Origin: Halobaculum magnesiiphilum | Lineage (GTDB): Archaea > Halobacteriota > Halobacteria > Halobacteriales > Haloferacaceae | Direction of reading: 5' to 3' | Length of the DNA: 64,000 nucleotides | Assembly (NCBI RefSeq): GCF_019823105.1 | Contig: NZ_CP081958.1 | Span: forward strand, 2,108,001 to 2,172,000 | Notes under the pieces: generated by a model | Databases searched by the model: none | What the model was told of the DNA's origin: nothing | The model's input: the letters and a program-made list of their open reading frames with translations, nothing else | Position numbers and translations under genes: made by a program | Shown: one piece after another, positions 1 through 64,000 of the stretch | Layout: each line of letters begins with the position of its first letter | Numbering within the stretch: the first letter of the stretch is position 1

Positions 1-1
1 C

Positions 2-88
2 GCGCGCCTGTGGGCCGACGGGTACGGCGACGCCCGCACGGAGGCCGAGGAAACGAGCCGACCCGAAGTCGGGGGATCGACGGCCTGA
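2..88 (+). CDS. 3' end of a gene that starts before the window
   Basis: An open frame from the window edge encodes about 28 residues ending REVGGSTA-like (RPEVGGSTA) and a TGA at 86-88. Its amino acid composition (Trp, Asp, Glu, Tyr and Ala rather than the Arg/Pro-rich composition of shadow frames) is that of a haloarchaeal protein, and it runs convergently towards the PAP2 gene. No domain can be recognised in so short a tail, so its function is unknown. Confidence 0.4.
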   Translation, partial: ARLWADGYGDARTEAEETSRPEVGGSTA

Positions 89-113
89 GGTCGAGGCCGA
101 CGGGTCGTGCCGG

Positions 114-1028
114 TCACTCGGATGCCCGCCCGTCGTGTCGCTCCCGCCCCTCGTTCCGCCCGCGATCGTCGTCCGCGTCGGCCGGTCGGTCGCGGTCGGT
201 CGCGTCGTTCGGGGGGCCGGCGTCCTCACGGGCGGGGCGGTCGCGGCCCGACTCGATCCGTTCGGCGGCGGCGACGCTGCCGGCCGCCAGCGCGATCCCC
301 GCGACCACGTCGGTCGCCCAGTGGATGCCGAGATACATCGTCGAGACGACGATCGACGTCGCGAGCACGAGCGCGACCGGGGTCCACCGCCGCCACGAGC
401 GCTCCCGCCAGGTCACGAGTGCGACCGTCGCCGCCAGCGACGTGTGGAGCGACGGGAAGACGTTGGTGTTCTCGTTCACCTGGCTTGTGAGCAGCTGGGA
501 CCGCGGCCAGCTCTCGAACAACAGCGAGTCGACCAGTTCGGGCATGAGGTTCCGGGGGCCGTACGCGACGAACAGGACGTAACAGACCAGGCCGATCCCG
601 TAGTTGAGCCCGTAGGCTATCAGCAGCCTCCGCAGCCCGTCGCCCTCGCCCCGCAGCGCGTACGCGATCGGCGGGAACGTGAGGAGGTACACGTACCCGA
701 ACACGTAGACGAACGCGAAGTACGCCGTCAGGGTCGGGGTCGCGTACGACTGGACGGTCGCCACGAACGTGCCCTCCAGCGCGTAGATCGCGCCGGTGAC
801 GTTCGCCCCGACCACCCACGACAGCTCGACGCCGATCCGCCGGACGACGCCGTTGAGGGCCAACACCGACAGCAGCACGATCAGCGGACCCCTCGCGTCG
901 AGCACCGTCGACCGGACCGTTCGTGAGGCCCCCACGAGCCGGTCGCGGCCGACGAACACCAGGACCGACGCGAGGTGAAGCCCGCCGACGACCGCGACGA
1001 CCTCGAGGACGACATCGAGCAGACTCAT
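114..1028 (-). CDS. PAP2 superfamily membrane phosphatase (AUR1-like)
   Basis: This 304-residue polytopic protein belongs to the PAP2 / inositol-phosphotransferase-like superfamily. It carries the family motifs PSLHTS (about residues 192-197) and GIHWATD (about 234-240), which supply the catalytic histidines and the aspartate, on membrane helices. The preceding NENTNVF is typical of the AUR1-like branch. The likely role is removal or transfer of a phosphate group on a lipid or isoprenoid carrier at the membrane; the substrate cannot be told from sequence. The C-terminal 45 residues are a hydrophilic Asp/Arg tail. The ATG at 1028 lies 5 nt beyond the stop of the binding-protein gene upstream, so the two may be co-transcribed. 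Confidence 0.85.
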   Translation of the reverse strand: MSLLDVVLEVVAVVGGLHLASVLVFVGRDRLVGASRTVRSTVLDARGPLIVLLSVLALNGVVRRIGVELSWVVGANVTGAIYALEGTFVATVQSYATPTLTAYFAFVYVFGYVYLLTFPPIAYALRGEGDGLRRLLIAYGLNYGIGLVCYVLFVAYGPRNLMPELVDSLLFESWPRSQLLTSQVNENTNVFPSLHTSLAATVALVTWRERSWRRWTPVALVLATSIVVSTMYLGIHWATDVVAGIALAAGSVAAAERIESGRDRPAREDAGPPNDATDRDRPADADDDRGRNEGRERHDGRASE

Positions 1029-1033
1029 CGTGG

Positions 1034-2962
1034 TCAGTCCGTCCGGACGAGGCGCCCGTCGTCGTAGCTGTACCCCGCCGTCTCGAACGCCTCCATCGCG
1101 CTCGCGGGATCGACCTCGCCGTCGCTGCCTAAGAACGGCGTCACCGGGTCGACGCCGTCCCACTCGAGCTCCTCGGGCACCCAGTCGGTGCCCGCGAGCG
1201 GGGTCACCGACGCCCGCGCGTAACCGTCGAACACGTCGTCGACGAGCGTCGGGCGGTCGATCAGCCGCGCGAGCGTGTGGCGGAACTGCGGGTTGGACAG
1301 CGGCGCCCCGAGGGCGTTGTAGCCGACGACGTACGGCGGCGTCCGGCCGTCGACGATCAGGTCGGTGTCGTCCGAGCGTCCGATCTGCGGCACCGTCCCG
1401 GCGCCGACGGGCGTGCCGGTCACGTCGGCGTCGCCGTCGGTGACAACGCCGACGGCGCTCACGCCGGATCCGACGACCCGGAGAGCGAACCGGTCGAAGG
1501 CGGGCGGGCCGTCGACACCCTCCGGGAGCGTCTCGGGTGCCGCGTCGACGAGGAAGTGGTCGTCGAACCGTTCGAGCGTGAGCGACTCGCGCGGGGTGTT
1601 CCCGACGAACCGGAGCGGGCCGCTCCCCACCGGCGGGATGTTGTTCGTCACCAGCGCGTCGGTCACCGATCCGATCTCGATCCCCGCCAACGCGGCCGTG
1701 TCGGTCCGCTCGCTCCAGACGTGCTCCGGGAGGACAGGGACCGTGAGCGCGCGCACGGCGATCCCGGGGGTACACTCGACGAACCGGACCTCGACGTGCC
1801 GGTCGTCGACCGCGCGAGCCTCCTCGACGAGGCTGATCCGGCCCTGGAACCGCGGCGACGGGACCTCCTCGTCGTCCGGGAGCCCGTCGTCGCCGTCGCC
1901 GCCCGATCCGTCTCCGCCGTCGCCGCCCGACCCGTCGCCGCTCGCGTCCTCGTCGCCGTCGGAGCCGAGCGAGGTGTCCGAGAGGAGATCGTAGGTGAAC
2001 GCCACGTCCTCGGCCGTGATCGGCTCCCCGTCGTGCCACGTCTCGCCCGCACGCAGCCGCACCCGCGCGACCGGCGCCTCCCCGTCGGCGTCGACCTCCC
2101 ACGACTCGGCGAGCCAGGGCTCGACGGTCCCGTCCTCGGAGACGTAGCCCATGGAGTCGTACAGGAGGCCGGTCAACACGCCGTTGCGCCGGAACTCGAC
2201 GGCGAGCGGGTTGAGGTTCGACGTGCCGCGTCGGTCGGTCACGGCCACCCGCAGCGTCGACGCCGACCGGTCGCCGTCCGCCGGGGTCGACTCCGTGGCG
2301 GTCGTCCGCGGGCCGTCCTCTGATCCGTCCCGGCCCGTCCGTTCGAGCGAGAGATAGCCGTTCGGCGACCGAAGGTCCGCACCCCGCCAGCCGTCGAACC
2401 CGTCGGTGCGCGCGGCGCGGATGTCGTCGGGGAACGCGACGACGGTGAACGGCTGGGTTCGCGCGATCGCATGCTGCAGCCGTGCGATCGCCTCCTCGCG
2501 CTCGCGGCCGGTCGTCCGGCGCTGTGTCTCCAGGAGCTCGTTGGCGTCGAGGTCGCTGTACCCGAACGGGTTCTGCCAGCCGGGCGTCTCGACGAACCGG
2601 GAGTGCAACAGCGAGTAGAGGCTGTCCGGTCGCTCGAACCGCGTCGGCGTCTGCGCGACGAACAGGTCGAACTCCCGGTTCAACAGGACCTGTCTGAACA
2701 GCTCCTGTTCGGACACCGGCGTGACCTGTGCGTCGATCCCGGCCGCGCGGTACCACTCGACGACCTGTCGTCCCACGCGGAGGGCGTACGGGTCCTCGTC
2801 GGCCGGGGCGGCCTTGATGTCGAGCGTCACCTGGCTCCGCGGCTCCCACCCCGACATCGTGCGGATCCGTCCGACGCAGCCGCTCGCGGCGACGGCCGCG
2901 CCGCTCGCGAGTGTCGCGAGCGCACGCCGGCGCGAGGGTCCGGACGACGGACGGGGGTCCAT
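1034..2962 (-). CDS. ABC transporter substrate-binding lipoprotein, peptide/oligopeptide family (SBP_bac_5)
   Basis: The 642-residue product begins with a Tat lipoprotein signal: SRRRALAT, a hydrophobic stretch and a lipobox ending at Cys29 (AASGC). The mature protein has the family 5 extracellular solute-binding layout, including a segment like LAESWEVDADG and the conserved GETWHDGEPITAEDVAFTYD region (split here for length). A Gly/Asp-rich linker interrupts the middle (about residues 330-365). Members bind peptides, nickel or related solutes and deliver them to DppBC-type permeases. No permease or ATPase gene lies beside it, so the partner is elsewhere or it acts alone. I chose the ATG at 2962 because the Tat motif follows directly; the longer upstream frame is Arg/Pro-rich shadow sequence. 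Confidence 0.8.
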   Translation of the reverse strand: MDPRPSSGPSRRRALATLASGAAVAASGCVGRIRTMSGWEPRSQVTLDIKAAPADEDPYALRVGRQVVEWYRAAGIDAQVTPVSEQELFRQVLLNREFDLFVAQTPTRFERPDSLYSLLHSRFVETPGWQNPFGYSDLDANELLETQRRTTGREREEAIARLQHAIARTQPFTVVAFPDDIRAARTDGFDGWRGADLRSPNGYLSLERTGRDGSEDGPRTTATESTPADGDRSASTLRVAVTDRRGTSNLNPLAVEFRRNGVLTGLLYDSMGYVSEDGTVEPWLAESWEVDADGEAPVARVRLRAGETWHDGEPITAEDVAFTYDLLSDTSLGSDGDEDASGDGSGGDGGDGSGGDGDDGLPDDEEVPSPRFQGRISLVEEARAVDDRHVEVRFVECTPGIAVRALTVPVLPEHVWSERTDTAALAGIEIGSVTDALVTNNIPPVGSGPLRFVGNTPRESLTLERFDDHFLVDAAPETLPEGVDGPPAFDRFALRVVGSGVSAVGVVTDGDADVTGTPVGAGTVPQIGRSDDTDLIVDGRTPPYVVGYNALGAPLSNPQFRHTLARLIDRPTLVDDVFDGYARASVTPLAGTDWVPEELEWDGVDPVTPFLGSDGEVDPASAMEAFETAGYSYDDGRLVRTD

Positions 2963-3101
2963 TTCCTGCGTACTTTGGGCACCTGGTTGAATATGCCTTT
3001 GGAGTTTCCCGGTTCGAGGAACGGGCGGACGCCCGACCCCTCGGGGGAAGTCGCCCTGCGCCATGGTGGATCTTTTGTGCGGGCGAGGCGGAGCGTGGGA
3101 C

Positions 3102-4499
3102 ATGCCCCCGGGACCGTCGACGCCGTCACCCCGCCTCCTCCTCGTCGCGGTCGTCCTCGTCGCCTCCGCCACGCTCGCCGTTGGCTACGTCGAGGCCCAG
3201 CGCGCGAGCGAGGACGTCACCGGCGACCCGGCCGTCGAGCAGGCGTTGCGCACCGGAGATGACGCCGCGGTCGTCGGGGAACGCGACGACATCACCGTCG
3301 TCGCGACCGACTCGAACGCGTTCGTCGCCGACGAGAACGACGGTCCGCGCGCGCGGGCCGAACTGGTCGCGTTCGCCCCCGACGGGAGCATCTACTACAA
3401 CCAGAACGAGCACACCCGATACTGGGACGTCGACCCCGTCGAGGGAACCGACGCGACCGTCGAGTTCGTGTACGCCGACCACCTCGACGCCGACGAGTGC
3501 GGCGGGAGCGTCTGCACGCGCAACGGCGTCGAGCGCGTCAACCTCACCACCGGCGAGTCGACGGACGTGTTCAGCCGGATCACGCCCGGGAAACACTCCA
3601 CCCGCTGGCACGACGCCGACCGGATCGACGACGAACGCCTGCTCGTGGCCGACATCCACCGCGACCGCGCGTTCGTCGTGAACACGACGACCGGGCTGAC
3701 CGAGTGGGAGTGGGACGCCCAGTCCGACTTCGATCCCACCGCAAGCGGCGGGCCGTTCCCCGAGGACTGGACTCACATCAACGACGTGGAGTACGTCGAG
3801 ATCGACGGTCGCGAGACGGTCATGGTGAGCGTCCGCAACCACGACCAGGTCGTGTTCGTCGACATGGAACGGGGCCTGCGAGAGGACTGGACGCTCGGCA
3901 GCGACGGCGACCACGACACCCTCTACGAGCAGCACAACCCCGACTATATCCCGCCAGAGGAGGGCGGCCCCGCTCTCCTCGTGGCCGACTCCGAGAACGG
4001 CCGCGTGGTCGAGTACCAGCGCGAGGACGGCGAGTGGGAGCGCTCGTGGACCTGGAGCGACGACCGCGTGCAGTGGCCCCGCGACGCCGACCGCCTGCCG
4101 AACGGCCACACGCTGATAACCGACTCCAACGGCGACCGCGTCGTCGAGGTCGACGCCGACGGGGAGGTCGTCTGGTCGGCCGACATCGGCTTCCCCTACG
4201 AGTCCGAGCGCCTCGGCACCGGCGACGAGAGCGCGGGCGGGGAGTCGGCCGCGTCGCTGGGGCTAGAGTCGCGGACGTTCGACCCCGCGGAGGGCTCCGC
4301 ACTCGACCGGGTCGCCGCCGCGGCACCGCCGACGATCGTCAACGCCATCGCGTACGTCCGTCCGCGCTGGGTCGGGCTCACAGAGGGCGCGGCGGTCCTC
4401 GCGCTGCTCGTGTCGCTTCCCGCGCTCGCGTGGACCGAGTACAGACGCCGCGGCGTCTCCGCGTCGCTGCGGTGGCCCGTCCGGTTCGAGCGAAAATGA
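3102..4499 (+). CDS. arylsulfotransferase (ASST)-like beta-propeller protein, membrane anchored
   Basis: The 465-residue protein starts with an N-terminal membrane segment (about residues 11-30), followed by a repeat-rich extracellular domain of the ASST / NHL propeller type: HDADRIDDERLLVADIHRD, EDWTHINDVEYV, LPNGHTLITDSNGDRVVEVD. A second hydrophobic helix lies near the C-terminus (about 425-445). ASST enzymes move sulfate between phenolic esters, but the catalytic His of bacterial ASST cannot be assigned with confidence, so the activity is inferred. The stop overlaps the ATG of the next gene (ATGA), implying translational coupling with the membrane glycosyltransferase-like protein. The ATG at 3102 is preferred to 3063 because it directly precedes the signal helix. 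Confidence 0.7.
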   Translation: MPPGPSTPSPRLLLVAVVLVASATLAVGYVEAQRASEDVTGDPAVEQALRTGDDAAVVGERDDITVVATDSNAFVADENDGPRARAELVAFAPDGSIYYNQNEHTRYWDVDPVEGTDATVEFVYADHLDADECGGSVCTRNGVERVNLTTGESTDVFSRITPGKHSTRWHDADRIDDERLLVADIHRDRAFVVNTTTGLTEWEWDAQSDFDPTASGGPFPEDWTHINDVEYVEIDGRETVMVSVRNHDQVVFVDMERGLREDWTLGSDGDHDTLYEQHNPDYIPPEEGGPALLVADSENGRVVEYQREDGEWERSWTWSDDRVQWPRDADRLPNGHTLITDSNGDRVVEVDADGEVVWSADIGFPYESERLGTGDESAGGESAASLGLESRTFDPAEGSALDRVAAAAPPTIVNAIAYVRPRWVGLTEGAAVLALLVSLPALAWTEYRRRGVSASLRWPVRFERK

Positions 4500-6103
4500 C
4501 GGGGGAACGCGACCTCGACGACGCGCTCGACGCGCTCCCGGTCGACGCCCGCGACCGGCCGTGGCTGGCGCTGTCGCTGGTGCCCGCCTGCGTCGCCGTC
4601 GCGGTCTACCTCGCGACGAATCCGTCCCCCGCCTACGGCGCCGGCCTCTACGCCCAGATCGCCGCCGAGATCGCGGCCAACGGCTACCTGCCGCCGGCGA
4701 CGATCCCCGGCTACACCGCCGATGGCGTCCCGTTCGCGTACCCGCCGCTGCAGTTCTACGCCTACGCGGTCCTGCTGGATCTCGGCGCCGACCCGGTCGC
4801 GGTCGCCCGTTTCCTCCCCAGCGTCGCGGTCGTGGCCGTCGCCGTCCCCGTCTACCTGCTCGGGCGCGACATCGCCGGGTCGCGGGCGGGCGGCGCCGCG
4901 GCGGCGACGCTCGTCGCCGTGAACCCGCAGATCCTGGAGTGGCACGTCTCCGCCGGCGGCGTCGTCCGCGCGTTCGCGTTCCTGTACGCGATGTCGTCGA
5001 TCTACGCCGGCTACCGCGCGTACATCACGGGATCGCGACGGGGGCTCGTCGCCGGCGCGGTCCTGTTCGGGCTGACCGCGCTGTCGCACCCGACGTACGC
5101 GCTGTTCGTCGTCGCGAGCTACGTCGTCCTGTGGGCGACGCTCGACCGGTCGCCGGCGGGACTGCTCCGCGGGCTGGCCGTCGGGCTCGGCGGCACCGCG
5201 GTCGCCTCGCCGTGGCTGGCGTGGGCGGTCGCCACCCACGGCCCCGGCGTGTTCGGCGCCGCCGCGGGCACCCACGGGGGCGTCGGCGGCGGCGCGGCCC
5301 TGTTGGCCGGCGAGCTGTCGCCGTTCACGCTGGTGCCCCTCGCGGCGGCCGCGTACCTCCTCGCGCGCGGCGACCGGCTGCTCCCGGCGTGGGTCGTCGT
5401 CGCCGAGCTGTTGTTCAAACAGCCGCGCTTCGCCTACACGGTCGGCGCGGTCGCGCTCGCGACCGTCGCCGTCGACCTCGCCGGCCGGGTGCCCGACGAG
5501 GGGATCGCGGGCGCGACCGACCGCCTCACACACCTCGATCCGTCGTCCCCGGTGCCGTCCGCGTCCGGCCGGCCGGACGCCCGCGCCGTGCTCGCGGCGC
5601 TCGCGATCCTCGTCGCGACGGCGGTCGGCGGTGCCGCCCTCGGCTACGAGATGACGCTCGCGAGCGACCCCTCCACCCCGGAGTTCGTCGACGGCGACGA
5701 CCGCGAGGCGATGGCGTGGATCGCCGGCGAGACGCCCCCCGACGCGACGTTCGTCGTCGTCGGCGACGCCGCCGAGTGGCTCCCCGCGCTGACGGGCCGG
5801 ACGCTGCTCGTCGGGCCGTGGGGGGTGGAGTGGCGCGAGCCCGGCGAGTACGAGCGACAGTTCGAGGCGTTCGAGACTTTGTCGGCGTGTCACAGCGCGG
5901 AGTGCGTCGAGTCGGCCGCCGCGACCGTCGGCGCCGACCCGGGGTACGTCTACCTCCCGAAGGGGCGATACACCGTCCGCGGGGAGTCGAGGGTCACCTT
6001 CGGCACGCTGAACCGCTCGTTCGCGCACGCCGACGGCTGGACGCACGTCTACGAGAACGACGGCGTCGTCGTCTACCGCTCGACGGGGACGACGGAGGAG
6101 TGA
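4496..6103 (+). CDS. polytopic glycosyltransferase-like membrane protein (GT39/PMT-type)
   Basis: This 535-residue protein has about ten hydrophobic helices and a soluble C-terminal domain. The first extracellular loop (YGAGLYAQIAAEIAANGYL, then FAYPPLQFY) resembles the dolichyl-phosphate-mannose mannosyltransferase / ArnT-like GT-C fold, in which an acidic residue of the first loop is catalytic. It probably transfers a sugar from a lipid carrier, but neither substrate nor acceptor can be read from the sequence. The ATG at 4496 overlaps the stop of the ASST-like gene, so the pair is probably an operon. The C-terminal domain has two cysteines (ACHSAEC) that could form a disulfide. Confidence 0.65.
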   Translation: MTGERDLDDALDALPVDARDRPWLALSLVPACVAVAVYLATNPSPAYGAGLYAQIAAEIAANGYLPPATIPGYTADGVPFAYPPLQFYAYAVLLDLGADPVAVARFLPSVAVVAVAVPVYLLGRDIAGSRAGGAAAATLVAVNPQILEWHVSAGGVVRAFAFLYAMSSIYAGYRAYITGSRRGLVAGAVLFGLTALSHPTYALFVVASYVVLWATLDRSPAGLLRGLAVGLGGTAVASPWLAWAVATHGPGVFGAAAGTHGGVGGGAALLAGELSPFTLVPLAAAAYLLARGDRLLPAWVVVAELLFKQPRFAYTVGAVALATVAVDLAGRVPDEGIAGATDRLTHLDPSSPVPSASGRPDARAVLAALAILVATAVGGAALGYEMTLASDPSTPEFVDGDDREAMAWIAGETPPDATFVVVGDAAEWLPALTGRTLLVGPWGVEWREPGEYERQFEAFETLSACHSAECVESAAATVGADPGYVYLPKGRYTVRGESRVTFGTLNRSFAHADGWTHVYENDGVVVYRSTGTTEE

Positions 6104-6153
6104 GGCTCGCGGCGGCTACCCGGCCCCGTCGGCGGTCCGGTCGGCTCCGCCGC

Positions 6154-7341
6154 TCACACGTAGCCCGAGAGCGGTCCCGCGAGCGCGAGCAGCCACGCGA
6201 GCGCGCCCGCCCCGGCGATCCGTCGGTCGCCGCGGGCGATGCCGAGCGCGAACAGCCCGAGCGCACAACACAGCGCGAACCGGTGCAGCGCCAGCCGGAC
6301 CGGCACCTCCCGGACGCCGACGCCGAGGAGATCGAGGACGACGCCGGTCCCGAGCCCGCCGCCCGCGACCGCCGCCGTCCGTTCGGGCGGGCGGTCGCTC
6401 GCGAGCCACACCACGAGCGCCGGCGGCCCGAAGGCGATCACCGGGTACAGCCCGGCGGCGAAGATCCGCGGGTCGGCCGCGGGGACGGCGCTCTCGACGG
6501 CCAACCCTAGCGACCGGACGCCGAGCAACACGCCCGCGAGCGCGACCGGGAGGGCGACGTCGGCGGGCGACCAGCGGCCGCCGAGCCAGTCGCGCCTGTG
6601 GCCGACGGCGACGGCGCCGACGAGCGCGAGCGGGGCGGCGAACTCGATGGTCGTCGTCCACCCGTCGCTTCCGCCGCCGTGGTAGCCGTGGTACTCGCGG
6701 GCGACGCGGTCGACGAACGGCTCGTCGCGGAGGTCGCGCTCGATGAACTGGGCCCCGGGTCGGATCCCGGTCACGGTGTGACGCAGCCGGAACCAGTCCC
6801 AGTACTCGGCGTGCGCCTGGATCGCGTTCCAGTCGCTCCCTGGAGCCGGATACACCCGGATATGGATCCGGCGGCCGAGGTACGCGCCGGTCCCGAGTTG
6901 GTACTCCGCGCGGACCCACGTCCCCGCGGCGTTCCGGTCGGGCGCGACGTACGTGTACCGCGCGGCGCCGCGCGCCGGTCGCCACGGCGAGGCGCCGATC
7001 CCGACGGCGTCGTCGTCCCCTACCGCCCCGGCGTCGTCGCCCCCTACCGCCCCGGCGTCGTCGCCCTCGACCTCGGTCCAGTTCCCGTCCGAGCGGTCGA
7101 CGAGCGCCGTCCTGAGCTCCTCGGGATCGGCCCGGACGACGACGTTGATCGCGAGCGTCCGGCCCTCGATCGACCGCGTGCGGCTGGTGTACGGCCAGAG
7201 GTGGCTCCCGGTCTCCTCGGGAGAATACAGGCGCTCGGGAGCCGGGTTCTCGCCCGTCCCGGGCGTCGACGGGTCGACCGCGACGCTGGCCAACAGCGCG
7301 AGCAGGACGACGCCGACGAGCGCGATCAGCCTGATCCGCAT
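6154..7341 (-). CDS. haloarchaeal membrane protein of unknown function
   Basis: The 395-residue product has an N-terminal signal-like helix (residues 4-22), an extracellular domain of about 200 residues and six or so C-terminal helices ending at PLSGYV. The soluble part includes a low-complexity stretch with GDDAGAVG repeated, encoded by a perfect-to-near-perfect 24-bp tandem duplication at 7021-7068. I recognise no enzyme motif. It is convergent with the glycosyltransferase-like gene and preceded by 150 nt containing a probable promoter. Confidence 0.6.
   Translation of the reverse strand: MRIRLIALVGVVLLALLASVAVDPSTPGTGENPAPERLYSPEETGSHLWPYTSRTRSIEGRTLAINVVVRADPEELRTALVDRSDGNWTEVEGDDAGAVGGDDAGAVGDDDAVGIGASPWRPARGAARYTYVAPDRNAAGTWVRAEYQLGTGAYLGRRIHIRVYPAPGSDWNAIQAHAEYWDWFRLRHTVTGIRPGAQFIERDLRDEPFVDRVAREYHGYHGGGSDGWTTTIEFAAPLALVGAVAVGHRRDWLGGRWSPADVALPVALAGVLLGVRSLGLAVESAVPAADPRIFAAGLYPVIAFGPPALVVWLASDRPPERTAAVAGGGLGTGVVLDLLGVGVREVPVRLALHRFALCCALGLFALGIARGDRRIAGAGALAWLLALAGPLSGYV
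7021..7068. repeat. 24-bp tandem duplication inside a coding region
   Basis: Two adjacent 24-bp units (7021-7044 and 7045-7068) differ at one base near the end. They encode eight residues of an acidic Gly/Ala linker in the membrane protein on the minus strand, consistent with recent slippage in a spacer. Confidence 0.8.
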
Positions 7342-7494
7342 CCCACGGCAGTCGCTACCGTGTGCAGGAGTATACGTGTACGGGCCGGCAGCGACCCTCG
7401 CCGACCGCGATCGGTCTCGGAGGTCGCCCCGCGACCGTTCGAAAAAGTCGATCCGCGACGGAACCGGGGATCGGCCCTCGGCCGTGCAGCGACG

Positions 7495-7896
7495 TTACTC
7501 GTCGTCGACGACGCCGGTGACCATCACCGGGCGGCCGCCGTTGAGAATGACCGTCTGGGTCACCGAGCCGAACAGCGCCTTCCCCGCCGGCGAGCGCTTG
7601 CGGCCGCCGACGACGATGAGGTCCGCGTCCGCCTCCTCGCCGACCTCGATGATCGCGTCGGCGGGGTCGCCGCTGGACTCGGTCACGTCGACCGTGATGC
7701 CGGCCTCCTCCAGCAGTTCCTGGGCCTCGCGGACCGACGCGACCTGCGTCGCGGAGGCGCCGCTGGGGTTGTCCTGGAAGACGTGCACGATGGTGACCTC
7801 GGTGTCGCTCCCGTCGCCCGGGAGGTTCACGATCTCCTTGGCGGCGGCGCGCGCGTGTTCCTCGTCCTCGTCGACGCCGAGTACTACGTGGTACAT
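7495..7896 (-). CDS. universal stress protein, UspA family
   Basis: The 133-residue protein begins YHVVLGVDEDEEHA, the usual beta-1 strand of UspA domains, and ends with the nucleotide-binding segment VVGGRKRSPAGKALFGSVTQ, matching the G-x2-G-x9-G(S/T) pattern of ATP-binding Usps. Single-domain Usps act in the cytoplasm as stress-linked dimers. The ATG at 7896 is chosen over 7908 because MYHVVLG is the family start. Confidence 0.9.
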   Translation of the reverse strand: MYHVVLGVDEDEEHARAAAKEIVNLPGDGSDTEVTIVHVFQDNPSGASATQVASVREAQELLEEAGITVDVTESSGDPADAIIEVGEEADADLIVVGGRKRSPAGKALFGSVTQTVILNGGRPVMVTGVVDDE

Positions 7897-7987
7897 ACGG
7901 CGAACCACTCCCGCACGGGGATTAGTCCTTTCGCCGCCGGCGACGCTGCGCCCCCCGAAACTCGCTGTCGCCCGGGTGCCCCCCGAC

Positions 7988-8296
7988 TCATTCGTCGATC
8001 GCGTTCGGGTCGTCGATCCGCCGTGAGACGTACACCACCAGCGCGAGCGGGATCCCCAGCACCGTCGCGATCGTGACCGCGCCGTAGACCCCGAACCCCA
8101 GCGGGGTCGCCGGCAGCGGGATCACCGCATACAGCGCGGGCGCGCTCAGGTCGTCGACGAACGTGGCGACGAGCACCCCGGCGGTCCCGCCGACGGCCGT
8201 GAGGAGCAGGTACAGCGCGATGACCACGCGTCGGCCGCCGAACCGCCTGTCCCCGCTCCGGTCGCTCCCGTCCGCGTCGGCTCGCGACGCGCTCAC
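7988..8296 (-). CDS. small two-helix membrane protein of the cytochrome oxidase cluster
   Basis: The 102-residue protein has a charged N-terminal tail and two or three hydrophobic helices (ALYLLLTAVGGTAGVLV and a second near LGIPLALVVYV). It matches what I know of small proteins found beside coxA in haloarchaea (DUF7520-like), but no function is established for them. It starts with GTG at 8296, overlapping the stop of the 28-codon gene upstream by GTGA, so the two are translationally coupled. Confidence 0.65.
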   Translation of the reverse strand: MSASRADADGSDRSGDRRFGGRRVVIALYLLLTAVGGTAGVLVATFVDDLSAPALYAVIPLPATPLGFGVYGAVTIATVLGIPLALVVYVSRRIDDPNAIDE

Positions 8297-8379
8297 TGTA
8301 ACACGAGGATCAGGCCGGTCGCGAACATGAGCAGGGCGATGCCGCCGAGCACGAGTCCGAGGAGGTCCTTGTCGCTCAT
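8293..8379 (-). CDS. 28-residue single-helix membrane protein in the cox cluster
   Basis: The sequence is MSDKDLLGLVLGG followed by IALLMFATGLILVLQ: a short charged start and one membrane helix. Its GTGA overlap with the next gene and its position just downstream of coxA support real translation. Very small subunits of this kind are known from haem-copper oxidases, so it may be an accessory subunit of the oxidase. That role is an inference. Confidence 0.6.
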   Translation of the reverse strand: MSDKDLLGLVLGGIALLMFATGLILVLQ

Positions 8380-8460
8380 ACCCCCGCTCGGGGCCGCGCG
8401 AACAAAAGCCCGGCCGTCCGCGACGGCACGGCCGCGCGGCTCGTCGTGAACGGAACCGCG

Positions 8461-8500
8461 AAGAATTCCGAAAACCCCGAAAACCCCAAAAACCGCAGAA
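8461..8500 (-). terminator. T-rich terminator after coxA
   Basis: Read on the minus strand, the sequence just after the coxA stop holds three T-rich tracts (TTTTTGG, TTTTCGG, TTTTCGG) in otherwise very GC-rich DNA. Archaeal termination relies on such oligo-T runs. Confidence 0.55.
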
Positions 8501-8508
8501 CTGACGCG

Positions 8509-10293
8509 TTACTCGGCCGTGTCGTCGTTGCCGTCGATCTCCTGACCGCCGTCCGTCTCGACTTCCTCCCCACCGTCAGTGGCGGCGATCGAGGTCTCGC
8601 GCTTGGCCTCGAACCAGTCCCACTCGGCGGTGTTCAGGTTCGTCTCCTCGAGGCGCCACGGGTCGCCCGACTGGACGTGCGGCCCCTCCATCCACGAGAC
8701 GACGATGTTGTACACCCAGATGATGCCGCCCACGAACAACAGGAACGCCCCGAGCGAGGCGATCTGGTGCAGCGTCGCGAACTGCGGGAGGTACGTCGCG
8801 TACCGGCGCGGCATGCCGCCGTAGCCGAGCAGCACCATCGCGAAGAACGTGATGTTGGTGCCGATCATCCACAGCCAGAAGTGCGCCTTCGCGAGGCGGC
8901 GCTGGTACCACCGGCCGGTGACGAGCGGGAACCAGTAGTAGATGCCCGCCATCCCGGCGAAGGTGATGGCACCCATCACGATGTAGTGGAAGTGCCCGAC
9001 GACGTAGTAGGTGTCGTGGAGCACGAGGTCGACGGGGATGGAGGCGAGGAACACGCCGGTGACGCCGCCGATGATGAAGTTGCTCACGAAGCCGATACAG
9101 AACAGCATCGGCGTCGTGAGCCGGAGCTTCCCGTTCCACATCGTCGTGATCCAGTTGAACGTCTTCACCGCGGATGGTATCGCGATAGCCAACGAGACTG
9201 CCATGAACGAGGCGCGCAGGCGGGGGTCGATGCCGGTCGCGAACATGTGGTGGGCCCACACGCCGAAGGAGAGCACGCCGATCGCGAGCGTGGAGTAGAC
9301 GACGAACTTGAAGCCGAACAGCTTCCGGCCGGAGAACCGCGGGAGCACGTAGCTGACGATGCCCATCGGCGGAAGCACGAGGATGTAGACTTCGGGGTGG
9401 CCGAAGAACCAGAACAGGTGTTGCCAGAGGATGGGGCCGCCGCCGTCGACGGCGAAGAACGTCGTCGCGAAGTTGCGGTCGAGCAGCAGCATGACCAGCG
9501 CCGAACCCAGCAGCGGGAACGCGAACAGGATGAGCCCCGACTGGGTGAGGATGGTCCACGAGAAGATGTCGAGGTTGGCCCAGGTGACCTCCTCGGCGCG
9601 CTCGGTGAAGATGGTCGCGATGAAGTTGATCGCCCCCATCGTCGCCGAGACGCCGGTGAGGTGCAGGCCGAGCAGCATCAGGTCGACCCCGACGTTCATC
9701 TGGTTGCCGTTGCCGACGCCCGCCGACAGCGGCGTGTACATCGTCCAGGCGGTCTGGGCGGGGATGACGTCCGGGATGGGGAAGAAGCCCGCCCAGATGA
9801 GCAGCGCGCCCGGCGGCAGCAGCCAGAACGCGATGGCGTTGATGCGCGGGAACGCCATGTCGTCGGCGCCGATGACCAGCGGGATGAGGTAGTTCGAGAA
9901 CGCCGCGATGATCGGCGTCCCGAACAGGAACAGCATCGTGATCCCGTGGCTGGTGAGCAGGGAGTTGTAGAACGTCGCCGAGCCGAGCACCGCCGTGTCC
10001 GGGGTGGTGAGCTCCGCGCGCATCAGCATCACCATCAGCCCGCCGACGACGAACGCGACCGTCGCGTACGCGCCGTACAGTAGCCCGATGTCCTTGTGAT
10101 CGACCGTCGTGAACCAGCGGATGAGTCCGGCGGGCTTCTCGGCGTGCCCGTGTCCGGTCTCACCGACAGCGCCGCCGCCGGCGCCCAGGGGCGAGTACGA
10201 CCGCCAGTCCTCGACCCGCGCGAGGAAGGCCGCCACGCCCAGGAGGAACGCCCCCATGAGCACCGTCAGCAGTAGTTGGCCGGTAGTCTCCAT
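8509..10293 (-). CDS. coxA: haem-copper cytochrome oxidase subunit I
   Basis: The 594-residue, roughly 12-helix protein is the catalytic subunit of a terminal oxidase. Visible ligands are the low-spin haem His in SHGITMLF (about 116), the CuB/Tyr region FFGHPEVYILVLP, the CuB pair AHHMFATG, and the haem-iron histidines in HDTYYVVGHFHY. The Glu of GHPEVY marks an A-type enzyme with a D-channel. The N-terminal extension is Gly/His rich and the C-terminal tail is acidic. The ATG at 10293 is used; a GTG lies two codons upstream. No subunit II gene is present in this window, so it must be encoded elsewhere. Confidence 0.95.
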   Translation of the reverse strand: METTGQLLLTVLMGAFLLGVAAFLARVEDWRSYSPLGAGGGAVGETGHGHAEKPAGLIRWFTTVDHKDIGLLYGAYATVAFVVGGLMVMLMRAELTTPDTAVLGSATFYNSLLTSHGITMLFLFGTPIIAAFSNYLIPLVIGADDMAFPRINAIAFWLLPPGALLIWAGFFPIPDVIPAQTAWTMYTPLSAGVGNGNQMNVGVDLMLLGLHLTGVSATMGAINFIATIFTERAEEVTWANLDIFSWTILTQSGLILFAFPLLGSALVMLLLDRNFATTFFAVDGGGPILWQHLFWFFGHPEVYILVLPPMGIVSYVLPRFSGRKLFGFKFVVYSTLAIGVLSFGVWAHHMFATGIDPRLRASFMAVSLAIAIPSAVKTFNWITTMWNGKLRLTTPMLFCIGFVSNFIIGGVTGVFLASIPVDLVLHDTYYVVGHFHYIVMGAITFAGMAGIYYWFPLVTGRWYQRRLAKAHFWLWMIGTNITFFAMVLLGYGGMPRRYATYLPQFATLHQIASLGAFLLFVGGIIWVYNIVVSWMEGPHVQSGDPWRLEETNLNTAEWDWFEAKRETSIAATDGGEEVETDGGQEIDGNDDTAE

Positions 10294-10390
10294 GGGCACG
10301 CCTCAGCGGCGAATACACAAGAAAGATTCGGGTCGCGCCCGGCCGCGGGCCGTCGGTTCTGGGGTCGTTCGGAGGTCGGAACCGCCGATC

Positions 10391-10756
10391 CTACTCGTCG
10401 CCGTCAGCGTCGCCGTCGGCCTCGTCGTCCGGCTCGGCCTCGCCGGTCGCCTCGGCCTCGATCTCTGCCTCCACCTCGTGTTTGGTCTTGGCGTCCTCCA
10501 TCGTCGCCTGGCCCTGGAAGAACACCTCCGAGCGCTTCTCGTCGCCCGCGATCGCCTTCCCCGAGACGTACGTCAGGATGGCGAGCGCGACGAACGGGAA
10601 CGCCAGCAGCCCCATCTGGAGCACGCGGCCGTAGAAATCCAGTCCGCCGAACGGGTCGATGAGGACGAACGCAGCGACGAAAAACAGGATGATGCCCAGC
10701 GGGATGACGTTGACCGTCAGATCCAGCAGGGTGTCCCTGTCGAAGATCTCTGCCAT
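10391..10756 (-). CDS. DUF6684-like two-helix membrane protein of the cox cluster
   Basis: The 121-residue protein (start MAEIFDRDTLLDL) has two membrane helices, IPLGIILFFVAAFVLIDPFG and LLAFPFVALAILTYVSG, then a long Glu/Ala/Asp tail. It resembles a small protein that sits upstream of coxA in other haloarchaea and may be an oxidase accessory subunit; this is inferred from position. The next gene (coxA) starts 98 nt downstream. Confidence 0.65.
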   Translation of the reverse strand: MAEIFDRDTLLDLTVNVIPLGIILFFVAAFVLIDPFGGLDFYGRVLQMGLLAFPFVALAILTYVSGKAIAGDEKRSEVFFQGQATMEDAKTKHEVEAEIEAEATGEAEPDDEADGDADGDE

Positions 10757-10907
10757 GCGCGGAACGTACACCGTCGCGACCTAATACCTTGCCCATTTCG
10801 GCGGTCGGGGGTCGCCGGTCGTCGTCGCCCGAGCGTTCACTAGACGCCATTACGACGCGCGAACGGCATCGGGACCCGAACTCGTTCGCCCACGAGCCCG
10901 GGCGTGT

Positions 10908-11285
10908 TCAGATACCGATGTCGGCGTCGCGCGCGAACAGGTCGCCGCCGACTCCGGCGACGAGCATCAACACGCCGGTGCCGATCATCGAGTACGCGCG
11001 GATCAGCAGGTCCGAGGCGGTCGCGCCGTCGGCGTACCACAGCGCCAGCCCCCCGGCGACGACGGGCACCGACAGCACGGCGAGTCCCCGCCACGTCGAG
11101 GACACGTACTCGTTCTCGCGGAGGATCCCGGCGATCGACCCGCAAAACAGGAACAGCCCACCCACGGCCAGCGGGACCAGCCCGAACAGGATCCCGATCT
11201 CGGCGATCGGGAGCCCGAGCGCGACGAACAGCGGCCACGGGCTGACCATCCGGTACTCCTCGCTCACCCCCGGATTCTCGTCCAT
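10908..11285 (-). CDS. four-helix membrane protein of the cox cluster (DUF7541-like)
   Basis: The 125-residue product begins MDENPGVSEEYRMVSPWPLF and has about four hydrophobic helices, a shape seen in small proteins of haloarchaeal oxidase clusters. There is no known catalytic motif. It lies 150 nt upstream of the DUF6684-like gene on the same strand and may belong to the same transcription unit. Confidence 0.6.
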   Translation of the reverse strand: MDENPGVSEEYRMVSPWPLFVALGLPIAEIGILFGLVPLAVGGLFLFCGSIAGILRENEYVSSTWRGLAVLSVPVVAGGLALWYADGATASDLLIRAYSMIGTGVLMLVAGVGGDLFARDADIGI

Positions 11286-11349
11286 GCCCCCATCGAGGGG
11301 CCTGCTCGTCCAAAGCCTGTCGGTCGCGCTCGGCGGCGACGCGCCCCGC

Positions 11350-11550
11350 TCAGGGGATCGTGACGCCGTGGCGGGCGAGGAACTCCGACACGGCCTTGAT
11401 CTCGACGGGACTGCCGATGATCCGGCACTGTTCGCCCGTCGTGAACACCGAGACGGTGAACTCCGACTCGAGCGTCGACCGGATCCCGTCCAGCTCCCGC
11501 TTCGGGAGAACGATCTGCGTGCTGTCTCGGAGGCGGGAGGGATCCGGCAT
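11350..11550 (-). CDS. small conserved haloarchaeal protein (VNG_1110C-like)
   Basis: The 66-residue protein runs from MPDPSRLRDSTQIVLPKREL to FLARHGVTIP. It is compact and soluble with a beta-alpha pattern like a small RNA- or ligand-binding domain (CRIIGSPVEIKAVSEFL resembles KH/BON-type helices). I believe it matches a small haloarchaeal family of unknown function but am not certain of the name. It is divergent from the DRG GTPase gene. Confidence 0.6.
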   Translation of the reverse strand: MPDPSRLRDSTQIVLPKRELDGIRSTLESEFTVSVFTTGEQCRIIGSPVEIKAVSEFLARHGVTIP

Positions 11551-11747
11551 GCCGTCCTTGAAACCGCATGAGCCACGCCGAGGTATAGTGGTATCGAAGT
11601 CCGAAGCACGGGAGCGACAGGCACGCACGGACGGATACAGTCGACCGGGGCAATGGGATACCGCTGCTCGACGGCCACGCGGACCCCGCGATGCCGTGAC
11701 TCCGCCGGAACGTCCACGGGAGATGGCCCGTCCCGTCGAAGGGAAGC

Positions 11748-11754
11748 GTTTAGG
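11748..11754 (+). promoter_or_regulatory. TATA box of the DRG GTPase gene
   Basis: GTTTAGG is centred 29 nt before the ATG at 11780, the spacing expected for a leaderless haloarchaeal transcript. Confidence 0.55.
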
Positions 11755-11779
11755 CGCGCGGACGGCCCACCGGCTAGTG

Positions 11780-12889
11780 ATGGGACTCGAGGACGAGATC
11801 GAGGAACTCCGCGAGGAGATCGCCGAAACCCCGTACAACAAGTCCACGGAGGCCCACATCGGTCGGCTGAAGGCGAAACTCGCCGAGAAGAAGGAGAAGC
11901 TGGAGAACCAGTCCTCCGCCGGCGGCGGCCAGGGGTACGCCGTCGAGAAGACCGGCGACGCGACGGTCGCGCTCGTCGGCTTCCCCTCGGTCGGCAAGTC
12001 CACGCTGATCAACGCGCTCACCAACGCCGACAGCGAGATCGGCGAGTACGAGTTCACCACGCTGAACGTCAACCCGGGAATGCTGAAGTACCGCGGCGCG
12101 AACATCCAGATCCTCGACGTGCCGGGGCTGATCGAGGGCGCCGCCGGCGGCCGCGGCGGCGGCAAGGAGGTGCTGTCGGTCGTGCGGACCGCGGACCTCG
12201 TGGTGTTCATGCTCTCGGTGTTCGAGATCGACCAGTACGAGCGCCTCCGTCACGAACTGTACGAGAACAAGGTCCGCCTCGACACCGAGCCGCCGAACAT
12301 CTCCGTTCGCAAGACCCACAAGGACGGCATCCAGGTGACGATGCGCGACGACGTCTCCCTCGACGAGGAGACGGTGAAGGACGTCCTCCGCGCGCACGGC
12401 TTCGTCAACGCCGACGTGACCATCCCGCACGACCTCACGATCGACGAGCTCATCGACGGCGTGATGGACAACCGCGAGTACCTCCCCTCCATCGTCGCCG
12501 TGAACAAGGCGGACCTCATCGACGAGGACTACCTCCCCACGGTCAACGAGGACCTCCGCGAGCACGGCATCGATCCCGACGACGCGATCTTCATCTCCGC
12601 CGAGGAGGAGAAGGGGCTCGACGTCCTGAAGGAGCGTATCTTCGACGCGCTCGGGCTCATCCGGATCTACATGGACAAGCCGGGCCGCGGCGTCGACTAC
12701 GACGAGCCGCTCGTGCTCCGCGAGGGCGACACCGTCGGCGACGCCTGCGCGAAGCTCGGCGGCAGCTTCGACGAGCGCTTCAAGTTCGCGCGCGTCTCGG
12801 GCCCCTCCGCGAAACACGACGAACAGCAGGTCGGCCAGGGGCACGAACTCGCCGACGAGGACGTGCTCCGGATCGTCGCCAGGAAGTAG
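11780..12889 (+). CDS. DRG-family GTPase with TGS domain
   Basis: The 369-residue protein is an OBG/DRG GTPase. An N-terminal helical hairpin (residues 1-45) is followed by the P-loop GFPSVGKS (67-74), switch II DVPGLIEGAA, the G4 motif NKAD and a C-terminal TGS domain (RIYMDKPGRGVDYDEPLVL onward). DRG proteins associate with translating ribosomes in archaea and eukaryotes. The GREAT-type sequence TTLNVNPG lies in switch I. The ATG is leaderless relative to the TATA box at 11748. The following gene starts one base after its stop. Confidence 0.93.
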   Translation: MGLEDEIEELREEIAETPYNKSTEAHIGRLKAKLAEKKEKLENQSSAGGGQGYAVEKTGDATVALVGFPSVGKSTLINALTNADSEIGEYEFTTLNVNPGMLKYRGANIQILDVPGLIEGAAGGRGGGKEVLSVVRTADLVVFMLSVFEIDQYERLRHELYENKVRLDTEPPNISVRKTHKDGIQVTMRDDVSLDEETVKDVLRAHGFVNADVTIPHDLTIDELIDGVMDNREYLPSIVAVNKADLIDEDYLPTVNEDLREHGIDPDDAIFISAEEEKGLDVLKERIFDALGLIRIYMDKPGRGVDYDEPLVLREGDTVGDACAKLGGSFDERFKFARVSGPSAKHDEQQVGQGHELADEDVLRIVARK

Positions 12890-12890
12890 C

Positions 12891-13340
12891 GTGGTCGGCG
12901 TGTGGGCGCGCCTCCCGCGGGCGACTCCCCGGCGGGTGCTGGCCGCCGTCCTGCTGTGCGGGCTCGTTCCGTGGTCGGTGCAGCTGTTCTCCGCGAGCAC
13001 CATCCCGTTCCTCCGGTTCGTCTGGGGCGGGCTCTCGTTCACGCCCGTGATCTACGCGCGAACGCTCCCCGAGTACCTCGCGCTGTCGGGGTCGCCGCTG
13101 CTGGTCCCGTGGGTCGTCGCCGCCGCGTGTTGGCTCCTCGCGGTCGCCTCCGCGTCGCTGGCGCTCGTCGACCGCGAGGACCCGCGGGTCACCGCCGGGC
13201 TGCTCGTACTCGCGGGCGCGGTGAACGCCTCCGTCGCCCTCCGGTTCGGGATACAGCCGTCGCGGACCGGCTACCCCGTCGGGACGCTCGCGCTGTGGGC
13301 GGTCGCGGCGTGGCGCTACCGCGCGTGGACGCGGCAGTAA
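12891..13340 (+). CDS. haloarchaeal membrane protein (TIGR04206-like)
   Basis: The 149-residue protein begins at GTG 12891, one base after the DRG stop, and has four membrane helices. I recognise it as a short haloarchaeal membrane family often beside the DRG gene; its function is unknown. An alternative GTG lies three codons further in. Confidence 0.6.
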   Translation: MVGVWARLPRATPRRVLAAVLLCGLVPWSVQLFSASTIPFLRFVWGGLSFTPVIYARTLPEYLALSGSPLLVPWVVAAACWLLAVASASLALVDREDPRVTAGLLVLAGAVNASVALRFGIQPSRTGYPVGTLALWAVAAWRYRAWTRQ

Positions 13341-13369
13341 CGTGCCGTCCGCTCAGCTCTCGCCGCGGC

Positions 13370-14293
13370 TCACGAGATGCTCACTTCGAACGGTGTGACG
13401 TGCGTGAGCAGGAAGTCCGTCTCGGCGAGTGCCCGCCGCGCCGGATCGTCGAGGTCGGAGATGTCCGCCTCGACGGGGTCGAGATTCGACGCCCAGTCCC
13501 CGAGCAGGTCGTCGACGACGCGAGCGGCCGCCGAGGGGAGCGGGTCGAGGTGCAGGGTCGGCGCGTCGGTCGCGGATCCGTCGGCCGCCGCCTCCTCGGT
13601 CGGTGTCACGGTCCCGACGTACCACACCGTCGTCGAGAAGAACGCGGCGTCGGTCTGTTGGCGCTCGCGACCGCGGTACACCGTGCCGTCGTAGCGGACG
13701 TAGCCGCCGACGAACTCTGTGCGCGCCCACGTCCCCAGCGGTGTGTGCGGCTCGACGGTCGCCCGGCCGCCCTCGATGGCCTCGACCGCCAGCGACCGGC
13801 GCTCGTCCGAGAGGTCGTCCACCGCGACGATGTCGGCGTCCGCCGGCGGGTCCTCCACCGCCGTCGCGCCGAGGAGCCATTCGTACAGGAGCCCGCCGTC
13901 GATGTCGAGCGCGTATGCGCCGTCGTCGACCTCGTCGCCGACGAGTCGAACCGTCCGCTCGCCCGGCAAGAACGGCGGCTTTCCGGTCAACACGGTCGCG
14001 CCCGTCGCTCGAACCGGCCCGTCGGTCGCGGCGCCGCGTTCGAGGAACTCCGCGAGCGGACGCGGATGGACGCTGACGGGGCTGTCGGTCGGAAGGTCGT
14101 CGGCGTTGGCGAGGCGGAGGGTGTCACCGTCGGGGGCGCCGCCCTCCGGGTCGGCGTTCGGGTCCGATTCTGTCGCGTCGGCCGCGTCGGTCGCCGAACC
14201 CCCCGGCGAGTCGGTCGGAGCGTCCCCGAGACAGCCCGCGGCGGCGGCCGCACCGAGGGTCGCGAGGAGGGATCTGCGTCGCGTGGAGACCAT
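13370..14293 (-). CDS. Tat lipoprotein of unknown function
   Basis: The 307-residue product starts VSTRRRSLLATLGAAAAAGC, a Tat signal with a lipobox Cys at residue 21, then an Asp/Thr-rich spacer (to about residue 60) and a soluble extracellular domain. The fold is not recognisable by eye. It is convergent with the TIGR04206-like gene and 59 nt downstream of the next minus-strand gene. Confidence 0.6.
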   Translation of the reverse strand: MVSTRRRSLLATLGAAAAAGCLGDAPTDSPGGSATDAADATESDPNADPEGGAPDGDTLRLANADDLPTDSPVSVHPRPLAEFLERGAATDGPVRATGATVLTGKPPFLPGERTVRLVGDEVDDGAYALDIDGGLLYEWLLGATAVEDPPADADIVAVDDLSDERRSLAVEAIEGGRATVEPHTPLGTWARTEFVGGYVRYDGTVYRGRERQQTDAAFFSTTVWYVGTVTPTEEAAADGSATDAPTLHLDPLPSAAARVVDDLLGDWASNLDPVEADISDLDDPARRALAETDFLLTHVTPFEVSIS

Positions 14294-14352
14294 ATCACGG
14301 GTTTCTCGGATCCGGTGGAATGTGCTTTGTGGGCACGCCGGGTGCGACCGGC

Positions 14353-14853
14353 TCACGGCCCCGACGGGTCGTCGTCGCCCGCGACGCGCCGAACGTTCTC
14401 GTGGTACCGATCCTGGCGCCACACGTCCCAGATCAGGTCGGTGAGGACGTGGACGTACAGCACCACTGCCGTCGCCAGCGCGGCCGCGGTCGCGGTCACG
14501 CCGAGGCCGGCGACCGCGAGCGCGTTGCCGACGGCCCACGCCGCGGCCACGGCGACCGGGGCGAGCACCGCGTGACTGAGGAGCCGGTGTAACGGCCACA
14601 GGTCGCCCGGGTCGAACAGCTCCGACTGGTCGAGAAGGGCGGCGCGGGGATCCGTGATGGCTCGGCGCGCGTTCGCCCAGTCGCCGCGGACGAGCCGCGC
14701 CATCGCGAAGTGATCGAGGTCGATCGCGACGCCGACGGCGGTGAGCAGCGCCCACGCGCCGGCCGCGGCCGCAGGTGTCGCGCCCAGCGGTAGCCAGAGG
14801 ACCAGTCCGGCCGCGACGACCGCGGAGATCGCCGCGTGGTGTCGGGAGTACAC
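14353..14853 (-). CDS. membrane-bound metal-dependent hydrolase-like protein (YdjM type)
   Basis: The 166-residue protein starts VYSRHHAAISAVVAAG and contains IDLDHF and HRLLSHAVLAPV, the histidine/aspartate pattern of LexA-regulated YdjM-like membrane hydrolases, plus four helices and YVHVLTDLIWD near the end. I chose the GTG at 14853 because YSRHHA is the expected N-terminus; the TTG at 14886 adds eleven residues of doubtful sequence. Substrate unknown. Confidence 0.65.
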   Translation of the reverse strand: MYSRHHAAISAVVAAGLVLWLPLGATPAAAAGAWALLTAVGVAIDLDHFAMARLVRGDWANARRAITDPRAALLDQSELFDPGDLWPLHRLLSHAVLAPVAVAAAWAVGNALAVAGLGVTATAAALATAVVLYVHVLTDLIWDVWRQDRYHENVRRVAGDDDPSGP

Positions 14854-14919
14854 GGTCGATGGGGACGCATCGGGACCACAAAACAACCGGGTTCCGCCGG
14901 TCCGGGTATCCGGGGCCGG

Positions 14920-16257
14920 CTACGTCTCGCCGTTCGGGAGGGAGGACAGGTCGTAGAGGTAGGCGTCGCTCGCGTCGTCGAACACGGGCGCGCCGACGAG
15001 CGCGGCGTCGCCGGCGAGGGCCACGTCGGCCCCGAACTCGGCGTCCGGGTCGACGTCGGCGGCGAGGCGGACGGGGTCGGACCAGTCGTCGCCACGGACG
15101 GCGTACGCCCGGCCCCCCTCGACGGCGTCGGGCGCTGCCACGACGGCGGTTCCGTCCGCCGTCGCGACCACGTCCCCGAACCCGCCCTCGGCGTCGCCGC
15201 CCGGCGCGGGAAGTCTGGTTTGTTGTGTCCACTCGCGTCCCTCCCGCTCGTAGACGACCGCGCTCCCGTCGCCGTCGCCGGGGGCGCCGACGACGGCCCG
15301 ATCCCCGTCGAGGGCGACCGACTGACCGACGTGTTCTCCCCCGTCGAACTCCGCGGGCGACAGCGCCGCACGCCGGTTCCACTCGCCGTCCGTGAACTCG
15401 TACGCGTAGACCGCCCCGGTCGTCCGGTCGTCATCGGGGTCCGCGTACGGGGCGCCGACGAGGAGAACGTCGCCGTCGACGGCGACGGCGGTCCCGAACA
15501 GGTCGGACGCGTCGGTCCCGAGCGACGCCTCGCGACGCCACTCCCCGTCGGCGATCGCGAACACCTCGACGCCGCCGGTCCACGGCACCATCGTGGTGGG
15601 CCTGTGCACGTCGCCGACGACGATCCGCGAGCCGTCGAACGCGACCGACCGACCGAACTCGTCGGTGTCGTCGTCGCCGGCGGACCCGAACCGTCGCTGC
15701 TGAACCCACTCGCCGTCGTTGCGCTCGAAGAGGTACACCGCCCCGCCGTTCGGGTCCGGCCCCGCGGACGGCCCGCCGATCACCGCCCTCGTGTCGACCA
15801 TCGCGGCGGAGACGCCGTGGCCGCCGAACCCCTCGTCGTCCGTCCCCGCGGGCGACAGCAACGTCGGTTCCTCCCACCCGTCGGCCGCGTCGAACGCGTA
15901 GGCGCCGTGCCCCTCGGCGACGACGATCGCCGCCGCCTCCGAGAGCGCGACGGCGCGGCCGAACCCGTCGACGCCCGCCCCGAGCTCGCGTTCGGAGGCC
16001 ACGCCGGCGGTCGGCGTCGCTGGCGTGTTCGGCGTCGACGTCGCCGTCGCGCTCCGCGGTTCGGGGGTCCGCGTCGCGGTCAGCGTCGCGGTCGGTGTCG
16101 CCGTCGCGGTCGGCGTCGCGTCGGTAGCCGTTGGCTCCGCCGACCGTCCGTCCGTCGGTTCCGCGGGATCGCCGTCGTCGGTCAACCCGGCGCACCCGGC
16201 GAGTGCGCCGACGGTCGACACGGCGACAGCTCGGAGGAGGACTCGTCTGGGGACCAT
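14920..16257 (-). CDS. FG-GAP beta-propeller lipoprotein
   Basis: The 445-residue lipoprotein has a Tat signal (VPRRVLLRAVAVS, lipobox ending GC at about residue 22), a Thr/Pro/Ala-rich stalk (about 30-90) and seven FG-GAP-like blades: FGRAVALS, FGGHGVS, FGRSVAFD, FGTAVAVD, VGQSVALD, FGDVVAT and FGADVALA, each followed by a VVGAP/LVGAP-like turn. This is the integrin-alpha type seven-bladed propeller, generally an extracellular ligand or adhesion domain. The start at 16257 puts the RR motif at residues 4-5. Confidence 0.8.
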   Translation of the reverse strand: MVPRRVLLRAVAVSTVGALAGCAGLTDDGDPAEPTDGRSAEPTATDATPTATATPTATLTATRTPEPRSATATSTPNTPATPTAGVASERELGAGVDGFGRAVALSEAAAIVVAEGHGAYAFDAADGWEEPTLLSPAGTDDEGFGGHGVSAAMVDTRAVIGGPSAGPDPNGGAVYLFERNDGEWVQQRRFGSAGDDDTDEFGRSVAFDGSRIVVGDVHRPTTMVPWTGGVEVFAIADGEWRREASLGTDASDLFGTAVAVDGDVLLVGAPYADPDDDRTTGAVYAYEFTDGEWNRRAALSPAEFDGGEHVGQSVALDGDRAVVGAPGDGDGSAVVYEREGREWTQQTRLPAPGGDAEGGFGDVVATADGTAVVAAPDAVEGGRAYAVRGDDWSDPVRLAADVDPDAEFGADVALAGDAALVGAPVFDDASDAYLYDLSSLPNGET

Positions 16258-16381
16258 CTCGTTCGCGGCTGTCCGTCCACAACTATGACCTTTGGGGGCA
16301 GACGATCGCCACACATCCGAAAATCGATCCCGATATTCAGCGCCGAAGCGTTATGGCCGCGGCCCCGGCTTCCTCGGATCG

Positions 16382-17491
16382 ATGGACTCCGACGCGCTCG
16401 TGTGTTTCCAACAGACTCGTCGCGGCACCGGCGAGCGATGGTACAAGGTGTACCGCGTCGGCGTCGACTCCCACGACGGCTTCGCCGACCGCATGGGGGA
16501 GTACGTCCGCCGGACGCACTTCGACGGCCCGGTCACGGCGCCCCACTGGTTCGACACCGCCGACGGTCCCACGATGAAGTGCCGGCTCGCGGAGCTGGGA
16601 GAGAAGCTCGTTCCGTTCTCGACGACCGACGTGTTCGTCGTCACGCACAGGGGGGTCCGCCCGCTGCTCGCCGTGCCGATGGCGATCGAGATCGTGCCGG
16701 TGCTCGCCGAGGGGATCCGTACCCGCGAGTACGACGCGAGCGATTGCGACACGGGTGGCGACGCCGACGATAGCACCGCCGCCGGCGACGGGCCGACGCT
16801 GGCTCCGGGGCCGGACGCGACGCCGACGCGCGTCGTCGACGCCGACGCGTTCGACCCGCCGCTGTCGGGGAAGGCGGCATCCGGCGGCCGGATCGAGTGG
16901 TTCCACCTGTTCGCGCTGCGGGCCGCCTACCGGCTGGCGGTCGGTCCGCGAACCGGCGTCGTGGAGATGGACGGCGACCACCCGACGATGCGCGTCCGCG
17001 ACGGCGACGGGGTGTTGTGTCTGGATCTGCTCGACACCGGCGCGCTGAAGCGTATCGACCGCGATCTGCTGTTTCTCGACTACGCGCCCGACGAGGACGA
17101 GGACCGGTCGCTGGACGAGGCGCTCACGCTCGCGTTGCGCGACACGGCGCGACTGCGGTGGCGGTACGCGAGCCACCTCTGGCACGTACGCCACGGCGAG
17201 ACGGACCGACGGTTCGCCTCTATCGCGCGCAACAAGACCGAGCCGACCTACGCCGACGAGCGGGCGGCGACCCGCGGGGAGTTCCTCGAGGCGCTGTGTG
17301 CGGAGTACGGCTCGTCGCTGACGCCGTTTTCGGGCGGCGTCGCGGGCGCCGCGCTCCGGTGGGAGACGGGCACGCGGGCGGACACCTTCTCGCTGAACGA
17401 GGAGCCGTCGTTCACCCACGACTCGGCCGCCGAGGTCATGGGCCGGGTCGACCCGAGCTACGTCCCGGAGAAACGGAAGAAGCGGTTCTGA
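16382..17491 (+). CDS. conserved haloarchaeal protein of unknown function
   Basis: The 369-residue soluble protein begins MDSDALVCFQQTRRGTGERW and ends KKRF. No signal peptide or membrane helix is present. Clusters of conserved-looking residues (WFHLFALRAAYRL, RWRYASHLWHVRHG, FSGGVAGAALRWE) suggest an all-alpha/beta domain. I think it corresponds to a DUF found widely in haloarchaea (DUF5784-like) but cannot confirm. An AT-containing element (GTTATGG, about 16349-16355) lies close to the position for leaderless initiation. Confidence 0.6.
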   Translation: MDSDALVCFQQTRRGTGERWYKVYRVGVDSHDGFADRMGEYVRRTHFDGPVTAPHWFDTADGPTMKCRLAELGEKLVPFSTTDVFVVTHRGVRPLLAVPMAIEIVPVLAEGIRTREYDASDCDTGGDADDSTAAGDGPTLAPGPDATPTRVVDADAFDPPLSGKAASGGRIEWFHLFALRAAYRLAVGPRTGVVEMDGDHPTMRVRDGDGVLCLDLLDTGALKRIDRDLLFLDYAPDEDEDRSLDEALTLALRDTARLRWRYASHLWHVRHGETDRRFASIARNKTEPTYADERAATRGEFLEALCAEYGSSLTPFSGGVAGAALRWETGTRADTFSLNEEPSFTHDSAAEVMGRVDPSYVPEKRKKRF

Positions 17492-17593
17492 CCGAACGGA
17501 CGGGGACTCGATTCTCGCCCCGCTTCCGATCCGCGCACCGCTTTCGCTTCCCCGTTCGGTACGCTTTTCGACGGCGCGGCCGGTGTTTCGAAC

Positions 17594-18346
17594 ATGGCGT
17601 ACACGCTCGACCACGTGATGATGCGGATCGAGGACGAGGAGGAGTCGCTCGACTGGTACACCGAGCATCTCGACTACGAGATCAAGGGTGAGATGGAGGG
17701 CGGCGACTTCACGAACTACTACCTCGGGCCCGAGGACGTGCACGACGAGGGCGCGCTCCTGGAGCTCACCTACAACCACGGCGACCACACCTACGAGCTG
17801 GGCGACGCGTGGGGCCACATCGCCGTCCGCGTCGAGGACGTCGAGGAGGCGTACTACGAGCTGATGGACGAGGGCGTCGAGGACTACCGCCCGCCCGAGG
17901 AGAACCCCGGCTACGCGTTCGTCAAGGACCCCGACGGCCACGAGATCGAGATCGTCGAGCGCGACCACGGCGCCCGCTGGTCGATCGACCACACGATGAT
18001 CCGCGTCGAGGACGCCACCGAGGCGCTCGGCTACTGGACCAGGACGTTCGAATACGAACACACCGGCCGCTGGGAGGCCGACTCCTTCGCGAACTACTTC
18101 ATGAAGCCCGAGGGGGCGGCCGAGGAGGCGATGGCGATGGAGCTCACGTACAACTACGACGGCCGCGAGTACACGATGGGCGACGCGTGGGGTCACGTGT
18201 GCGTGCGCGCGGACGACCTCGAAGACGACTGGGAGACCCTGATGACGCGGGAGTCGGCCGACTACCGCGACCCCGAGTCGTGCGACTACACCTACGCGTT
18301 CACGACGGACCCCGACGGCCACGAGATCGAGCTGCTGGAGCGGTAA
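17594..18346 (+). CDS. tandem-VOC (glyoxalase I fold) protein
   Basis: The 250-residue protein consists of two VOC domains (about 1-125 and 129-250), each with the four metal ligands of the glyoxalase fold: LDHVMMRIED / LLELTYN / AWGHIAVRV / GHEIEIVER in the first, and IDHTMIRVED / AMELTYN / AWGHVCVRA / GHEIELLER in the second. Both halves keep all ligand positions (H, E, H, E), so both may bind metal. Family members act on methylglyoxal-type hemithioacetals or resist toxic compounds; the thiol in haloarchaea would be gamma-glutamylcysteine. Confidence 0.85.
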   Translation: MAYTLDHVMMRIEDEEESLDWYTEHLDYEIKGEMEGGDFTNYYLGPEDVHDEGALLELTYNHGDHTYELGDAWGHIAVRVEDVEEAYYELMDEGVEDYRPPEENPGYAFVKDPDGHEIEIVERDHGARWSIDHTMIRVEDATEALGYWTRTFEYEHTGRWEADSFANYFMKPEGAAEEAMAMELTYNYDGREYTMGDAWGHVCVRADDLEDDWETLMTRESADYRDPESCDYTYAFTTDPDGHEIELLER

Positions 18347-18710
18347 CGAGTTCGACCATCGGTGATTCCGGGAGTACGAACGCGGACGATTCAGCCGCTA
18401 CGGTTCCGCCGACTCGTCCGTCCCGTTCGACTCCGTTGACCCGTCGGTTCCTTTCGACTTCTCTGCGGGATTCTCGCCCGATCGGACGACCTCCACGTCG
18501 TCGCCGAGACGGATATCCCGGTCTCGCACGCCGACCGTGAGCGAGCCGGCGCCGCTATTCGTGGGAGGCGGCGCCGATCGAAACTGACCGCAACGGTCGC
18601 CCGTGTCGCCGCCGGCACCGTTTCAGTCCGTTACATGTCTCGTGGCTGCCGGAAACGGACCGGGACCGTCGCTCGGTATTAAGCGTGGATCTATCCTGTC
18701 GGTATCCGGG
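18347..18710. other. 364-nt gap with one weak minus-strand frame
   Basis: Most of this stretch holds nothing firm. On the minus strand a frame from GTG 18529 to TAG 18398 encodes about 43 residues (VRDRDIRLGDDVEVVRSGE then a Ser/Thr/Asp/Glu tail) with normal haloarchaeal composition. It may be a small protein or the decayed tail of a larger one; upstream in frame a TGA precedes it and there is no ATG. At the right end a TATA-like TATTAAG (18677-18683) serves the zinc-ribbon gene. Confidence 0.35.
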
Positions 18711-18854
18711 ATGGGACTGCTACCGGACCTGGGGAGAGACCGGATCGATCACTACGAGTGCAGGCACTGTGGGTTGAACGTCGACGAGCGGGCCAGCGCG
18801 TGCCCGGTCTGCGGTCGCCCGATCGCACACTACGCGATCGAGAGGACATCGTGA
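18711..18854 (+). CDS. 47-residue zinc-ribbon protein
   Basis: MGLLPDLGRDRID leads into YECRHCGLNVDERASACPVC, a CxxC...CxxC zinc ribbon of the rubredoxin/rubrerythrin type, then GRPIAHYAIERTS. Such mini-proteins are abundant in haloarchaea and their partners are mostly unknown. The ATG is centred 31 nt after a TATA-like element, consistent with a leaderless start. Confidence 0.75.
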   Translation: MGLLPDLGRDRIDHYECRHCGLNVDERASACPVCGRPIAHYAIERTS

Positions 18855-19038
18855 GAACGCGATCCACTCGGGACGTTCACGGCCGCTGTCGCGAAAGGCT
18901 TCCCTACCGTTCGTTCTCGTGCCACTAAGCACCGTATAACTATCCGCCCGTCGCCTCTCCGCTCCGAGGAATGGAGCGAGCCCCCGCCGAGTCGCATCTT
19001 CACGTTCTCAGTAGAGCTACAGGGGCGCTCTCGACGGT

Positions 19039-19884
19039 ATGACCCGGACACGAGTTGTCCCGGTGCTGATCGCCGTGGTGGCGATCGCCGCGCTGGGCGT
19101 CACGGCGACCTCCCTGGAGAGCACGCTGACGACGGATCCCGACGAGGAGATCAACCCGGATTGGGATCGCCTGCCGATCGGCGAGGGCGACGCGGCCAGC
19201 ATCAAACAGGAGATAGCCGACGGCGACGGGGAGCGCGAAGCTGACCGAGCGGCGGCGGACGCAGACGGTGAGGGGGCTGAAGACATGGGAGAGGGGGACG
19301 ATACGATCGAGGAGTCGAGCGCAGGTGATGGACCGGCGGAGTCGTCGAACGCCGCGGCCGACCAGTCGAACGCCGAACCCGACGACGGCGACGCGGGACT
19401 CGATTCGGCGACGGCTCCCGTGGCCGGCGAGGTGTCGCTCCTCGACCGCCTGCTGGCCCTACTCGCGACAGTACTGCGACTCCTCTGGCCACTCGTCGCG
19501 CTGCTCGCGGTCGGAGCGATCTGCTATCGCTACCGCGGGAAGCTTCTCGGACTCTTCGGCGGCGGATCGGGGGCGGGGTCGACGAGCGAGTCCGCTTCCG
19601 AGGTCGAGGCGTGGCCCGGGGCCACCCCGTCGAACGTCGTCGATCGGGCGTGGGTAACGTTGGTGCAGCGGGTGAACCCCGACCGGCCGGAAACGATCAC
19701 GACCGCCGAGTGCGCGAGGCTCGCTCGCGAGCGAAACCTGGACACCGGCGCCGTCGAGTCGATCGCGACGGCGTTCGAACGCGTCCACTACGGCGGCGCC
19801 TCCGTCGCCGAGGAGGAAGATCGCGCCAGAGAGGGGCTCCGGCGACTCGCCGGGTCGGACGGCGCGGACGGTGAGAACGGATGA
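19039..19884 (+). CDS. DUF4129 membrane protein of a MoxR/DUF58 cluster
   Basis: The 281-residue protein has an N-terminal helix, an acidic extracellular region (about 40-130), a central helix (about 145-165) and a cytoplasmic C-terminal DUF4129 domain (VVDRAWVTLVQRVNPDRPETITTAECARLARERNLD). DUF4129 domains accompany transglutaminase-like proteins in bacterial and archaeal clusters. Its stop overlaps the next ATG (ATGA), the first of three overlaps in a four-gene operon. Confidence 0.75.
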   Translation: MTRTRVVPVLIAVVAIAALGVTATSLESTLTTDPDEEINPDWDRLPIGEGDAASIKQEIADGDGEREADRAAADADGEGAEDMGEGDDTIEESSAGDGPAESSNAAADQSNAEPDDGDAGLDSATAPVAGEVSLLDRLLALLATVLRLLWPLVALLAVGAICYRYRGKLLGLFGGGSGAGSTSESASEVEAWPGATPSNVVDRAWVTLVQRVNPDRPETITTAECARLARERNLDTGAVESIATAFERVHYGGASVAEEEDRAREGLRRLAGSDGADGENG

Positions 19885-20564
19885 CCGACCGCGGGGTCGA
19901 CGACGGGACCGAACGCGCCGACGGGCGTCGGTGGCGAGTCCTCGCCGTACGCCTGATCCGTGGCGTGCTCCTCCTGGCGGGACTCGCGGTGTCGGGTGTC
20001 GGCGTCGCCGTCGTGTTCGATCCCGAGGCGGAACGACTGATCCCGGTCGAGGCGGCGATCACGACGCTCGGAAGCGACTACGTGGTCGTCGCGGTCGTCG
20101 GGCTGCTGGCAGTCGGACTCTCGGTGCTCGTCGTCGCCGCTCGCGCCGTTCGGGGCGTCGACGAGGCGGATCCACCCCTTGTCGAGGCGGTGCAGTCGGC
20201 CACCTACCCCGGCGAGCGACTGGATCGGTCCACCGGGGGGTCCGAGCACCGCCGAGCCGGGGATCCCCCGAGCGACGACCGCCGCGAGCGACTCAGCGAA
20301 GCTGCGGTTCGCGCGACGATGCGTGCGGACGGCTGCTCGCGGAGCGTCGCCGAACGACGGGTCGCCGAGGGGAGTTGGACGACCGATCCCGTTGCGGTCC
20401 GCTCGCTGTCCGACGCTCGCGACGGCGGTGGATGGGGATGGAGGGGCCGCAACGGGAGTCTGGACGCGCAGGCGGTCCGGCGAACCGTCGACGCGATCGT
20501 CCGGTTGACCGACGAGAGGGGCACAGACCGCGAAGACGAGCGTGATTCTGGGGTGAGTGAGTAG
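19881..20564 (+). CDS. DUF7269-like membrane protein
   Basis: The 227-residue protein has two membrane helices (about 20-45 and 70-92) and a long hydrophilic C-terminal half with a helical segment RLSEAAVRATMRADGCSRSVAERRVAEGSW. It lies between the DUF4129 and DUF58 genes and overlaps both, so it is part of the same machine. Function unknown. Confidence 0.65.
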   Translation: MTDRGVDDGTERADGRRWRVLAVRLIRGVLLLAGLAVSGVGVAVVFDPEAERLIPVEAAITTLGSDYVVVAVVGLLAVGLSVLVVAARAVRGVDEADPPLVEAVQSATYPGERLDRSTGGSEHRRAGDPPSDDRRERLSEAAVRATMRADGCSRSVAERRVAEGSWTTDPVAVRSLSDARDGGGWGWRGRNGSLDAQAVRRTVDAIVRLTDERGTDREDERDSGVSE

Positions 20565-22074
20565 CCCCGTGACCGGGCCCTTCGGGACGTTCAGCCGACC
20601 GTTCGCCTCTTCCCGTTCCGCTCCGAGCATCGACGCCGAGCGGACGAACGGGGCCGAGGACGGAGCCGGCGAGAACGGACAAGTCGCGAACGGCCGGACC
20701 GCGGGTGGGCAAGCCGCGGGCAGGCAGATCTCGGACGGCCGAGCAACGGAGGAGCGGACGCCGACGGTTCGGTCGACCGGTCGGTGGCGTGGCATCGTGG
20801 CCGTCGCGCTGCTCGCGGTGGCCGTCGGCGTCCTGGCGAAGCGACCCTCGCTCCTGCTGGTCGGGGCTGTCGGCGTCGCCTTCGCCGCCTACCCGCTCGT
20901 CACGGCGCCCCCCGATCCCGACCTCTCGGTGAGCCGTGTCGTCGACCCCGAGTCGCCGGCGGACGGAGACGCCGTCCACGTGCGGACGACGGTTCGCAAC
21001 GAGGGGGACGGGACGCTGTTCGATCTCCGCGTCGTCGACGGGACGCCGGCGATGCTCTCAGTTTGCGGGGGATCCCCCCGCTGTGCGACGATGCTCCGGC
21101 CGGGCGAGGAGGTGACCGTCGAGTACCGGGTGCGCGCCCGGCCGGGTCGCCACCGGTTCCAGCCGACGACGCTGCTGTGTCGCGACGCCGGCGGATCGGT
21201 CGAAGTCGAGACCGCAGTCGCCGCCGAGACGACGATCGAGTGTTCGGCCCGGGTCCCCACGGCCCCGTTGCGCGCCCGGAGCCGCCCGCGGAGCGGTCCG
21301 CTCGTCACCGACGAGGCGGGCGAGGGGATCGAGTTCCACTCCGTCACGGAGTACGAACGGGGTGACCCCGCGAGACGCATCGACTGGCGGCGGTTCGCGC
21401 GGACGGGCGAGCTCACGTCGGTGGCGTTCCGAACCGAGCGGCTCGCGGACGTGGTGATCTGCGTGGACGCACGACCCGAAGCCTACCGCGCGAGCGACTC
21501 GTCCGAACCCCACGCGGTCGCACACGCCGTGGACGCCGCCGGACGCCTCGGCGACGTGCTCTTGGACGCGAATCACCGGGTGGGCCTGGCGGCGTTTGGC
21601 CGGGCGAGTTGTCTGCTCGCTCCCGGGAACGGCGTCGATCACGCCGACCGGTTCCGTCGATACCTGGCGTCGGATCCGGCGTTCTCACTGACCCCACCGC
21701 CGTCGGTCCGCGCGAGGCGAACGCAGCCCGGCACGGACGCCGGCGACCCGCGGGCGACCGACGGCGTCATCCTGGACCGCCAGCTCTCCGAACTTCGCGC
21801 ACACGTCGGGACGAACACTCAGGTGATCCTGTTGACCCCGCTGTGTGACGACGAGGCCCATCGAATCGCCCAGCGCATCGAGAGCGACGGCCCCGCGGTG
21901 ACCGTCGTCAGCCCCGATGTCACGACCGGACGAACCCCCGGCGGCCGGCTCGCCCGGCTGGAGCGCGATCACCGCCTGACGACGCTCCGGAACGCCGGCA
22001 TCCCCGCCGTCGACTGGGACCCGGACGAGCCGCTGGGGGCGGCGCTGGCGACCGTCGAACGGGGGATCCGGTGA
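20557..22074 (+). CDS. DUF58 family protein
   Basis: The 505-residue protein has a disordered N-terminus (to about 70), two membrane helices (about 80-115), an Ig-like domain (residues about 120-230) and the DUF58 core with the marker GDPARRIDWRRFARTGELTS. DUF58 proteins have a von Willebrand A-like fold and pair with MoxR ATPases, which lies convergently downstream here. It starts at GTG 20557 within the end of the previous gene. Confidence 0.85.
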   Translation: MSSPVTGPFGTFSRPFASSRSAPSIDAERTNGAEDGAGENGQVANGRTAGGQAAGRQISDGRATEERTPTVRSTGRWRGIVAVALLAVAVGVLAKRPSLLLVGAVGVAFAAYPLVTAPPDPDLSVSRVVDPESPADGDAVHVRTTVRNEGDGTLFDLRVVDGTPAMLSVCGGSPRCATMLRPGEEVTVEYRVRARPGRHRFQPTTLLCRDAGGSVEVETAVAAETTIECSARVPTAPLRARSRPRSGPLVTDEAGEGIEFHSVTEYERGDPARRIDWRRFARTGELTSVAFRTERLADVVICVDARPEAYRASDSSEPHAVAHAVDAAGRLGDVLLDANHRVGLAAFGRASCLLAPGNGVDHADRFRRYLASDPAFSLTPPPSVRARRTQPGTDAGDPRATDGVILDRQLSELRAHVGTNTQVILLTPLCDDEAHRIAQRIESDGPAVTVVSPDVTTGRTPGGRLARLERDHRLTTLRNAGIPAVDWDPDEPLGAALATVERGIR

Positions 22075-22784
22075 CGGCCGCCACGTCGCCAGCGGACCGA
22101 TTCCTCCGGCATCCGACCGTCGTGAGCGGCGTCATCGCCGTCGCCGTCGGCGCCGTCGCGGTGGGATTGATCGCCGAGACGGCGCTCCAGCGGCGGATCC
22201 TGCTGGCGGCGCTCGTCGGCGTGGCCTCCTTCGGCCTCGGCGGCCGGCTGTGGCACCGGGGCCGCGGTGTCGCCGGCGTCGGCTTGGCGGCGTGCGGGTG
22301 CCTGGTCGTCGTCGCCGCGGCGGGCTACGCCGTCACGGAACCCCCACGGATCACTCAACGGCTCGAACTGCTGCCCGGGATACTGGGGCTGTGGGTGCTC
22401 GCCGCGGCGCTCGTGCCGATGCGGTTCCGCCGGAGTCGGCTCCTTGTCGATGTCGGGTCCGGACTGTTGTTCGTCGCGGTGCTCACGAGCGGCGTCGTCC
22501 GCGGGGCGTCCACGACGGCGCTCGTGGTCGCGGCGGGGGCGACGATCCTCGCGTGGGACGCCGCCGAGAACGCCGTGTCGCTCGGGGGGCAGATCGGTTC
22601 CCACCCTGAGACGGCCACCGTCCGGGCGGAACTCGCACACGTGCTGCTCAGCGGCGGGCTCGCCGTCGCCGCCGTCGTGGCCGTCCTCGGGGTGACCCGT
22701 CTCGGCGTCGACAGCCTCCCGCTCGCGGCCCTCGTCGCACTGCTCGTCGCCGCCGTCGCGTTGCTGCTGGCCTCCCACCGGTGA
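22071..22784 (+). CDS. polytopic membrane protein (DUF7519-like)
   Basis: The 237-residue protein is almost entirely hydrophobic, with seven or eight helices. It begins at a GTG overlapping the DUF58 stop by GTGA and closes the operon. Function unknown; its position suggests it is the membrane platform of the MoxR/DUF58 system. Confidence 0.65.
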   Translation: MTAATSPADRFLRHPTVVSGVIAVAVGAVAVGLIAETALQRRILLAALVGVASFGLGGRLWHRGRGVAGVGLAACGCLVVVAAAGYAVTEPPRITQRLELLPGILGLWVLAAALVPMRFRRSRLLVDVGSGLLFVAVLTSGVVRGASTTALVVAAGATILAWDAAENAVSLGGQIGSHPETATVRAELAHVLLSGGLAVAAVVAVLGVTRLGVDSLPLAALVALLVAAVALLLASHR

Positions 22785-22882
22785 CCGTCGTCTCCGGTTT
22801 CGCGTCGGTGGATACGGCCCCGTGGACGGGGCGCCGTTCCGGAAGCGAACGACCGTCGTTCGGCCAGGCGGTGGGTCTCGAT

Positions 22883-23836
22883 TCAGCCGTCCAGCTGCGG
22901 GACGGGCACGTCCGAGAGGATCTCCGAGACGATGTTCGTCGTCTCGACGCCGTCGACGCGAGCGTCGGGGGTGACGACGAGCCGGTGGGAGAGGACCGGC
23001 CGCGCCATCGTCTTGACGTCGTCGGGCGTCGCGTAGTCTCGTCCTTCGAGGGCGGCGTGGGCGCGGATCGTCTCGAAGAACTTCTGGACGCCCCGCGGCG
23101 AGACGCCCGTCCGGATGCGTTCGTGTTCCCGGGTCGCGCGGGCGATGTCGACGAGGTACTCGCGGACGGCCTGCTCCACGCGGACCGTCTCGGGCGCCTC
23201 CCGCAGTCGGTCGAGCCGTTCCGGGGTGCAGACCCGTTCGACCGACGCCGACTTCGACCGCCGCGACGCCCGGCGGTCGATCAGTTCGAGTTCGCCCGAC
23301 CGGTCGGGGTACCCCAGGGTGGTCTTGACCATGAACCGGTCCTTCTGGGCGACCGGGAGTTCGAACGTGCCGTCCATCTCGACGGGGTTCTGCGTCGCGA
23401 TGACGACGAACGGGTCGGGGAGCGCGTACGCGTCGCCGTCGACGGTGACCTGTCCCTCCTCCATCGCCTCCAGCAGCGCCGCCTGCGTCTTCGGCGGGGC
23501 GCGGTTGATCTCGTCACCCAGCATGACGTTCGCGAAGACGGGCCCGGGGCGGAACTCGAACTCCCGCGTCGCCTCGTCGAAGACGTTCGAGCCGACGACG
23601 TCCGAGGGAAGGAGGTCGGGCGTGAACTGCACGCGCGAGAACGACACGCCGAGCGCGTCCGCGAACGACCGCGCGGTGAGCGTCTTTCCCGTCCCCGGGA
23701 CGTCCTCGAGCAGGACGTGCCCGTCCGCGAGGATCCCGACGAGGATGGTCCGCAGCGTCGACCGCTCGGTGACGACGGCGCCGGCGATCTGATCGAGGAG
23801 TTCCTCACACTGTCGCCGTACGGCCTCCGGTTCCAT
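22883..23836 (-). CDS. MoxR-type AAA+ ATPase
   Basis: The 317-residue ATPase has Walker A EDVPGTGKTLTARSFA (about residues 43-58), Walker B VMLGDEINRAPPKTQAALLEAM, sensor region FVVIATQNPVEMDGTFELP, and the C-terminal helical lid. MoxR ATPases act as chaperones that mature or switch extracellular or envelope protein complexes together with DUF58/VWA proteins. It is convergent with the DUF58 operon rather than co-directional, so its expression is separate. Confidence 0.93.
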   Translation of the reverse strand: MEPEAVRRQCEELLDQIAGAVVTERSTLRTILVGILADGHVLLEDVPGTGKTLTARSFADALGVSFSRVQFTPDLLPSDVVGSNVFDEATREFEFRPGPVFANVMLGDEINRAPPKTQAALLEAMEEGQVTVDGDAYALPDPFVVIATQNPVEMDGTFELPVAQKDRFMVKTTLGYPDRSGELELIDRRASRRSKSASVERVCTPERLDRLREAPETVRVEQAVREYLVDIARATREHERIRTGVSPRGVQKFFETIRAHAALEGRDYATPDDVKTMARPVLSHRLVVTPDARVDGVETTNIVSEILSDVPVPQLDG

Positions 23837-23948
23837 GGCCTGTGGTGGGCCATCGACGGGATTGTTATCCCCTCGATACGCGAAATAGGGAGACCCGATC
23901 CAGAGTGCGACGTGCCGGGGAACGCGGTCGAGTGTTCAGTTCCGGATG

Positions 23949-23956
23949 ATTTATTC
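23949..23956 (+). promoter_or_regulatory. TATA box of the AI-2E family transporter gene
   Basis: ATTTATTC is centred 28 nt before the ATG at 23980, indicating leaderless initiation. Confidence 0.6.
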
Positions 23957-23979
23957 GAGACACGTGAGCGGATCTACAC

Positions 23980-25194
23980 ATGAACGAGAAGCGTCTCGTC
24001 GTCGCGCTGTTCGGGCTCGCGGTCGCGGTCGTCATCGGAGCGCTCGCGTACCGCTTCATCGCGGCGTTCACCGTCTCGGTGTTCCTCTACTACTCGACGA
24101 GACGGTATCACCGCTTCCTGGCGCGGTTCCGGCTCCCGCCCCGCGTCCGGGCCGGGATCGTGCTCGCGTCGCTGGCGATCCCGTTGATCCTGCTCATCAG
24201 CTACGCGGGGGTCCTGCTGGTCGTCGAGGCGAGACAGTTCGTCGCCGACACCGCGCTGGTGAGCGCGGCGGCCTCGAACATCGCGTGGTTCGCCGCGATC
24301 GAGCGCATCCCCGAGTTCACCGTCCAGGGGATCTACGAGGCGTACCGGTCTGGCGATCTGGAGCCGTTCGTCGAGTTCGCGACCGACAACGCCACCTTCC
24401 TCACCCAGGTCGTCTCGGAGTTCGTGCTCAACCTGTTCGTCGTCACCATCGTCACCTACTACCTGCTCGTCGACGGCGACCGCATCAGCGACTGGCTGCT
24501 CCGGTTCGACGACGACGCGATCGTCCGCGAGTACCTGGAGGCCGTGGACCGCGAGCTGGAGGCGGTGTTGTTCGGCAACCTCCTGAACGTGGTCGCCATC
24601 TCGCTCATCGCGATCGCGACGTTCAGCGCGTACAACGCCCTCGTCCCGGTGGGCGTCCGCGTGCCGTACCCGGCGCTTGCTGGCGCGCTCACGGGGATCG
24701 CGAGCCTCGTCCCCATCGTCGGCATGAAGATCGTCTACCTCCCGGTGACGGCGGCGATGGCGGTCCCGCCGCTGCTCGACGGGTCGTTCTCGGAGCTGGG
24801 GTACGTGTTCGCCTTCCTCGTCGTCGCGGTGGTCGTCGTCGACACGATCCCGGACCTCGTGCTCCGGCCGCTGTTGAGCGGCGACGAGACCCACGTCGGC
24901 CTGCTGATGCTCGCGTACACCCTCGGCCCGGTGGTACTCGGCTTCTACGGGCTGTTCTTCGCGCCGATCGTGCTCGTGATCGGGCTGACGTTCGCGAACA
25001 CCGCCCTCCCGCGGCTGCTCGGCGCCGACGACGCCCAGACGACGCTGACCGATTCCGACGCCGAGGACGGGGGCGACCCCGAGGACGACGACCGCGGGCG
25101 CGACGACGATTCGAGCCCGGGTATCGACGGGGACGCCGGCGCGGGTGTCGACGAGGGTGCCGACGCGGGCGTCGACCCCGATCCGACCGGGTGA
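23980..25194 (+). CDS. AI-2E family transporter / UPF0118 permease
   Basis: The 404-residue protein has about eight helices in the arrangement of the AI-2E (PerM/TqsA) family, with the typical VVTIVTYYLLVDGDRI and LLMLAYTLGPVVLGFYGLFFAPI segments. Family members export small molecules or act as Na+(Li+)/H+ antiporters; none is pinned down here. The last 60 residues are a hydrophilic, Asp-rich tail. Confidence 0.85.
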   Translation: MNEKRLVVALFGLAVAVVIGALAYRFIAAFTVSVFLYYSTRRYHRFLARFRLPPRVRAGIVLASLAIPLILLISYAGVLLVVEARQFVADTALVSAAASNIAWFAAIERIPEFTVQGIYEAYRSGDLEPFVEFATDNATFLTQVVSEFVLNLFVVTIVTYYLLVDGDRISDWLLRFDDDAIVREYLEAVDRELEAVLFGNLLNVVAISLIAIATFSAYNALVPVGVRVPYPALAGALTGIASLVPIVGMKIVYLPVTAAMAVPPLLDGSFSELGYVFAFLVVAVVVVDTIPDLVLRPLLSGDETHVGLLMLAYTLGPVVLGFYGLFFAPIVLVIGLTFANTALPRLLGADDAQTTLTDSDAEDGGDPEDDDRGRDDDSSPGIDGDAGAGVDEGADAGVDPDPTG

Positions 25195-25278
25195 GTTCCA
25201 CCGGCCGTCATCGGGGCGGGGGAGCCGGAAGCTGTCGAAGAACAAGACACTTGTCGCGCTCGCGTGCACGTCCGTCCG

Positions 25279-25959
25279 ATGGTCTCCTCCGAACTCACTC
25301 GACGACGAACCCTCCTCGGCGCCGCCGGGGCGCTCGCCGCGCTCGCGGGCTGTAGCGGGAGCGGCAGCGCCGGCGACGACGTGACGCCGACCGAGCCGGC
25401 ACGCGACCCGTTCGACCCCGACTCGGTGCCGGCGCATCGGCGCCTCCGCGGGGCGACCGACGGGCCGCTGGTGTGGATCCCCGACGAGACGCGGACCCGG
25501 ACGGACGGCGAGCCTCGGCGCCGACTACCGACGTTCGTCACGTCCCGCGAGGAGGTCGACCGGCTGCGGTTCGCCGACGTGGACGGCGTCGAGGCCGCGC
25601 GGTCGTTCCTCGCGGAGACGACGTTCGACACGGAAACGATCTACCTCGAAGAGTTCTCCGTCCGTCGCTGCTACGAGCTTCAGCTGTGCGACGTGTCGTG
25701 GTCGGAGACCGACATCGACACGCAGTTCGGCCGGGTGCTCCGCGACGCGGACGTGGCGTGCGAGCCAGACGCCCGCGACGCGACGGCGTGGCTCGTCCGG
25801 CTCCCCGAGGCGCTCGACCCCGACCGGATCACGAGCTACGGCTCGGGCGTGAGCGGGAGCTCGTGTGGCGAGCGGAGGCGCCGGCCCGAGCGCGGGCAAC
25901 CGATCACCGCCGACGCGGTCCCGGCGTCGAACGCGACCGCGGAGGGCGACGATGCGTGA
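25279..25959 (+). CDS. cysteine-containing Tat lipoprotein of unknown function
   Basis: The 226-residue product starts VSSELTRRRTLLGAAG with a lipobox AGC at about residue 24. The mature domain has four cysteines in RRCYELQLCDVSW, DVACEP and SSCGERRR, which could form two disulfides. No enzyme motif is recognisable. The stop overlaps the ATG of the next lipoprotein gene by 8 nt, so the two are coupled. Confidence 0.6.
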   Translation: MVSSELTRRRTLLGAAGALAALAGCSGSGSAGDDVTPTEPARDPFDPDSVPAHRRLRGATDGPLVWIPDETRTRTDGEPRRRLPTFVTSREEVDRLRFADVDGVEAARSFLAETTFDTETIYLEEFSVRRCYELQLCDVSWSETDIDTQFGRVLRDADVACEPDARDATAWLVRLPEALDPDRITSYGSGVSGSSCGERRRRPERGQPITADAVPASNATAEGDDA

Positions 25960-27274
25960 GTCGCCCGGGCGGACGCGCCGCGCGGTCCTCGCGGGCGCGG
26001 GAGCCGCGGTCACGGCGTCGCTCGCGGGCTGTTCGGGGCTCCCGTTCGGCGAGTCACGGACGACGGTCACGGGCGAGCAGGTCTCCGCGATCCTCGCCGA
26101 GGAGCCGCCGTCGATCCCCGACCGACTCCCGGTCGCGTTCGCGGCGTCGTACCTCGACGGGACCGAATCCGACCTGGAGTCGGCGCTTGCGTCGGTTCCG
26201 GCGCCGTTCGACGCCGCCGCGGTCCCCAACGGCGCGATGCGCGACCACCTCAACCGGAGCGCGGCGGCCGCACGCGAGGCGCTCGCGGGCGCCGACGAGG
26301 AACCGACGCCCACGGAACGCGCCGGGAGCCTCCGGCACGCCCGCCGGGAGATCGGATACGTCGCCGGCGGCTGGGCGGCGATCGACGGCGACCGAACGAT
26401 CCCCGACGTGCGGGACGACGGGGAAGCGCTTCGCGAGGAGCTGGGCGCGTTCCGGGACCGGTGGGCGCACCTCGGCGCGGACGCGATCGAGGCGGCCGTC
26501 GTCAACGACGCGATCGCGGGGCTCGTCCGGTCGTGTATCGGCGACCTGAACCGCGTGCTGACGACCGAGGAGCGCGACACGACGACCGCGCTCGACGTGG
26601 CCGAGGCGGACGAGCACCTGGCGTCCGCCCGCGGGGAACTCCGTGACGCGGCTCACCTCCTCGACCGCCTCCGCGGAGGCGACGGGGTACGGGACCGTCG
26701 GGACGCGCTCGCAAGCGCGGCCGACGCGCTCGTCGACCACGTGGGCGAGCGCCGCATCGACGCCGGGCTCGACGAGGGGCCCTTCACTGCGGAGGCCGAC
26801 CGGGAGGCGCCGCCCGCCGAGCGGGCGCTGCGCGACCTTCGGGATGACGTTCGCCGCGGCGATCTCGGGGAGACGCTGGAATCCGGAGCGTTCCCACAGA
26901 CGATCGTCGGGGCACACGGAACGCTCGCGCAGATCGGCGCCGTCGAGACGCTCCGGTCGCGGGTCGATTCGGGGGAGGCGATCGACCCCGCGTCGGCGGC
27001 GGACGTCGACACGATGCGTACCCGTGCCAGGGAGGCGGTCGTGACGGTTCACGAGGAAGGGGAGTACCCGCGGCTCGACCGGCTGCAGACCCACCGGCTC
27101 GCGGCCGTGCTGCGGTACGTCGACGAGCGGCTGGCGCGCGTCGACGCCGACGACGAGGTCGCGCTCTCGCGGCTGGACTGGGAGCTGCGCGACCTCGTCC
27201 GGGCCGAGGCGGTCGCGCGGTCGGTCGGCGACGCCAGCGTCGCGGTGGCACGGGCGCTCGGCGAGGCCGACTAG
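25952..27274 (+). CDS. helical Tat lipoprotein of unknown function
   Basis: The 440-residue protein has a Tat signal (SPGRTRRAVLAGAG) and lipobox AGC around residue 27, then an all-helical, Ala/Arg/Asp-rich extracellular domain with long coiled-coil-like stretches. It overlaps the preceding lipoprotein gene, so the two probably form one complex at the cell surface. Function unknown. Confidence 0.6.
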   Translation: MRESPGRTRRAVLAGAGAAVTASLAGCSGLPFGESRTTVTGEQVSAILAEEPPSIPDRLPVAFAASYLDGTESDLESALASVPAPFDAAAVPNGAMRDHLNRSAAAAREALAGADEEPTPTERAGSLRHARREIGYVAGGWAAIDGDRTIPDVRDDGEALREELGAFRDRWAHLGADAIEAAVVNDAIAGLVRSCIGDLNRVLTTEERDTTTALDVAEADEHLASARGELRDAAHLLDRLRGGDGVRDRRDALASAADALVDHVGERRIDAGLDEGPFTAEADREAPPAERALRDLRDDVRRGDLGETLESGAFPQTIVGAHGTLAQIGAVETLRSRVDSGEAIDPASAADVDTMRTRAREAVVTVHEEGEYPRLDRLQTHRLAAVLRYVDERLARVDADDEVALSRLDWELRDLVRAEAVARSVGDASVAVARALGEAD

Positions 27275-27316
27275 CGCGGGAACGTCGCCCCGTCGGTCGG
27301 CCGTCGGCGCGAGGTA

Positions 27317-27472
27317 TTACGACTCGCGTTCGGTGTCCTGTGTGACGATCAGGTCGAACGGGGTGTCGGCGGGTTCGTCGTCGGGCGTGAGATATCTGCG
27401 GCGAACCCCCTCCCCGTCGAGGGACCGATCTGTGGCGCCTGTCTCGTCCCCGCGACGGTCAGCAGGTGGCGG
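27317..27472 (-). pseudogene. orphaned C-terminal gene fragment
   Basis: On the minus strand an open frame ending in TAA at 27317-27319 encodes a tail with normal haloarchaeal composition (YLTPDDEPADTPFDLIVTQ, then DTERES). It opens after a TGA at about 27472 and has no ATG or GTG anywhere in frame. This looks like the 3' end of a gene whose 5' part has been lost. It sits exactly at the left edge of the amidase/S-layer region, so the loss may have accompanied an insertion. The parent family is not recognised. Confidence 0.4.
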
Positions 27473-27518
27473 AGTTCAGGACGGCACGGCTTGTACCGAT
27501 CCCGGGCCGTAGCCGGTG

Positions 27519-27529
27519 AATAGTTATTT
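27519..27529 (+). promoter_or_regulatory. TATA region of the amidase gene
   Basis: AATAGTTATTT is centred about 20 nt before ATG 27544 and about 31 nt before an in-frame GTG at 27556. The spacing fits the GTG better for a leaderless transcript, so the true start may be four codons downstream of the ATG. Confidence 0.5.
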
Positions 27530-27543
27530 GCTATCACAACTCA

Positions 27544-29082
27544 ATGGTTGTTTTCGTGTCAGAATCTCCACCGAACGTCCGTCCGCCGACTACCGAAGAG
27601 ATCCGAGAACTCGCCGAACAGCATCACATGTCGCTGTCGGACGACGAGGTCGCCGACTTCGCGGCGATCATCGAGGGGATGTTGGACGGGTACGAGCGGA
27701 TCGACGAACTGTCGGCGCCGACGCCGGAGGTGAAGTACCACACCCGCGATCCGGGCTACGAGCCCGACGCCGAGGAAGACCCGCTCAACGCGTTCGTCCG
27801 GAAGTGTGAGGTACAGGGCGCGGACGGGGGACCACTCGCCGGCTACGAGGTCGGGCTCAAAGACTCCGTGTCGCTCGCGGGCGTCGAGATGACGCTCGGC
27901 TCGAAACTGTTCGAGGGGTACGTGCCGTCCACGGACGCGACGATCGTCACACGACTGCTCGATGCCGGCGCGACGATCACGGGGAAGCTCAACATGGAGG
28001 ACATGGCGCTGTCCGGGAGCGGCGAGCTCTCGGCGACCGGTCCCGTGCTCAATCCCCGCGATGACGACTACATCGCAGGCGGATCCTCCAGCGGGAGTGC
28101 GGCCGCGGTCGCGACGGGGGACGTCGACGTCGCCATCGGCGGCGACCAGGGCGGGTCGATCCGGATCCCTGCTTCGTGGAGCGGGATCGTCGGCCACAAA
28201 CCCACACACAGCCTCGTTCCCTACACCGGCGTCGCCGGACTCGGTCGCTCGTTCGACCACGTCGGCCCGATGTGCTCGACGGTCGAGGACTGTGCGCTCA
28301 TGCTCGACGTGCTCGCGGGCGCCGACGGGCTCGATCCGCGACAGGGTGCCGTCCCCACCCAGCACTACAGCGAGGCGCTCGGGGTAACTCCGAGCGAGAT
28401 CACCGTCGGGGTGCTACAGGAGGGCTTCGGCCACGAGCAGAGCGAACCGGGCGTCGACGAGACGGTCCGTACCGCGCTCGATGCGTTCGAAGCGGCCGGC
28501 GCGGAGGTGGTCGACGTCTCGGTGCCGATGCATCTCGACGGCCTGCCGATCTGGAACGCGATCGGCCTCGAAGAGATCACTGCGACGGTCAACGCCGAGT
28601 GTGTCGGCCACTACGGGAAGGGCTTCTACGACACGCAGTTCGCGGACGCGTTCGGTCGTGCTCGCCGATCTCAGGCGGACGATTACCTCACGACGATGAA
28701 GCTCACGCTGATCGCCGGACAGTACCTGTCAAACGAGTACCGGGGGCACTACCACGCCAAGGGACAGAACCTCGCTCGCAAGCTCACCGACGCCTACGAC
28801 CAGGCGCTCGAGGACGTCGACGTGCTCGCGATGCCGACGACACCGCAGACTGCTCACGAGGTCGATCGCGACATCTCGCGGGTCGAAGCGATCGACCGAG
28901 CGCTCGACATGCTCTCGAACACGGCGCCGTTCGACAACACCGGCCACCCGGCGATCAGTGTGCCCGCAGGGCAGTCGGATGGCCTTCCGGTCGGCGTGAT
29001 GTTCGTCGGCGACAGCTTCGACGACGCGACCGCGCTGGCGAGTGCGCACGCCTTCGAGCAGCACGTCGAGGTAACGTTGTAG
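27544..29082 (+). CDS. amidase signature family hydrolase
   Basis: The 512-residue enzyme has the Ser-cisSer-Lys triad of the amidase signature family: Lys in [11 protein letters not shown], the Gly/Ser loop [15 protein letters not shown] and the nucleophile Ser in [16 protein letters not shown]. It has an N-terminal helical extension (residues about 15-60) seen in aliphatic amidases linked to nitrile or indoleacetamide metabolism. The substrate is unknown. No nitrile hydratase or GatC gene is adjacent, so it is not the GatA subunit. Codon use is less GC-biased than in neighbouring housekeeping genes. Confidence 0.88.
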
Positions 29083-29315
29083 CGGTCGCACTTCGCCACC
29101 GGCGCGAGAGACGGCGATCGGCTGATCCGGAGGGCGATCGCGAGGCCGGACGACTTCTACTGATCGAAGAGATCGTCGAGGTTGGCCGCAAGCGAGCAGC
29201 AAGGTGAACTCGAAGTATTTCTATTCCGTTGAAAGTGGGTCCTCTCCCACGGCAATCGGATATATTCGTCTTTACCTGGCTACAAAGAATTAACCCTGTC
29301 CGATCGATGTACTGG
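29083..29315. other. 233-nt gap upstream of the S-layer paralogue promoter
   Basis: Nothing convincing is coded here. Its right end carries the core promoter of the S-layer paralogue: AATTAAC (29288-29294) about 26 nt before the expected transcription start. A second AT-rich element, GGATATATTC (29258-29267), lies 26 nt further upstream. Confidence 0.4.
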
Positions 29316-29426
29316 GTACCCCTATCAGATGACGCTCTCGCGTATTCCTCGCAACCGGCACAGGAACTGCGTCGAGATCCGGACGAATCGCGGTGAAACC
29401 ACGTCGCAGTACGACTTCGATAGCTC
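29316..29426 (+). promoter_or_regulatory. 111-nt 5' leader of the S-layer paralogue, with uORF
   Basis: From the predicted start at GTACCCCT (29316) to the ATG (29427) is 111 nt. The leader shares ordered blocks with the leader of the downstream S-layer gene: GTACCCCTA at the start, TATTCCTCGC (29343), and GCAGTACGACT (29406) exactly 21 nt before the ATG. It contains an ATG at 29329 opening a 33-codon frame whose TGA (29428-29430) overlaps the S-layer start as ATGA. H. salinarum csg mRNA is known for a long leader of similar size, in contrast to most leaderless haloarchaeal mRNAs. Confidence 0.55.
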
Positions 29427-29430
29427 ATGA
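29329..29430 (+). CDS. possible upstream ORF (33 codons) overlapping the S-layer paralogue start
   Basis: The frame reads MTLSRIPRNRHRNC and onward to YDFDSS, then TGA overlapping the ATG at 29427. It begins 13 nt after the predicted transcription start. Translation is not shown by sequence alone; it could couple or regulate the downstream start. Confidence 0.3.
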   Translation: MTLSRIPRNRHRNCVEIRTNRGETTSQYDFDSS

Positions 29431-31010
29431 CAGACCCAACTCTCAGAACCCGTGCATTGCTCTTGGCCGCGGTGGTGGTGTTCAGCGTCTTCGCTGGCAC
29501 TGCCGCCGCGGGAACTGCAGCCGGGGCTCCCACCGCTTCAGCGGGAACCCTCAGTGACGTACCTCCCGTCCGAGACCCCGGATCGACGGGCGCGTCCGTT
29601 CAGGTGAGTACGCACACCGACAGCCCGCATCGGCCCACAACGCTCGTCCAAAGCGACGGCGACAGCGAGGTCAACCTCTCGGAGGGTTCCATCGAGGTTC
29701 CACGAGGCGGGATCGCGACGTTCACCGTGCGGCTGAACGACTCCGGTAGCTCCGCGACGGTCGTCATCGGCAACGAGAGCGAGGACGGCTATCAGGCCAA
29801 CGTCTCGGTCACCGACGCCAACGACGACGGGGAAGTTACCTTCGCGTTCAACACCTACACGGCGGGCAACACCTCGGCCGGTACCGTCGTCCGGTTGGTC
29901 GGCGACAGCGAATCCGACCGGATCACGTTCGACAGCACTGAGAGCCAGACCGGGTTGAATTCCCTCCTCGACACCGGCGACTACCTCGTCGCGGTCGGGA
30001 CGAACGACGACCCCGCCGCCGTTCTCGAAACGCCGGACTTCGTCGGGGCGCTGTTCGTCGCTGAGCGTTCGGACCCGTCACAAACGCTCTGGCGGACGAC
30101 GCAGGACACGCTCTCGGACGTTCGGGAGGCTAGCGACAACGAGACCCGCTCTGCGGTGACGAGCGTCGGCGACGCCATCGTGAACGAACGACTGACGCGG
30201 ACCGACACGCTGGCGTTCACACCCAACGATTCGAACAGCGACGTGCTCGTCACCGAGCTCTCCGTGCCAGGGCTGTCCGGAATGCTCGGCACAGTCAGCG
30301 GCGGTGAGGTCACGGACGAGTTCACTGCAGCCATCCGGTCGAACAACTCCTCCGATGCCCCGTTTCGTGTCGTCCTTGCGGAGCAGAATCCGGGGCTGAA
30401 CCGGGAGCCCGTTACGCTCGACCTCGGCGAGACGCTCTCTGCAGGGACGGGGATCGACGACGCGCTCACGGTCGTCTACGCCGGCGGGGACACGTTCTAC
30501 GTGTTCGTGGACTACGACGCCGTGGCCGCCAGCACGGTCGACGGAACGGATTCCGCCTTCGAGGACGGCGACGAGATCGCCGTCAACGGTACCTTGCAGG
30601 ACGCGCGCCTGCTCGACATCGATCCGAACGAGACGGATGCCTCGGAGGGTGCATCCCGGTATCCGACCGCTTCGGCGACCTTCACGCTCGAAGCGGCCGA
30701 CGGTGAGTTCGATGTCAACGAGGACGACCTCGTGACGACGACGGCCGGCGAGAACGCGACGATCACCGGAACGACGAACGTCGCGCCGGGGACGGAGTTG
30801 ACGGTCGTCATTCGCTCGGGCGAAGAAGTTCAAGCGGCGTTCCTCGAGAGCCAGACAGTCACCGTCGGTAGTGACGGGACGTTCACGGCATCGTTCAATT
30901 TGAGCGCGCAAGCTCCCGGAGATACGTTCGAAGCGGAGGTCACGCAGGGACCCTTCACGACGGCGTCCGAGGGGGTGATCGTCGAGGAGAACGCGACGGA
31001 GGCATCGTAA
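29427..31010 (+). CDS. S-layer glycoprotein paralogue without C-terminal anchor
   Basis: The 527-residue protein has a haloarchaeal surface-glycoprotein signal peptide (TRALLLAAVVVFSVFAGT, the TIGR04207 type) and then aligns with roughly residues 410-840 of the full S-layer protein encoded next: LSEGSIEVPRGGIATF, EDGYQANVSV, VTFAFNTYTAG, SLLDTGDYLVAV, TNVAPGTELTVV. It lacks the first ~370 residues (Ig-like domains) and also the Thr-rich stalk and PGF-CTERM tail, ending GVIVEENATEAS. About a dozen N-x-S/T sequons are present. It may be secreted freely, or sit in the S-layer by protein contact. Codon use is more GC-biased than in the major S-layer gene, suggesting lower expression. Confidence 0.85.
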   Translation: MTDPTLRTRALLLAAVVVFSVFAGTAAAGTAAGAPTASAGTLSDVPPVRDPGSTGASVQVSTHTDSPHRPTTLVQSDGDSEVNLSEGSIEVPRGGIATFTVRLNDSGSSATVVIGNESEDGYQANVSVTDANDDGEVTFAFNTYTAGNTSAGTVVRLVGDSESDRITFDSTESQTGLNSLLDTGDYLVAVGTNDDPAAVLETPDFVGALFVAERSDPSQTLWRTTQDTLSDVREASDNETRSAVTSVGDAIVNERLTRTDTLAFTPNDSNSDVLVTELSVPGLSGMLGTVSGGEVTDEFTAAIRSNNSSDAPFRVVLAEQNPGLNREPVTLDLGETLSAGTGIDDALTVVYAGGDTFYVFVDYDAVAASTVDGTDSAFEDGDEIAVNGTLQDARLLDIDPNETDASEGASRYPTASATFTLEAADGEFDVNEDDLVTTTAGENATITGTTNVAPGTELTVVIRSGEEVQAAFLESQTVTVGSDGTFTASFNLSAQAPGDTFEAEVTQGPFTTASEGVIVEENATEAS

Positions 31011-31370
31011 CAGCAATCAACCTGATTACGTGAGGACCTACTCACAGGCTCTCGTTGACGTGGCGCGATCGAGATGCTGAAACTGCGCACTACTTAGAGA
31101 ATGTCTCGCACTCGCGTACGTGGATTTGTTCGCTTGGAGGCATCTTCGAGAGGCGAACCGTTCTCGACGGACGTGAGCGATACTTGGCTCGATACGATCC
31201 GCCTTCGTCCGGGACGCGCGCGAGCCGAACCCGACCCAAATCCTCCGCGGCGCCGTGGCACCTCCGCCCACGATCCTCCACAAAGTACTTATTCGCGGTT
31301 CGGGCGAGAACCCCCGACACGCCCGAATTCTGGTGTGTGAAGCGTTGACGCGCCCCCGGATTTACCACAA
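31011..31370. other. 360-nt gap between the two S-layer genes
   Basis: Short frames on both strands here have no credible start or composition, and no remnant of a PGF-CTERM tail follows the stop of the upstream paralogue. I see nothing coded. Confidence 0.5.
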
Positions 31371-31373
31371 GAC

Positions 31374-31382
31374 ATTTATAAG
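31374..31382 (+). promoter_or_regulatory. TATA box of the major S-layer gene
   Basis: ATTTATAAG is the strongest TATA element in the window. It is centred about 26 nt before GTACCCCT (31403), the predicted transcription start. The stretch between (GTCCGAT ... GTA) is shared with the paralogue's promoter. Confidence 0.75.
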
Positions 31383-31402
31383 GTCCGATGTTGGTAACGA
31401 CC

Positions 31403-31520
31403 GTACCCCTACCCATGGTGACAGCAGATAGTATCCCTCGCCGAGTCCGCTTCGCGGGCGTTCTGGAGCAGGCGTGGGCGAACGGTGTTGTCGCCGCTTG
31501 CAGTGCGACTACAGCAAACC
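31403..31520 (+). promoter_or_regulatory. 118-nt 5' leader of the major S-layer gene, with uORF
   Basis: The leader runs from GTACCCCT (31403) to the ATG at 31521. It repeats the blocks of the paralogue leader in the same order and spacing: TATCCCTCGC (31432), GCAGTGCGACT (31500), with the last again exactly 21 nt before the ATG. An ATG at 31415 opens a 39-codon frame ending at TAA 31532-31534, just inside the S-layer gene. Confidence 0.6.
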
Positions 31521-31534
31521 ATGACAGAAACTAA
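31415..31534 (+). CDS. possible upstream ORF (39 codons) overlapping the S-layer start
   Basis: The frame starts MVTADSIPRRVRFAG and ends NHDRN. Only the IPR near its start matches the uORF of the paralogue, and the two uORFs end in different frames relative to their S-layer genes, so the RNA may matter more than the peptide. Confidence 0.3.
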   Translation: MVTADSIPRRVRFAGVLEQAWANGVVAACSATTANHDRN

Positions 31535-34274
31535 CAACAAGATCCGCGCGCTGTTCCTGACAGCGCTGATGGTGTTCAGCGTCTTCGCTGGCACTGTCGC
31601 GTTTACAGGGACGGCTGCTGCGGCTAATGCTACACTCTCGGGCGTTGATTCGAGTGTGCAAGCAGGCAACGACATTACGTTCGATGCTTCAGCCGCGAAT
31701 GCGGACAACATTACGGTATGGATCGATGAAAATGAGGACAATGCCCTGAACTCGTCGGAGGTCAACGACACGTTCACTGGGGCATCCGTAACTGACGGCA
31801 CCCTGACTGTTCCGTCGGACCTTCCTGAGGGAGACTACGTTCTCGCCGCGGCTGAGAACACTAGCTCCCCCACCACGGCCGACGATACATTCACGTTCAC
31901 GGTAGACAACTCGGGGCCGTCGGTCAACAGCGTTGTCCACTACGACAATGACACGTCCTCCGGCGAGGACGGCGAGCTTGAGATCGCGTTCAGCGAGAAT
32001 ATCAGCTCGGGCACCATCACGCTCTACGATGAGGATGGTTCCGTCGTTGACACCCCCTACTCCGTCAGCGGCAACATGAACAACGGCCAGTTCCTCGTCG
32101 ATGTTGCTGGCGATGTCAACCCGCGTGTTGATGTCGTCAACATCGACGTTGAGGACTCCGCCGGTAACGCGATCTCTGACAACTTCAGTGTCACGTTCGC
32201 GTCCACGACGATCAAGAACGTCACCAACAACGACGCGACCGCGTTCGAGGGTTCGACCGTCGCTGTCGTCGACAGCACCGGTCTCGACAGCTCCGTTGAA
32301 GTCACGGGTCCCAACGACTTCTTCTTCAGCGGAACGACCGGCACCAACAGCCAGGTCTACACCTTCGACACGGGCGACCGTGACCTGGGTGACTACAACG
32401 TTACCTTCTCGTCCGGCCCTGACCAGATCCTGACGCTGCGGAACCTCGGTCTGGACGCCTCGGTTGACGAGGAGAACATCACGGTCGAGGAGGCCCTGAC
32501 GGGCGAGATCAGCGCCAACAACGGCAACCGCGACGTTGACGTTGATGTCCTCGACTCCGACGACGATGTCGTCGCCGAGGACACCGTCACGCTCGACGGC
32601 TCCGGTAACGGCGCCTTCGACGCCGGTACGCTCGAAGACACGGGCGATTACACGGTCGAGGTCACGGACGTTGCGACTGGCGTCACCGTGACGGCCGGTA
32701 ACGTCACCGTCAACGAGGCTGAGGAAGGCGAGGCCGCGCTCAGCGAGGGCACGGTCACTGTCACGCAGGGTGACAACGCCCAGTTCACCGTCGAGTTCTC
32801 CGGTGGCGCCACCGAGGGCACGGTCCTCATCGGCGACATCGAAGAGGACGGATACCAGGCCAACGTCACCGTCACTGAGGACAGTGACGACGACCAGGTC
32901 ACCTTCACGTTCAACACCTACACTGCCGGCGGTGCCGGGACGACCGTGTCCCTTGCTGGCGACAGCGTGGGCACTGACGACGAGGTTACCCTGACCAACG
33001 ACGGTGACGCAGACTACGAGCAGCTCTCGGATATCCTCGACACTGGCGACTACATCGTCAGTACGAGCACGGGCGACGCGGTCGCGACGGCCGACAGCCC
33101 CGACGAGGTCGGTACGCTCATCATCGAGCAGCGTGAGGCGCCGAGCCAGCAGCTCTGGCGCACGAGCGACACCACGCTCGAAGCTGTCGCTGATGCAATC
33201 GACGACGAGGACGAGGACGAGGTTGCGGCCATCACCTCGGCCGTCGAGAACGACCAGGTCACGCAGACTGACACGGTCGCCATCGACCCCGACGGCTCGA
33301 TGGACGACATCTTGGTCCACCAGGTCACTGCGCCCGGTCTCGAGGGTCTCCTCGACGATGTGAGCGCGGACGGCGACTCCACGACGGAGGCGCTGTACCA
33401 GGCTACGCAGGAGACCAACGACTACGGCCAGCCCGCGGTTGAGATCCTCTTCGAGGAGACCAACCCCGGCTCGAACGCCGAAGCGACCTCGCTCAACGTG
33501 AGCACGCTCACCGCGAGCGAGGCCACCAGCGCACTGACGGTCGTGTACGACGACAGCTCGTCGAACTACTACGTCTTCGTTGACACGGCCGCCCTCGAGG
33601 ATGCTGGCTTCGAGGACGGTGACAACGTTGAGACCGACATCAACGTCCAGAGCGACCGCCTGCTCGACATCGACGATGATGTCGACGCAGAGGGAGCTGA
33701 AGACGAGTACCAGACCGCTGCGGCCAACTTCAGCGTCGAAGAGGCCGACGGTAGCTTCGACGTGAACGAGGACGACGAGGTTGAGGCAGTTGCCGGCAAC
33801 GCGTCCATCACGGGTACGACGAACGTCGCGCCCGGGACGGAGTTCACGGTGCGTGTCCAGTCGACCGAGGAGACGCAGCCGCGCTTCATCGAGACGCAGA
33901 CCGTGACCGTCCAGGCGGACGGCACGTTCGAGGCGACCTTCAACCTGAACGACAACGCTGCCGGTGACACCTTCACCGCTAGCGTCCGTCAGGCTGGCTT
34001 CTCCGCGTCGGCTGACGGTGTCCTCGTCGAGAGCGTCTCGACGCCGACGGCCACGCCGGACGACGGCACGCCGACGGACACCGCGACACCGGACGACGGT
34101 ACGCCGACGGCCACCGCGACGCCTGACGAGGGCACGCCGACGGCCACCGCGACGCCTGACGAGGGCACGCCGACGGCGACCCAGACGTCCACGTCGACGC
34201 CCGGCTTCGGTGCCGTGCTGGCAGTCATCGCCCTCATCGGCGCTGCGCTGCTGGCGGTCCGCCGCGACAACTAA
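31521..34274 (+). CDS. S-layer glycoprotein with PGF-CTERM anchor
   Basis: The 917-residue protein is the cell-surface S-layer glycoprotein. It has a surface-glycoprotein signal peptide (IRALFLTALMVFSVFAGT, mature from about ANATLSG), Ig-like domains to about residue 370, the S-layer core (about 390-840), a Thr/Pro-rich stalk of repeats and a PGF-CTERM tail: STPGFGAVLAVIALIG, hydrophobic helix, RRDN. About sixteen N-x-S/T sequons (for example NAT just after the signal, NIT, NVT, NIS) are potential AglB glycosylation sites, and the Thr stalk fits O-glycosylation. Archaeosortase A cleaves PGF-CTERM proteins and permits lipid attachment; artA is 950 nt downstream. Codon bias is that of a very highly expressed gene. 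Confidence 0.95.
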   Translation: MTETNNKIRALFLTALMVFSVFAGTVAFTGTAAAANATLSGVDSSVQAGNDITFDASAANADNITVWIDENEDNALNSSEVNDTFTGASVTDGTLTVPSDLPEGDYVLAAAENTSSPTTADDTFTFTVDNSGPSVNSVVHYDNDTSSGEDGELEIAFSENISSGTITLYDEDGSVVDTPYSVSGNMNNGQFLVDVAGDVNPRVDVVNIDVEDSAGNAISDNFSVTFASTTIKNVTNNDATAFEGSTVAVVDSTGLDSSVEVTGPNDFFFSGTTGTNSQVYTFDTGDRDLGDYNVTFSSGPDQILTLRNLGLDASVDEENITVEEALTGEISANNGNRDVDVDVLDSDDDVVAEDTVTLDGSGNGAFDAGTLEDTGDYTVEVTDVATGVTVTAGNVTVNEAEEGEAALSEGTVTVTQGDNAQFTVEFSGGATEGTVLIGDIEEDGYQANVTVTEDSDDDQVTFTFNTYTAGGAGTTVSLAGDSVGTDDEVTLTNDGDADYEQLSDILDTGDYIVSTSTGDAVATADSPDEVGTLIIEQREAPSQQLWRTSDTTLEAVADAIDDEDEDEVAAITSAVENDQVTQTDTVAIDPDGSMDDILVHQVTAPGLEGLLDDVSADGDSTTEALYQATQETNDYGQPAVEILFEETNPGSNAEATSLNVSTLTASEATSALTVVYDDSSSNYYVFVDTAALEDAGFEDGDNVETDINVQSDRLLDIDDDVDAEGAEDEYQTAAANFSVEEADGSFDVNEDDEVEAVAGNASITGTTNVAPGTEFTVRVQSTEETQPRFIETQTVTVQADGTFEATFNLNDNAAGDTFTASVRQAGFSASADGVLVESVSTPTATPDDGTPTDTATPDDGTPTATATPDEGTPTATATPDEGTPTATQTSTSTPGFGAVLAVIALIGAALLAVRRDN
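34051..34176 (+). repeat. 33-bp tandem repeats encoding the S-layer stalk
   Basis: A partial 27-bp unit (34051-34077) is followed by three 33-bp units (34078-34110, 34111-34143, 34144-34176). The last two are identical. Each unit encodes T-A-T-P-D-(D/E)-G-T-P-T type sequence, the probable O-glycosylated spacer between the S-layer core and the membrane anchor. Confidence 0.85.
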
Positions 34275-34284
34275 CTAACCACGA

Positions 34285-34335
34285 CTGACCGGGCGTAACC
34301 CGGTCACCTTCCGCTTCACGCGGACCCTTTCTTTC
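34285..34335 (+). terminator. hairpin plus pyrimidine tract after the S-layer gene
   Basis: TGACCGGG-CGTAA-CCCGGTCA forms a perfect 8-bp stem with a 5-nt loop (34285-34305), 10 nt after the stop, followed by a pyrimidine-rich run ending CCCTTTCTTTC. This would cut the S-layer transcript off from the genes downstream. Confidence 0.65.
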
Positions 34336-34450
34336 GACGCGCTCATGTCGGCCAGCGGCGGCGCCGTCGATCGGACCGACACCGACACAGATGAGCGACC
34401 GGCTTCCATGTGCCGCAACATGTATGAGACGGTGACCCGTATCGCTACTC

Positions 34451-34723
34451 ATGGCGACCGACGGCTCCCCGGAAGAAACGACCGTCAGCGATACGGGAAT
34501 GGTAACCATCCCGGCATCACTTCGGCGACGGCTCGACATCGAGGCGGGGGATAAACTCCGGTGGAACGTCGACGAGGAGGGGCAGCTCTCGATCGAGGTC
34601 GTTCGACAACGCTACGGCGCGTTTGAGGACGACGACCGGAAGGCCGACATGGGCGGTGACAGTCTGGAAACGCACGACGCCTCCGGATACGAGGTGGACT
34701 CCGCGTTCGCGGAGGACGCCTGA
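34451..34723 (+). CDS. SpoVT-AbrB family antitoxin
   Basis: The 90-residue protein has an AbrB DNA-binding fold: VSDTGMVTIPASLRRRLDIEAGDKLRW. The C-terminal half is acidic and probably folds on the toxin. It overlaps the following PIN gene by one base (TGATG), the usual antitoxin-first order, and is expected to autoregulate the pair. Confidence 0.82.
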   Translation: MATDGSPEETTVSDTGMVTIPASLRRRLDIEAGDKLRWNVDEEGQLSIEVVRQRYGAFEDDDRKADMGGDSLETHDASGYEVDSAFAEDA

Positions 34724-35154
34724 TGCCCCACGCAGTCGTCGATTCCAACGTTCTCATCGACTACAAGGACACGAGTGCGGACGACCGCCACGAGCGTGCC
34801 GAAGCGATCGTCCTCGGTATCGATCGAGGCGAACTCCCGACTACTCGGGTGACGAACTACGTCCTGTTGGAGTCGCTGAACTGGATTCACGAACGGCGAC
34901 GACACGATATCGCGGTCGACCTCCGGAACCGACTCTCCGCTTCGGCGGGATTCGAATTGGTTCATTCCGCACAGGCGGATTTCCACCGGGCAGTCGAGTT
35001 GTTCGAGACATACGACGGGATCGCGTTCGGTGATGCGACGCTCGTCGCGTACATGGAGCGGGTGGACATCGACTACCTGTATTCGTTCGACGATGACTTC
35101 GACGCGATCGAGTGGATCACTCGACTGGACACACCGAACGACCCACGCCAGTAG
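34723..35154 (+). CDS. PIN-domain ribonuclease toxin (VapC-like)
   Basis: The 143-residue protein has the PIN acidic residues: Asp in VVDSNVLIDY, Glu in YVLLESLNWI, and Asp in IAFGDATLVAYM and YSFDDDFDAI. VapC-type PIN enzymes cleave tRNA or rRNA; the target here is unknown. It is paired with the AbrB antitoxin in front and lies between the S-layer gene and artA. Confidence 0.85.
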   Translation: MPHAVVDSNVLIDYKDTSADDRHERAEAIVLGIDRGELPTTRVTNYVLLESLNWIHERRRHDIAVDLRNRLSASAGFELVHSAQADFHRAVELFETYDGIAFGDATLVAYMERVDIDYLYSFDDDFDAIEWITRLDTPNDPRQ

Positions 35155-35191
35155 CTGCGCCTCGGCACCCACGACACACGAGACGACAAGG

Positions 35192-35199
35192 GCTTTACC
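35192..35199 (+). promoter_or_regulatory. TATA box of artA
   Basis: GCTTTACC is centred 28 nt before the ATG at 35223, so artA has its own leaderless promoter and is not dependent on the toxin operon. Confidence 0.6.
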
Positions 35200-35222
35200 C
35201 GACAGCGCCGATCCACGAACGA

Positions 35223-36221
35223 ATGGCGAGCATCTACACCGACCTGCTGGGGTGGGTGGTGATCGCGACGTTCCTCGCGGGCGCGGGCGTCGAGTACGTC
35301 CGACGCAACCGCGTCGGCGACGACGCGGGCGCGCTGGCGACCCTCCGACGCCGCCTCGACGCCTCCGAGACCCCGCCCGAGCGCACGCTCGCGACCGCGG
35401 GGTGGGTGCTGTTCGCCGCCTTCTGGCTCGCGCTGTTCCCGCACTTCGCGTTCACGCAGAAGAGCTACGTCGAGGGGGTGCTCTCGCTGCTCGCGGTCCC
35501 CGCGTGTCTGTACGCCGGGTGGCTGCTGTGGAACGGCCGCGACTCGCTGCTGGTGCTCTCGCGGGCGGTAGCCGCGATGGGAGTCGTCTACTTCCCGTTC
35601 GAGTCGATCGAGGTGCTCAAGCGGACGCTGATCCTCGTCGTCACCGGACAGACCGGCTGGGCGATGGCGCAGTTCGGCTACGAGCCCGCGCTGGTCGAGG
35701 GGCCGATCCTGGGGTATCAGAATGCGTATCGGTTCGTCACGGCCGACGGACACGGCCTCCTGTTCGAGGTCGTCCTCGCGTGCACCGGGCTGGGGAGCAT
35801 GGCGATCTTCGCGGGGCTCATCGCCGCGGTGCGTGCCCCCCTCGGCCGGAAGCTGCGCGCGCTGGCCGTCTCCATCCCGATCATCTGGCTGCTCAACATC
35901 GCCCGGACCACGTTCATCGGGATCACCTTCGGCAACCAGTATCTCCAGCTGTTCGTCGACGAGGTGCTGTTCCTGTTCGGCTCCTCGGACCCGTACATGG
36001 TGTCGTTTTTCCTCTCAGACCGGGTGATATCGCAGGTGCTCGCCGTCGTCGCGCTCGTCGGGATCACCTACCTCGTCGTTCGCGAACTCCCCGAACTCGT
36101 CACCGTGATCGAGGACGTGCTGTACATGATCACGAAGGAGGAGTACGACCTGCTGGAGTCGCTGGACCTGCCGCGAGAGCCAGTTCGGGCGGATGGCGGT
36201 CGAGACGTTGACGATCGGTAG
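35223..36221 (+). CDS. artA: archaeosortase A
   Basis: The 332-residue polytopic protein is the exosortase-like transpeptidase that processes PGF-CTERM proteins. The catalytic residues are visible as Cys187 (VVLACTGLGSM), Arg228 (LLNIARTTF) and Arg267 (LSDRVIS). The spacings C-41-R-39-R are identical to those of the characterised Haloferax volcanii enzyme (C173, R214, R253). The C-terminal cytoplasmic tail of about 50 residues ends DVDDR. It lies 950 nt downstream of its main predicted substrate, the S-layer glycoprotein; BtuF in this window is a second substrate. Confidence 0.95.
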   Translation: MASIYTDLLGWVVIATFLAGAGVEYVRRNRVGDDAGALATLRRRLDASETPPERTLATAGWVLFAAFWLALFPHFAFTQKSYVEGVLSLLAVPACLYAGWLLWNGRDSLLVLSRAVAAMGVVYFPFESIEVLKRTLILVVTGQTGWAMAQFGYEPALVEGPILGYQNAYRFVTADGHGLLFEVVLACTGLGSMAIFAGLIAAVRAPLGRKLRALAVSIPIIWLLNIARTTFIGITFGNQYLQLFVDEVLFLFGSSDPYMVSFFLSDRVISQVLAVVALVGITYLVVRELPELVTVIEDVLYMITKEEYDLLESLDLPREPVRADGGRDVDDR

Positions 36222-36243
36222 CGCCCGTTCTTCCGGTGGAAAC

Positions 36244-36250
36244 GTTTACC
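36244..36250 (+). promoter_or_regulatory. TATA box of the second antitoxin/PIN pair
   Basis: GTTTACC is centred 28 nt before the ATG at 36275. Confidence 0.5.
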
Positions 36251-36274
36251 GCGTAGAGCCCTCTACTGGGAGGT

Positions 36275-36550
36275 ATGTCCACGTCTGTAAAGGTCGATGA
36301 CGAGACGAAATCACGGCTCGAACGCCTCCAAGCGGAAGTTCGCCTGCAGACCGGACGGAACGTGACGCAGCAAGAACTGCTCGCACGACTCGTCGACGGC
36401 GCCGTCGAATCCAAGGCGGAGCTCATCGAGTCGTTCCGTCCCGAGCACGTTCCGTTGTCCGACGACGACCGAGCGGCCTTCCACGACGGAATGATCGCTT
36501 CGGGTGTGACAACGACCGAGGAGGACATCGACGAGGTACTGTACGAGTGA
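36275..36550 (+). CDS. VapB-like antitoxin
   Basis: The 91-residue protein begins TSVKVDDETKSRLERLQAEV, a ribbon-helix-helix-like DNA-binding N-terminus, and has an acidic C-terminus for toxin binding. It overlaps the next PIN gene by 4 nt (GTGA). Confidence 0.75.
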   Translation: MSTSVKVDDETKSRLERLQAEVRLQTGRNVTQQELLARLVDGAVESKAELIESFRPEHVPLSDDDRAAFHDGMIASGVTTTEEDIDEVLYE

Positions 36551-36975
36551 GCGTGTTCGTCGATACCGGTGTGCTGTACGCCCACCACGACGTGGACGCC
36601 GAGCGGCACGACCGCGCGGTCGAGTTGATTGATGCGGTCCTCGATGGCACCTACGGAACGGCGTACACGAGTGACTACGTGCTCGACGAGACTGTAACGT
36701 TGACCAGGCGGCGTACCGGATCCACGGAGGCGGCTGTGACCGTCGGCCGTCGTGTTCTCGGTGAGGACCCGTTCCCGGAGGTGTTCGAACTCATCACGCT
36801 CGAGAGGGACGCGCTCGCCGACGGGTGGGCGACCTTCAGGGAGTTTTCTGACCACGACCTCAGCTTCACCGACGCCGTCTCGCTCTCGCAGTGTGACTCG
36901 CACGGAATCGACTCGATCATGAGCTTCGATTCCGATTTCGACGGATTGATCGACCGAACCCATCTCCCTCCGTAG
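36547..36975 (+). CDS. PIN-domain ribonuclease toxin (VapC-like)
   Basis: The 142-residue protein starts at GTG 36547 and shows the PIN residues in SVFVDTGVLYAHHD, YVLDETVTL, LSFTDAVSLSQ and MSFDSDFDGL. It forms a module with the preceding antitoxin and is unrelated in detail to the PIN toxin at 34.7 kb, so the two pairs are separate acquisitions flanking artA. Confidence 0.83.
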   Translation: MSVFVDTGVLYAHHDVDAERHDRAVELIDAVLDGTYGTAYTSDYVLDETVTLTRRRTGSTEAAVTVGRRVLGEDPFPEVFELITLERDALADGWATFREFSDHDLSFTDAVSLSQCDSHGIDSIMSFDSDFDGLIDRTHLPP

Positions 36976-36985
36976 CCTCGATCGG

Positions 36986-37798
36986 TTACTCGACCGCCGG
37001 CAACACGTCCCGCGGACACCCGGCCAACGCCGCGAGCGCCTCCGCCTCCAGGTGGTGCAACTCCCCCGGGATCACGAGCATGTGCAGCGGGTCGCCGAAG
37101 TCGCGCTCGCCGAGCGCCGCCAGCGTGTCGGCGGCGACGACCGGCTCGGGACTGCCCGCCCGTGCGACTGCCACCCCGACGGCGTCCTCGTTCCAGTCGC
37201 GTGCCAGCGCCGCGGCGGCGTGGTCGGCGGTCATGTACTCGTCGGGTTCGCCCTCGGCGGGTCCGGCGGGAGACGACCCCGCGACCTTGATGTCGAGATA
37301 CGCTAGCGTGTGGAGCCCGCGCTCGCGGTTCGCCTCGATCCCGTCGATGACGCTTTGGGGGGTCCCCTCGGCCCCGTGGGCGTATTCGAACGGGAGCGTC
37401 ACGGCCTTGCCGAAGCGGTAGTTCTGTAGCCCCGTCAGCGAGGAGGCGGCCGACTGGGCGGTGATGCCGTGGATCACCCGGGTGTCGATGCCGCGCTCGG
37501 CCGCCCGGACCCGGAGGTCGACGTGCGTCGTCGAGATCATCGTGTCGCCGGCGGTGAGAAACGCCACGTCCCCCTCGGCAGCGGCGTCGAGGATCGGGGT
37601 CGGGTCCTGCTCGACGCCGGCGCGGTCGCGGACCTCGATGTCGACGCCGTGGTGATCCGCCAGCGCCTCGACGGTGGTACCCGCGAGGCGACTGGTGTAG
37701 AACTCCGCGAACACGCGGTCGGCCGCCCGCAGCGCCTCGCGTCCCTCGACGGTGACCGAGCGCTCGTCCCAGAGGCCGAGGCCGATGAAGGTGAGCAT
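36986..37798 (-). CDS. dphB: diphthine synthase
   Basis: The 270-residue methyltransferase begins MLTFIGLGLWDERSVTVEG, the signature start of DphB, and contains GDVAFLTAGDTMISTTH (SAM binding) and IHGITAQSAASSLTGLQNYRFG. It methylates the modified histidine of elongation factor 2 on the way to diphthamide. The ATG at 37798 is chosen over the longer frame because MLTFIGLG is the universal N-terminus. Confidence 0.93.
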   Translation of the reverse strand: MLTFIGLGLWDERSVTVEGREALRAADRVFAEFYTSRLAGTTVEALADHHGVDIEVRDRAGVEQDPTPILDAAAEGDVAFLTAGDTMISTTHVDLRVRAAERGIDTRVIHGITAQSAASSLTGLQNYRFGKAVTLPFEYAHGAEGTPQSVIDGIEANRERGLHTLAYLDIKVAGSSPAGPAEGEPDEYMTADHAAAALARDWNEDAVGVAVARAGSPEPVVAADTLAALGERDFGDPLHMLVIPGELHHLEAEALAALAGCPRDVLPAVE

Positions 37799-38095
37799 AT
37801 CGGGAGCACGCCCGCCCGTCGCTTCCCGGTTTCGCTCCGGCGCTTCAGTCACGAGTGGATCCTCGCGCACGGCCGGTCGACGCCGACGGGACGTCGCCGC
37901 CGGACTCGGTACCGGTTCGAAATGGACTCCCTACCGGCCCAACGAGCGACGAGCCCGCGGAGTCGACGTCCACACCCCCGCGCGGTCGGCGAGATCGGCG
38001 CCCGCCACCTGCGAGGAGTAACCCTGGCTTGCCGACGTCGTCCTCGTACGGCGAGGTGGCTAACAAAGCGGTCGGCGACGTTCGTATAGGGAGTC

Positions 38096-38860
38096 ATGTT
38101 CATCGACACTGGCGGTGCGGTCGTCGCCCAGATCGGGGTTCCCGAGTTCCTGCAGACGGCAGTCGCACAGACGCTCGCGTTCGTACCGCGGTTGATCGGC
38201 GCGGTCGTTATCCTCCTCATCGGCTGGCTGGTCGGAACCGGCGCCGCGCGGGTGATCCGTGTGCTCGCCGACCGCGTCGAGGTCGATCGTGCGGTGCTGG
38301 CGACGCCGTTGGGGACGATCCTCGGCGGAACCGAGTCGGCCGTCTCGAAGGCGTTCGGGACGCTCGGCAAGTGGTTCGTGTACGCGTTGGCCGTGCTTGC
38401 GGCCGCGAACGTGCTCGCGATCCCGCTGTTGTCCGAGTGGATCCAGACGGCGGTGTCGTACCTCCCGGCGTTCGTCGGCGGCCTGCTCGTGATCGTCCTC
38501 GGGTTCGTCGTCGCGGACTTCATCGGCGACGCGATCACCCGCACCGAGGCGGCGACCGAGAACGAGTACACCTCGTGGTTCGCCACGGGCACCCGGCTGT
38601 TCCTGTACTTCACCGCCGTCGTGATCGGGCTGTCGACGATGGGCGTCGACACCAGCATCCTCACGGTGTTCGCCCAGGCGATCGCGTGGGGGCTCGCCGC
38701 GGCCATCGCCATCGGCGTCGGCGTCGCCGTCGGCTGGGGCGGCCACACCTACGTGCAGGAGAACATCGGTCGGTGGGCCGGCCAGGTGTCCTCGGCGACG
38801 CCCCGGCCCCGGAACAAGCGCCGGGAGGGCGAGGGCGCGCCCGCGACCGACGACGACTGA
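38096..38860 (+). CDS. MscS-like / CmpX-type membrane protein
   Basis: The 254-residue protein has about five helices, each carrying the Gly/Ala/Val pattern of the conserved TM-helix repeat of MscS-related proteins (LIGAVVILLIGWLVGTGAARVIR; YLPAFVGGLLVIVLGFVVADFIG). The beta domain of true MscS is absent. It may sense membrane tension or act as a channel regulator. Confidence 0.7.
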   Translation: MFIDTGGAVVAQIGVPEFLQTAVAQTLAFVPRLIGAVVILLIGWLVGTGAARVIRVLADRVEVDRAVLATPLGTILGGTESAVSKAFGTLGKWFVYALAVLAAANVLAIPLLSEWIQTAVSYLPAFVGGLLVIVLGFVVADFIGDAITRTEAATENEYTSWFATGTRLFLYFTAVVIGLSTMGVDTSILTVFAQAIAWGLAAAIAIGVGVAVGWGGHTYVQENIGRWAGQVSSATPRPRNKRREGEGAPATDDD

Positions 38861-38906
38861 TCGAGCGCGAGCGTCACGACTCGTGGGAACAGTCGACGCG
38901 ACGAGA

Positions 38907-39030
38907 AAGCCGGTGGAGGGGATCGTGAGCTACGCCCGGACTCGCTTCGCTCGCCCGGTCTAGTTCAAATCCCTCCACGGGTGGCTTCCGCTGCCCACGT
39001 TCGTTCGCAGCAAGGAAGCCGGTGGAGGGA
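38907..39030. repeat. broken copies of the tRNA-Thr 3' part next to the tRNA gene
   Basis: AAGCCGGTGGAGGG occurs at 38907-38920 and again at 39017-39030, where it is the 3' end of the tRNA gene. Between them, in opposite orientation, 38963-38978 reads GTTCAAATCCCTCCAC, the T-arm/acceptor part of the tRNA, followed by a variant of its end. GTGAGCTACGCCCGG at 38925-38939 resembles the tRNA 5' part. The segment therefore contains both a direct and an inverted partial copy of the tRNA. Confidence 0.65.
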
Positions 39031-39090
39031 TTTGAACCCTCGGCCTATTCCTTACGAAGGAATCGCTCTGCCAGCTGAGCTACACCGGCG
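39018..39090 (-). tRNA. tRNA-Thr (anticodon CGU)
   Basis: On the minus strand the 73-nt gene folds as a cloverleaf: acceptor GCCGGTG/CACCGGC, D-arm with AGCTCAGCTGGCAGAGC, anticodon stem ATTCC/GGAAT around the loop TTCGTAA (anticodon CGT), T-arm GAGGG-TTCAAAT-CCCTC, and discriminator T. U73 is the archaeal threonine identity base. No intron and no encoded CCA. An AT-rich element (CTTATTCC, about 39120-39127) lies about 33 nt upstream. Confidence 0.95.
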
Positions 39091-39247
39091 CGTGCGATCA
39101 GTCGTACTGCCATGACGGGAATAAGGGTTGCGAATGTGCGTCGGCGTGACCCGGACTCGCACGTTTTCCTCAGGAGTGGGTTCGAACGATCCCGAGGTCC
39201 CCGACTGTGGCGATAGTTGTAGACTCGATCGGGACGCGTTCATCACA

Positions 39248-39262
39248 TCCCGATCGGGAGAC
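39248..39262. repeat. left copy of a 15-bp direct repeat flanking the RelBE module
   Basis: TCCCGATCGGGAGAC at 39248-39262 recurs exactly at 39951-39965. The two copies bracket the operator and both genes of the toxin-antitoxin module. The core TCCCGATCGGGA is itself palindromic. Confidence 0.6.
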
Positions 39263-39368
39263 GCCGCCCTTGTCCTACTTGACCTTCGACAGCACGAACG
39301 ACGGGCTGCTGGAGAACGTCGTCGCCGGACTCTGAATCCACCAGTGCGAGCCGAGAGACAGTCTTTTG

Positions 39369-39388
39369 TGTGATACCATTGTATCACA
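39369..39388. promoter_or_regulatory. palindromic operator of the RelBE-type module
   Basis: TGTGATAC-CATT-GTATCACA is a perfect inverted repeat (8-bp arms, 4-nt spacer) ending 4 nt before the antitoxin ATG. It is the expected site for autorepression by the ribbon-helix-helix antitoxin. Confidence 0.75.
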
Positions 39389-39392
39389 GAAC

Positions 39393-39668
39393 ATGAGCAC
39401 CGACACGAACGCCGGTGACGACCGGATGGAGAAGATCAACGTCCGCGTCCCGGAGAGCCTGCTGCAGCGTATCGACGAGGAATGGGAACGCCGCGGGTAC
39501 TCCAGCAAGTCCGAGGCCATCCGTGACGCGCTGCGCGACTGGGTGAACCCACCGGCGACGCTGTCCGAAGAGACGCTCGCCGACCTGGAGGAGAGTCGCG
39601 AACAGGTGGAACGGGGCGAGACGGTGTCGGCAGAGGAGGCCCGCGAGCGGCTGGGGCTGGATGACTGA
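39393..39668 (+). CDS. ribbon-helix-helix antitoxin (CopG/ParD-like)
   Basis: The 91-residue protein has the RHH fold: MEKINVRVPESLLQRIDEEW and GYSSKSEAIRDALRDWV, then a toxin-binding acidic tail with EETLADLEESREQVERGE. Its stop overlaps the toxin start by 8 nt. The palindrome just upstream is its likely operator. Confidence 0.85.
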   Translation: MSTDTNAGDDRMEKINVRVPESLLQRIDEEWERRGYSSKSEAIRDALRDWVNPPATLSEETLADLEESREQVERGETVSAEEARERLGLDD

Positions 39669-39924
39669 TGTCGAGTACACCGAACAGGCCCTCGACCACT
39701 TGGACGGCCTCGACCCGCAGGTCGCCGACCGTGTGATGAACAAAGTGGGCGAGGCGACCGAGTGGACCGAGCACCGCCTGGAGTCGCTTTCCGGATATCC
39801 CTACTACAAGCTCCGGGCGGGAGACTACCGGGCTATCATCACCTGGGATCGCGGCGCCGATCTCCTCCGCGTGGAGGCCGTCGGGCACCGGCGAAACATC
39901 TATGACCGACACCTCCCGCCGTGA
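39661..39924 (+). CDS. RelE/ParE superfamily toxin
   Basis: The 87-residue protein shows the RelE fold: VEYTEQALDHLDGLDPQVADRV, then YPYYKLRAGDYRAIITWD and VEAVGHRRNIYDRHL. The basic/aromatic set at the C-terminus (RAGDYR, GHRRNIY) is that of ribosome-dependent mRNA interferases. Confidence 0.88.
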   Translation: MTDVEYTEQALDHLDGLDPQVADRVMNKVGEATEWTEHRLESLSGYPYYKLRAGDYRAIITWDRGADLLRVEAVGHRRNIYDRHLPP

Positions 39925-39950
39925 GTGCCTGTTTTCCAGTTCGGGGTGTT

Positions 39951-39965
39951 TCCCGATCGGGAGAC
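39951..39965. repeat. right copy of the 15-bp direct repeat
   Basis: Identical to 39248-39262; lies 26 nt after the RelE-type stop. Confidence 0.6.
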
Positions 39966-40032
39966 ACGCGGCTGCACTTGTCGAGGAACTCCGATAGCAG
40001 GCAATCTACCCGGTTTCGACCTCCCTACTTCC

Positions 40033-41022
40033 TCAGGCTCGCCTGATCCGCACGTCCAGACAGACGTTCAGTTCGTGCGGCGCGTACGACCGTACTTCCC
40101 GCTTCGTTACCACTTCAACCTCGTAGCCCGCGGGCTCGGCGACCTCCCGGATCGCGCGCTCGCCCGGCCCGAACGGGTCGTCCTCGTGGGCCATGTCGTA
40201 CAGGTGGAGCACGCAGTCGTCGCCCGCGAGCCGGACCGCGGTGTCGAGGAACTCGTCGGCGCTGTGCGGGAGGTTCATCACGACCCGGTCGGCCCAGCCG
40301 TCGTAGTCTGCGGTCGTCTCGCGAACGTCGCCCTCCAGCGCCGTGACCCGGTCGGCGACGCCGTTGCGCTCGGCGTTCTCGCGCAGGTAGCGGATCGCCG
40401 CGGGGTTCACGTCGCACGCGAGCACGTCGGCGCCGCGGGCGGCCATCGGAACCGCGAACGGGCCGACCCCCGCGAACATGTCGACGACGCGCTCGCCGGC
40501 CTCGACCTGCTCGACGACGCGGTGGCGTTCGGTGGCGAGGCGCGGCGAGAAGTACACCTCGGCGACGTCGAGGGCGAACTCGTGGCCGTACTCGCGGTGG
40601 ACCGTCTCGGTGCCCTCGCCGTGGAGGAGGTCCCACTCGCGGACGCGGTACTCGCCGGCGACCTTCGAGGCGCGGTTCACCACCGTCTCGCAGGGCACGT
40701 CCGACTCGACGATCGCGTCGGCGATCTCACGTGCGCGCTCGGGGTCGTCCTCGTCGAGGATGACGATGTCGCCGAGGCGCTCGTAGGAGGGCTCGAACCC
40801 GAGGACCTCCGCGGGCGGCGTCGGGCCGTCGCGCTCTGTGGTCTCGCGGTCGACGACCTCGTACCCCGCCTCGCGAGCGGCGGCGGCGTCGACGACGGGG
40901 ACGAAGATCTCGCCGTCCTCGACGGCGATCTCGCGGTCGCCGTCGAGCAGGTCGCGCTCGGCGAGCGCCGCCCTCGTCGCCTCGCCCTCGCGGACGGGGG
41001 CGCGGACGCACGGCGTGGTCAT
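40033..41022 (-). CDS. trm5: tRNA (guanine-N1)-methyltransferase, Trm5/Taw22 family
   Basis: The 329-residue protein has an N-terminal D1-like region, the SAM-binding Rossmann fold (VVDMFAGVGPFAVPMAARG and LACDVNPAAIRYLRENAERN) and the motif NLPHSADEFL characteristic of Trm5. It methylates G37 of tRNAs, and the archaeal branch can also act on the wyosine precursor. It is 30 nt downstream of cbiP on the same strand. Confidence 0.92.
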   Translation of the reverse strand: MTTPCVRAPVREGEATRAALAERDLLDGDREIAVEDGEIFVPVVDAAAAREAGYEVVDRETTERDGPTPPAEVLGFEPSYERLGDIVILDEDDPERAREIADAIVESDVPCETVVNRASKVAGEYRVREWDLLHGEGTETVHREYGHEFALDVAEVYFSPRLATERHRVVEQVEAGERVVDMFAGVGPFAVPMAARGADVLACDVNPAAIRYLRENAERNGVADRVTALEGDVRETTADYDGWADRVVMNLPHSADEFLDTAVRLAGDDCVLHLYDMAHEDDPFGPGERAIREVAEPAGYEVEVVTKREVRSYAPHELNVCLDVRIRRA

Positions 41023-41052
41023 ACCCGGGCTGGGCCGGCCGCGCGAAAAGGG

Positions 41053-42675
41053 CTACCGGTCCGGGTCGACCGCCGGGCCCCCGGACGCGTCCCCGACCGC
41101 CCCGGCGTCGGGGGACACCGCGTCGCCGAACAGCGTCTCGAGGTCCAACTCGGCGACGAGGCCGGCGGCCGCTTCGTAGGGGTCGCGCGCGTCGTCCGCC
41201 CCCGCGGGGCGCGTCAGGCCCGCGTGCGCGAAGACGGCGTCGACGAACGCCTCCCGGACGGGGTCGGCGGAGAACACGTCGTGGAGATACGTCCCGGCCA
41301 CGTCGCCGACGGCGGCGCTCCCCGGCTCCAGCGGCGTCGCGACGGCGTCCGAGTCGACCGGCTCCGTCCGCCCCATGTGGATCTCGTACCCCGACACCGT
41401 CCCGCGGGCGCCCGCGAGCGGACCGGCACCGTCGACCCGGACGGTCGTCTCCCGGACGCGCTTGTCCGTCGAGAAGCGCGTCTCGACCGGGAGCAGCCCG
41501 ACGCCGTCGACCTCGTCGTCGTCGCCGGTCCCCTCGATCGCGGCGTTCGTGACGCGCTCGCCGAGCATCTGGTAGCCGCCGCAGACGCCGAGGACGGCCC
41601 CGTCGAACGCCCGGAGGCGGTCGCCGAAGCCCGCCGCACGCAGCGCCAGCAGGTCGTCGACCGTGTTCTTGGTTCCGGGAAGCACCACCGCGTCGGCGTC
41701 CCCGAGGTCGGCCTCGAGGGGGACGTACGCGACCCGGACGCCGGGCGTGCGCGCCAGCGGCTCCAGGTCCGAGAAGTTGGAGACGCGCGGGAACCGCGGT
41801 ACCGCGACGGTCACCGCGGCCGCGTCGGCGACGCCGTCGTCGTCGCCGACGACCGCCCGCTCGCCGTCGGCGGGCAGCGACACGCTGTCCTCCTCTGGGA
41901 GCCCGGGATCGTCGTACGGGAGCACCCCGAGCACCGGGATCCCGGTACGCGATTCGAGCTCGTCGAGCCCGGGCTCGAGGATCGCGGGGTCGCCGCGGAA
42001 CTTCGTGATCACGGTCCCGACGACGCGCTCGCGGAGGTCCGCGGGCATGAGCTCCAGCGTCCCGTAGAGGCTGGCGAACACGCCGCCACGTTCGATGTCG
42101 CCCAACAGGAGGATCGACGCGTCGGCGAACCGGGCGGTCTCGACGTTCGCGAGGTCGCGGTCGTGGAGGTTGATCTCCGCGATGGAGCCGGCGCCCTCGG
42201 CGACGATCACGTCGTGGGCGGCCGCGAGTCGCCCGTGGGCCTCGCGGGCGGCCGTCCGTGCCCGATCCCAGTGCTCGTCGTAGTACGTGCCGGCCGCGAA
42301 GTGGCCGACCGCCTCGCCGTCGATCACGAGCTGGCTCTCGCCCTCGCCGCGGGGCTTGAGGAGGACGGGGTTCGCGTCCGTCGTCGGCGTGACCCCGGCC
42401 GCGCGCGACTGCACGTACTGGGAGACGCCGATCTCGCCCCACTCGCCGCCGGGCGTGCGCGCCGCGCGGGCGTTGTTGCTCATGTTCTGGGCCTTGAACG
42501 GCGCGACCGAGACGCCCGCGTCGGCGAGGCGGCGACACAGCCCCGCGACGACCGTGCTCTTACCGACGTGGCTCGCGGTGCCGGCGACGAGGAGCGTGAC
42601 GGCGTCGCCGCCGGCCCGGCCGCCCGCGGCCACCTCGTCGTCGCCGTCCGCGCTCGCGCGCTCGCTCCCGTCCAT
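41053..42675 (-). CDS. cbiP: cobyric acid synthase
   Basis: The 540-residue glutamine-dependent enzyme amidates four side chains of adenosylcobyrinic acid a,c-diamide. Visible are the N-terminal dethiobiotin-synthetase-like P-loop ([17 protein letters not shown]), FKAQNMSNN, and the class I glutaminase-like domain with nucleophile Cys in [11 protein letters not shown] and His in GTYLHDVF. It has a hydrophilic N-terminal extension of 25 residues. The start shares one base with the stop of cobA. Confidence 0.93.
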
Positions 42676-43409
42676 CAGTACTCGGTACCCTTGCGGGCGC
42701 GGTGGCCGTCGTCGAACGGGTGGTTCACCTTGCGGACGTTGGTGATCAGGTCGGACGCCTCGCGCAGGTACTCGGGCTCCTCGTGGCCGCCCGTGAGCAC
42801 GAGTTCGAGGGCGTCGGGCTTCGACTCGATCAACGCGAGTAGGTCGTCGGGATCCACCAGCTCGCGGTTGGTGGCGTACACCATCTCGTCGAGCACGAGC
42901 ATGTGCGCGCCGTCCTCTGGGTCGCCGTCGAGGGGGAGCGGCGCGGTCAGGTCGACCTCGTTCCACCCCTCGACCAGATCTCTCGCGCGCTCGAACCCCG
43001 CGGCCGCGCGGGCGGCGTGGTCGTCCTCGTCGGAGCCGTCGGCCATCCCGTGCCAGCCGTAGTGGCCGGAATTCTCGTAGCTGATCCCCGGCAGCGCCGC
43101 GATGGCGTTGTACTCGCCGCGGACGTCCTCGACGCTGTCGGCGCCCCCCTTCATGAACTGGAGGAGGTGCACGCGGTAGCCGTGGCCCGCCGCACGGAAC
43201 GCCATGCCGAGCGCGGCCGTCGTCTTCCCCTTCCCGTCGCCCCACCATGTCTGCACCAGCCCGAACTCTTCGGGCGCGGCGGGCTCGATGTCGCGGGCGG
43301 CCGGGGTGACGCCCTTCCCCGGCGTCCGGGCGCGGGGGTTCTCGTCGTCCCGGGCGTCGTTGTCGTCGGTGCGGTTCCCGTCGTCGTCTGCGGCGTTCTG
43401 GTCGGTCAT
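42675..43409 (-). CDS. cobA: cob(I)yrinic acid a,c-diamide adenosyltransferase (CobA/BtuR)
   Basis: The 244-residue protein has the CobA P-loop [19 protein letters not shown], then [10 protein letters not shown] and [14 protein letters not shown]. It adds the upper adenosyl ligand to corrinoids using ATP. A 45-residue Asp/Asn-rich N-terminal extension precedes the core. Confidence 0.92.
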
Positions 43410-43473
43410 GGGTGGCTCGTACGCTGTGGGTCGACAAACAGTTCCGGGTCGGTTCGGCCGGCTCGCCGGCGAC

Positions 43474-44244
43474 TCACGGTCGCGTCACCTCCGTCTCGCG
43501 GTCGGTGACGACGCCGTATTTCGCGTCGTCGACGGAGTCGGGCAGCGGCACGTCGCCGGCGGCGTACCGCGAGTCGAGGCTCGCACGGACGGCGTCGCGG
43601 ACGCACGCCCGCGCGGCACTCCCGACGGGCGTCGCGCTCCCCGAGAACGCCGCGGGCTCGCCGCCACGGGCGCTGCCGGCGACGACCGCGTCGGTCGTCG
43701 TCCCCGGGAACCCCGTCGCCGACAGCAGCGTCGCCGCCTTCGCCTCGGCGGCGACGGCGACGAGGTTCGCCAGCGCGCCGTCGTCGAGTCGTCGGGTCGT
43801 CGCGACGAGGACGTTCACCGTGCCGCGGCCCGGGCGGTCGGCGGCGTCGACGGGGTTCGACTCGTCCGCTCGCGCCGGGGCGCCGTCGTCTCCGTCGCCG
43901 CCCGCGACCGCGGCGGCGTTCATCGGCAGCGCCGCGGGGTTCGACACCCCCGCGGTCGCGACCGCGACGACCGGGCCGGCGCGCGCGACCCGCACGTGGC
44001 GCATGTCGACGCCCGTCAGGAGCGCCGGGCCCGCGGACCCGCCCTCCGTGTCCGCGAACCCGGCGTCGTCGAGCCGCCCCGCGACGTACGCGTCGAGGTC
44101 GGTTCGCTCCCACCCCTTTGGGACGGAGACGTTGTACGCCGCCGGCGCCTCGGCGAAGCCGCCGCCCCAGCCGGTCGAGAGCCAGCGCGTGTCGGGTCGC
44201 CGGAGGCGCAGAACCGCCTCGGACACGGCGGTCTCAAAGCGCAC
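43474..44244 (-). CDS. cbiZ: adenosylcobinamide amidohydrolase
   Basis: The 256-residue protein begins VRFETAVSEAVLRLRRPD and contains WLSTGWGGGFAEAPAAYNVSV and TLLSATGFPGTTTDAVV, matching archaeal CbiZ. The enzyme removes the aminopropanol arm from salvaged corrinoids to give adenosylcobyric acid, which CbiB then re-uses. The GTG at 44244 overlaps the end of cobD by 11 nt. Confidence 0.85.
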   Translation of the reverse strand: MRFETAVSEAVLRLRRPDTRWLSTGWGGGFAEAPAAYNVSVPKGWERTDLDAYVAGRLDDAGFADTEGGSAGPALLTGVDMRHVRVARAGPVVAVATAGVSNPAALPMNAAAVAGGDGDDGAPARADESNPVDAADRPGRGTVNVLVATTRRLDDGALANLVAVAAEAKAATLLSATGFPGTTTDAVVAGSARGGEPAAFSGSATPVGSAARACVRDAVRASLDSRYAAGDVPLPDSVDDAKYGVVTDRETEVTRP

Positions 44245-45247
44245 GCAGTACCTCCAGCAGGCGGTCGTTCTCCGCGGGCGTCCGGACCGCCACTCGGACG
44301 TGCGAGTCGAGTCCGCGGAACGTCGTCGCGTCGCGGACCGCGATCCCCGCGTCGGCGGCGCCGTCGACGACCGCGTCGACCCCACGATCGACCACGTTGA
44401 GCAGGAGGAACGGCGACTCGGAGGGATGCACGTCGTACCCCGCGTCGGAAAGTACCTCGCGCATGCGCTCGCGTTCGCTCGCGACCCGGTCGCGCGTCTC
44501 GGCGACGAACCCGCTCTGGCGCATGCAGTGGGCACCGACCGCGAGCGCGGGTGCCCCGAGGTTCCAGGTGCGGCGGGCGTTCGCGAGCGCCTCGCGCCAC
44601 TCGTCGATCGCGACGGCGAAGCCCGCGCGGATGCCGGGCAGGCCGAACAGCTTCGTCAGCGAGCGGGCGACGATCACGCCCGGTTCGCCCGCCAGCGACG
44701 AGCGGCCGGTGAACTCGAGGAAGGCCTCGTCGACCAACAGCGGCGTCCCCGCCGCCCGGCAGTCGGCCGCGAACGCCCGGAGGTCCCCGTCGTCGTAGGC
44801 GTTCCCGGTCGGGTTGTTCGGGTTGCAGACGACCGCGAGCGCGTGGCCCGCAGGATCGGTCTCCAGGATCTCCGCCTGCGGGACGAACGCGGGCTCGCCG
44901 CCCTGGAGGCGAATCTCGCGGGCGTACTCCCCGAAACTCGGATACGGAACGGCGACCGAGTCGCCAGGATCCACGGCGAGGTCGATCGCCAGCCGGATCG
45001 CGGCGAGGCCGCCCGGCGTCGGAATCACTTCCTGGGGGTCACAGCCACCGTACTCGGCGGCCGCGCGGCGGTACGCCGCCGGCGGCTCCGCGGGGTACGT
45101 CCGCGCAGCCTCGAAGGCGTCACGGTAGGCCGCCTCCGTCCCCTCGGGGACGTGCGAGTTCGTGTTCGCGCTGAAGTCCAGCACGTCCGGGTCGTCGCTG
45201 CTGCCGTGGGGCGTGCGCGGGGTGTCGCGCGCGGTATCAAAGTTCAT
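44234..45247 (-). CDS. cobD: threonine-phosphate decarboxylase-like aminotransferase (CobD)
   Basis: The 337-residue PLP enzyme has the class I/II aminotransferase fold with VVCNPNNPTGNAYD and the PLP lysine in SLTKLFGLPGIRAGFA. It is the type that makes aminopropanol phosphate for cobinamide, and the surrounding cob genes support this over HisC. It overlaps cobY by 4 nt. Confidence 0.88.
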   Translation of the reverse strand: MNFDTARDTPRTPHGSSDDPDVLDFSANTNSHVPEGTEAAYRDAFEAARTYPAEPPAAYRRAAAEYGGCDPQEVIPTPGGLAAIRLAIDLAVDPGDSVAVPYPSFGEYAREIRLQGGEPAFVPQAEILETDPAGHALAVVCNPNNPTGNAYDDGDLRAFAADCRAAGTPLLVDEAFLEFTGRSSLAGEPGVIVARSLTKLFGLPGIRAGFAVAIDEWREALANARRTWNLGAPALAVGAHCMRQSGFVAETRDRVASERERMREVLSDAGYDVHPSESPFLLLNVVDRGVDAVVDGAADAGIAVRDATTFRGLDSHVRVAVRTPAENDRLLEVLRAL

Positions 45248-45957
45248 GGGTGGTCTCCGTGGTCGGCCGCGGACGCCTCGTCGCGGGCGCGCCGCCGCAA
45301 CAGCGCCTCGGCGACGCGCAGGTCGCGCGGCCGGTTCACGTTCACCGCGAGTCCTTCGTCGGCGACGACGAGGGCGTTCTCGTCGCCGTACTCCCCGTCG
45401 TCGACGCCGACGACGTTCAGCCCGGTCGGCGCCACCTCGCGGCCGTCGCGCCTCGTCGTCGTCTCCTCGTCGACGCTGACGCCCAAGTCGCGTTTCGCCT
45501 CGACGGGGACGTACACCGACAGCGACGCGTCGCCGGCGGCGTCGATCGCGCGGTCGACGACCCCGGCCGACAGCAACGGGAGGTCCGCGGCGACCGTGAG
45601 CACCGGGCGTTCGACCCGCTCCAGCGCGTAGCCGAGGTCGGCGACGTAGCCGTCGCCGGGGGCGTCGACGACCGAAACGCCGGCCGTCGCGGCGTCGTCG
45701 CCGTCGTCGCTGTCGTCGTCGCAGTCGCCGTCACCGCCGACGCGGGCGTCGCTCTCGCGGTCGCGGAGGGACGCCGCCGTCTCGGGCGCGTTCGGAGAGA
45801 CGACCGCGTGGATGCGGTCGACGCGACCCGCCGAGAGCGCCGCGAGCACCCGGTCGATCATGGGTTCGCCGCCGACCTCAACCAGCGGCTTCTCCGTGTC
45901 GGCGCCGACCGCCCCGAGGCGGGTGCCCCGGCCGCCGCACATCACGAGAGCGTCCAC
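45244..45957 (-). CDS. cobY: adenosylcobinamide-phosphate guanylyltransferase (CobY)
   Basis: The 237-residue nucleotidyltransferase starts VDALVMCGGRGTRLG, then EKPLVEVGGEPMIDRVL and VLTVAADLPLLSAGVVD. Archaea use CobY in place of bacterial CobU to attach GMP to cobinamide phosphate. A central Asp-rich insert (about residues 78-90) is a haloarchaeal addition. It begins at GTG 45957, inside the end of cobS. Confidence 0.88.
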   Translation of the reverse strand: MDALVMCGGRGTRLGAVGADTEKPLVEVGGEPMIDRVLAALSAGRVDRIHAVVSPNAPETAASLRDRESDARVGGDGDCDDDSDDGDDAATAGVSVVDAPGDGYVADLGYALERVERPVLTVAADLPLLSAGVVDRAIDAAGDASLSVYVPVEAKRDLGVSVDEETTTRRDGREVAPTGLNVVGVDDGEYGDENALVVADEGLAVNVNRPRDLRVAEALLRRRARDEASAADHGDHP

Positions 45958-46730
45958 GCGATCACCCCCACATGGACCCCGACGACGCGGGCGATCTCGC
46001 TCGTCGCGCCGAGCACGTCGCCGCTGACGCCGCCGAGGCGGCTCCGCGCCCACCACAGCGCCGCGGCGGTGACGACGCCGGCGGCGGCGAGGACTGCGAC
46101 CCCCGGCAGGAGCGCGGGCCAGTCGACGAGCGCGACGGGCGCGGCGACGACACCGACCCCGATCAGCGATCGCGGGCCGGACTCGGCGGTCAGCGCGGAC
46201 CCGAGCCCCTCGTGGGCGGCGTCGCCGAGACACACCGCCGTCGCCGTCGCCGCCTTCGCGGCCACCTCGGCGCCCACCACGAGGCCGACGGCGGCGACGG
46301 GGGCGAACCGCACGAGATCGGCCAACAGCAGGGCCGCCGCGGCGAGCCCGAGGACGAGCAGCCCCAGCGCCAGCGCGCCGCCGACGCCGAGGGAGCTGTC
46401 CTTCAGCACCTCGCGGCGGCGGTCGGCGTCGCCGTGGACGACCGCGGCGTCGCCCAGGTCCGCGACGCCGTCGAGGTGGGTGATCCCGGTGACTGCGTAC
46501 AGCCACGCGACGAACGCCACCGCGACCGTCTCCGTCGGGATGGCTGCGCCCCGGGCGGGCGCGACGGCGATCGCCGCCAACGGAAGCGCCAGCAGCGCGC
46601 CGATGGGGTAGCCGGCGCCCGGGATCGCCGCCGGCGTCCGGCGGAACGCCTCCCACGAGGCGTCGCTGTGACCGACGGGAACCCGTGAGAGGAAGCCGAG
46701 CGCGCCACGAAGGGCCGCGAGCGCGTTCAC
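45942..46730 (-). CDS. cobS: adenosylcobinamide-GDP ribazoletransferase
   Basis: The 262-residue membrane enzyme begins VNALAALRGALGFLSRVPVG and has the CobS motif THLDGVADLGDA. It joins alpha-ribazole (phosphate) to cobinamide-GDP, completing the nucleotide loop. The GTG at 46730 overlaps the cbiB stop by 4 nt; a GTG two codons upstream is an alternative. Confidence 0.9.
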   Translation of the reverse strand: MNALAALRGALGFLSRVPVGHSDASWEAFRRTPAAIPGAGYPIGALLALPLAAIAVAPARGAAIPTETVAVAFVAWLYAVTGITHLDGVADLGDAAVVHGDADRRREVLKDSSLGVGGALALGLLVLGLAAAALLLADLVRFAPVAAVGLVVGAEVAAKAATATAVCLGDAAHEGLGSALTAESGPRSLIGVGVVAAPVALVDWPALLPGVAVLAAAGVVTAAALWWARSRLGGVSGDVLGATSEIARVVGVHVGVIAWTLS

Positions 46731-47647
46731 AGCCACGCCGCCACCCCCGCGAGCAGGAACGCCAGCGCTCCCGCGACGGCGACCGATCTGACGCCGGTGC
46801 GCGCCTCGGCCGGCGAGGGAAGCGCCGCCTCGGGGTTCAGCGTGTACGCGTCGCGCTTCTCCAGCCGGACGCCGAGGGCGGCGGCCGCGGTCGCCATCGG
46901 CCACCCGGAGTTGGGCGAGGCGGGGACTCGCGCCCACCGTCGGGCGTCGACCAGCGACCGCGGCGACCCGGCTGCGACGGCGAGCAACACGGCCGACACG
47001 CGGGCGGGCACCCACATAACCGCGTCGTCGAGGCGCGCGCTCGCGGTCCCGACCGGCCTGTCGGGGTAGCCGAGCATGGAATCGAGCGTGTTCACGCCCT
47101 TCACCCACGCCGCGGCGGCGACGCCGACGGGGACCGAGACCTGCGCGCCGAGCGCGAACGCCAGCAGGGGCGCCACGAGGCCGTCGGCGAGGTTCTCGGC
47201 GGCGCTCTCGACGGCGGCGCTGCGGATCCCCGCGGCCGACAGCAACGAGGTGTCCCGCCCCACGAGCGCGATCGCAGACTCCCGGGCGGCGTCGGCGTCG
47301 CGGTCGGCGGCCTCGGTCACGTCCCGGGCGACCGAGACGAGCATCCTCAGGCTCGTGAGCGAGAACAGCGCGAAGCCGGCCACGACCGCGGTCGCGACGG
47401 CGGCGACGCGCTCGTCGCCCGCGAGAGCTCCGCTGCCCGCGACGACGCCCCACGCGGCGGCCGCGAACGCCAACGGGAGGGCGACCGCGGCGGCGACGCC
47501 GACGGCCCGGGGCCGGGTCCACTCGCGGTCGACCGCGCCGACGACGCGCCCGAACAGCGCGATCGGATGCACGCGCCCCGGGGGCTCCGAGAACCCCGCG
47601 TCGAGGGCCGCGGCCGTCCCGACGGCCGCGAGCGCGGTCAGTCCCAT
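46727..47647 (-). CDS. cbiB: adenosylcobinamide-phosphate synthase (CbiB)
   Basis: The 306-residue polytopic protein carries the CbiB hallmarks HPIALFGRVVGAVDR, SAAVESAAENLADGLVAPL and VKGVNTLDSMLGYPD. It condenses aminopropanol (phosphate) with adenosylcobyric acid. It overlaps the HAD gene by 10 nt. Confidence 0.92.
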   Translation of the reverse strand: MGLTALAAVGTAAALDAGFSEPPGRVHPIALFGRVVGAVDREWTRPRAVGVAAAVALPLAFAAAAWGVVAGSGALAGDERVAAVATAVVAGFALFSLTSLRMLVSVARDVTEAADRDADAARESAIALVGRDTSLLSAAGIRSAAVESAAENLADGLVAPLLAFALGAQVSVPVGVAAAAWVKGVNTLDSMLGYPDRPVGTASARLDDAVMWVPARVSAVLLAVAAGSPRSLVDARRWARVPASPNSGWPMATAAAALGVRLEKRDAYTLNPEAALPSPAEARTGVRSVAVAGALAFLLAGVAAWL

Positions 47648-48357
47648 CGCCGTGCGACGACCGACGGCAGTTCCCGAAGCGACACCTCGTCCACGGCGAC
47701 GAACCGCGCTCCCGCGTCGACGGCCCCACCGTCGGTCGCCGGGCCGTCACCGACGTGGACCAGCCGGTCGACCGAGACGCCGAGCCCGTCGGCGACCGTC
47801 TCGAACGCCCGCGCGTCGGGCTTGCGCCGTCCGCAGGCGACGCTGGAGACGACGGCGTCGAACGCGGCCTCGTCGACGGCCGACCGTTCCAGCGTCCGCG
47901 CGACGAGCCCGGCAACGCTGCAGTTCGAGAGGACGCCGACGGGGTGCTCCTCGCTCAGCGCGGCGACCGCCTCGGCGGCGCCGGGGCGCGTCTCGACCGG
48001 GCGGTCGAACGCCGCGCGGACCGCGACGGCGGCGTCGTCGACGAAGGCGCGCGGCTCGCGCCCGGGATCGCGGCTCGCCAGCGCCGCCGCGACGTGGTGA
48101 TGGAGCGGGCGCTCGACGCCCGCCTCGTACTCCAGGTGCACCTCGCGATACGCGTCGGCCCAGTCGCCGGGGACGGGGACGCCTCGCTCGCGCAGCTCGG
48201 CGGCGACGGCGGCGGCCGGATCGTCGGGTGGCTCCACGTTGACGAGCGTGCCGAACAGGTCGAACGAGACGGCGGCGACGCCGTCGCCGGGTTCCCGGTC
48301 CGTCCCGTCGCCGCGTTTCCGGTCCGCTCCGTCGTCGACGGCGCCGCCGGCCCCCAT
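47638..48357 (-). CDS. HAD-superfamily hydrolase in the cobalamin operon
   Basis: The 239-residue protein has HAD motif I SFDLFGTLVN, motif II LSNCS, Lys in CGRRKPDARAFE and motif IV HVGDGPATDG, with a helical cap. It sits between cbiA and cbiB with a 2-nt gap and a 10-nt overlap. No CobC/CobZ-type alpha-ribazole-phosphate phosphatase is otherwise seen in this cluster, so this enzyme is a candidate for that step. This is inferred from position only. Confidence 0.8.
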   Translation of the reverse strand: MGAGGAVDDGADRKRGDGTDREPGDGVAAVSFDLFGTLVNVEPPDDPAAAVAAELRERGVPVPGDWADAYREVHLEYEAGVERPLHHHVAAALASRDPGREPRAFVDDAAVAVRAAFDRPVETRPGAAEAVAALSEEHPVGVLSNCSVAGLVARTLERSAVDEAAFDAVVSSVACGRRKPDARAFETVADGLGVSVDRLVHVGDGPATDGGAVDAGARFVAVDEVSLRELPSVVARRWD

Positions 48358-48359
48358 AC

Positions 48360-49658
48360 TCAGATCGCCTCCAGGAACGCGTCGAACGCGCCGCTCTCGG
48401 GGTGAACGTGCGCGTAGGTCCCGAGCGTGCGGTGCTCGGTCAGCCCGTCCATCCCGTCGGCGATGCCGTCGCCGCGCACCACCTCGAAGGCGAACCGGGC
48501 GTCGTCGGCGACCTCGGCCGAGGAGTAGTGGAACTCGTGGCCGCGCAGCGTCCCGCCCTCGCGGGCGGTGAGCGTGTCGCCGCGGGCGCGAAGCTCGACG
48601 TGGTCGAGCGCCTGATATCGGTCGTGCATCCGCACGTCCGCCGGGAGCACGCCCGCCATCTCGTGGGTGTCGCCGTCGGCGGTCGTCAGCGTCTCCGAGA
48701 GCGCCATCAGTCCGCCGCACTCGCCGAGGACGGGCAGCCCGTCGGCCGCCCGTTCCGCGAGGTCGTCAAGGGCGTCGCTGTCGGCCAGCGCGGGCGCGTG
48801 GAGTTCGGGGTAGCCGCCGGGGAGGTACACCGCGTCGCAGTCGGGGAGGGCGTCGCCGCGCGTCGGCGCGAACGTGACGACCTCGGCGCGCTCACGCAGC
48901 CGCTCCAGCGTGGCGGGGTAACGGAACGCGAACGGGGCGTCGTCGGCGACGGCGACGCGCTTCTCGGTCGGGGGTCGGGACTCACGCTCGGACGGCCGCG
49001 GCGGCTCGCGCGCCAAGTCCGCCAGCGCCTCGCCGTCGAGGTGGTCGGCGGCCGCATCGAGCGCCTCGCCAGGGAGCGGCGACTCCTCGCCCATGTGGAG
49101 CCCGAGGTGGCGGTCCGGGATCTCCAGTTCGGAGTTCGGCGGGATCCGCCCGAGGTAGGCGATCCCCTCGGGAAGCGCCTCGCGGATGCCCCGCTCGTGG
49201 CGGCCGCCGTGGGCGCGCTGGGCGATCACGCCCGCAACCTGGATGTCGCGACCGGCGTGGGCGGCGTACTCGCGAAAGCCCAGCGCCGTCGCGGCGACGC
49301 TCTCCATCCCCGCGCTCGCGTCGACGACGAGCACGACCGGCAGATCGAGGAGATCGGCGACCATCGCGGTGCTCGACCCGTCGCCGTCGTACAGGCCCAT
49401 CACGCCCTCGACCACGCACAGGTCGCCCTCGCCGCGATGGTAGTTCCGCCGAAGCCCAGCCTCCCCTTGCATCCAGGCGTCGAGCGTCCGCGAGGGCGTG
49501 CCGGCGACGGCCTCGTGGTGGCTCGGGTCGATGAAGTCCGGGCCGGCCTTCGCCGGCTGGACCGCGTAGCCGGCGTCGTCGAGCGCCCGGATCGTCGCGA
49601 GCGTCGCGACGGTCTTGCCGACGCCGGAGGCGGTGCCGCCGAGGACGACCCCCCTCAT
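48360..49658 (-). CDS. cbiA: cobyrinic acid a,c-diamide synthase
   Basis: The 432-residue enzyme has the P-loop [30 protein letters not shown] and the glutaminase nucleophile in [13 protein letters not shown], with His in FHYSSAE and YAHVHPE. It amidates carboxylates a and c of cobyrinate. It overlaps cobT by 4 nt. Confidence 0.93.
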
Positions 49659-50728
49659 CGCTCGGGCTCCGGCACCTCGGACGCCGCCGTCGCCGCGTCC
49701 GACGCTTCCTCGTCCGACGCTTCCTCACCCGGTTCGCGGCCGGCGAGCAGGCGGTCGTACACGTCGACGATCCGGTCGCGGAGGTCGGCCATCGACGCCG
49801 CGGTCGACTCGTCGACGAGACTGAGCGCGCCGCCCATCCCGACGCCCTCCTTGGCCTCGCCGGCGACGTACGCGTCCATCGCGGGGTGTTCGACCGCGTC
49901 GAATCCGGGGTCCGTGACGGCCAACTCCACGTCGAGCGACCGCGCGAGGTCGGCGATCCCCGCGGAGTCGTCGTCGGCGACGAACGACGTGGTTGCGAGC
50001 GTCAGCGGGGCGTCGACGCCGGCGTGGCGCACCAGCGCCGCCGCGGCCGCGAGCTGCGTCCCGCCCGCCAGCGTCACCGCGGTACCGGACTCGACGGCGC
50101 CGACGGTCAGGCCGGCGACGGCCGCGAGCACGGGGTCGCCGACGGCCGCGACCGCCCGCAGGGGGTCGCCCGCGGCGTCGCCGGGGGCGAGCCCGCTCTC
50201 GTCGAGTCCCTCGGCGACGACCCGCCGCTTCAGGTCGAGGGGGTTCTCCGGCAGCGACGACGACACAGACGGCTCCTCCCCGAGCGCCCGGAGGACGCCG
50301 AGGGCGGTCGTCGTCCCGCCGGGGATCGTCTCGCCGATCACGAGGTGGTCGTCCGGGAGCGCGGCCCCGAGTTCGCGCGCTCGTTCGTACGTCTCCTCGG
50401 CCCCGGGAACCGCCGTGGGCTCGCGCACGTCGGCGCCGGGCCCGTTCCCCACGTCGATCGCGGGCGACCCGGTCCGGCCCGCGATCCCGGCGTCGACGCA
50501 AACCACGTCGAACCCGAGCAGTTCCCGCGCGGCGCGCGTCGCCACCGCGGGGGTCGGACAGCCGCTCGGACTCACGGGGATGACCGGCGCGAGCGTCGGT
50601 TCGCCGTGGGTCACGATGTCCAGGTCCGCGCCGGGGGTGTGACGCATCAGCTCCGGGTCGGCGCCGGCGGCGCTGATCCCCGGAACCTCCGCGGTCTCGG
50701 TCGTTCCGGCGACGAGGAAGACTCTCAC
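49655..50728 (-). CDS. cobT: CobT-family nicotinate-nucleotide phosphoribosyltransferase (archaeal branch)
   Basis: The 357-residue protein belongs to the archaeal CobT-like family: [38 protein letters not shown] and [14 protein letters not shown]. It would activate the lower-ligand base to alpha-ribazole phosphate. A 25-residue acidic tail follows the core. It starts at GTG 50728, overlapping by GTGA a 21-codon frame in front that carries the leaderless start. Confidence 0.82.
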
Positions 50729-50790
50729 GTGCGCCCCTCCGGTGACGCTGGCGAGACCGATCCGTGCTCGATCGTCGGCGAGTGCTGCAT
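50725..50790 (-). CDS. possible 21-residue leader ORF before cobT
   Basis: The frame begins at ATG 50790, centred 28 nt after a TATA-like element, and reads [20 protein letters not shown] plus Thr. Its TGA overlaps the cobT GTG. It may couple ribosomes onto the GTG of cobT, which has no convincing Shine-Dalgarno sequence. The peptide itself resembles nothing I know. Confidence 0.4.
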
Positions 50791-50814
50791 GCCCGTACGA
50801 GACACGGCGCCCGG

Positions 50815-50822
50815 CATAACAA
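50815..50822 (-). promoter_or_regulatory. TATA box of the cobT operon
   Basis: On the minus strand TTGTTATG lies 28 nt before the ATG at 50790 and about 90 nt before the cobT GTG, so the long corrinoid operon has its own promoter separate from btuCD. Confidence 0.5.
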
Positions 50823-50860
50823 TTGTGAGTGCGCTAGGACAAGTTCGCTTGACCGGGTCG

Positions 50861-51745
50861 CTACGGGTCCTCCTCGCGCAGCGCCGTCACCATCGGCGAG
50901 CCGACCGCGGGGTCGTCGTTGACGGCCGCGCGGACGCCGAACGCCTCCGCGAGCGCGTCGTCGGAGAGCACCTCGCGTGGGGTTCCGGATGCCCGGACCT
51001 GGCCGCCCGCGAGCAACACGAGCCGGTCGCACACCCGCGCCGCGAGGTTCAGGTCGTGGATCGCCGCGAGCGCGGCCTTGCCGTCGTCGACGGCCTCCCG
51101 GACGAGTTCGAGCGTCCGGATCTGGTGGTTGATGTCGAGGCTGGCGGTCGGCTCGTCCAGCAGGAGGCCGGGCGTCTCGGCGGCCAGCGCCCGGGCGAAC
51201 AGCACGCGCTGGCGCTCGCCGCCCGACAGCGTCGTCACCGACCGGTCGGCGAACTCCGCCACCTCCGCACGCTCCATCGCCCGGCGGACCGCCTCACGGT
51301 CGGCCTCGGTGGTCGTGCCGAACCGGGAGACGTAGGCGGTGCGCCCCATCTCGACGACCGACTCGACGGGGAACTCGAACGCCGTGTTCGTCTCCTGCGG
51401 GACCGTGGCGACGCGACGGGCGACCTCCCGTTGGGACAGCTCCCGGCGGTCGGTGCCGGCCAACTCGACGGCGCCGCCGTCGATCCCGAGCGTCCCGTTG
51501 CACGCGGCGATGAGCGTCGTCTTGCCGGCGCCGTTGGGGCCGACGAGACCGACGAGTTCGCCGCGGTCGACCGAGAGGGAGACCCCGTCGAGCACGCGTT
51601 CGCCCCCGCGGGAGACGACGAGGTCGCGGACGGCGATCATCGGGGGCTCGTCGGCCGAAGCCTCGCTCCCCGCGGCGACGGCGTCGCCGTCGCGGCTCGC
51701 GTCGCCGTCGCGTGGGTCGTCGCCGGCGTCGTCGCGCTCGCTCAC
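50861..51745 (-). CDS. btuD: cobalamin ABC transporter ATPase
   Basis: The 294-residue protein has Walker [16 protein letters not shown]-loop VPQETN, signature [15 protein letters not shown], Walker [12 protein letters not shown] and the His switch [12 protein letters not shown] of FecCD-type ATPases. A 35-residue Asp-rich extension precedes the domain. It overlaps btuC by GTGA. Confidence 0.9.
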
Positions 51746-52884
51746 AGGTCGTACACCTCACGGGTGCGAAGCAGGTACAGGAAGAACGGCGCGCCGGCGG
51801 CGGCCGTCACGATGCCGACGGGGAGCTCGGCGACGCCCGAGCGCGCGAACGTGTCGGCGGCGACGAGGAAGCTCCCGCCCGCGAGCGCGCTCGTCGGCAG
51901 CAGCACCCGGTGGTCCGGCCCGACGACCAGCCGGACGCCGTGGGGGACGATGAGGCCGACGAAGCCGATGACGCCGGAGACGGCGACGGCGGCGCCGGTC
52001 AACACCGACGAGACGGCCAGCAGGACGCGCTTGCTCCGCTCGGCGTCGACGCCGAGGGCGACGGCGTCGGTCTCCCCGAGCAGGAGGACGTTCAGGTCGC
52101 GGGCGTACGCGAACAACACGAGCGTCAGGAGGGGAACGACCACGGCCGCGGCGGTCACCTCCGCCCAGTTCGCGCCGCTGAGGTGGCCCATCAGCCAGTA
52201 GGTCACCTGCCGGATCGACTCCCCCGAGTGGAGGAGGAGGTACGAGACGACGGCCCCGAGGAACGTCTGGACGGCGACGCCCGCGAGCAGCAGCGTCGCC
52301 ACGGGCGTCCGGCCGTCGCGGCTCGCGATGAGGTAGACGCCGAACCCGGCCGCCAGCGCGCCGCAGAAGGCGGCGATCTGGAGGCCGGCGCCGTCGGCGA
52401 GCAGCGGCCGGAGCGGGCCGAGCAGCGCGAGCAGCGACGCGGGGGCGACGATCCACGAGACCGCGCCGACGGCCGCGCCCGAGGAGACGCCGATGATCCC
52501 CGGGTCGGCCATCGGGTTGCGGAAGAAGCCCTGCATCACCGTGCCGGCGGACGCGAGGCCGACGCCGACGAACGCCGCCAGCAGGATCCGCGGGAGGCGA
52601 ACCCGCATCACGATCGCCTCGTGCGTCTCCGAGACCGGGAACGCGAACGGGTGGGCGAACTCGACGCGGAGGGGGAGGCCGGCGGTCAGCGGACCGCCAC
52701 CTCCGGCGGCGGTCGTGGCCCACTCGACGCCCACCGGCACCGCGACGGCGTTTACGACGACGGCCACGACCGTCCCGGCGGGGACCGACACCGGGCCGAT
52801 GCCCGCGCTCACCGTCACGACCGCGACGAGGAGCGCGAACAGGAGGGTCGAGTAGCCGGCGGCGCGGCGCAGGACGGGTGTCAC
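51742..52884 (-). CDS. btuC: cobalamin ABC transporter permease
   Basis: The 380-residue, ten-helix permease of the FecCD family shows [40 protein letters not shown] and the C-terminal [19 protein letters not shown]. It forms the channel of the BtuCDF importer with the neighbouring BtuD and BtuF. It starts at GTG 52884 and is divergent from btuF, with 58 nt between the starts. Confidence 0.92.
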
Positions 52885-52910
52885 GATCTAAAGGCTGCTT
52901 TCATTAGGCA

Positions 52911-52920
52911 AATATTTATT
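52911..52920. promoter_or_regulatory. shared AT-rich core promoter of btuCD and btuF
   Basis: AATATTTATT is centred 27 nt before the btuF GTG (52943) and 31 nt before the btuC GTG (52884) on the other strand. It is the only AT-rich element in the 58-nt divergent gap, so both leaderless transcripts may use the same TATA region in opposite directions. Confidence 0.6.
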
Positions 52921-52942
52921 GTCTTGTCCGCTGGCTCCAGAC

Positions 52943-54172
52943 GTGACACGACGGACACGGACGCTGCTGATCGCGACGCTGTTGGTCGTCGCCGCGGCGG
53001 TTCCGGCGGTCGGAGCCGCTGCGGCGGGACCGGCCACGGGAACCGCACCGAACGACGCGCCCGGCGCGGCCGGGCACCAGCCGGCCGCCCTCGGCGCCGG
53101 CGCCGGCGACGCGCCGATCGCCCAGACGGGGACGACCTGCGAGTTCCCGATCACCGAGACGGACGCGACGGGGACCGACGTGACGCTGGAGGAGCGCCCC
53201 GAGCGGATCACGACGCTGAACCCCAGCGCCGCACAGACGATGTGGGAGATCGGCGGGGAGGACCAGGTCGTCGGCGTGAGCCAGTTCGCGCTGTACCTCG
53301 ACGGCGCCGACTCCCGAACGAACGTCTCGGCCGCCGGCTTCGGCGTGAGCGTCGAGAAGGTCGTCGGCACGAACCCCGACCTCGTGCTCGCGCCGAACGC
53401 GAGCTCGACCGAGACGGTGCAGGCGCTGCGCGATGCGGGGCTGACGGTGTTCCACTTCGGGGAATCGACGACGATCGCCGACGTGCGCGAGAAGACGACG
53501 CTCACCGGCCGCCTCACCGGCAACTGTGAGGGCGCCGCAGAGGCGAACGCGTGGATGGACGCGAACGTCGAGGCGGCGACCGAGGCGACCGCAGACGCCG
53601 AGGACGTGCGCGTGCTGTACCCGCTCGGGGGCGGCTACATCGCCGGCAGCGAGACGTTCATCTCCGCGATGATCGACACCGCCGGCGGGGCGAACGTCGC
53701 CGCCGAGCGCGACCTGTCGGGCTACCCGCAGATCAACGACGAGGTCGTCCTCGAACTCGCGCCCGACTACCTCGTCGTCACGGGCTACTCGTCGTACCTC
53801 ATCGGTCAGGAGCCGTACGCGAGCACGCCGGCCGTCGAGAACAACAACACCGTCTCGGTGGACCGCAACTGGATGAACCAGCCCGCCCCGCGCTCGGTCG
53901 TCATGGGCGTGCGGACGCTGACCGAGGGGTTCCACCCCGAGGCGGCCGCCGAGGCCGACTTCCAGTCGCGCGAGGAGGCCGTCGCCGCGATGGAGACCGA
54001 GACGGCGACAGCCACCGAGAGTCAGCCGATCACCGACACGGCGACCGAGACGACGGCCGAGGCGCGCACGACCAGCGCCGGGGCGACCGCGACCTCCGGC
54101 CCAGGGTTCGGCGTCGCGCTCGCGGTGCTCGCGGTGCTGGGCTCCGCGTTGCTCGCGCGCCGGGAACGGTAA
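52943..54172 (+). CDS. btuF: cobalamin-binding protein with PGF-CTERM anchor
   Basis: The 409-residue protein has a Sec-type signal (TLLIATLLVVAAAVPAVGA), a periplasmic binding protein domain of the BtuF/FhuD class (PERITTLNPSAAQTMWEIGG, VVGTNPDLVLAPNAS) and a Thr-rich stalk followed by SGPGFGVALAVLAVLG and a basic end, i.e. a PGF-CTERM tail. It is thus an archaeosortase substrate and anchored at the surface rather than being a lipoprotein. I chose GTG 52943 by the TATA spacing; an in-frame TTG at 52919 overlaps the TATA box and cannot be used. Confidence 0.92.
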   Translation: MTRRTRTLLIATLLVVAAAVPAVGAAAAGPATGTAPNDAPGAAGHQPAALGAGAGDAPIAQTGTTCEFPITETDATGTDVTLEERPERITTLNPSAAQTMWEIGGEDQVVGVSQFALYLDGADSRTNVSAAGFGVSVEKVVGTNPDLVLAPNASSTETVQALRDAGLTVFHFGESTTIADVREKTTLTGRLTGNCEGAAEANAWMDANVEAATEATADAEDVRVLYPLGGGYIAGSETFISAMIDTAGGANVAAERDLSGYPQINDEVVLELAPDYLVVTGYSSYLIGQEPYASTPAVENNNTVSVDRNWMNQPAPRSVVMGVRTLTEGFHPEAAAEADFQSREEAVAAMETETATATESQPITDTATETTAEARTTSAGATATSGPGFGVALAVLAVLGSALLARRER

Positions 54173-54220
54173 CGTAACCGCGCCACGAGTTTTATCTTCC
54201 CCTGCCGGGACCGCTTCCCC

Positions 54221-54721
54221 ATGAGCGCGAGCCCCGCCGAGCGCCTCCGCGAGAACGCGACGGGCGTCGTCAGCACGCTCGTCACCGGGATCTGGCTGGC
54301 GGCCATGTTCACCGGGCAGGACTGGTGGCTCGCGGCGCTGCTGTTCGGCTACATCGTCCTCGTCCCGTTAACGGCGATCCTGTTCGGCGACGAGGACGAC
54401 ATCGAGGAGTGGTGGGACGAGGAGGTGAAGGGGATAGAGGGGATCGACGAGTCGAACGGAGCGGCGAACGCTCGCCCCGAGGAGCCGCCGGCGGACCCGG
54501 ACACGCGCGACGCGCTCGACACCCTCCGCGACCGCTACGCCCGCGGGGAGCTCACGGACGAGCAGTTCGAGCGCAAGCTCGATCGCCTGCTGGAGACGGA
54601 GTCGCTGGAGGACGTGGAGGACCGGAGGCGACGCGAGCGCGGTGGCGGCGACGGCACCCGGGAGGAACGCGAACGCGGCGGAGAACGCGACGCCGATCGC
54701 GACCTCGAACGCGAGCGGTAG
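54221..54721 (+). CDS. SHOCT-domain membrane protein
   Basis: The 166-residue protein has two helices (about 18-55), an acidic linker and the SHOCT motif [28 protein letters not shown], then a strongly charged Arg/Glu tail. SHOCT domains mediate oligomerisation; function unknown. TTTTATCT (about 54190) is correctly spaced for leaderless initiation. Confidence 0.75.
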
Positions 54722-54815
54722 TCGGCCGCCCGTCGCACCCCACCCGTCGCCCCCCGCCCGGCGCATCTCGCCCGCCGATAGCACCCTTTTTCCGCGCGGG
54801 CGCCGCCCCTCCGGT

Positions 54816-55097
54816 ATGGTCGAGAACGTCCTCTACCCCGCGTACTTCGACGCGGCGCTGACCCGCGCCGAGGGGCGCCGCGTCCCCGAGGACCTCGCGG
54901 TGTCGGAGCCGACGGTCGACGAGATCGCGCAGGCCGTCCAGCAGGTCGGCTACGACGCCAAGATCGAACGCGACGTGACGTACAGCCGGGAGTACGAGCC
55001 CCGCGGACGCGTGAGCGTCACGGGCACCGACGAGACCGCGAAGAACGACCTCGTGCAGGCGGTGGGCGCCTACCTCGGCGTCATCCGCGGGGACTGA
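54816..55097 (+). CDS. srp19: signal recognition particle 19 kDa protein
   Basis: The 93-residue protein begins [24 protein letters not shown] and matches archaeal SRP19, which binds helices 6 and 8 of 7S RNA and prepares it for SRP54. The start is leaderless after CCCTTTTTCC. gar1 follows 20 nt later. Confidence 0.93.
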
Positions 55098-55117
55098 CGC
55101 GGCGCCGTGGTGGTCCG

Positions 55118-55348
55118 ATGAAGCGCGTCGGCGAGGTGGTCAGAACGGCCCAGGGGCTCGCGGTCGTGCGCGTCCCCGAGGGCGCCGAGCCGGCGCGCGT
55201 CGGCAGCGAGGTCGTCGACGAGTCGCTGTCGACGGTCGGGCGCGTCGTCGACGTGTTCGGCCCGGTCGAGCGCCCCTACGTCGCCGTGTCGCCGACGGAT
55301 CGGTCGCGACTGACGGGGCTGCTCGGCGCGAAGCTGTACGCGCGGTGA
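55118..55348 (+). CDS. gar1: H/ACA RNP component Gar1
   Basis: The 76-residue protein is a small archaeal Gar1: VGEVVRTAQGLAVVRVP, then TVGRVVDVFGPVERPYVAV. It regulates substrate turnover in the box H/ACA pseudouridylation complex with Cbf5. It is likely co-transcribed with srp19. Confidence 0.92.
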   Translation: MKRVGEVVRTAQGLAVVRVPEGAEPARVGSEVVDESLSTVGRVVDVFGPVERPYVAVSPTDRSRLTGLLGAKLYAR

Positions 55349-55404
55349 GCCTGACAGCGATACGACCTGCCGCCTTTACTGGTCCGCGTCGATCGTTCAC
55401 TCTA

Positions 55405-55426
55405 ATGTTGTGATCTGACACAACAT
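55405..55426. promoter_or_regulatory. palindromic operator of the TumE-like module
   Basis: ATGTTGTG-ATCTGA-CACAACAT is a perfect inverted repeat (8-bp arms, 6-nt spacer) 34 nt before the ATG at 55460, overlapping the region where the TATA/BRE must lie. It is the probable binding site of the HTH protein encoded second in the operon. Confidence 0.75.
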
Positions 55427-55459
55427 ACTTGGTGTTGGGGTGTATGACATCGAATGTGA

Positions 55460-55750
55460 ATGGCACCCGCGGACGAGGTCGTCGTACTCGAGGACGAGAC
55501 GTACTACCCGACCAGGGACACGCTCGTCAGGATACGGATCCTGTCGGTGCCGGAGTCCGAGAAGTTCCCGGACGGCGTGAAGTATCGACTTCACCACGGA
55601 ACGACCGGGGGCGAGACGATCGTTCGATACGACAACGCTCACGGGATTCACGAACGCCACACTGCGGACGGATTGGACGACGGATACGAATTCCCCGGAT
55701 ACGAGGCGGTACTCGATCGCTTCTACCGGGAGGTTCCTGTCGATCCGTAG
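55460..55750 (+). CDS. TumE-family (DUF6516) putative toxin
   Basis: The 96-residue protein has the family pattern DETYYPTRDTLVRIRILSVP, PDGVKYRLHHGT and VRYDNAHGIHERHTADG. Known members are toxins paired with an HTH antitoxin of the type encoded next; the biochemical target is not established. Toxin-first order is typical of this group. Confidence 0.75.
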   Translation: MAPADEVVVLEDETYYPTRDTLVRIRILSVPESEKFPDGVKYRLHHGTTGGETIVRYDNAHGIHERHTADGLDDGYEFPGYEAVLDRFYREVPVDP

Positions 55751-55796
55751 CGTATCGCCACGACGACACCGTGGGTGCCACACGACGGTGACCACC

Positions 55797-56207
55797 ATGA
55801 CCCGAACCACGCTCATCGTGACGGTCGGATCGCTTGCCGATGTCGAGGCCCGAAGCCGCGACGCGATGGAGCGCGCGCTCTCCGGGGACGAACCGAGCGC
55901 GGACGCGCCGCGTCGGATCACCTTCGAGACCGCCGACGAGCTCGCTCGCGTGTTCAGTCCTCGTGCGATCGAACTCCTCAGAACGATCGCGAGTGAGGAG
56001 CCCGGGAGCATGCGCGAGGCCGCACGACTCGTCGGCCGCGACATCAAGGACGTATCGCGCAATCTCGACCGCCTGGCCGAGTACGACGTGATCGAGTTCG
56101 TCGAGGAGGGGCGGTCGAAGCGACCGGTCGTTCCGTACGACGACATTCGGATCGACCTCGGACTTCGCGACCACGACGGCAGCACGAGCGAGCCGGCGGG
56201 TGCCTGA
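55797..56207 (+). CDS. HTH antitoxin / DNA-binding protein (HVO_A0114-like)
   Basis: The 136-residue protein has a winged-helix domain: SPRAIELLRTIASEEPGSMR, ARLVGRDIKDVSRNLDRLAE and VIEFVEEGRSKRPVVPYDDI. It is 46 nt after the toxin gene and probably binds the palindrome at 55405. The ATG at 55797 is chosen; a GTG three codons earlier is possible. Confidence 0.8.
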   Translation: MTRTTLIVTVGSLADVEARSRDAMERALSGDEPSADAPRRITFETADELARVFSPRAIELLRTIASEEPGSMREAARLVGRDIKDVSRNLDRLAEYDVIEFVEEGRSKRPVVPYDDIRIDLGLRDHDGSTSEPAGA

Positions 56208-56286
56208 CACGGCCCCCATCCCAGTCCACGCCCCCGCGCCCGTCCCGTCAGGCTTTACCTGCGGCGTCGCAAATCCCGGTTCAACG

Positions 56287-57804
56287 ATGGCACGAGCAGC
56301 CGAACGGGCCGAGTTGGTGCCCGTCATCGGGCTGGAGGTCCACGTCCAGCTCGAGACGGACACCAAGATCTTCTGCGGGTGTTCCACCGAGCCCGCCGAG
56401 GAGGAGGAGCCCAACACGCGCGTCTGTCCCACCTGCCTCGGGCTCCCCGGAGCCCTCCCGGTGCTCAACGAGGCGGCCGTCGAGGCCGCCGTCAAGGTCG
56501 GGAAGGCGCTCGACGCCGACATCCCCGAGGAGACCCGGTTCCACCGAAAGAACTACTACTACCCCGACCTGCCCAAGAACTTCCAGATCACCCAGTACGA
56601 CGCGCCGCTGTGTGCCGACGGCGAGCTGGAGTTCTCCCACGAGGGCGACCGTCGGACGGTGAACGTCCGCCGCGCCCACCTGGAGGAGGACCCCGGCAGC
56701 CTGCGCCACGTCCGCGAGGGCCCCGCCGACCTGGACGTTCGGACCACCTCTGTCGACCGGGCGGACTACTCGCTGGTCGACTACAACCGGGCGGGCACGC
56801 CGCTGATGGAGGTCGTCACCGAACCCGACTTCCGCCACCCGAAGGAGGTCCGCGCGTTCCTCGAGAAGCTGGAGGAGGTGCTGGAGTACCTCGGCGTGTT
56901 CGACGCCGGCCGCGACGGCAGCCTCCGCATCGACGCGAACCTCTCGATGGTCGAGGCGAGCGAGGTCGACGACGACGGCACCATCGACGAGGACGTCTTG
57001 GAGTCGGCCAACCGGACGGAGGTCAAGAACATCTCCAGCCACAAGGGCGCCGAACAGGCGCTCGCGTACGAGCGCAACCGCCAGGAGAACCAACTCAAGC
57101 GCGGAAAAGCCGTCGCACAGGAGACGCGCCACTTCAACGAGACCCACGGCAACACCGTCTCGATGCGCTCGAAGGAGGAGGAGAAGGACTACCGCTACTT
57201 CGGCGAGGCCGACCTGCCCGCGCTGCAGGTGTCCGACTGGAAGGAGCGCATCGCCATCCCGGAGCTGCCGGACGCCCGCCGCGAACGGTTCCGCGAGGAG
57301 TACGGCCTCGACGCGGAGGCCGCCTCGAAGCTCACCTCCCGGAAGGCGGTCGCGGACTTCTACGAGGCGGTCGCCGAGGAGTTCGACCCGGACCTCGCTG
57401 CGGCGTGGGTCGCGGACACCCTCCTCGGGGAACTCAACTACCGCGACATGGCCGTCGAGGACGTTACCGACCGCCTCGACGAGTTCACCCGGCTGATCGA
57501 ACTCGTGGCGACCGGCGAGGTCACCACGAAGAACGCCGAGGAGGTCGTCCTCCGCGCGATGCTCGACGAGGGGCTCGGCCCGGACGAGGTCATCGAGCGC
57601 GAGGGCCTCGGCACCGCCGACGACGACGAGGTCGCGACCGCGGTCGAGGAGGCCATCGAAGAGAACCCCGACGCCGTCGACGACTACCACTCGGGCGAGG
57701 GCGGCGCGATCAACTTCCTCGTCGGGCAGGTGATGCAGAAGACGGGCGGCTCGGCGGCGCCCGACGACGTGAACACGATGCTGCGCGAGCGGCTGGACGG
57801 GTAG
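56287..57804 (+). CDS. gatB: aspartyl/glutamyl-tRNA amidotransferase subunit B
   Basis: The 505-residue protein begins LVPVIGLEVHVQLETDTKIF with FCGCS and CPTCLGLPGALP (the zinc cysteines), then KNYYYPDLPKNFQITQYD and EDPGSLRH. The C-terminal YqeY-like tail (AINFLVGQVMQKTGGSA) binds tRNA. With GatA and GatC it makes Gln- or Asn-tRNA by transamidation. The TATA element GCTTTACC (56252-56259) gives a leaderless start. Confidence 0.95.
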   Translation: MARAAERAELVPVIGLEVHVQLETDTKIFCGCSTEPAEEEEPNTRVCPTCLGLPGALPVLNEAAVEAAVKVGKALDADIPEETRFHRKNYYYPDLPKNFQITQYDAPLCADGELEFSHEGDRRTVNVRRAHLEEDPGSLRHVREGPADLDVRTTSVDRADYSLVDYNRAGTPLMEVVTEPDFRHPKEVRAFLEKLEEVLEYLGVFDAGRDGSLRIDANLSMVEASEVDDDGTIDEDVLESANRTEVKNISSHKGAEQALAYERNRQENQLKRGKAVAQETRHFNETHGNTVSMRSKEEEKDYRYFGEADLPALQVSDWKERIAIPELPDARRERFREEYGLDAEAASKLTSRKAVADFYEAVAEEFDPDLAAAWVADTLLGELNYRDMAVEDVTDRLDEFTRLIELVATGEVTTKNAEEVVLRAMLDEGLGPDEVIEREGLGTADDDEVATAVEEAIEENPDAVDDYHSGEGGAINFLVGQVMQKTGGSAAPDDVNTMLRERLDG

Positions 57805-57901
57805 GCGTCGCCCCCGCGACGCGGTCGACGCTGCAGGGCGCGTTCTCGCGGTCCTCCCACACGGCCCCACACTCAAGCCGCCGGCCGGCGACGATCGATC
57901 C

Positions 57902-58531
57902 ATGTCCGAGCGCACGGTCTTCTCGCTGGAGGAACGGCTCGACCGACCGACCGCCGCGGCGCTGCTACGTGGGCTGGCCGCGGATCTGGCCGCCGGCGAC
58001 CGGCTCCGACTCGGGGAGGGCGACGACGCCGCGAGCGTCGCGCTCGCCGAGTCGCTCGACGTGGAGGTGGAACTCGAGGTTGACGAGGACGACGGCGAGG
58101 CGGAACTCGAACTCGAGCTGGAGTGGACCGGAGGGGACGTACGGACCGGCGCCGACGCCGCCCCGGCGACCGAACCGGCCGCGGAGGCCACCGACGGCGA
58201 CGCCGAGGCGGGTTCGGCTGCGACTCCCGACGACGCCGGATCGGAATCGGTCGACGGCGCCTCGGAGGTCGACGACATCGTCGCGTCCGAGGACCTGGCC
58301 GACCTCCCGTCGGAGGCGGTTCCGGCGCCGGAGGCCCCGACCCCGGTTTCGCTCGCCCGATTCGAGTTGTACCGCGACCGCGCCGACGAGTGGCGCTGGC
58401 GGCTCGTCCACCGCAACGGCAACATCGTCGCCACGAGCGGCGAGGGGTACAGCTCCGACCGCGCCGCCCGCCGCGGGATGCAGAGCGTGATGCGGAACGC
58501 GCCCGACGCGCTCGTCCTTCGCGAGGAGTAG
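57902..58531 (+). CDS. amphi-Trp domain protein with C-terminal DUF1508 (YegP-like) domain
   Basis: The 209-residue protein has an N-terminal amphi-Trp-type domain (VFSLEERLDRPTAAALLRGL ... ELELELEW), an Asp/Ala-rich linker (about 80-145) and a C-terminal HVO_2922/DUF1508 domain: FELYRDRADEWRWRLVHRN, GEGYSSDRAARRGMQSV. Both are small domains whose functions are unknown; their fusion suggests one protein complex. Confidence 0.75.
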   Translation: MSERTVFSLEERLDRPTAAALLRGLAADLAAGDRLRLGEGDDAASVALAESLDVEVELEVDEDDGEAELELELEWTGGDVRTGADAAPATEPAAEATDGDAEAGSAATPDDAGSESVDGASEVDDIVASEDLADLPSEAVPAPEAPTPVSLARFELYRDRADEWRWRLVHRNGNIVATSGEGYSSDRAARRGMQSVMRNAPDALVLREE

Positions 58532-58538
58532 CCCCCGA

Positions 58539-58988
58539 CTACATCCCTCCGTCGCCGGCGTCGCGAGTCGTCATGACGATCCCGCTGAACAGCATCAACG
58601 TCGCGAGCGCGACCATGCCGAGGTCCCAGCCCATTCCGGCAGTCGCGGTCGAGCCCATCCCGCCCGTGGAGCCCATTCCGGCTCCCATGCCGCCGGTCAT
58701 CCCCGTTCGGCCCGTCATCCCGGTCGCTCCGAGCGCTTGCAACAGCAGCATCACGAGCGAGTAGGCGATCATCAGCGGCCCGCTCGCGCTCCCGATCCGG
58801 TCGGCCGCCGGCGTCACCAGTGCCACGCCGTGAACCACGACGACGACACCGATCGCGAGCATCAGCCACCCCGCGATCCCGAGGCCGGTCGTTCCCATCG
58901 TTCCGCCGACGGTCGCGGACACCAGCGAGTACACCCCGGAAGTGATCGCGATCGCCGCGCCGTACAGCCGCGTCGTCGATCCGTTCAT
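58539..58988 (-). CDS. four-helix membrane protein with a Met/Gly/Thr-rich loop
   Basis: The 149-residue protein has four hydrophobic helices. Between helices 3 and 4 (about residues 92-122) lies a low-complexity loop rich in Met, Gly and Thr (TGMTGRTGMTGGMGAGMGS). Met-rich loops can bind copper(I), but no Cys or His accompanies them here. Function unknown; conserved in haloarchaea to my knowledge. Confidence 0.6.
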   Translation of the reverse strand: MNGSTTRLYGAAIAITSGVYSLVSATVGGTMGTTGLGIAGWLMLAIGVVVVVHGVALVTPAADRIGSASGPLMIAYSLVMLLLQALGATGMTGRTGMTGGMGAGMGSTGGMGSTATAGMGWDLGMVALATLMLFSGIVMTTRDAGDGGM

Positions 58989-59044
58989 GCCCGCCGGTTC
59001 GGGTGCCACCCGCTTGGATACACCGGCGGCGACGCGACCTCGGA

Positions 59045-60583
59045 TCAGTCGTCGGTCGTGGGGTCGCCCTCGCCGTCGTCGCCGAGCGCCGCGGGCGTCG
59101 ACTCCGCGTCGCGGTCGGGATCCGTCGCCGCGTCGCGGTCGGTGTCGGTCGTCGCGGTCCCGTCGGGACCCGGCCCCGCCTCGTGCTCGACGACGCCCTC
59201 GGTCCACGTCCCGCGGAGGAACCACAGCGCACCGACCGCCAGCGACCCGACCGCGCCGAACGTCCACGCCCACCAGAGGCCGTCGGGGCCGAGGCCCAGG
59301 CCCGAAACGGGGCCGATCCCCGGGACGACGACGGTGAACGAGTACGCCAGCACGACCGCCGCGGGGATGCGCAGCCCCCACCGCGAGAGCAGCGACAGCC
59401 CCATCGCGGTCCGGGTGTCGCCGGCGCCGCGGAACGCCCCCTGCAACACCATCAGCCCGCCGAAGGCGGCCCACGCGGGCGCCGTGATCCGGAGGAACGA
59501 GACGCCCTCCTCGACGACGGCGGCGTCGTTGATGAACACCCGGATCGCCATCGCGGGGAAGAACCAGACGACCGCGCCCGCGAGCGCGAGGACCGCCATC
59601 GTGCCGCCGGTGCCGGTCCACGCCACCCTGCTCGCTCGGTCGGGCGTGTCGGCGCCGAGGTTCTGCCCGACGCCCGTCGCCGTCGCCTGTCCGACCGCGC
59701 CGGCGACGGTCCAGGAGACGGACATCAGGCGGACGCCGACGCCGTAGGCGGCCGTGGCGGCGGGGCCGAACCGCGCGACCAGCGCGGCCATCGCGACCGC
59801 GGCGAACGAGCGCGCCCAGCCGTCGAGCGTGCCGGGATAGCCCACGTCGACCAGTTGGCGGAGCACCGCGGGGTTCGGGCGGAGGTCGCCGACGTGCAGT
59901 TGGATGCCCCAGTCGCCCTTCACGAGCACGTAGATCCCGGCGGCGGCGGCGAGCGCGCGGGAGATGAACGTCGCGACGGCGGCCCCGCGGGTCCCCATCG
60001 CGGGGATCGGTCCCCACCCGAGGATGAACACGGGGTCGATGACGATGTTGACCCCGGCGGAGGCGGCGACGAGCCACATCGCGGTCTTGGTGTCGCCGGC
60101 GCCCTGCAGGGAGGCGCGAAAGGCGAAGAAGAGGAACGTGAGCGGCAGCGTGAGGAAGATCACCTCGATGTACGCCAGCGCCTCCGTGAACACGACGCCC
60201 TCGGCGCCGATCCAGTGCAGGAGCGGTCGGCGCGCGAGCAGGCCCGCGGCCGCGAGGACGACCGAGACGCCGATCGCCAGGAGCGTCGTCTGTCCGACGA
60301 CCTCGTCGGCCTTCCGGTCCTCGGCGGCGCCGACGTGCTGGGAGACCAAGGCGATCGTCGCCGCCGTGAGCCCCATCGCGGTCGAGACGAACATCCACGA
60401 GAGGGGGAACATGAGCGACACCGCGGCGACGGCCTCGGGGCTCACGCGGCCGACCCAGAACACGTCCGCGAGGTTGTAGAGGGTCTGGAGGAGGTTCCCG
60501 AGGACGAGCGGCCACGCGAGGCTGAACAGCCGCGGGGCCACCGTTCCCTCGGTCATGTCCACGCGCGCGTCGGTGTTCGCCAT
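59045..60583 (-). CDS. MATE-family multidrug/sodium exporter
   Basis: The 512-residue, 12-helix protein is of the NorM/DinF class, with LFSLAWPLVLGNLLQTLYNLAD near the N-terminus and the corresponding repeat in the second half (VDVGYPGTLDGWARSF). It exports cationic drugs or metabolites against H+ or Na+. A 40-residue Asp/Thr-rich tail follows the last helix. An ATG nine codons in is an alternative start. Confidence 0.9.
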   Translation of the reverse strand: MANTDARVDMTEGTVAPRLFSLAWPLVLGNLLQTLYNLADVFWVGRVSPEAVAAVSLMFPLSWMFVSTAMGLTAATIALVSQHVGAAEDRKADEVVGQTTLLAIGVSVVLAAAGLLARRPLLHWIGAEGVVFTEALAYIEVIFLTLPLTFLFFAFRASLQGAGDTKTAMWLVAASAGVNIVIDPVFILGWGPIPAMGTRGAAVATFISRALAAAAGIYVLVKGDWGIQLHVGDLRPNPAVLRQLVDVGYPGTLDGWARSFAAVAMAALVARFGPAATAAYGVGVRLMSVSWTVAGAVGQATATGVGQNLGADTPDRASRVAWTGTGGTMAVLALAGAVVWFFPAMAIRVFINDAAVVEEGVSFLRITAPAWAAFGGLMVLQGAFRGAGDTRTAMGLSLLSRWGLRIPAAVVLAYSFTVVVPGIGPVSGLGLGPDGLWWAWTFGAVGSLAVGALWFLRGTWTEGVVEHEAGPGPDGTATTDTDRDAATDPDRDAESTPAALGDDGEGDPTTDD

Positions 60584-60688
60584 GGAGGGGTCTACCGTCC
60601 GCGCGTTGCGTCGCGGCCTAAGGATTGTGGAGGCGGTCGGCGCGGCCGGGAACGGCCGTCCGCTCGCGGTTCCGGCTCCGACTCGCGC

Positions 60689-61765
60689 TCACTCGCCTTG
60701 GTCGCCGCGATCGGCGGCGACGCCGTCGGGGTCGCGTTCGATCACGGCTCCTGCGGTCCGGCCGCGGGCGACCAACCGACCGCGCAGGCGCGCTGCGACG
60801 GTCACGGCGACGTAGCCCGCGATGGCGACGAGCACGATCGTGCCGCCGGCGGCCACGTCGTACCAGTAGGACAGCGAGACGCCCGCCACCGTGGCGACCA
60901 GGCCGGCGGCGACGCTCGCGGCGATCGCCCGCCTGAATCCGGTCACGGGCGCGGCCGTCGCGACGGGGATCACGAGCATCGCGGCGACGAGGATCACGCC
61001 CATGATCTGCATCGCGGCGACCACGACGACCGCGGTCAACACCGCGAGCAGGCGGTTGTACCGCGTCACGTCGATGCCGGCCGCGCGGGCGCCCACCTCG
61101 TCGAAGGTGACGTACACGAGCGGCCGGTACGCCGCCCCGACCGCCAGCCCGACGACGGCGGTCATCGCGAGCAAGATCCCGGCGTTCGCGCGCGAGACGG
61201 TCGCGAGCGACCCGAACAGGTAGGCGTTGATCCCGACGGCGATGCCGCCGTCGGCGGCGGTGATGAGGACGCTCCCGACGGCGAAGGAGCCGGTGAGCAC
61301 GATCGCCAGCGACGTGTCGCGGTAGGCGCCCGCGTAGTCGACGAGCGCCTGCACCACCAGCGCGGCGAGGGCGGAGACGACCAGCGCCGTCAGCAGCGGC
61401 GGCACCGTGACCGCGAGGACGGCGTTGGCGAACAGGCCGGCGGCGACGCCGGCGAAGGCGGCGTGCGCGAGCGTGTCGCCGATCATCGCCATCTCCCGGT
61501 GGACGAGGAAGCTCCCGACGAGCGGGCCGACCACGGCGACGCAGACGGCCGCAAGGTACGCCCGCTGCATGAACGGCGAGGCGAGCACGTCGACCCCCGT
61601 CGCGCCCGCGAGCAGGTCCAGCAACCCGCCCCACAGGTCGTCGAGGACCGCGGAGAGCGCGCGCTCGCCGACCCCCGCGAGGAGCACGACGGCGCCGGGG
61701 GCGTCGGTGGCCCCGGTCGGAACGAGCGCGTCGGTCGGAACTGTCGCATCGGTCGCGCCGATCAT
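60689..61765 (-). CDS. znuB: zinc/manganese ABC transporter permease
   Basis: The 358-residue protein is an ABC-3 family permease with about nine helices (PFMQRAYLAAVCVAVVGPLVG, MIGDTLAHAAFAG, AMQIMGVILVAAMLVIPVAT). Zinc versus manganese cannot be settled by the permease alone; the His-rich binding protein argues for zinc. It overlaps znuC by 4 nt. Confidence 0.88.
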   Translation of the reverse strand: MIGATDATVPTDALVPTGATDAPGAVVLLAGVGERALSAVLDDLWGGLLDLLAGATGVDVLASPFMQRAYLAAVCVAVVGPLVGSFLVHREMAMIGDTLAHAAFAGVAAGLFANAVLAVTVPPLLTALVVSALAALVVQALVDYAGAYRDTSLAIVLTGSFAVGSVLITAADGGIAVGINAYLFGSLATVSRANAGILLAMTAVVGLAVGAAYRPLVYVTFDEVGARAAGIDVTRYNRLLAVLTAVVVVAAMQIMGVILVAAMLVIPVATAAPVTGFRRAIAASVAAGLVATVAGVSLSYWYDVAAGGTIVLVAIAGYVAVTVAARLRGRLVARGRTAGAVIERDPDGVAADRGDQGE

Positions 61766-62559
61766 GAGTGGTCGTGGGTGAGGACGCGCTGTGCGCTCCC
61801 GTAGGCGTCCGCGAGCGCGTCCGTATCGGCGAACGCCTCGGGGTCGCCGTGGAAGAACAGTTCCCGGTTCAGGCAGGCGATCTCCGTCGCGCGCTCGGTG
61901 ACGACCCCGACATCGTGTTCGATGAGCACGACGGTCATCCCCTCGTCGTTCAGGTCGCCCAGGAGGTCGTAGAACGCCTCCCGGGACTCGGCGTCGACGC
62001 CGACGGTCGGCTCGTCGAGCGCGAGGAGGTCCGCTTCGGCCGCGAGCACGCGGGCGATGAACGCCCGCTGGCGCTGCCCGCCCGACAGCCGGCCCACGCG
62101 CCGGTCGGCGAGATCGGCGATCCCGACCCGGTCCAGCGCCGCCTCGACTGCCCGGCGGTCGTCGTCGTCGAACCGGCGGAACAGCCGTCCGGGATACCGC
62201 CCCATCCGGACGACCTCCCGGACGGTGACGGGCATCTCGTCGCTGGCCTCGCCCACGTCCTGCGGGACGTAGCCGACGCGCCGCCCGCCCTCGAGTCGGT
62301 GGGCCGGCTCGCCGAACGTCGAGACGGACCCCCTGTTGGGCCGATGGAGCCCGATCATCAGCTCGAGCAGGGTCGTCTTCCCCGACCCGTTGGGGCCGAT
62401 CAGTCCGAGGAACGCCCCCGAGTCCACGACGAGCGAGACGCCCTCGACGACGGGCCGGTCGCCGTAGGCGAACGTCACATCACGGAGCTCGACGATCGGG
62501 GTGGCGTCGGAGTCCGCCGGACTCCCGTCGTCGTCGGTCGGACCGGCCTCGGCGCTCAT
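61762..62559 (-). CDS. znuC: zinc/manganese ABC transporter ATPase
   Basis: The 265-residue protein has Walker A IGPNGSGKTTLLELMIG, Q-loop YVPQDV, signature LSGGQRQRAFIARVL, Walker B LLALDEPTVGVD and His switch VLIEHDVGVV. The ATG at 62559 overlaps the znuA stop by 4 nt. Confidence 0.9.
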   Translation of the reverse strand: MSAEAGPTDDDGSPADSDATPIVELRDVTFAYGDRPVVEGVSLVVDSGAFLGLIGPNGSGKTTLLELMIGLHRPNRGSVSTFGEPAHRLEGGRRVGYVPQDVGEASDEMPVTVREVVRMGRYPGRLFRRFDDDDRRAVEAALDRVGIADLADRRVGRLSGGQRQRAFIARVLAAEADLLALDEPTVGVDAESREAFYDLLGDLNDEGMTVVLIEHDVGVVTERATEIACLNRELFFHGDPEAFADTDALADAYGSAQRVLTHDHS

Positions 62560-63632
62560 TCGGTCAACACCCGTTCGAGCGTCGGGAGGTTCACCTCCTC
62601 CATCACCTCGACGTACCCCCAGTCCTCGGCGGCCCACTCGTCGGTGAGTCCCGGCATCGCCGTCAGCGGAAGGACCTCCTCGGCGTCGGTCTCCGCGACC
62701 AACTGTTCGGCCGCCCGCTGCGATTCCAGGGGGTCAGCACTGACGTACCGCAGCCCGTGTTCGTCGATCACGTCGCCGGCGCGCTCGATGTCGCGCGTCG
62801 TGGGCTGATCGTCGGGCGCGAGGCCGGTCAGCGTCCGGAACGACAGCCCGTAGCGCTCGGCGGCGTACGCGAACGAGTCGTGGCCCGCGACGAGCACCGT
62901 GTCCCTCGCTGCGTCGGCGACCAGCGATTCGATCCGTTCGTCGAGCGTCTCCAACTCCTCGCGGAACGCCGCGGCGTTGTCCGCGTGGGCGTCGGCAGCG
63001 TCGGGGTCGACCGCCGACAGCGCCTCCCGGACCGTCTCGGCGGCATCGCGCACCCGGAGCGGGTCCATCCAGAAGTGGGGGTCCGTTCCCCCGTGGTCGT
63101 GGCCGCCCTCCTCGCCGTCGTGGTCTTCCTCGTGGTCGTCGTGACTCTCCTCGGTGTGGTCGTTCTCGTGGTGGCTCTCCGCTGTGTGGCTCTCCTCGTG
63201 ATCGTCGTGGCCATCCTCGGTGTGGTCGTCGCCGTGATGTTCGCCGGCGGCGATGAGGTCCACGTCGGCGCTGGCGTCGACGGTTTCCACCCCGCTCCCG
63301 TCGGCGTCGAGGTCCGCGAGCACGTCGTCGACCCACGGCTGGAACCCCTCCATGCCGTGGACGAGCAGGTCGGCGTCGCGGATCTCCTCGCGAACGCGCG
63401 GGCCGGGCTCCCAGCCGTGGCCGTGCTGGCCGACGGGCACGAGCAGGTCCGTCGCGGTCGCGTCGCCTGCGACCCGCGCCGCGATGTCGCCGAAGACGAA
63501 GAACGACCCCTGGGCCGTCGGGCCCGAGTCCGACGTTCCACCGCCGGCTCGACCGCCGAGGCATCCCGCGACCGAACCGACTCCGACCGTCCCGGCCGCG
63601 GACGCGATCAGGCGGCGTCGAGTGATATCCAT
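62556..63632 (-). CDS. znuA: zinc-binding lipoprotein ZnuA with His/Asp-rich loop
   Basis: The 358-residue lipoprotein has a Tat signal (DITRRRLIASAAG, lipobox AGC at about 24), the cluster A-I metal-binding fold (VFGDIAARVAGD, VGQHGHGWEPGP, TDPHFWMDPLRV, VLVAGHDSFAYAAERYGL) and a loop at about residues 130-180 with some 20 histidines among Asp/Glu. Such loops are typical of zinc rather than manganese binders and may buffer or sense zinc. Confidence 0.9.
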   Translation of the reverse strand: MDITRRRLIASAAGTVGVGSVAGCLGGRAGGGTSDSGPTAQGSFFVFGDIAARVAGDATATDLLVPVGQHGHGWEPGPRVREEIRDADLLVHGMEGFQPWVDDVLADLDADGSGVETVDASADVDLIAAGEHHGDDHTEDGHDDHEESHTAESHHENDHTEESHDDHEEDHDGEEGGHDHGGTDPHFWMDPLRVRDAAETVREALSAVDPDAADAHADNAAAFREELETLDERIESLVADAARDTVLVAGHDSFAYAAERYGLSFRTLTGLAPDDQPTTRDIERAGDVIDEHGLRYVSADPLESQRAAEQLVAETDAEEVLPLTAMPGLTDEWAAEDWGYVEVMEEVNLPTLERVLTE

Positions 63633-63635
63633 CCT

Positions 63636-63665
63636 GGTTGTTAACTGAACAACCTAGAATAATAA
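63636..63665. promoter_or_regulatory. znu operator and TATA box
   Basis: GGTTGTT-AACTG-AACAACC (63636-63654) is a perfect 7-bp inverted repeat located between the TATA box (minus strand TTATTATT, 63658-63665) and the ATG at 63632. A related GTTAACAAC lies near 63690. A repressor bound here would block initiation when metal is plentiful; the regulator is not in the window. Confidence 0.65.
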
Positions 63666-63777
63666 CTTTGCCATTGGAGTAGGGGAGAAGTTAACAACAC
63701 AACCCGGCACAAGGGACCTCCCGGCACGCCGCGCCGCCGCCCGAACACCGAAGCCCTCGCAGTCCTCCGACGTACCC

Positions 63778-64000
63778 ATGACCGACGCTTCCGCGCCCGC
63801 GAGCGCCGCCAGCCCGGTGGTCGCCGACCGCCTCGACGACTACCGGGCGTCGCTGTTCGACCTCCTGCGCCTGCGCACCGTCAGCGCGACGGGCGAGGGG
63901 ATGGACGCGGGCGCCGACGCCGTCCGCGACCTGCTGGCCGACCACGGGTTCGACGCCCGTCGCATCGAAACGGAGCGCTACCCCCTCGTCTACGGCGAGC
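63778..64000 (+). CDS. M20-family peptidase (ArgE/DapE/ACY1 type), truncated by the window end
   Basis: The first 74 residues are present: a short Ala/Ser-rich start, then VADRLDDYRASLFDLLRLRT and VRDLLADHGFDARRIETERY, typical of the opening helices of M20 metallopeptidases. The metal ligands lie beyond the window, so the class is a judgement from the N-terminus. Confidence 0.65.
   Translation, partial: MTDASAPASAASPVVADRLDDYRASLFDLLRLRTVSATGEGMDAGADAVRDLLADHGFDARRIETERYPLVYGE

Follow-up and report, generated by a model that had tools for sequence, protein, structure and literature searches.

Within the window (the whole stretch of 64,000 nucleotides of Halobaculum magnesiiphilum DNA that was analysed), two S-layer genes lie on the forward strand:

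29427..31010, + strand: shorter S-layer paralogue (527 aa; without PGF-CTERM; NCBIfam and Pfam matches)
31521..34274, + strand: S-layer glycoprotein gene (917 aa; signal peptide, DUF7827, BGTF domain and PGF-CTERM; NCBIfam and Pfam matches)

Judged by these matches, both genes are related to the ArtA-dependent S-layer glycoprotein; the downstream one is complete and the upstream one shorter. The upstream paralogue has an orthologue in another genome (G293), 71% identical. Ahead of the PGF-CTERM anchor of the downstream protein, a Thr/Pro-rich stretch is encoded by a 33-bp tandem repeat present in 4.3 copies (34039-34181). About 0.8 kb 3' of the S-layer gene lies a gene for archaeosortase A (35112-36218, + strand; TIGR04125, E 5e-98), an enzyme family that acts for PGF-CTERM proteins, and PIN-domain proteins are encoded on both sides of it (34723-35151 and 36547-36972, + strand).

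The original prediction held that four ordered blocks are common to the regions upstream of both start codons, and all four were found at the claimed positions and with the claimed spacing. GTCCGAT lies at 29298-29304 before the upstream gene and at 31383-31389 before the downstream one, GTACCCCTA begins at 29316 and 31403, and the third block reads TATTCCTCGC (29343-29352) and TATCCCTCGC (31432-31441), respectively. The last block, GCAGTACGACT or GCAGTGCGACT, begins exactly 21 nt 5' of the ATG in both genes, and the leaders, counted from the G, are indeed 111 and 118 nt long. This last block (GCAGTRCGACT) sits in the linker, outside the paired core of the leader, and its conservation is largely limited to this genus and neighbouring ones. 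The alignment score of the two upstream regions was 79, compared with a mean of 49.7 (sd 6.4) for dinucleotide shuffles, 1 of 1000 of which scored as high. Since 4 of 389 other window segments reached the global alignment score of the pair, the similarity between the two upstream regions alone is only moderately significant, and our case rests on the fact that the leader of the downstream gene is conserved throughout the class.

Gene starts were located in 292 genomes of the class by means of the surface-glycoprotein signal peptide (TIGR04207), and upstream regions were taken from 120 loci. Most of them share a TATA box followed by TACCCCTACCC, and a large subset has the core GGUGRCA...AGUA...GAA...UGUCGCC. 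RNAalifold found no structure in a MAFFT alignment of the full set of 95 leaders, owing to the mixture of leader types and the long gaps in it, a problem that was overcome by hand sorting of the leader types together with a model. The 46 leaders with the core were aligned by MAFFT and formed the training set of a covariance model, designated R1, and the window leader (31404-31503) belonged to this set. Within the window, the next-best R1 match after 31404-31503 has an E value of 0.32. The promoter and leader of the downstream gene comprise the following features:

31375..31380, + strand: TATA box (TTTATA) of the S-layer gene promoter, from its sequence and the TTTA spacing in the leader set
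31404..31503, + strand: covariance-model match, S-layer leader RNA (80.5 bits, E 3e-21)
31404..31416, + strand: predicted mRNA 5' tail UACCCCUACCCAU, single-stranded, near-invariant in both alignments (unpaired probability 0.78 for nt 1-12)
31417..31429, + strand: long stem, 5' strand (GGUGACAGCAGAU), pairing with 31483-31495, with covariation
31430..31433, + strand: AGUA, 5' strand of the candidate bulged-G (loop E-like) internal loop, invariant in the aligned leaders
31435..31442, + strand: inner stem, 5' strand (CCCUCGCC), pairing with 31471-31478 with one mismatch
31471..31478, + strand: inner stem, 3' strand (GGCGUGGG), pairing with 31435-31442 with one mismatch
31480..31482, + strand: GAA, 3' strand of the candidate bulged-G internal loop, opposite AGUA in 76/87 leaders
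31483..31495, + strand: long stem, 3' strand (CGGUGUUGUCGCC), with covariation; the same stem appears in the minimum-energy fold of the window leader
31496..31520, + strand: linker to the start codon, which holds GCAGTGCGACT and is without a Shine-Dalgarno (SD) sequence

The core of the leader is one long imperfect hairpin, situated about 13-92 nt 3' of the predicted transcription start and made up of a stem of 12 pairs plus G.A, an internal loop, an inner stem whose innermost three pairs covary across the leader set, and a variable tip. The single-stranded 5' tail UACCCCUACCC precedes the hairpin, which is followed by an A/C-rich linker and then AUG ACA; the last 20 nt of the 87 leaders are 47% A and 30% C, and an SD-like motif at -18 to -4 was found in none of the 87. 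TTTA stands 27-30 nt 5' of TACCCC in 82 of 87 leaders, and the predicted transcription start at TACCCC fits this TATA-box spacing. The mean predicted unpaired probability was 0.78 for the tail, 0.37 for the stem region and 0.70 for the start region. When folded singly, the window leaders were no better than shuffles (downstream leader z -0.21, its core -1.70; upstream leader z +0.50).

The hairpin is interrupted by a 6x5 internal loop, GAGUAY/YGAAA, in which AGUA is invariant in 86/86 aligned leaders (46/46 in the training set and 40/40 in a held-out set, the hits of which came from R1, a model that itself favours AGUA). With GAA facing AGUA and a one-nucleotide asymmetry within a helix, this loop has the consensus of the bulged-G (loop E/sarcin-ricin) motif, as a sequence match and not a structure. 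The motif is known from rRNA, 5S rRNA and several riboswitches; the leader shares with it the AGUA opposite GAA, the asymmetry and the flanking G.A, and differs in setting, which here is an archaeal mRNA leader. K-turn and bulge-helix-bulge were set aside, the loop being a 6x5 internal loop with AGUA/GAA.

That the stems of aligned haloarchaeal surface-glycoprotein upstream regions should covary had been put forward as a check of the original prediction, and they do so in the training set, in held-out leaders and among pairs of relatives. In the training set (46 leaders), 80.2% of the pair cells were paired, compared with 32-60% in slid registers, and 65 double changes were counted versus 26.9 in shuffles. 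The held-out set consisted of 40 R1 hits outside the model and one further leader (41 in total), and 40 held-out leaders were aligned with MAFFT in a structure-blind manner, that is, without the model. Though these hits came from R1, which favours the training-set pairs as well, 82.4% of their cells were paired versus 26-61% in slid registers (registers +/-3 exceeding the others), changes on both sides were seen at 13 of 15 pairs, and not one of the five covariation measures was reached by any of 500 shuffles. Given that shuffles leave relatedness in place, 20 disjoint nearest-relative pairs were examined, which contained 12 double-compensated changes versus 0-5 in slid registers. Covarying base pairs of this kind in related leaders are the mark of a conserved structured mRNA leader.

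When whole genomes were searched with R1, 143 of 292 haloarchaeal genomes proved to carry the element, spread over 48 of 77 genera and nine family labels, with 1-4 copies each, while about half of the 292 genomes were without a hit. All 41 inspected held-out hits lie 5' of an ORF beginning with the surface-glycoprotein signal peptide (mostly judged by eye; 10 of 10 tested exceed the TIGR04207 cut-off), a constant position 5' of one gene type that likewise characterises a conserved structured mRNA leader. When 84,980 genomes, one for each species, were scanned for the exact pattern, 51 contigs were hit, every one of them haloarchaeal, including Haloarcula, Halorussus, Halobaculum, Halolamina, Haladaptatus and Halogeometricum. 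The exact-pattern scan of viral contigs gave no hit, and capture of the leader by viruses was rejected on this ground. Among Rfam 15 families, the window matched one tRNA only, with nothing up to E 5 in 29250-31700, and the element was not described in the open-licence papers searched. Absence of the leader from the S-layer genes of other species had been named as the result that would speak against the prediction; conserved as the leader is across the class, the claim withstood this test.

The leader of the upstream paralogue is as follows:

29317..29426, + strand: degenerate leader copy of the upstream paralogue (shared blocks; AGUA lost or replaced; R1 finds nothing)

In the window search with R1, the leader at 29427 gave no covariance-model match at E<10, and in the G293 orthologue of this gene GTACCCCTA is gone too. 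We read the upstream gene's leader as a probable decayed copy of the S-layer leader RNA. The view that a conserved regulatory leader RNA was duplicated with the gene is borne out in part: the upstream blocks are common to both genes, and a conserved structured RNA with compensatory changes precedes 31521 and is found class-wide 5' of S-layer genes, but the copy at 29427 is degenerate.

The leader is placed between TATA box and start codon, its stems covary and, in the cases checked, it is confined to surface-glycoprotein genes. We therefore propose, with a probability of roughly 60%, that 31404-31520 is a class-wide structured cis-acting RNA of S-layer mRNAs that sets translation by growth state; its structure is well supported, while its function is inferred. 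Most likely the leader exerts cis-acting control of S-layer mRNA translation, and perhaps of stability. Acting within the mRNA, it would hold the start region open, and the bulged-G loop may serve as a platform for a trans factor, either a protein or the ribosome, by which translation of the very abundant S-layer protein would be set by growth state. Translational control of csg exists in one species, since Lange et al. listed Hfx. volcanii csg among 14 transcripts that are translationally repressed in stationary phase, with a repression factor of 1.1 to 3.9 (PMC3225822). Because the Hfx. volcanii csg leader is divergent, these data may not transfer. A more specific version, in which the leader is a class-wide riboregulator whose bulged-G hairpin binds a dedicated factor and shuts off S-layer translation at growth stop, is offered tentatively. 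Against our best explanation stand the half of the genomes without a hit, the divergent Hbt. and Hfx. leaders, the lone fold at shuffle level and the leaderless norm of Hfx. volcanii. Babski et al. found 72% of the transcripts of this species to be without a leader, with leaderless ones more frequent among genes of high coverage, and regarded structured leaders as untypical of haloarchaea (PMC4983044).

The structure might instead mainly stabilise the S-layer mRNA against exonucleases or endonucleases, with no regulatory role in translation. A large stem close to the 5' end could slow decay, and in Haloquadratum walsbyi no gene is more highly expressed than csg (PMC5496347), but a single-stranded, near-invariant 5' tail would be a poor shield from a 5' exonuclease, the invariant internal loop exceeds the needs of a plain stem, and translational repression of csg has been measured in one species. 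We favour an mRNA-level role in translation and rank a stability role next, as a rather unlikely sole explanation. The blocks could also be signals at the DNA level, belonging to the promoter or the initially transcribed sequence, with the structure incidental. At the predicted start, the tail block ACCCCTACC is retained even in stemless leaders and may well be such a promoter-linked signal; for the stem this reading is disfavoured, given that double compensated changes are far rarer at slid registers and that the core lies well downstream of the predicted start, and as an account of the whole leader it is improbable.

A conserved structured leader confined to one gene type would also suit a metabolite riboswitch whose expression platform hides the start codon or terminates transcription. 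The present leader has no SD to hide, a start region that is predicted to be open, and just one hairpin, whose tip varies greatly and in which only the internal loop is invariant, which makes a riboswitch very improbable. Control of the gene by a small ORF that begins with the 5'-proximal AUG (31415) appears the least probable of these readings. Though an ATG occurs within the first 16 nt in 65 of 87 leaders, it is absent in 22, the frames occur in each of the three phases with respect to the gene, their lengths range from 4 to more than 40 codons, only 37 of them extend over the start, and the AUG overlaps the stem base. With frame phase and length unrelated among leaders, a conserved uORF was rejected. 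Complementarity of the tail, AUGACAGGA, GCGCUGAUG and the loop strand to 16S rRNA was at chance level.

If the riboregulator reading is true, a structured translational-control leader would operate in a group thought to depend on leaderless mRNAs. A covarying leader, maintained across families of the class, precedes the gene of a protein that is often the most abundant one, and a defined RNA together with exact mutations is now available to test the control of csg translation. The leader may also serve as an expression leader in haloarchaeal vectors. Archaeal and bacterial ribosomal-protein leaders are similarly structured, sit on abundant-protein genes and are thought to bind a protein (PMC7247131); they belong to different genes, and the S-layer leader has no match in Rfam.

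The element may have been overlooked because it has diverged in the csg genes of the two usual laboratory-type organisms. Judged by protein starts, we take L063 to be the Hbt. salinarum-type csg and L022/L025 to be the Hfx. volcanii-type csg. The csg mRNA leader of Halobacterium salinarum is reportedly about 111 nt long according to classical work, a length on an S-layer gene like that in the window, and the L063 leader is 112 nt when counted from CACCCC, whereas those of L022/L025 are 78-79 nt. All of them retain a tail and a hairpin, a long one in L063, and are without the bulged-G loop, scoring 10.7-14.4 bits with R1, which is the noise level; L063, with 10.7 bits, differs from the window leader in having no AGUA/GAA.

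Synonymous sites are constrained at the starts of surface-glycoprotein genes (31521-31610 in the window and related loci). Thr at codon 2 is ACA in 86/86 (5% in gene bodies) and Gly at codon 3 is GGA in 21/23 (9% in gene bodies), while in the ALM motif Ala is GCG in 67/71 (22%) and Leu is CTG in 61/71 (25%). Because signal-peptide genes that lack the leader RNA show a strong preference for ACA and GCG too, the coding-start constraint has a separate cause; its reading as an extension of the leader RNA was rejected, the constraint being about equally strong in those genes.

A third surface-glycoprotein gene in the same genome (L010) has a longer leader (1341-1448 of L010) with a weak R1 match of 30.8 bits. 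Longer variants also precede other surface-glycoprotein genes of the same genus (L029 and L065), and AGUC replaces AGUA in L010 and L029. Leaders of the family label f4 (L017, L027, L032, L033, L057, L073, L093 and L113) have the tail TACCCCTACCCG in common, as well as a stretch resembling GAATCGCACGCTAACC ahead of the linker, and perhaps represent a second leader class.

Follow-up and report, generated by a model that had tools for sequence, protein, structure and literature searches.

An anchorless S-layer paralogue clade in Halobaculum and its possible role outside the lattice

The S-layer biology of haloarchaea has so far been read from anchored lattice proteins. In csg, the S-layer protein of Haloferax, the structural report (PMC8640222) describes D1 as forming and lining the hexamer pore and D1-D2 as a dome, and assigns the contacts between hexamers to D4, D5 and D6. 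D5, the penultimate domain, carries an alpha-hairpin whose divalent cations hold the trimer contact. Another described protein that invites comparison is Hlac_3088 of Halorubrum lacusprofundi, which is reported to be S-layer-like but too small for an S-layer protein and is proposed to interfere with virus attachment (PMC10544981). In the literature searched, mostly outside subscription papers, we found no description of an anchorless S-layer paralogue.

Here we analyzed a window of 64,000 nucleotides from Halobaculum magnesiiphilum (NZ_CP081958.1, positions 2,108,001 to 2,172,000), which encodes an S-layer paralogue, P0001, beside an anchored S-layer glycoprotein, P0002. Tail-less copies of P0001 occur in 3 of 11 genomes of the genus: H. 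magnesiiphilum itself, Halobaculum saliterrae WSA2 (G008) and the metagenome-assembled genome (MAG) QS_6_71_20 (G009). We hold it about evenly probable that these three proteins form an S-layer paralogue clade of single origin that left the lattice for another extracellular role, as secreted and soluble proteins. Such a clade would be a natural separation-of-function set, in which the inter-hexamer domains are kept and neither anchor, hexamer domain nor charged hairpin survives. It could show if soluble functions at the cell surface can draw on S-layer domains, and which contacts a lattice needs.

Domain anatomy of the anchorless protein

P0001 consists of a putative signal peptide, a linker and the Ig-like domains D4 to D6, and has no D1, D2-D3, Thr stalk or PGF-CTERM tail (Table 1). 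The initial annotation had recognized a surface-glycoprotein signal and an S-layer core. In profile searches, DUF7827 (PF25162) scored 94.7 bits and the BGTF surface domain (NF045517) 79.3 bits, in agreement with the core, and the TIGR04207 signal peptide model scored 23.5 bits, slightly below its cut-off of 24.6. The same signal peptide model scored 28.8 bits in the H. saliterrae orthologue (L022) and gave no match to the G009 copy at E 0.05. The start codon is ATG, and an in-frame stop two codons 5' of it makes the choice of start nearly forced. Over the whole protein, P0001 reaches 153.6 bits against NF041335, the model for ArtA-dependent haloarchaeal S-layer glycoproteins, which is below the equivalog cut-off of 1100; the anchored P0002, at 463.3 bits, likewise falls below this cut-off, which is therefore a strict one.

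The annotation had also placed the stop before any Thr stalk or PGF-CTERM tail, with no remnant following. This holds, since a three-frame translation of 30950-31560 contained neither a PGF tail nor a Thr stalk, and no PGF tail was found in three frames after the stops of P0001, L006 and L009. PGF-CTERM scored 44.3 bits in P0002 and had no match in P0001. Hydropathy revealed no membrane segment beyond the signal peptide of P0001, and the protein lacks any cysteine and so cannot be a lipoprotein. Fourteen N-glycosylation sequons are present. The anatomy thus supports the earlier proposal that the protein is probably secreted and unanchored.

P0001 aligns with residues 404-837 of P0002 at 46% identity (448 columns, E 1e-100), and its putative signal peptide is of the same type. 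They differ in that the NF041335-like P0002, with 917 residues, has N-terminal domains, a stalk, PGF-CTERM and a conserved leader. The predicted structure of P0001, built from an alignment of 21 rows, has a mean pLDDT of 77.9 and a pTM of 0.76. Its domains span about residues 80-192, 205-423 and 426-520, with limits read from strand order, and two helices in the second domain (226-237 and 243-252) make up an alpha-hairpin, 226-252. Neither P0001 nor P0002 had a match in a PDB sequence search at the limits used, and csg was not among the best 50 Foldseek rows for P0001, which were unrelated Ig-like proteins. In a second structural comparison, csg (7ptp) was the best match, with residues 81-524 of the model aligning to csg 385-759 (Z 11.9, rmsd 5.2, 307 residues). 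P0002 aligned from residue 238 onward with csg 140-759; here csg stood in row 11, its Z tied with complement proteins but with a lower rmsd and a longer alignment.

From this mapping we infer that the first domain of P0001 is D4, and the model and structural match equate the first Ig-like domains, which the annotation had noted as missing, with csg D1-D3. Like csg, P0001 has its Ig-like domains arranged D4, D5, D6 and an alpha-hairpin in the penultimate one; unlike csg, it has no D1-D3, Thr stalk or PGF-CTERM, and its hairpin is of low net charge. No D1 hexamer domain was found in P0001, where about 45 residues of low-confidence linker are all that stands before the first domain. The pLDDT of this linker is mostly below 50, its identity to the orthologue is 33%, and its similarity to D1-D3 of two anchored relatives did not rise above that of shuffles.

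The D5 hairpin carries a net charge per 100 residues of -7.3 in P0001 and of -4.9 to -10.0 across the three anchorless proteins, compared with -22 to -37 in 12 of the 13 anchored members of the genus, the exception being the anchored protein of G001 (-12.5). When family matches were ranked from the least acidic hairpin (127 of 128 were measurable), the anchorless three took ranks 1, 3 and 4, and the median of the other 124 was -25. The charge of D6 in P0001 is unchanged. Because cations on the csg hairpin hold the trimer contact, the loss of charge suggests that this contact may be gone, although low charge alone is no proof of a lost lattice contact, given that it is also seen in the anchored G001 protein and in some other anchored family members.

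Table 1. Coordinates of the S-layer locus features within the window
Feature	Coordinates	Strand	Basis
Region upstream of P0001, without S-layer leader and TATA-like motifs	29237..29426	+	motif comparison
Anchorless S-layer paralogue P0001, 527 aa	29427..31010	+	DUF7827 and BGTF matches, alignment to P0002
P0001 surface-glycoprotein type signal peptide region, residues 1-34	29427..29528	+	TIGR04207, hydropathy
P0001 linker replacing D1-D3, residues 35-79, evolving fast	29529..29663	+	low pLDDT, low identity
P0001 Ig-like domain D4, residues 80-192, DUF7827	29664..30002	+	PF25162, model, csg match
P0001 Ig-like domain D5, residues 205-423	30039..30695	+	model, csg match
P0001 D5 alpha-hairpin segment, residues 222-262, reduced negative charge	30090..30212	+	model, charge count
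P0001 Ig-like domain D6, residues 426-522, BGTF surface domain	30702..30992	+	NF045517, model, csg match
P0002 leader/promoter region, conserved	31331..31520	+	comparison with anchored genus genes
Anchored S-layer glycoprotein gene P0002, 917 aa, PGF-CTERM	31521..34274	+	profile search, structural match
Archaeosortase A (artA)	35112..36221	+	TIGR04125, 327.9 bits (cut-off 75)

Distribution, selection and genomic setting

The relatives of P0001 emerged from a contig scan with alignment A1; a scan with P0001 alone found none. The H. saliterrae copy matches P0001 at 71% identity throughout, with its stop about 20 residues further on. Two extra domains are present in the G009 copy, where they correspond to residues 156-370 and 175-377 in two anchored relatives, and only D1 and the tail are missing there. 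D1 and the archaeosortase tail are thus absent from all three proteins, and D2-D3 from two of them; D4-D6 and a signal-like segment at the N-terminus are kept in all. A family search across 170 genomes, in which the best eight or fewer candidates per genome were scored, yielded 128 matches in 81 genomes, 119 of them with PGF in the last 60 residues. The nine tail-less matches comprise the anchorless three, four that run off contig ends and two with runs of N or a broken frame, leaving the three as the only genuine cases among the 128 matches listed. A domain search of the 11 genus genomes returned 30 places, none of which was a further anchorless candidate by open-frame size, with small-protein tails read for L004, L005 and L019.

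In a tree of 40 cores, the three anchorless proteins form one clade (support 100/100) that lies inside the type I group and adjoins the anchored proteins of G002 and G004. The resident anchored S-layer proteins of G008 and G009 fall in the other large group, and the G009 anchored core is 35% identical to P0001. The anchorless gene has thus outlasted, or never depended on, the S-layer type of its host. The clade comprises three sequences of single origin, one of them from a MAG, and traits common to the three are not independent, since the changes arose on one branch.

Comparison with the H. saliterrae copy gave dN 0.170, dS 0.444 and dN/dS 0.38 over 523 codons (dN 0.102 and dS 0.347 for residues 75-200). 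Of the sites at which six anchored type I proteins do not vary, fifteen are altered in all three anchorless proteins, six of these to an identical residue, and 85 others are retained. The gene is best read as an old and selectively kept one, and probably no recent wreck. A frameshift or assembly error was ruled out, since the frame is intact and both the independently assembled H. saliterrae gene and the G009 copy are tail-less as well. The comparison of the locus in relatives, which the annotation had called for, therefore turned up neither a frameshift restoring a PGF-CTERM tail nor decay in related strains; the gene's relatives are retained in two other genomes.

No copy was found in 8 of the 11 genus genomes, including that of the close relative G006. 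Identity between the window and G006 is 91-97% at 17549-27256 and along three stretches from 35174 to 55346, and 27257-31214, which holds an amidase gene and the anchorless gene, has no counterpart there. The presence of the anchorless gene therefore varies within the genus, and its absence from G006 between such similar flanks marks it as dispensable. Most of the central part of the anchored gene could not be aligned to G006, apart from one 238-base piece at 68%, and the leader and tail are conserved. This pattern gives the appearance of S-layer allele exchange within 27257-34362, in which the conserved leader and tail may have served as recombination handles. Exchange of S-layer genes by recombination is known in Haloquadratum (PMC4535781). 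A functional unit with the amidase gene (27544-29079) was considered and ruled out, because in relatives its close orthologues (87-93%) are found at other places, whether or not the genome has an anchorless gene.

Two of the three genomes have the anchorless gene directly upstream of an anchored gene and in the same orientation; in G008 it is located elsewhere, beside other genes. Both the leader motif CCCCTACCC and a TATA-like motif stand upstream of 13 of 13 anchored genus genes and of none of the three anchorless genes. The leader region of P0002 is 83-92% identical in 8 of the 12 other anchored genus genes and 44-56% identical in the remaining four. Likeness of codon use to S-layer genes is 0.57 for P0001, compared with 0.57 for artA, 0.62 for the amidase gene and 0.72 for an AI-2E-type gene. 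The greater distance of P0001 codon use from S-layer genes is a weak sign that its expression may be lower; the G009 copy, at 0.72, shows no such departure.

Archaeosortase A belongs to the enzyme family that processes PGF-CTERM tails. Its gene is found close downstream of an anchored S-layer gene in 10 of the 11 genus genomes; the exception is G007, where neither of two S-layer genes has it nearby. The interval that separates the S-layer gene from artA in the window holds an AbrB-type gene followed by a PIN-like gene (34451-35154), a toxin-antitoxin-like arrangement whose orthologues also lie near artA in G009; the PIN-like gene had no profile match and owes its label to reading of the sequence. 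In G009, an orphan PGF-CTERM tail (L068, about 4900-5070) follows the anchored S-layer gene, after a toxin-antitoxin-like pair, and not the anchorless gene. The H. magnesiiphilum genome also has a second full-length anchored S-layer gene with its own leader (G000:C1:2408500-2409870, L002).

Possible roles of the anchorless clade

If the clade has left the lattice, P0001 would be exported via Sec, would not be anchored by archaeosortase and would not be built into a csg-like hexamer. The free protein would be expected either in the medium or beneath the S-layer, which in csg has narrow pores, and presumably at a level below that of the S-layer protein. It would then act as a soluble, N-glycosylated Ig-array protein that most likely binds a surface or extracellular partner and is no lattice building block. 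Since D4-D6 are the inter-hexamer contact domains of csg, their retention fits a lattice partner too.

The main rival, though an unlikely one, is that free D4-D6 uses its D4/D6 dimer face to dock where the anchored lattice has edges or gaps. As P0001 can add neither D1 nor a functional trimer contact, docking would cap, plug or loosen the lattice. The retention of three domains that mediate inter-hexamer contacts in csg, the unchanged D6 charge and, in two of three genomes, a position just 5' of the anchored gene all speak for this reading; however, G008 and G009 have an anchored protein of another type, which makes a matching interface doubtful, the hairpin charge is lost, and the G008 gene is located elsewhere, beside other genes. 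The earlier suggestion of a minor lattice component is conceivable, yet disfavored because the clade is kept in two genomes with an S-layer of the other type. Quite unlikely, in our estimate, is the related idea of a soluble modulator whose D4-D6 binds the lattice without extending it and caps edges or opens gaps, for example at sites of growth or division.

The annotation had also raised a decoy function, in which secreted P0001 would bind viruses that use the S-layer as receptor. The virus and Haloquadratum background comes from PMC10544981, PMC9973310, PMC8875312 and PMC4535781. For HRTV-DL1, HFTV1 and HRPV-6, the reported receptor or fusion trigger is an S-layer protein, and surface decoys have been proposed for Haloquadratum. 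However, the published escape-mutant changes (PMC10544981, PMC9973310) fall at residues 45-46 and 209-210 in two S-layer proteins from Halorubrum and at 237-246 in the Haloferax one, which by position would lie N-terminal to the part kept in P0001. Moreover, D1-D2, the dome of csg, is missing from P0001, and the same sources indicate that triggering of HRPV-6 may need a multimeric array. We therefore regard a decoy role as improbable. Hlac_3088, for which interference with virus attachment has been proposed, differs from P0001 in having a PGF motif and a membrane segment and is described as a transposon passenger.

We consider it just as improbable that P0001 is a decaying duplicate without function. 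Losses of the leader motif, anchor and domains, the lack of a copy in eight genus genomes including that of the close relative, and a less S-layer-like codon use would all fit decay, but the intact frame, the dN/dS of 0.38, the common derived residues and the survival of three long-separated copies argue against it. Storage of S-layer sequence for recombination into the expressed gene appears very improbable: the S-layer locus does seem to swap alleles, but 46% protein identity to the anchored neighbor is low for gene conversion, and P0001, with a start and a putative signal peptide of its own, has neither of the conserved segments, leader and tail, along which alleles were apparently exchanged. 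We give hardly any credence to an alternative S-layer expressed under other conditions, as the annotation had also suggested, because P0001, which retains a putative signal peptide and the core, has no D1, no anchor, a weakly acidic hairpin and no S-layer leader motif, and the second full-length anchored gene at G000:C1:2408500 already fits such a role.

Related proteins on plasmids and in the genus

Carriage of the anchorless gene by viruses or plasmids was rejected, as no relative appeared in the viral scan and the relatives on three plasmids are full-length, two of them ending in a PGF tail and the third in a plain membrane segment. Among these, the Halorubrum lacusprofundi plasmid pR1SE2 (L224, 2756-5638) encodes a full-length PGF-anchored S-layer relative, and the Haloferax mediterranei plasmid pHME505 (L226, 1711-4449) a BGTF protein that ends in a membrane segment lacking PGF. 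Within the genus, L004 and L019 encode very small proteins that combine one BGTF (D6-type) domain with a PGF tail; they have this domain type in common with P0001 and differ from it in their open frames of less than 200 residues and in the presence of the tail.
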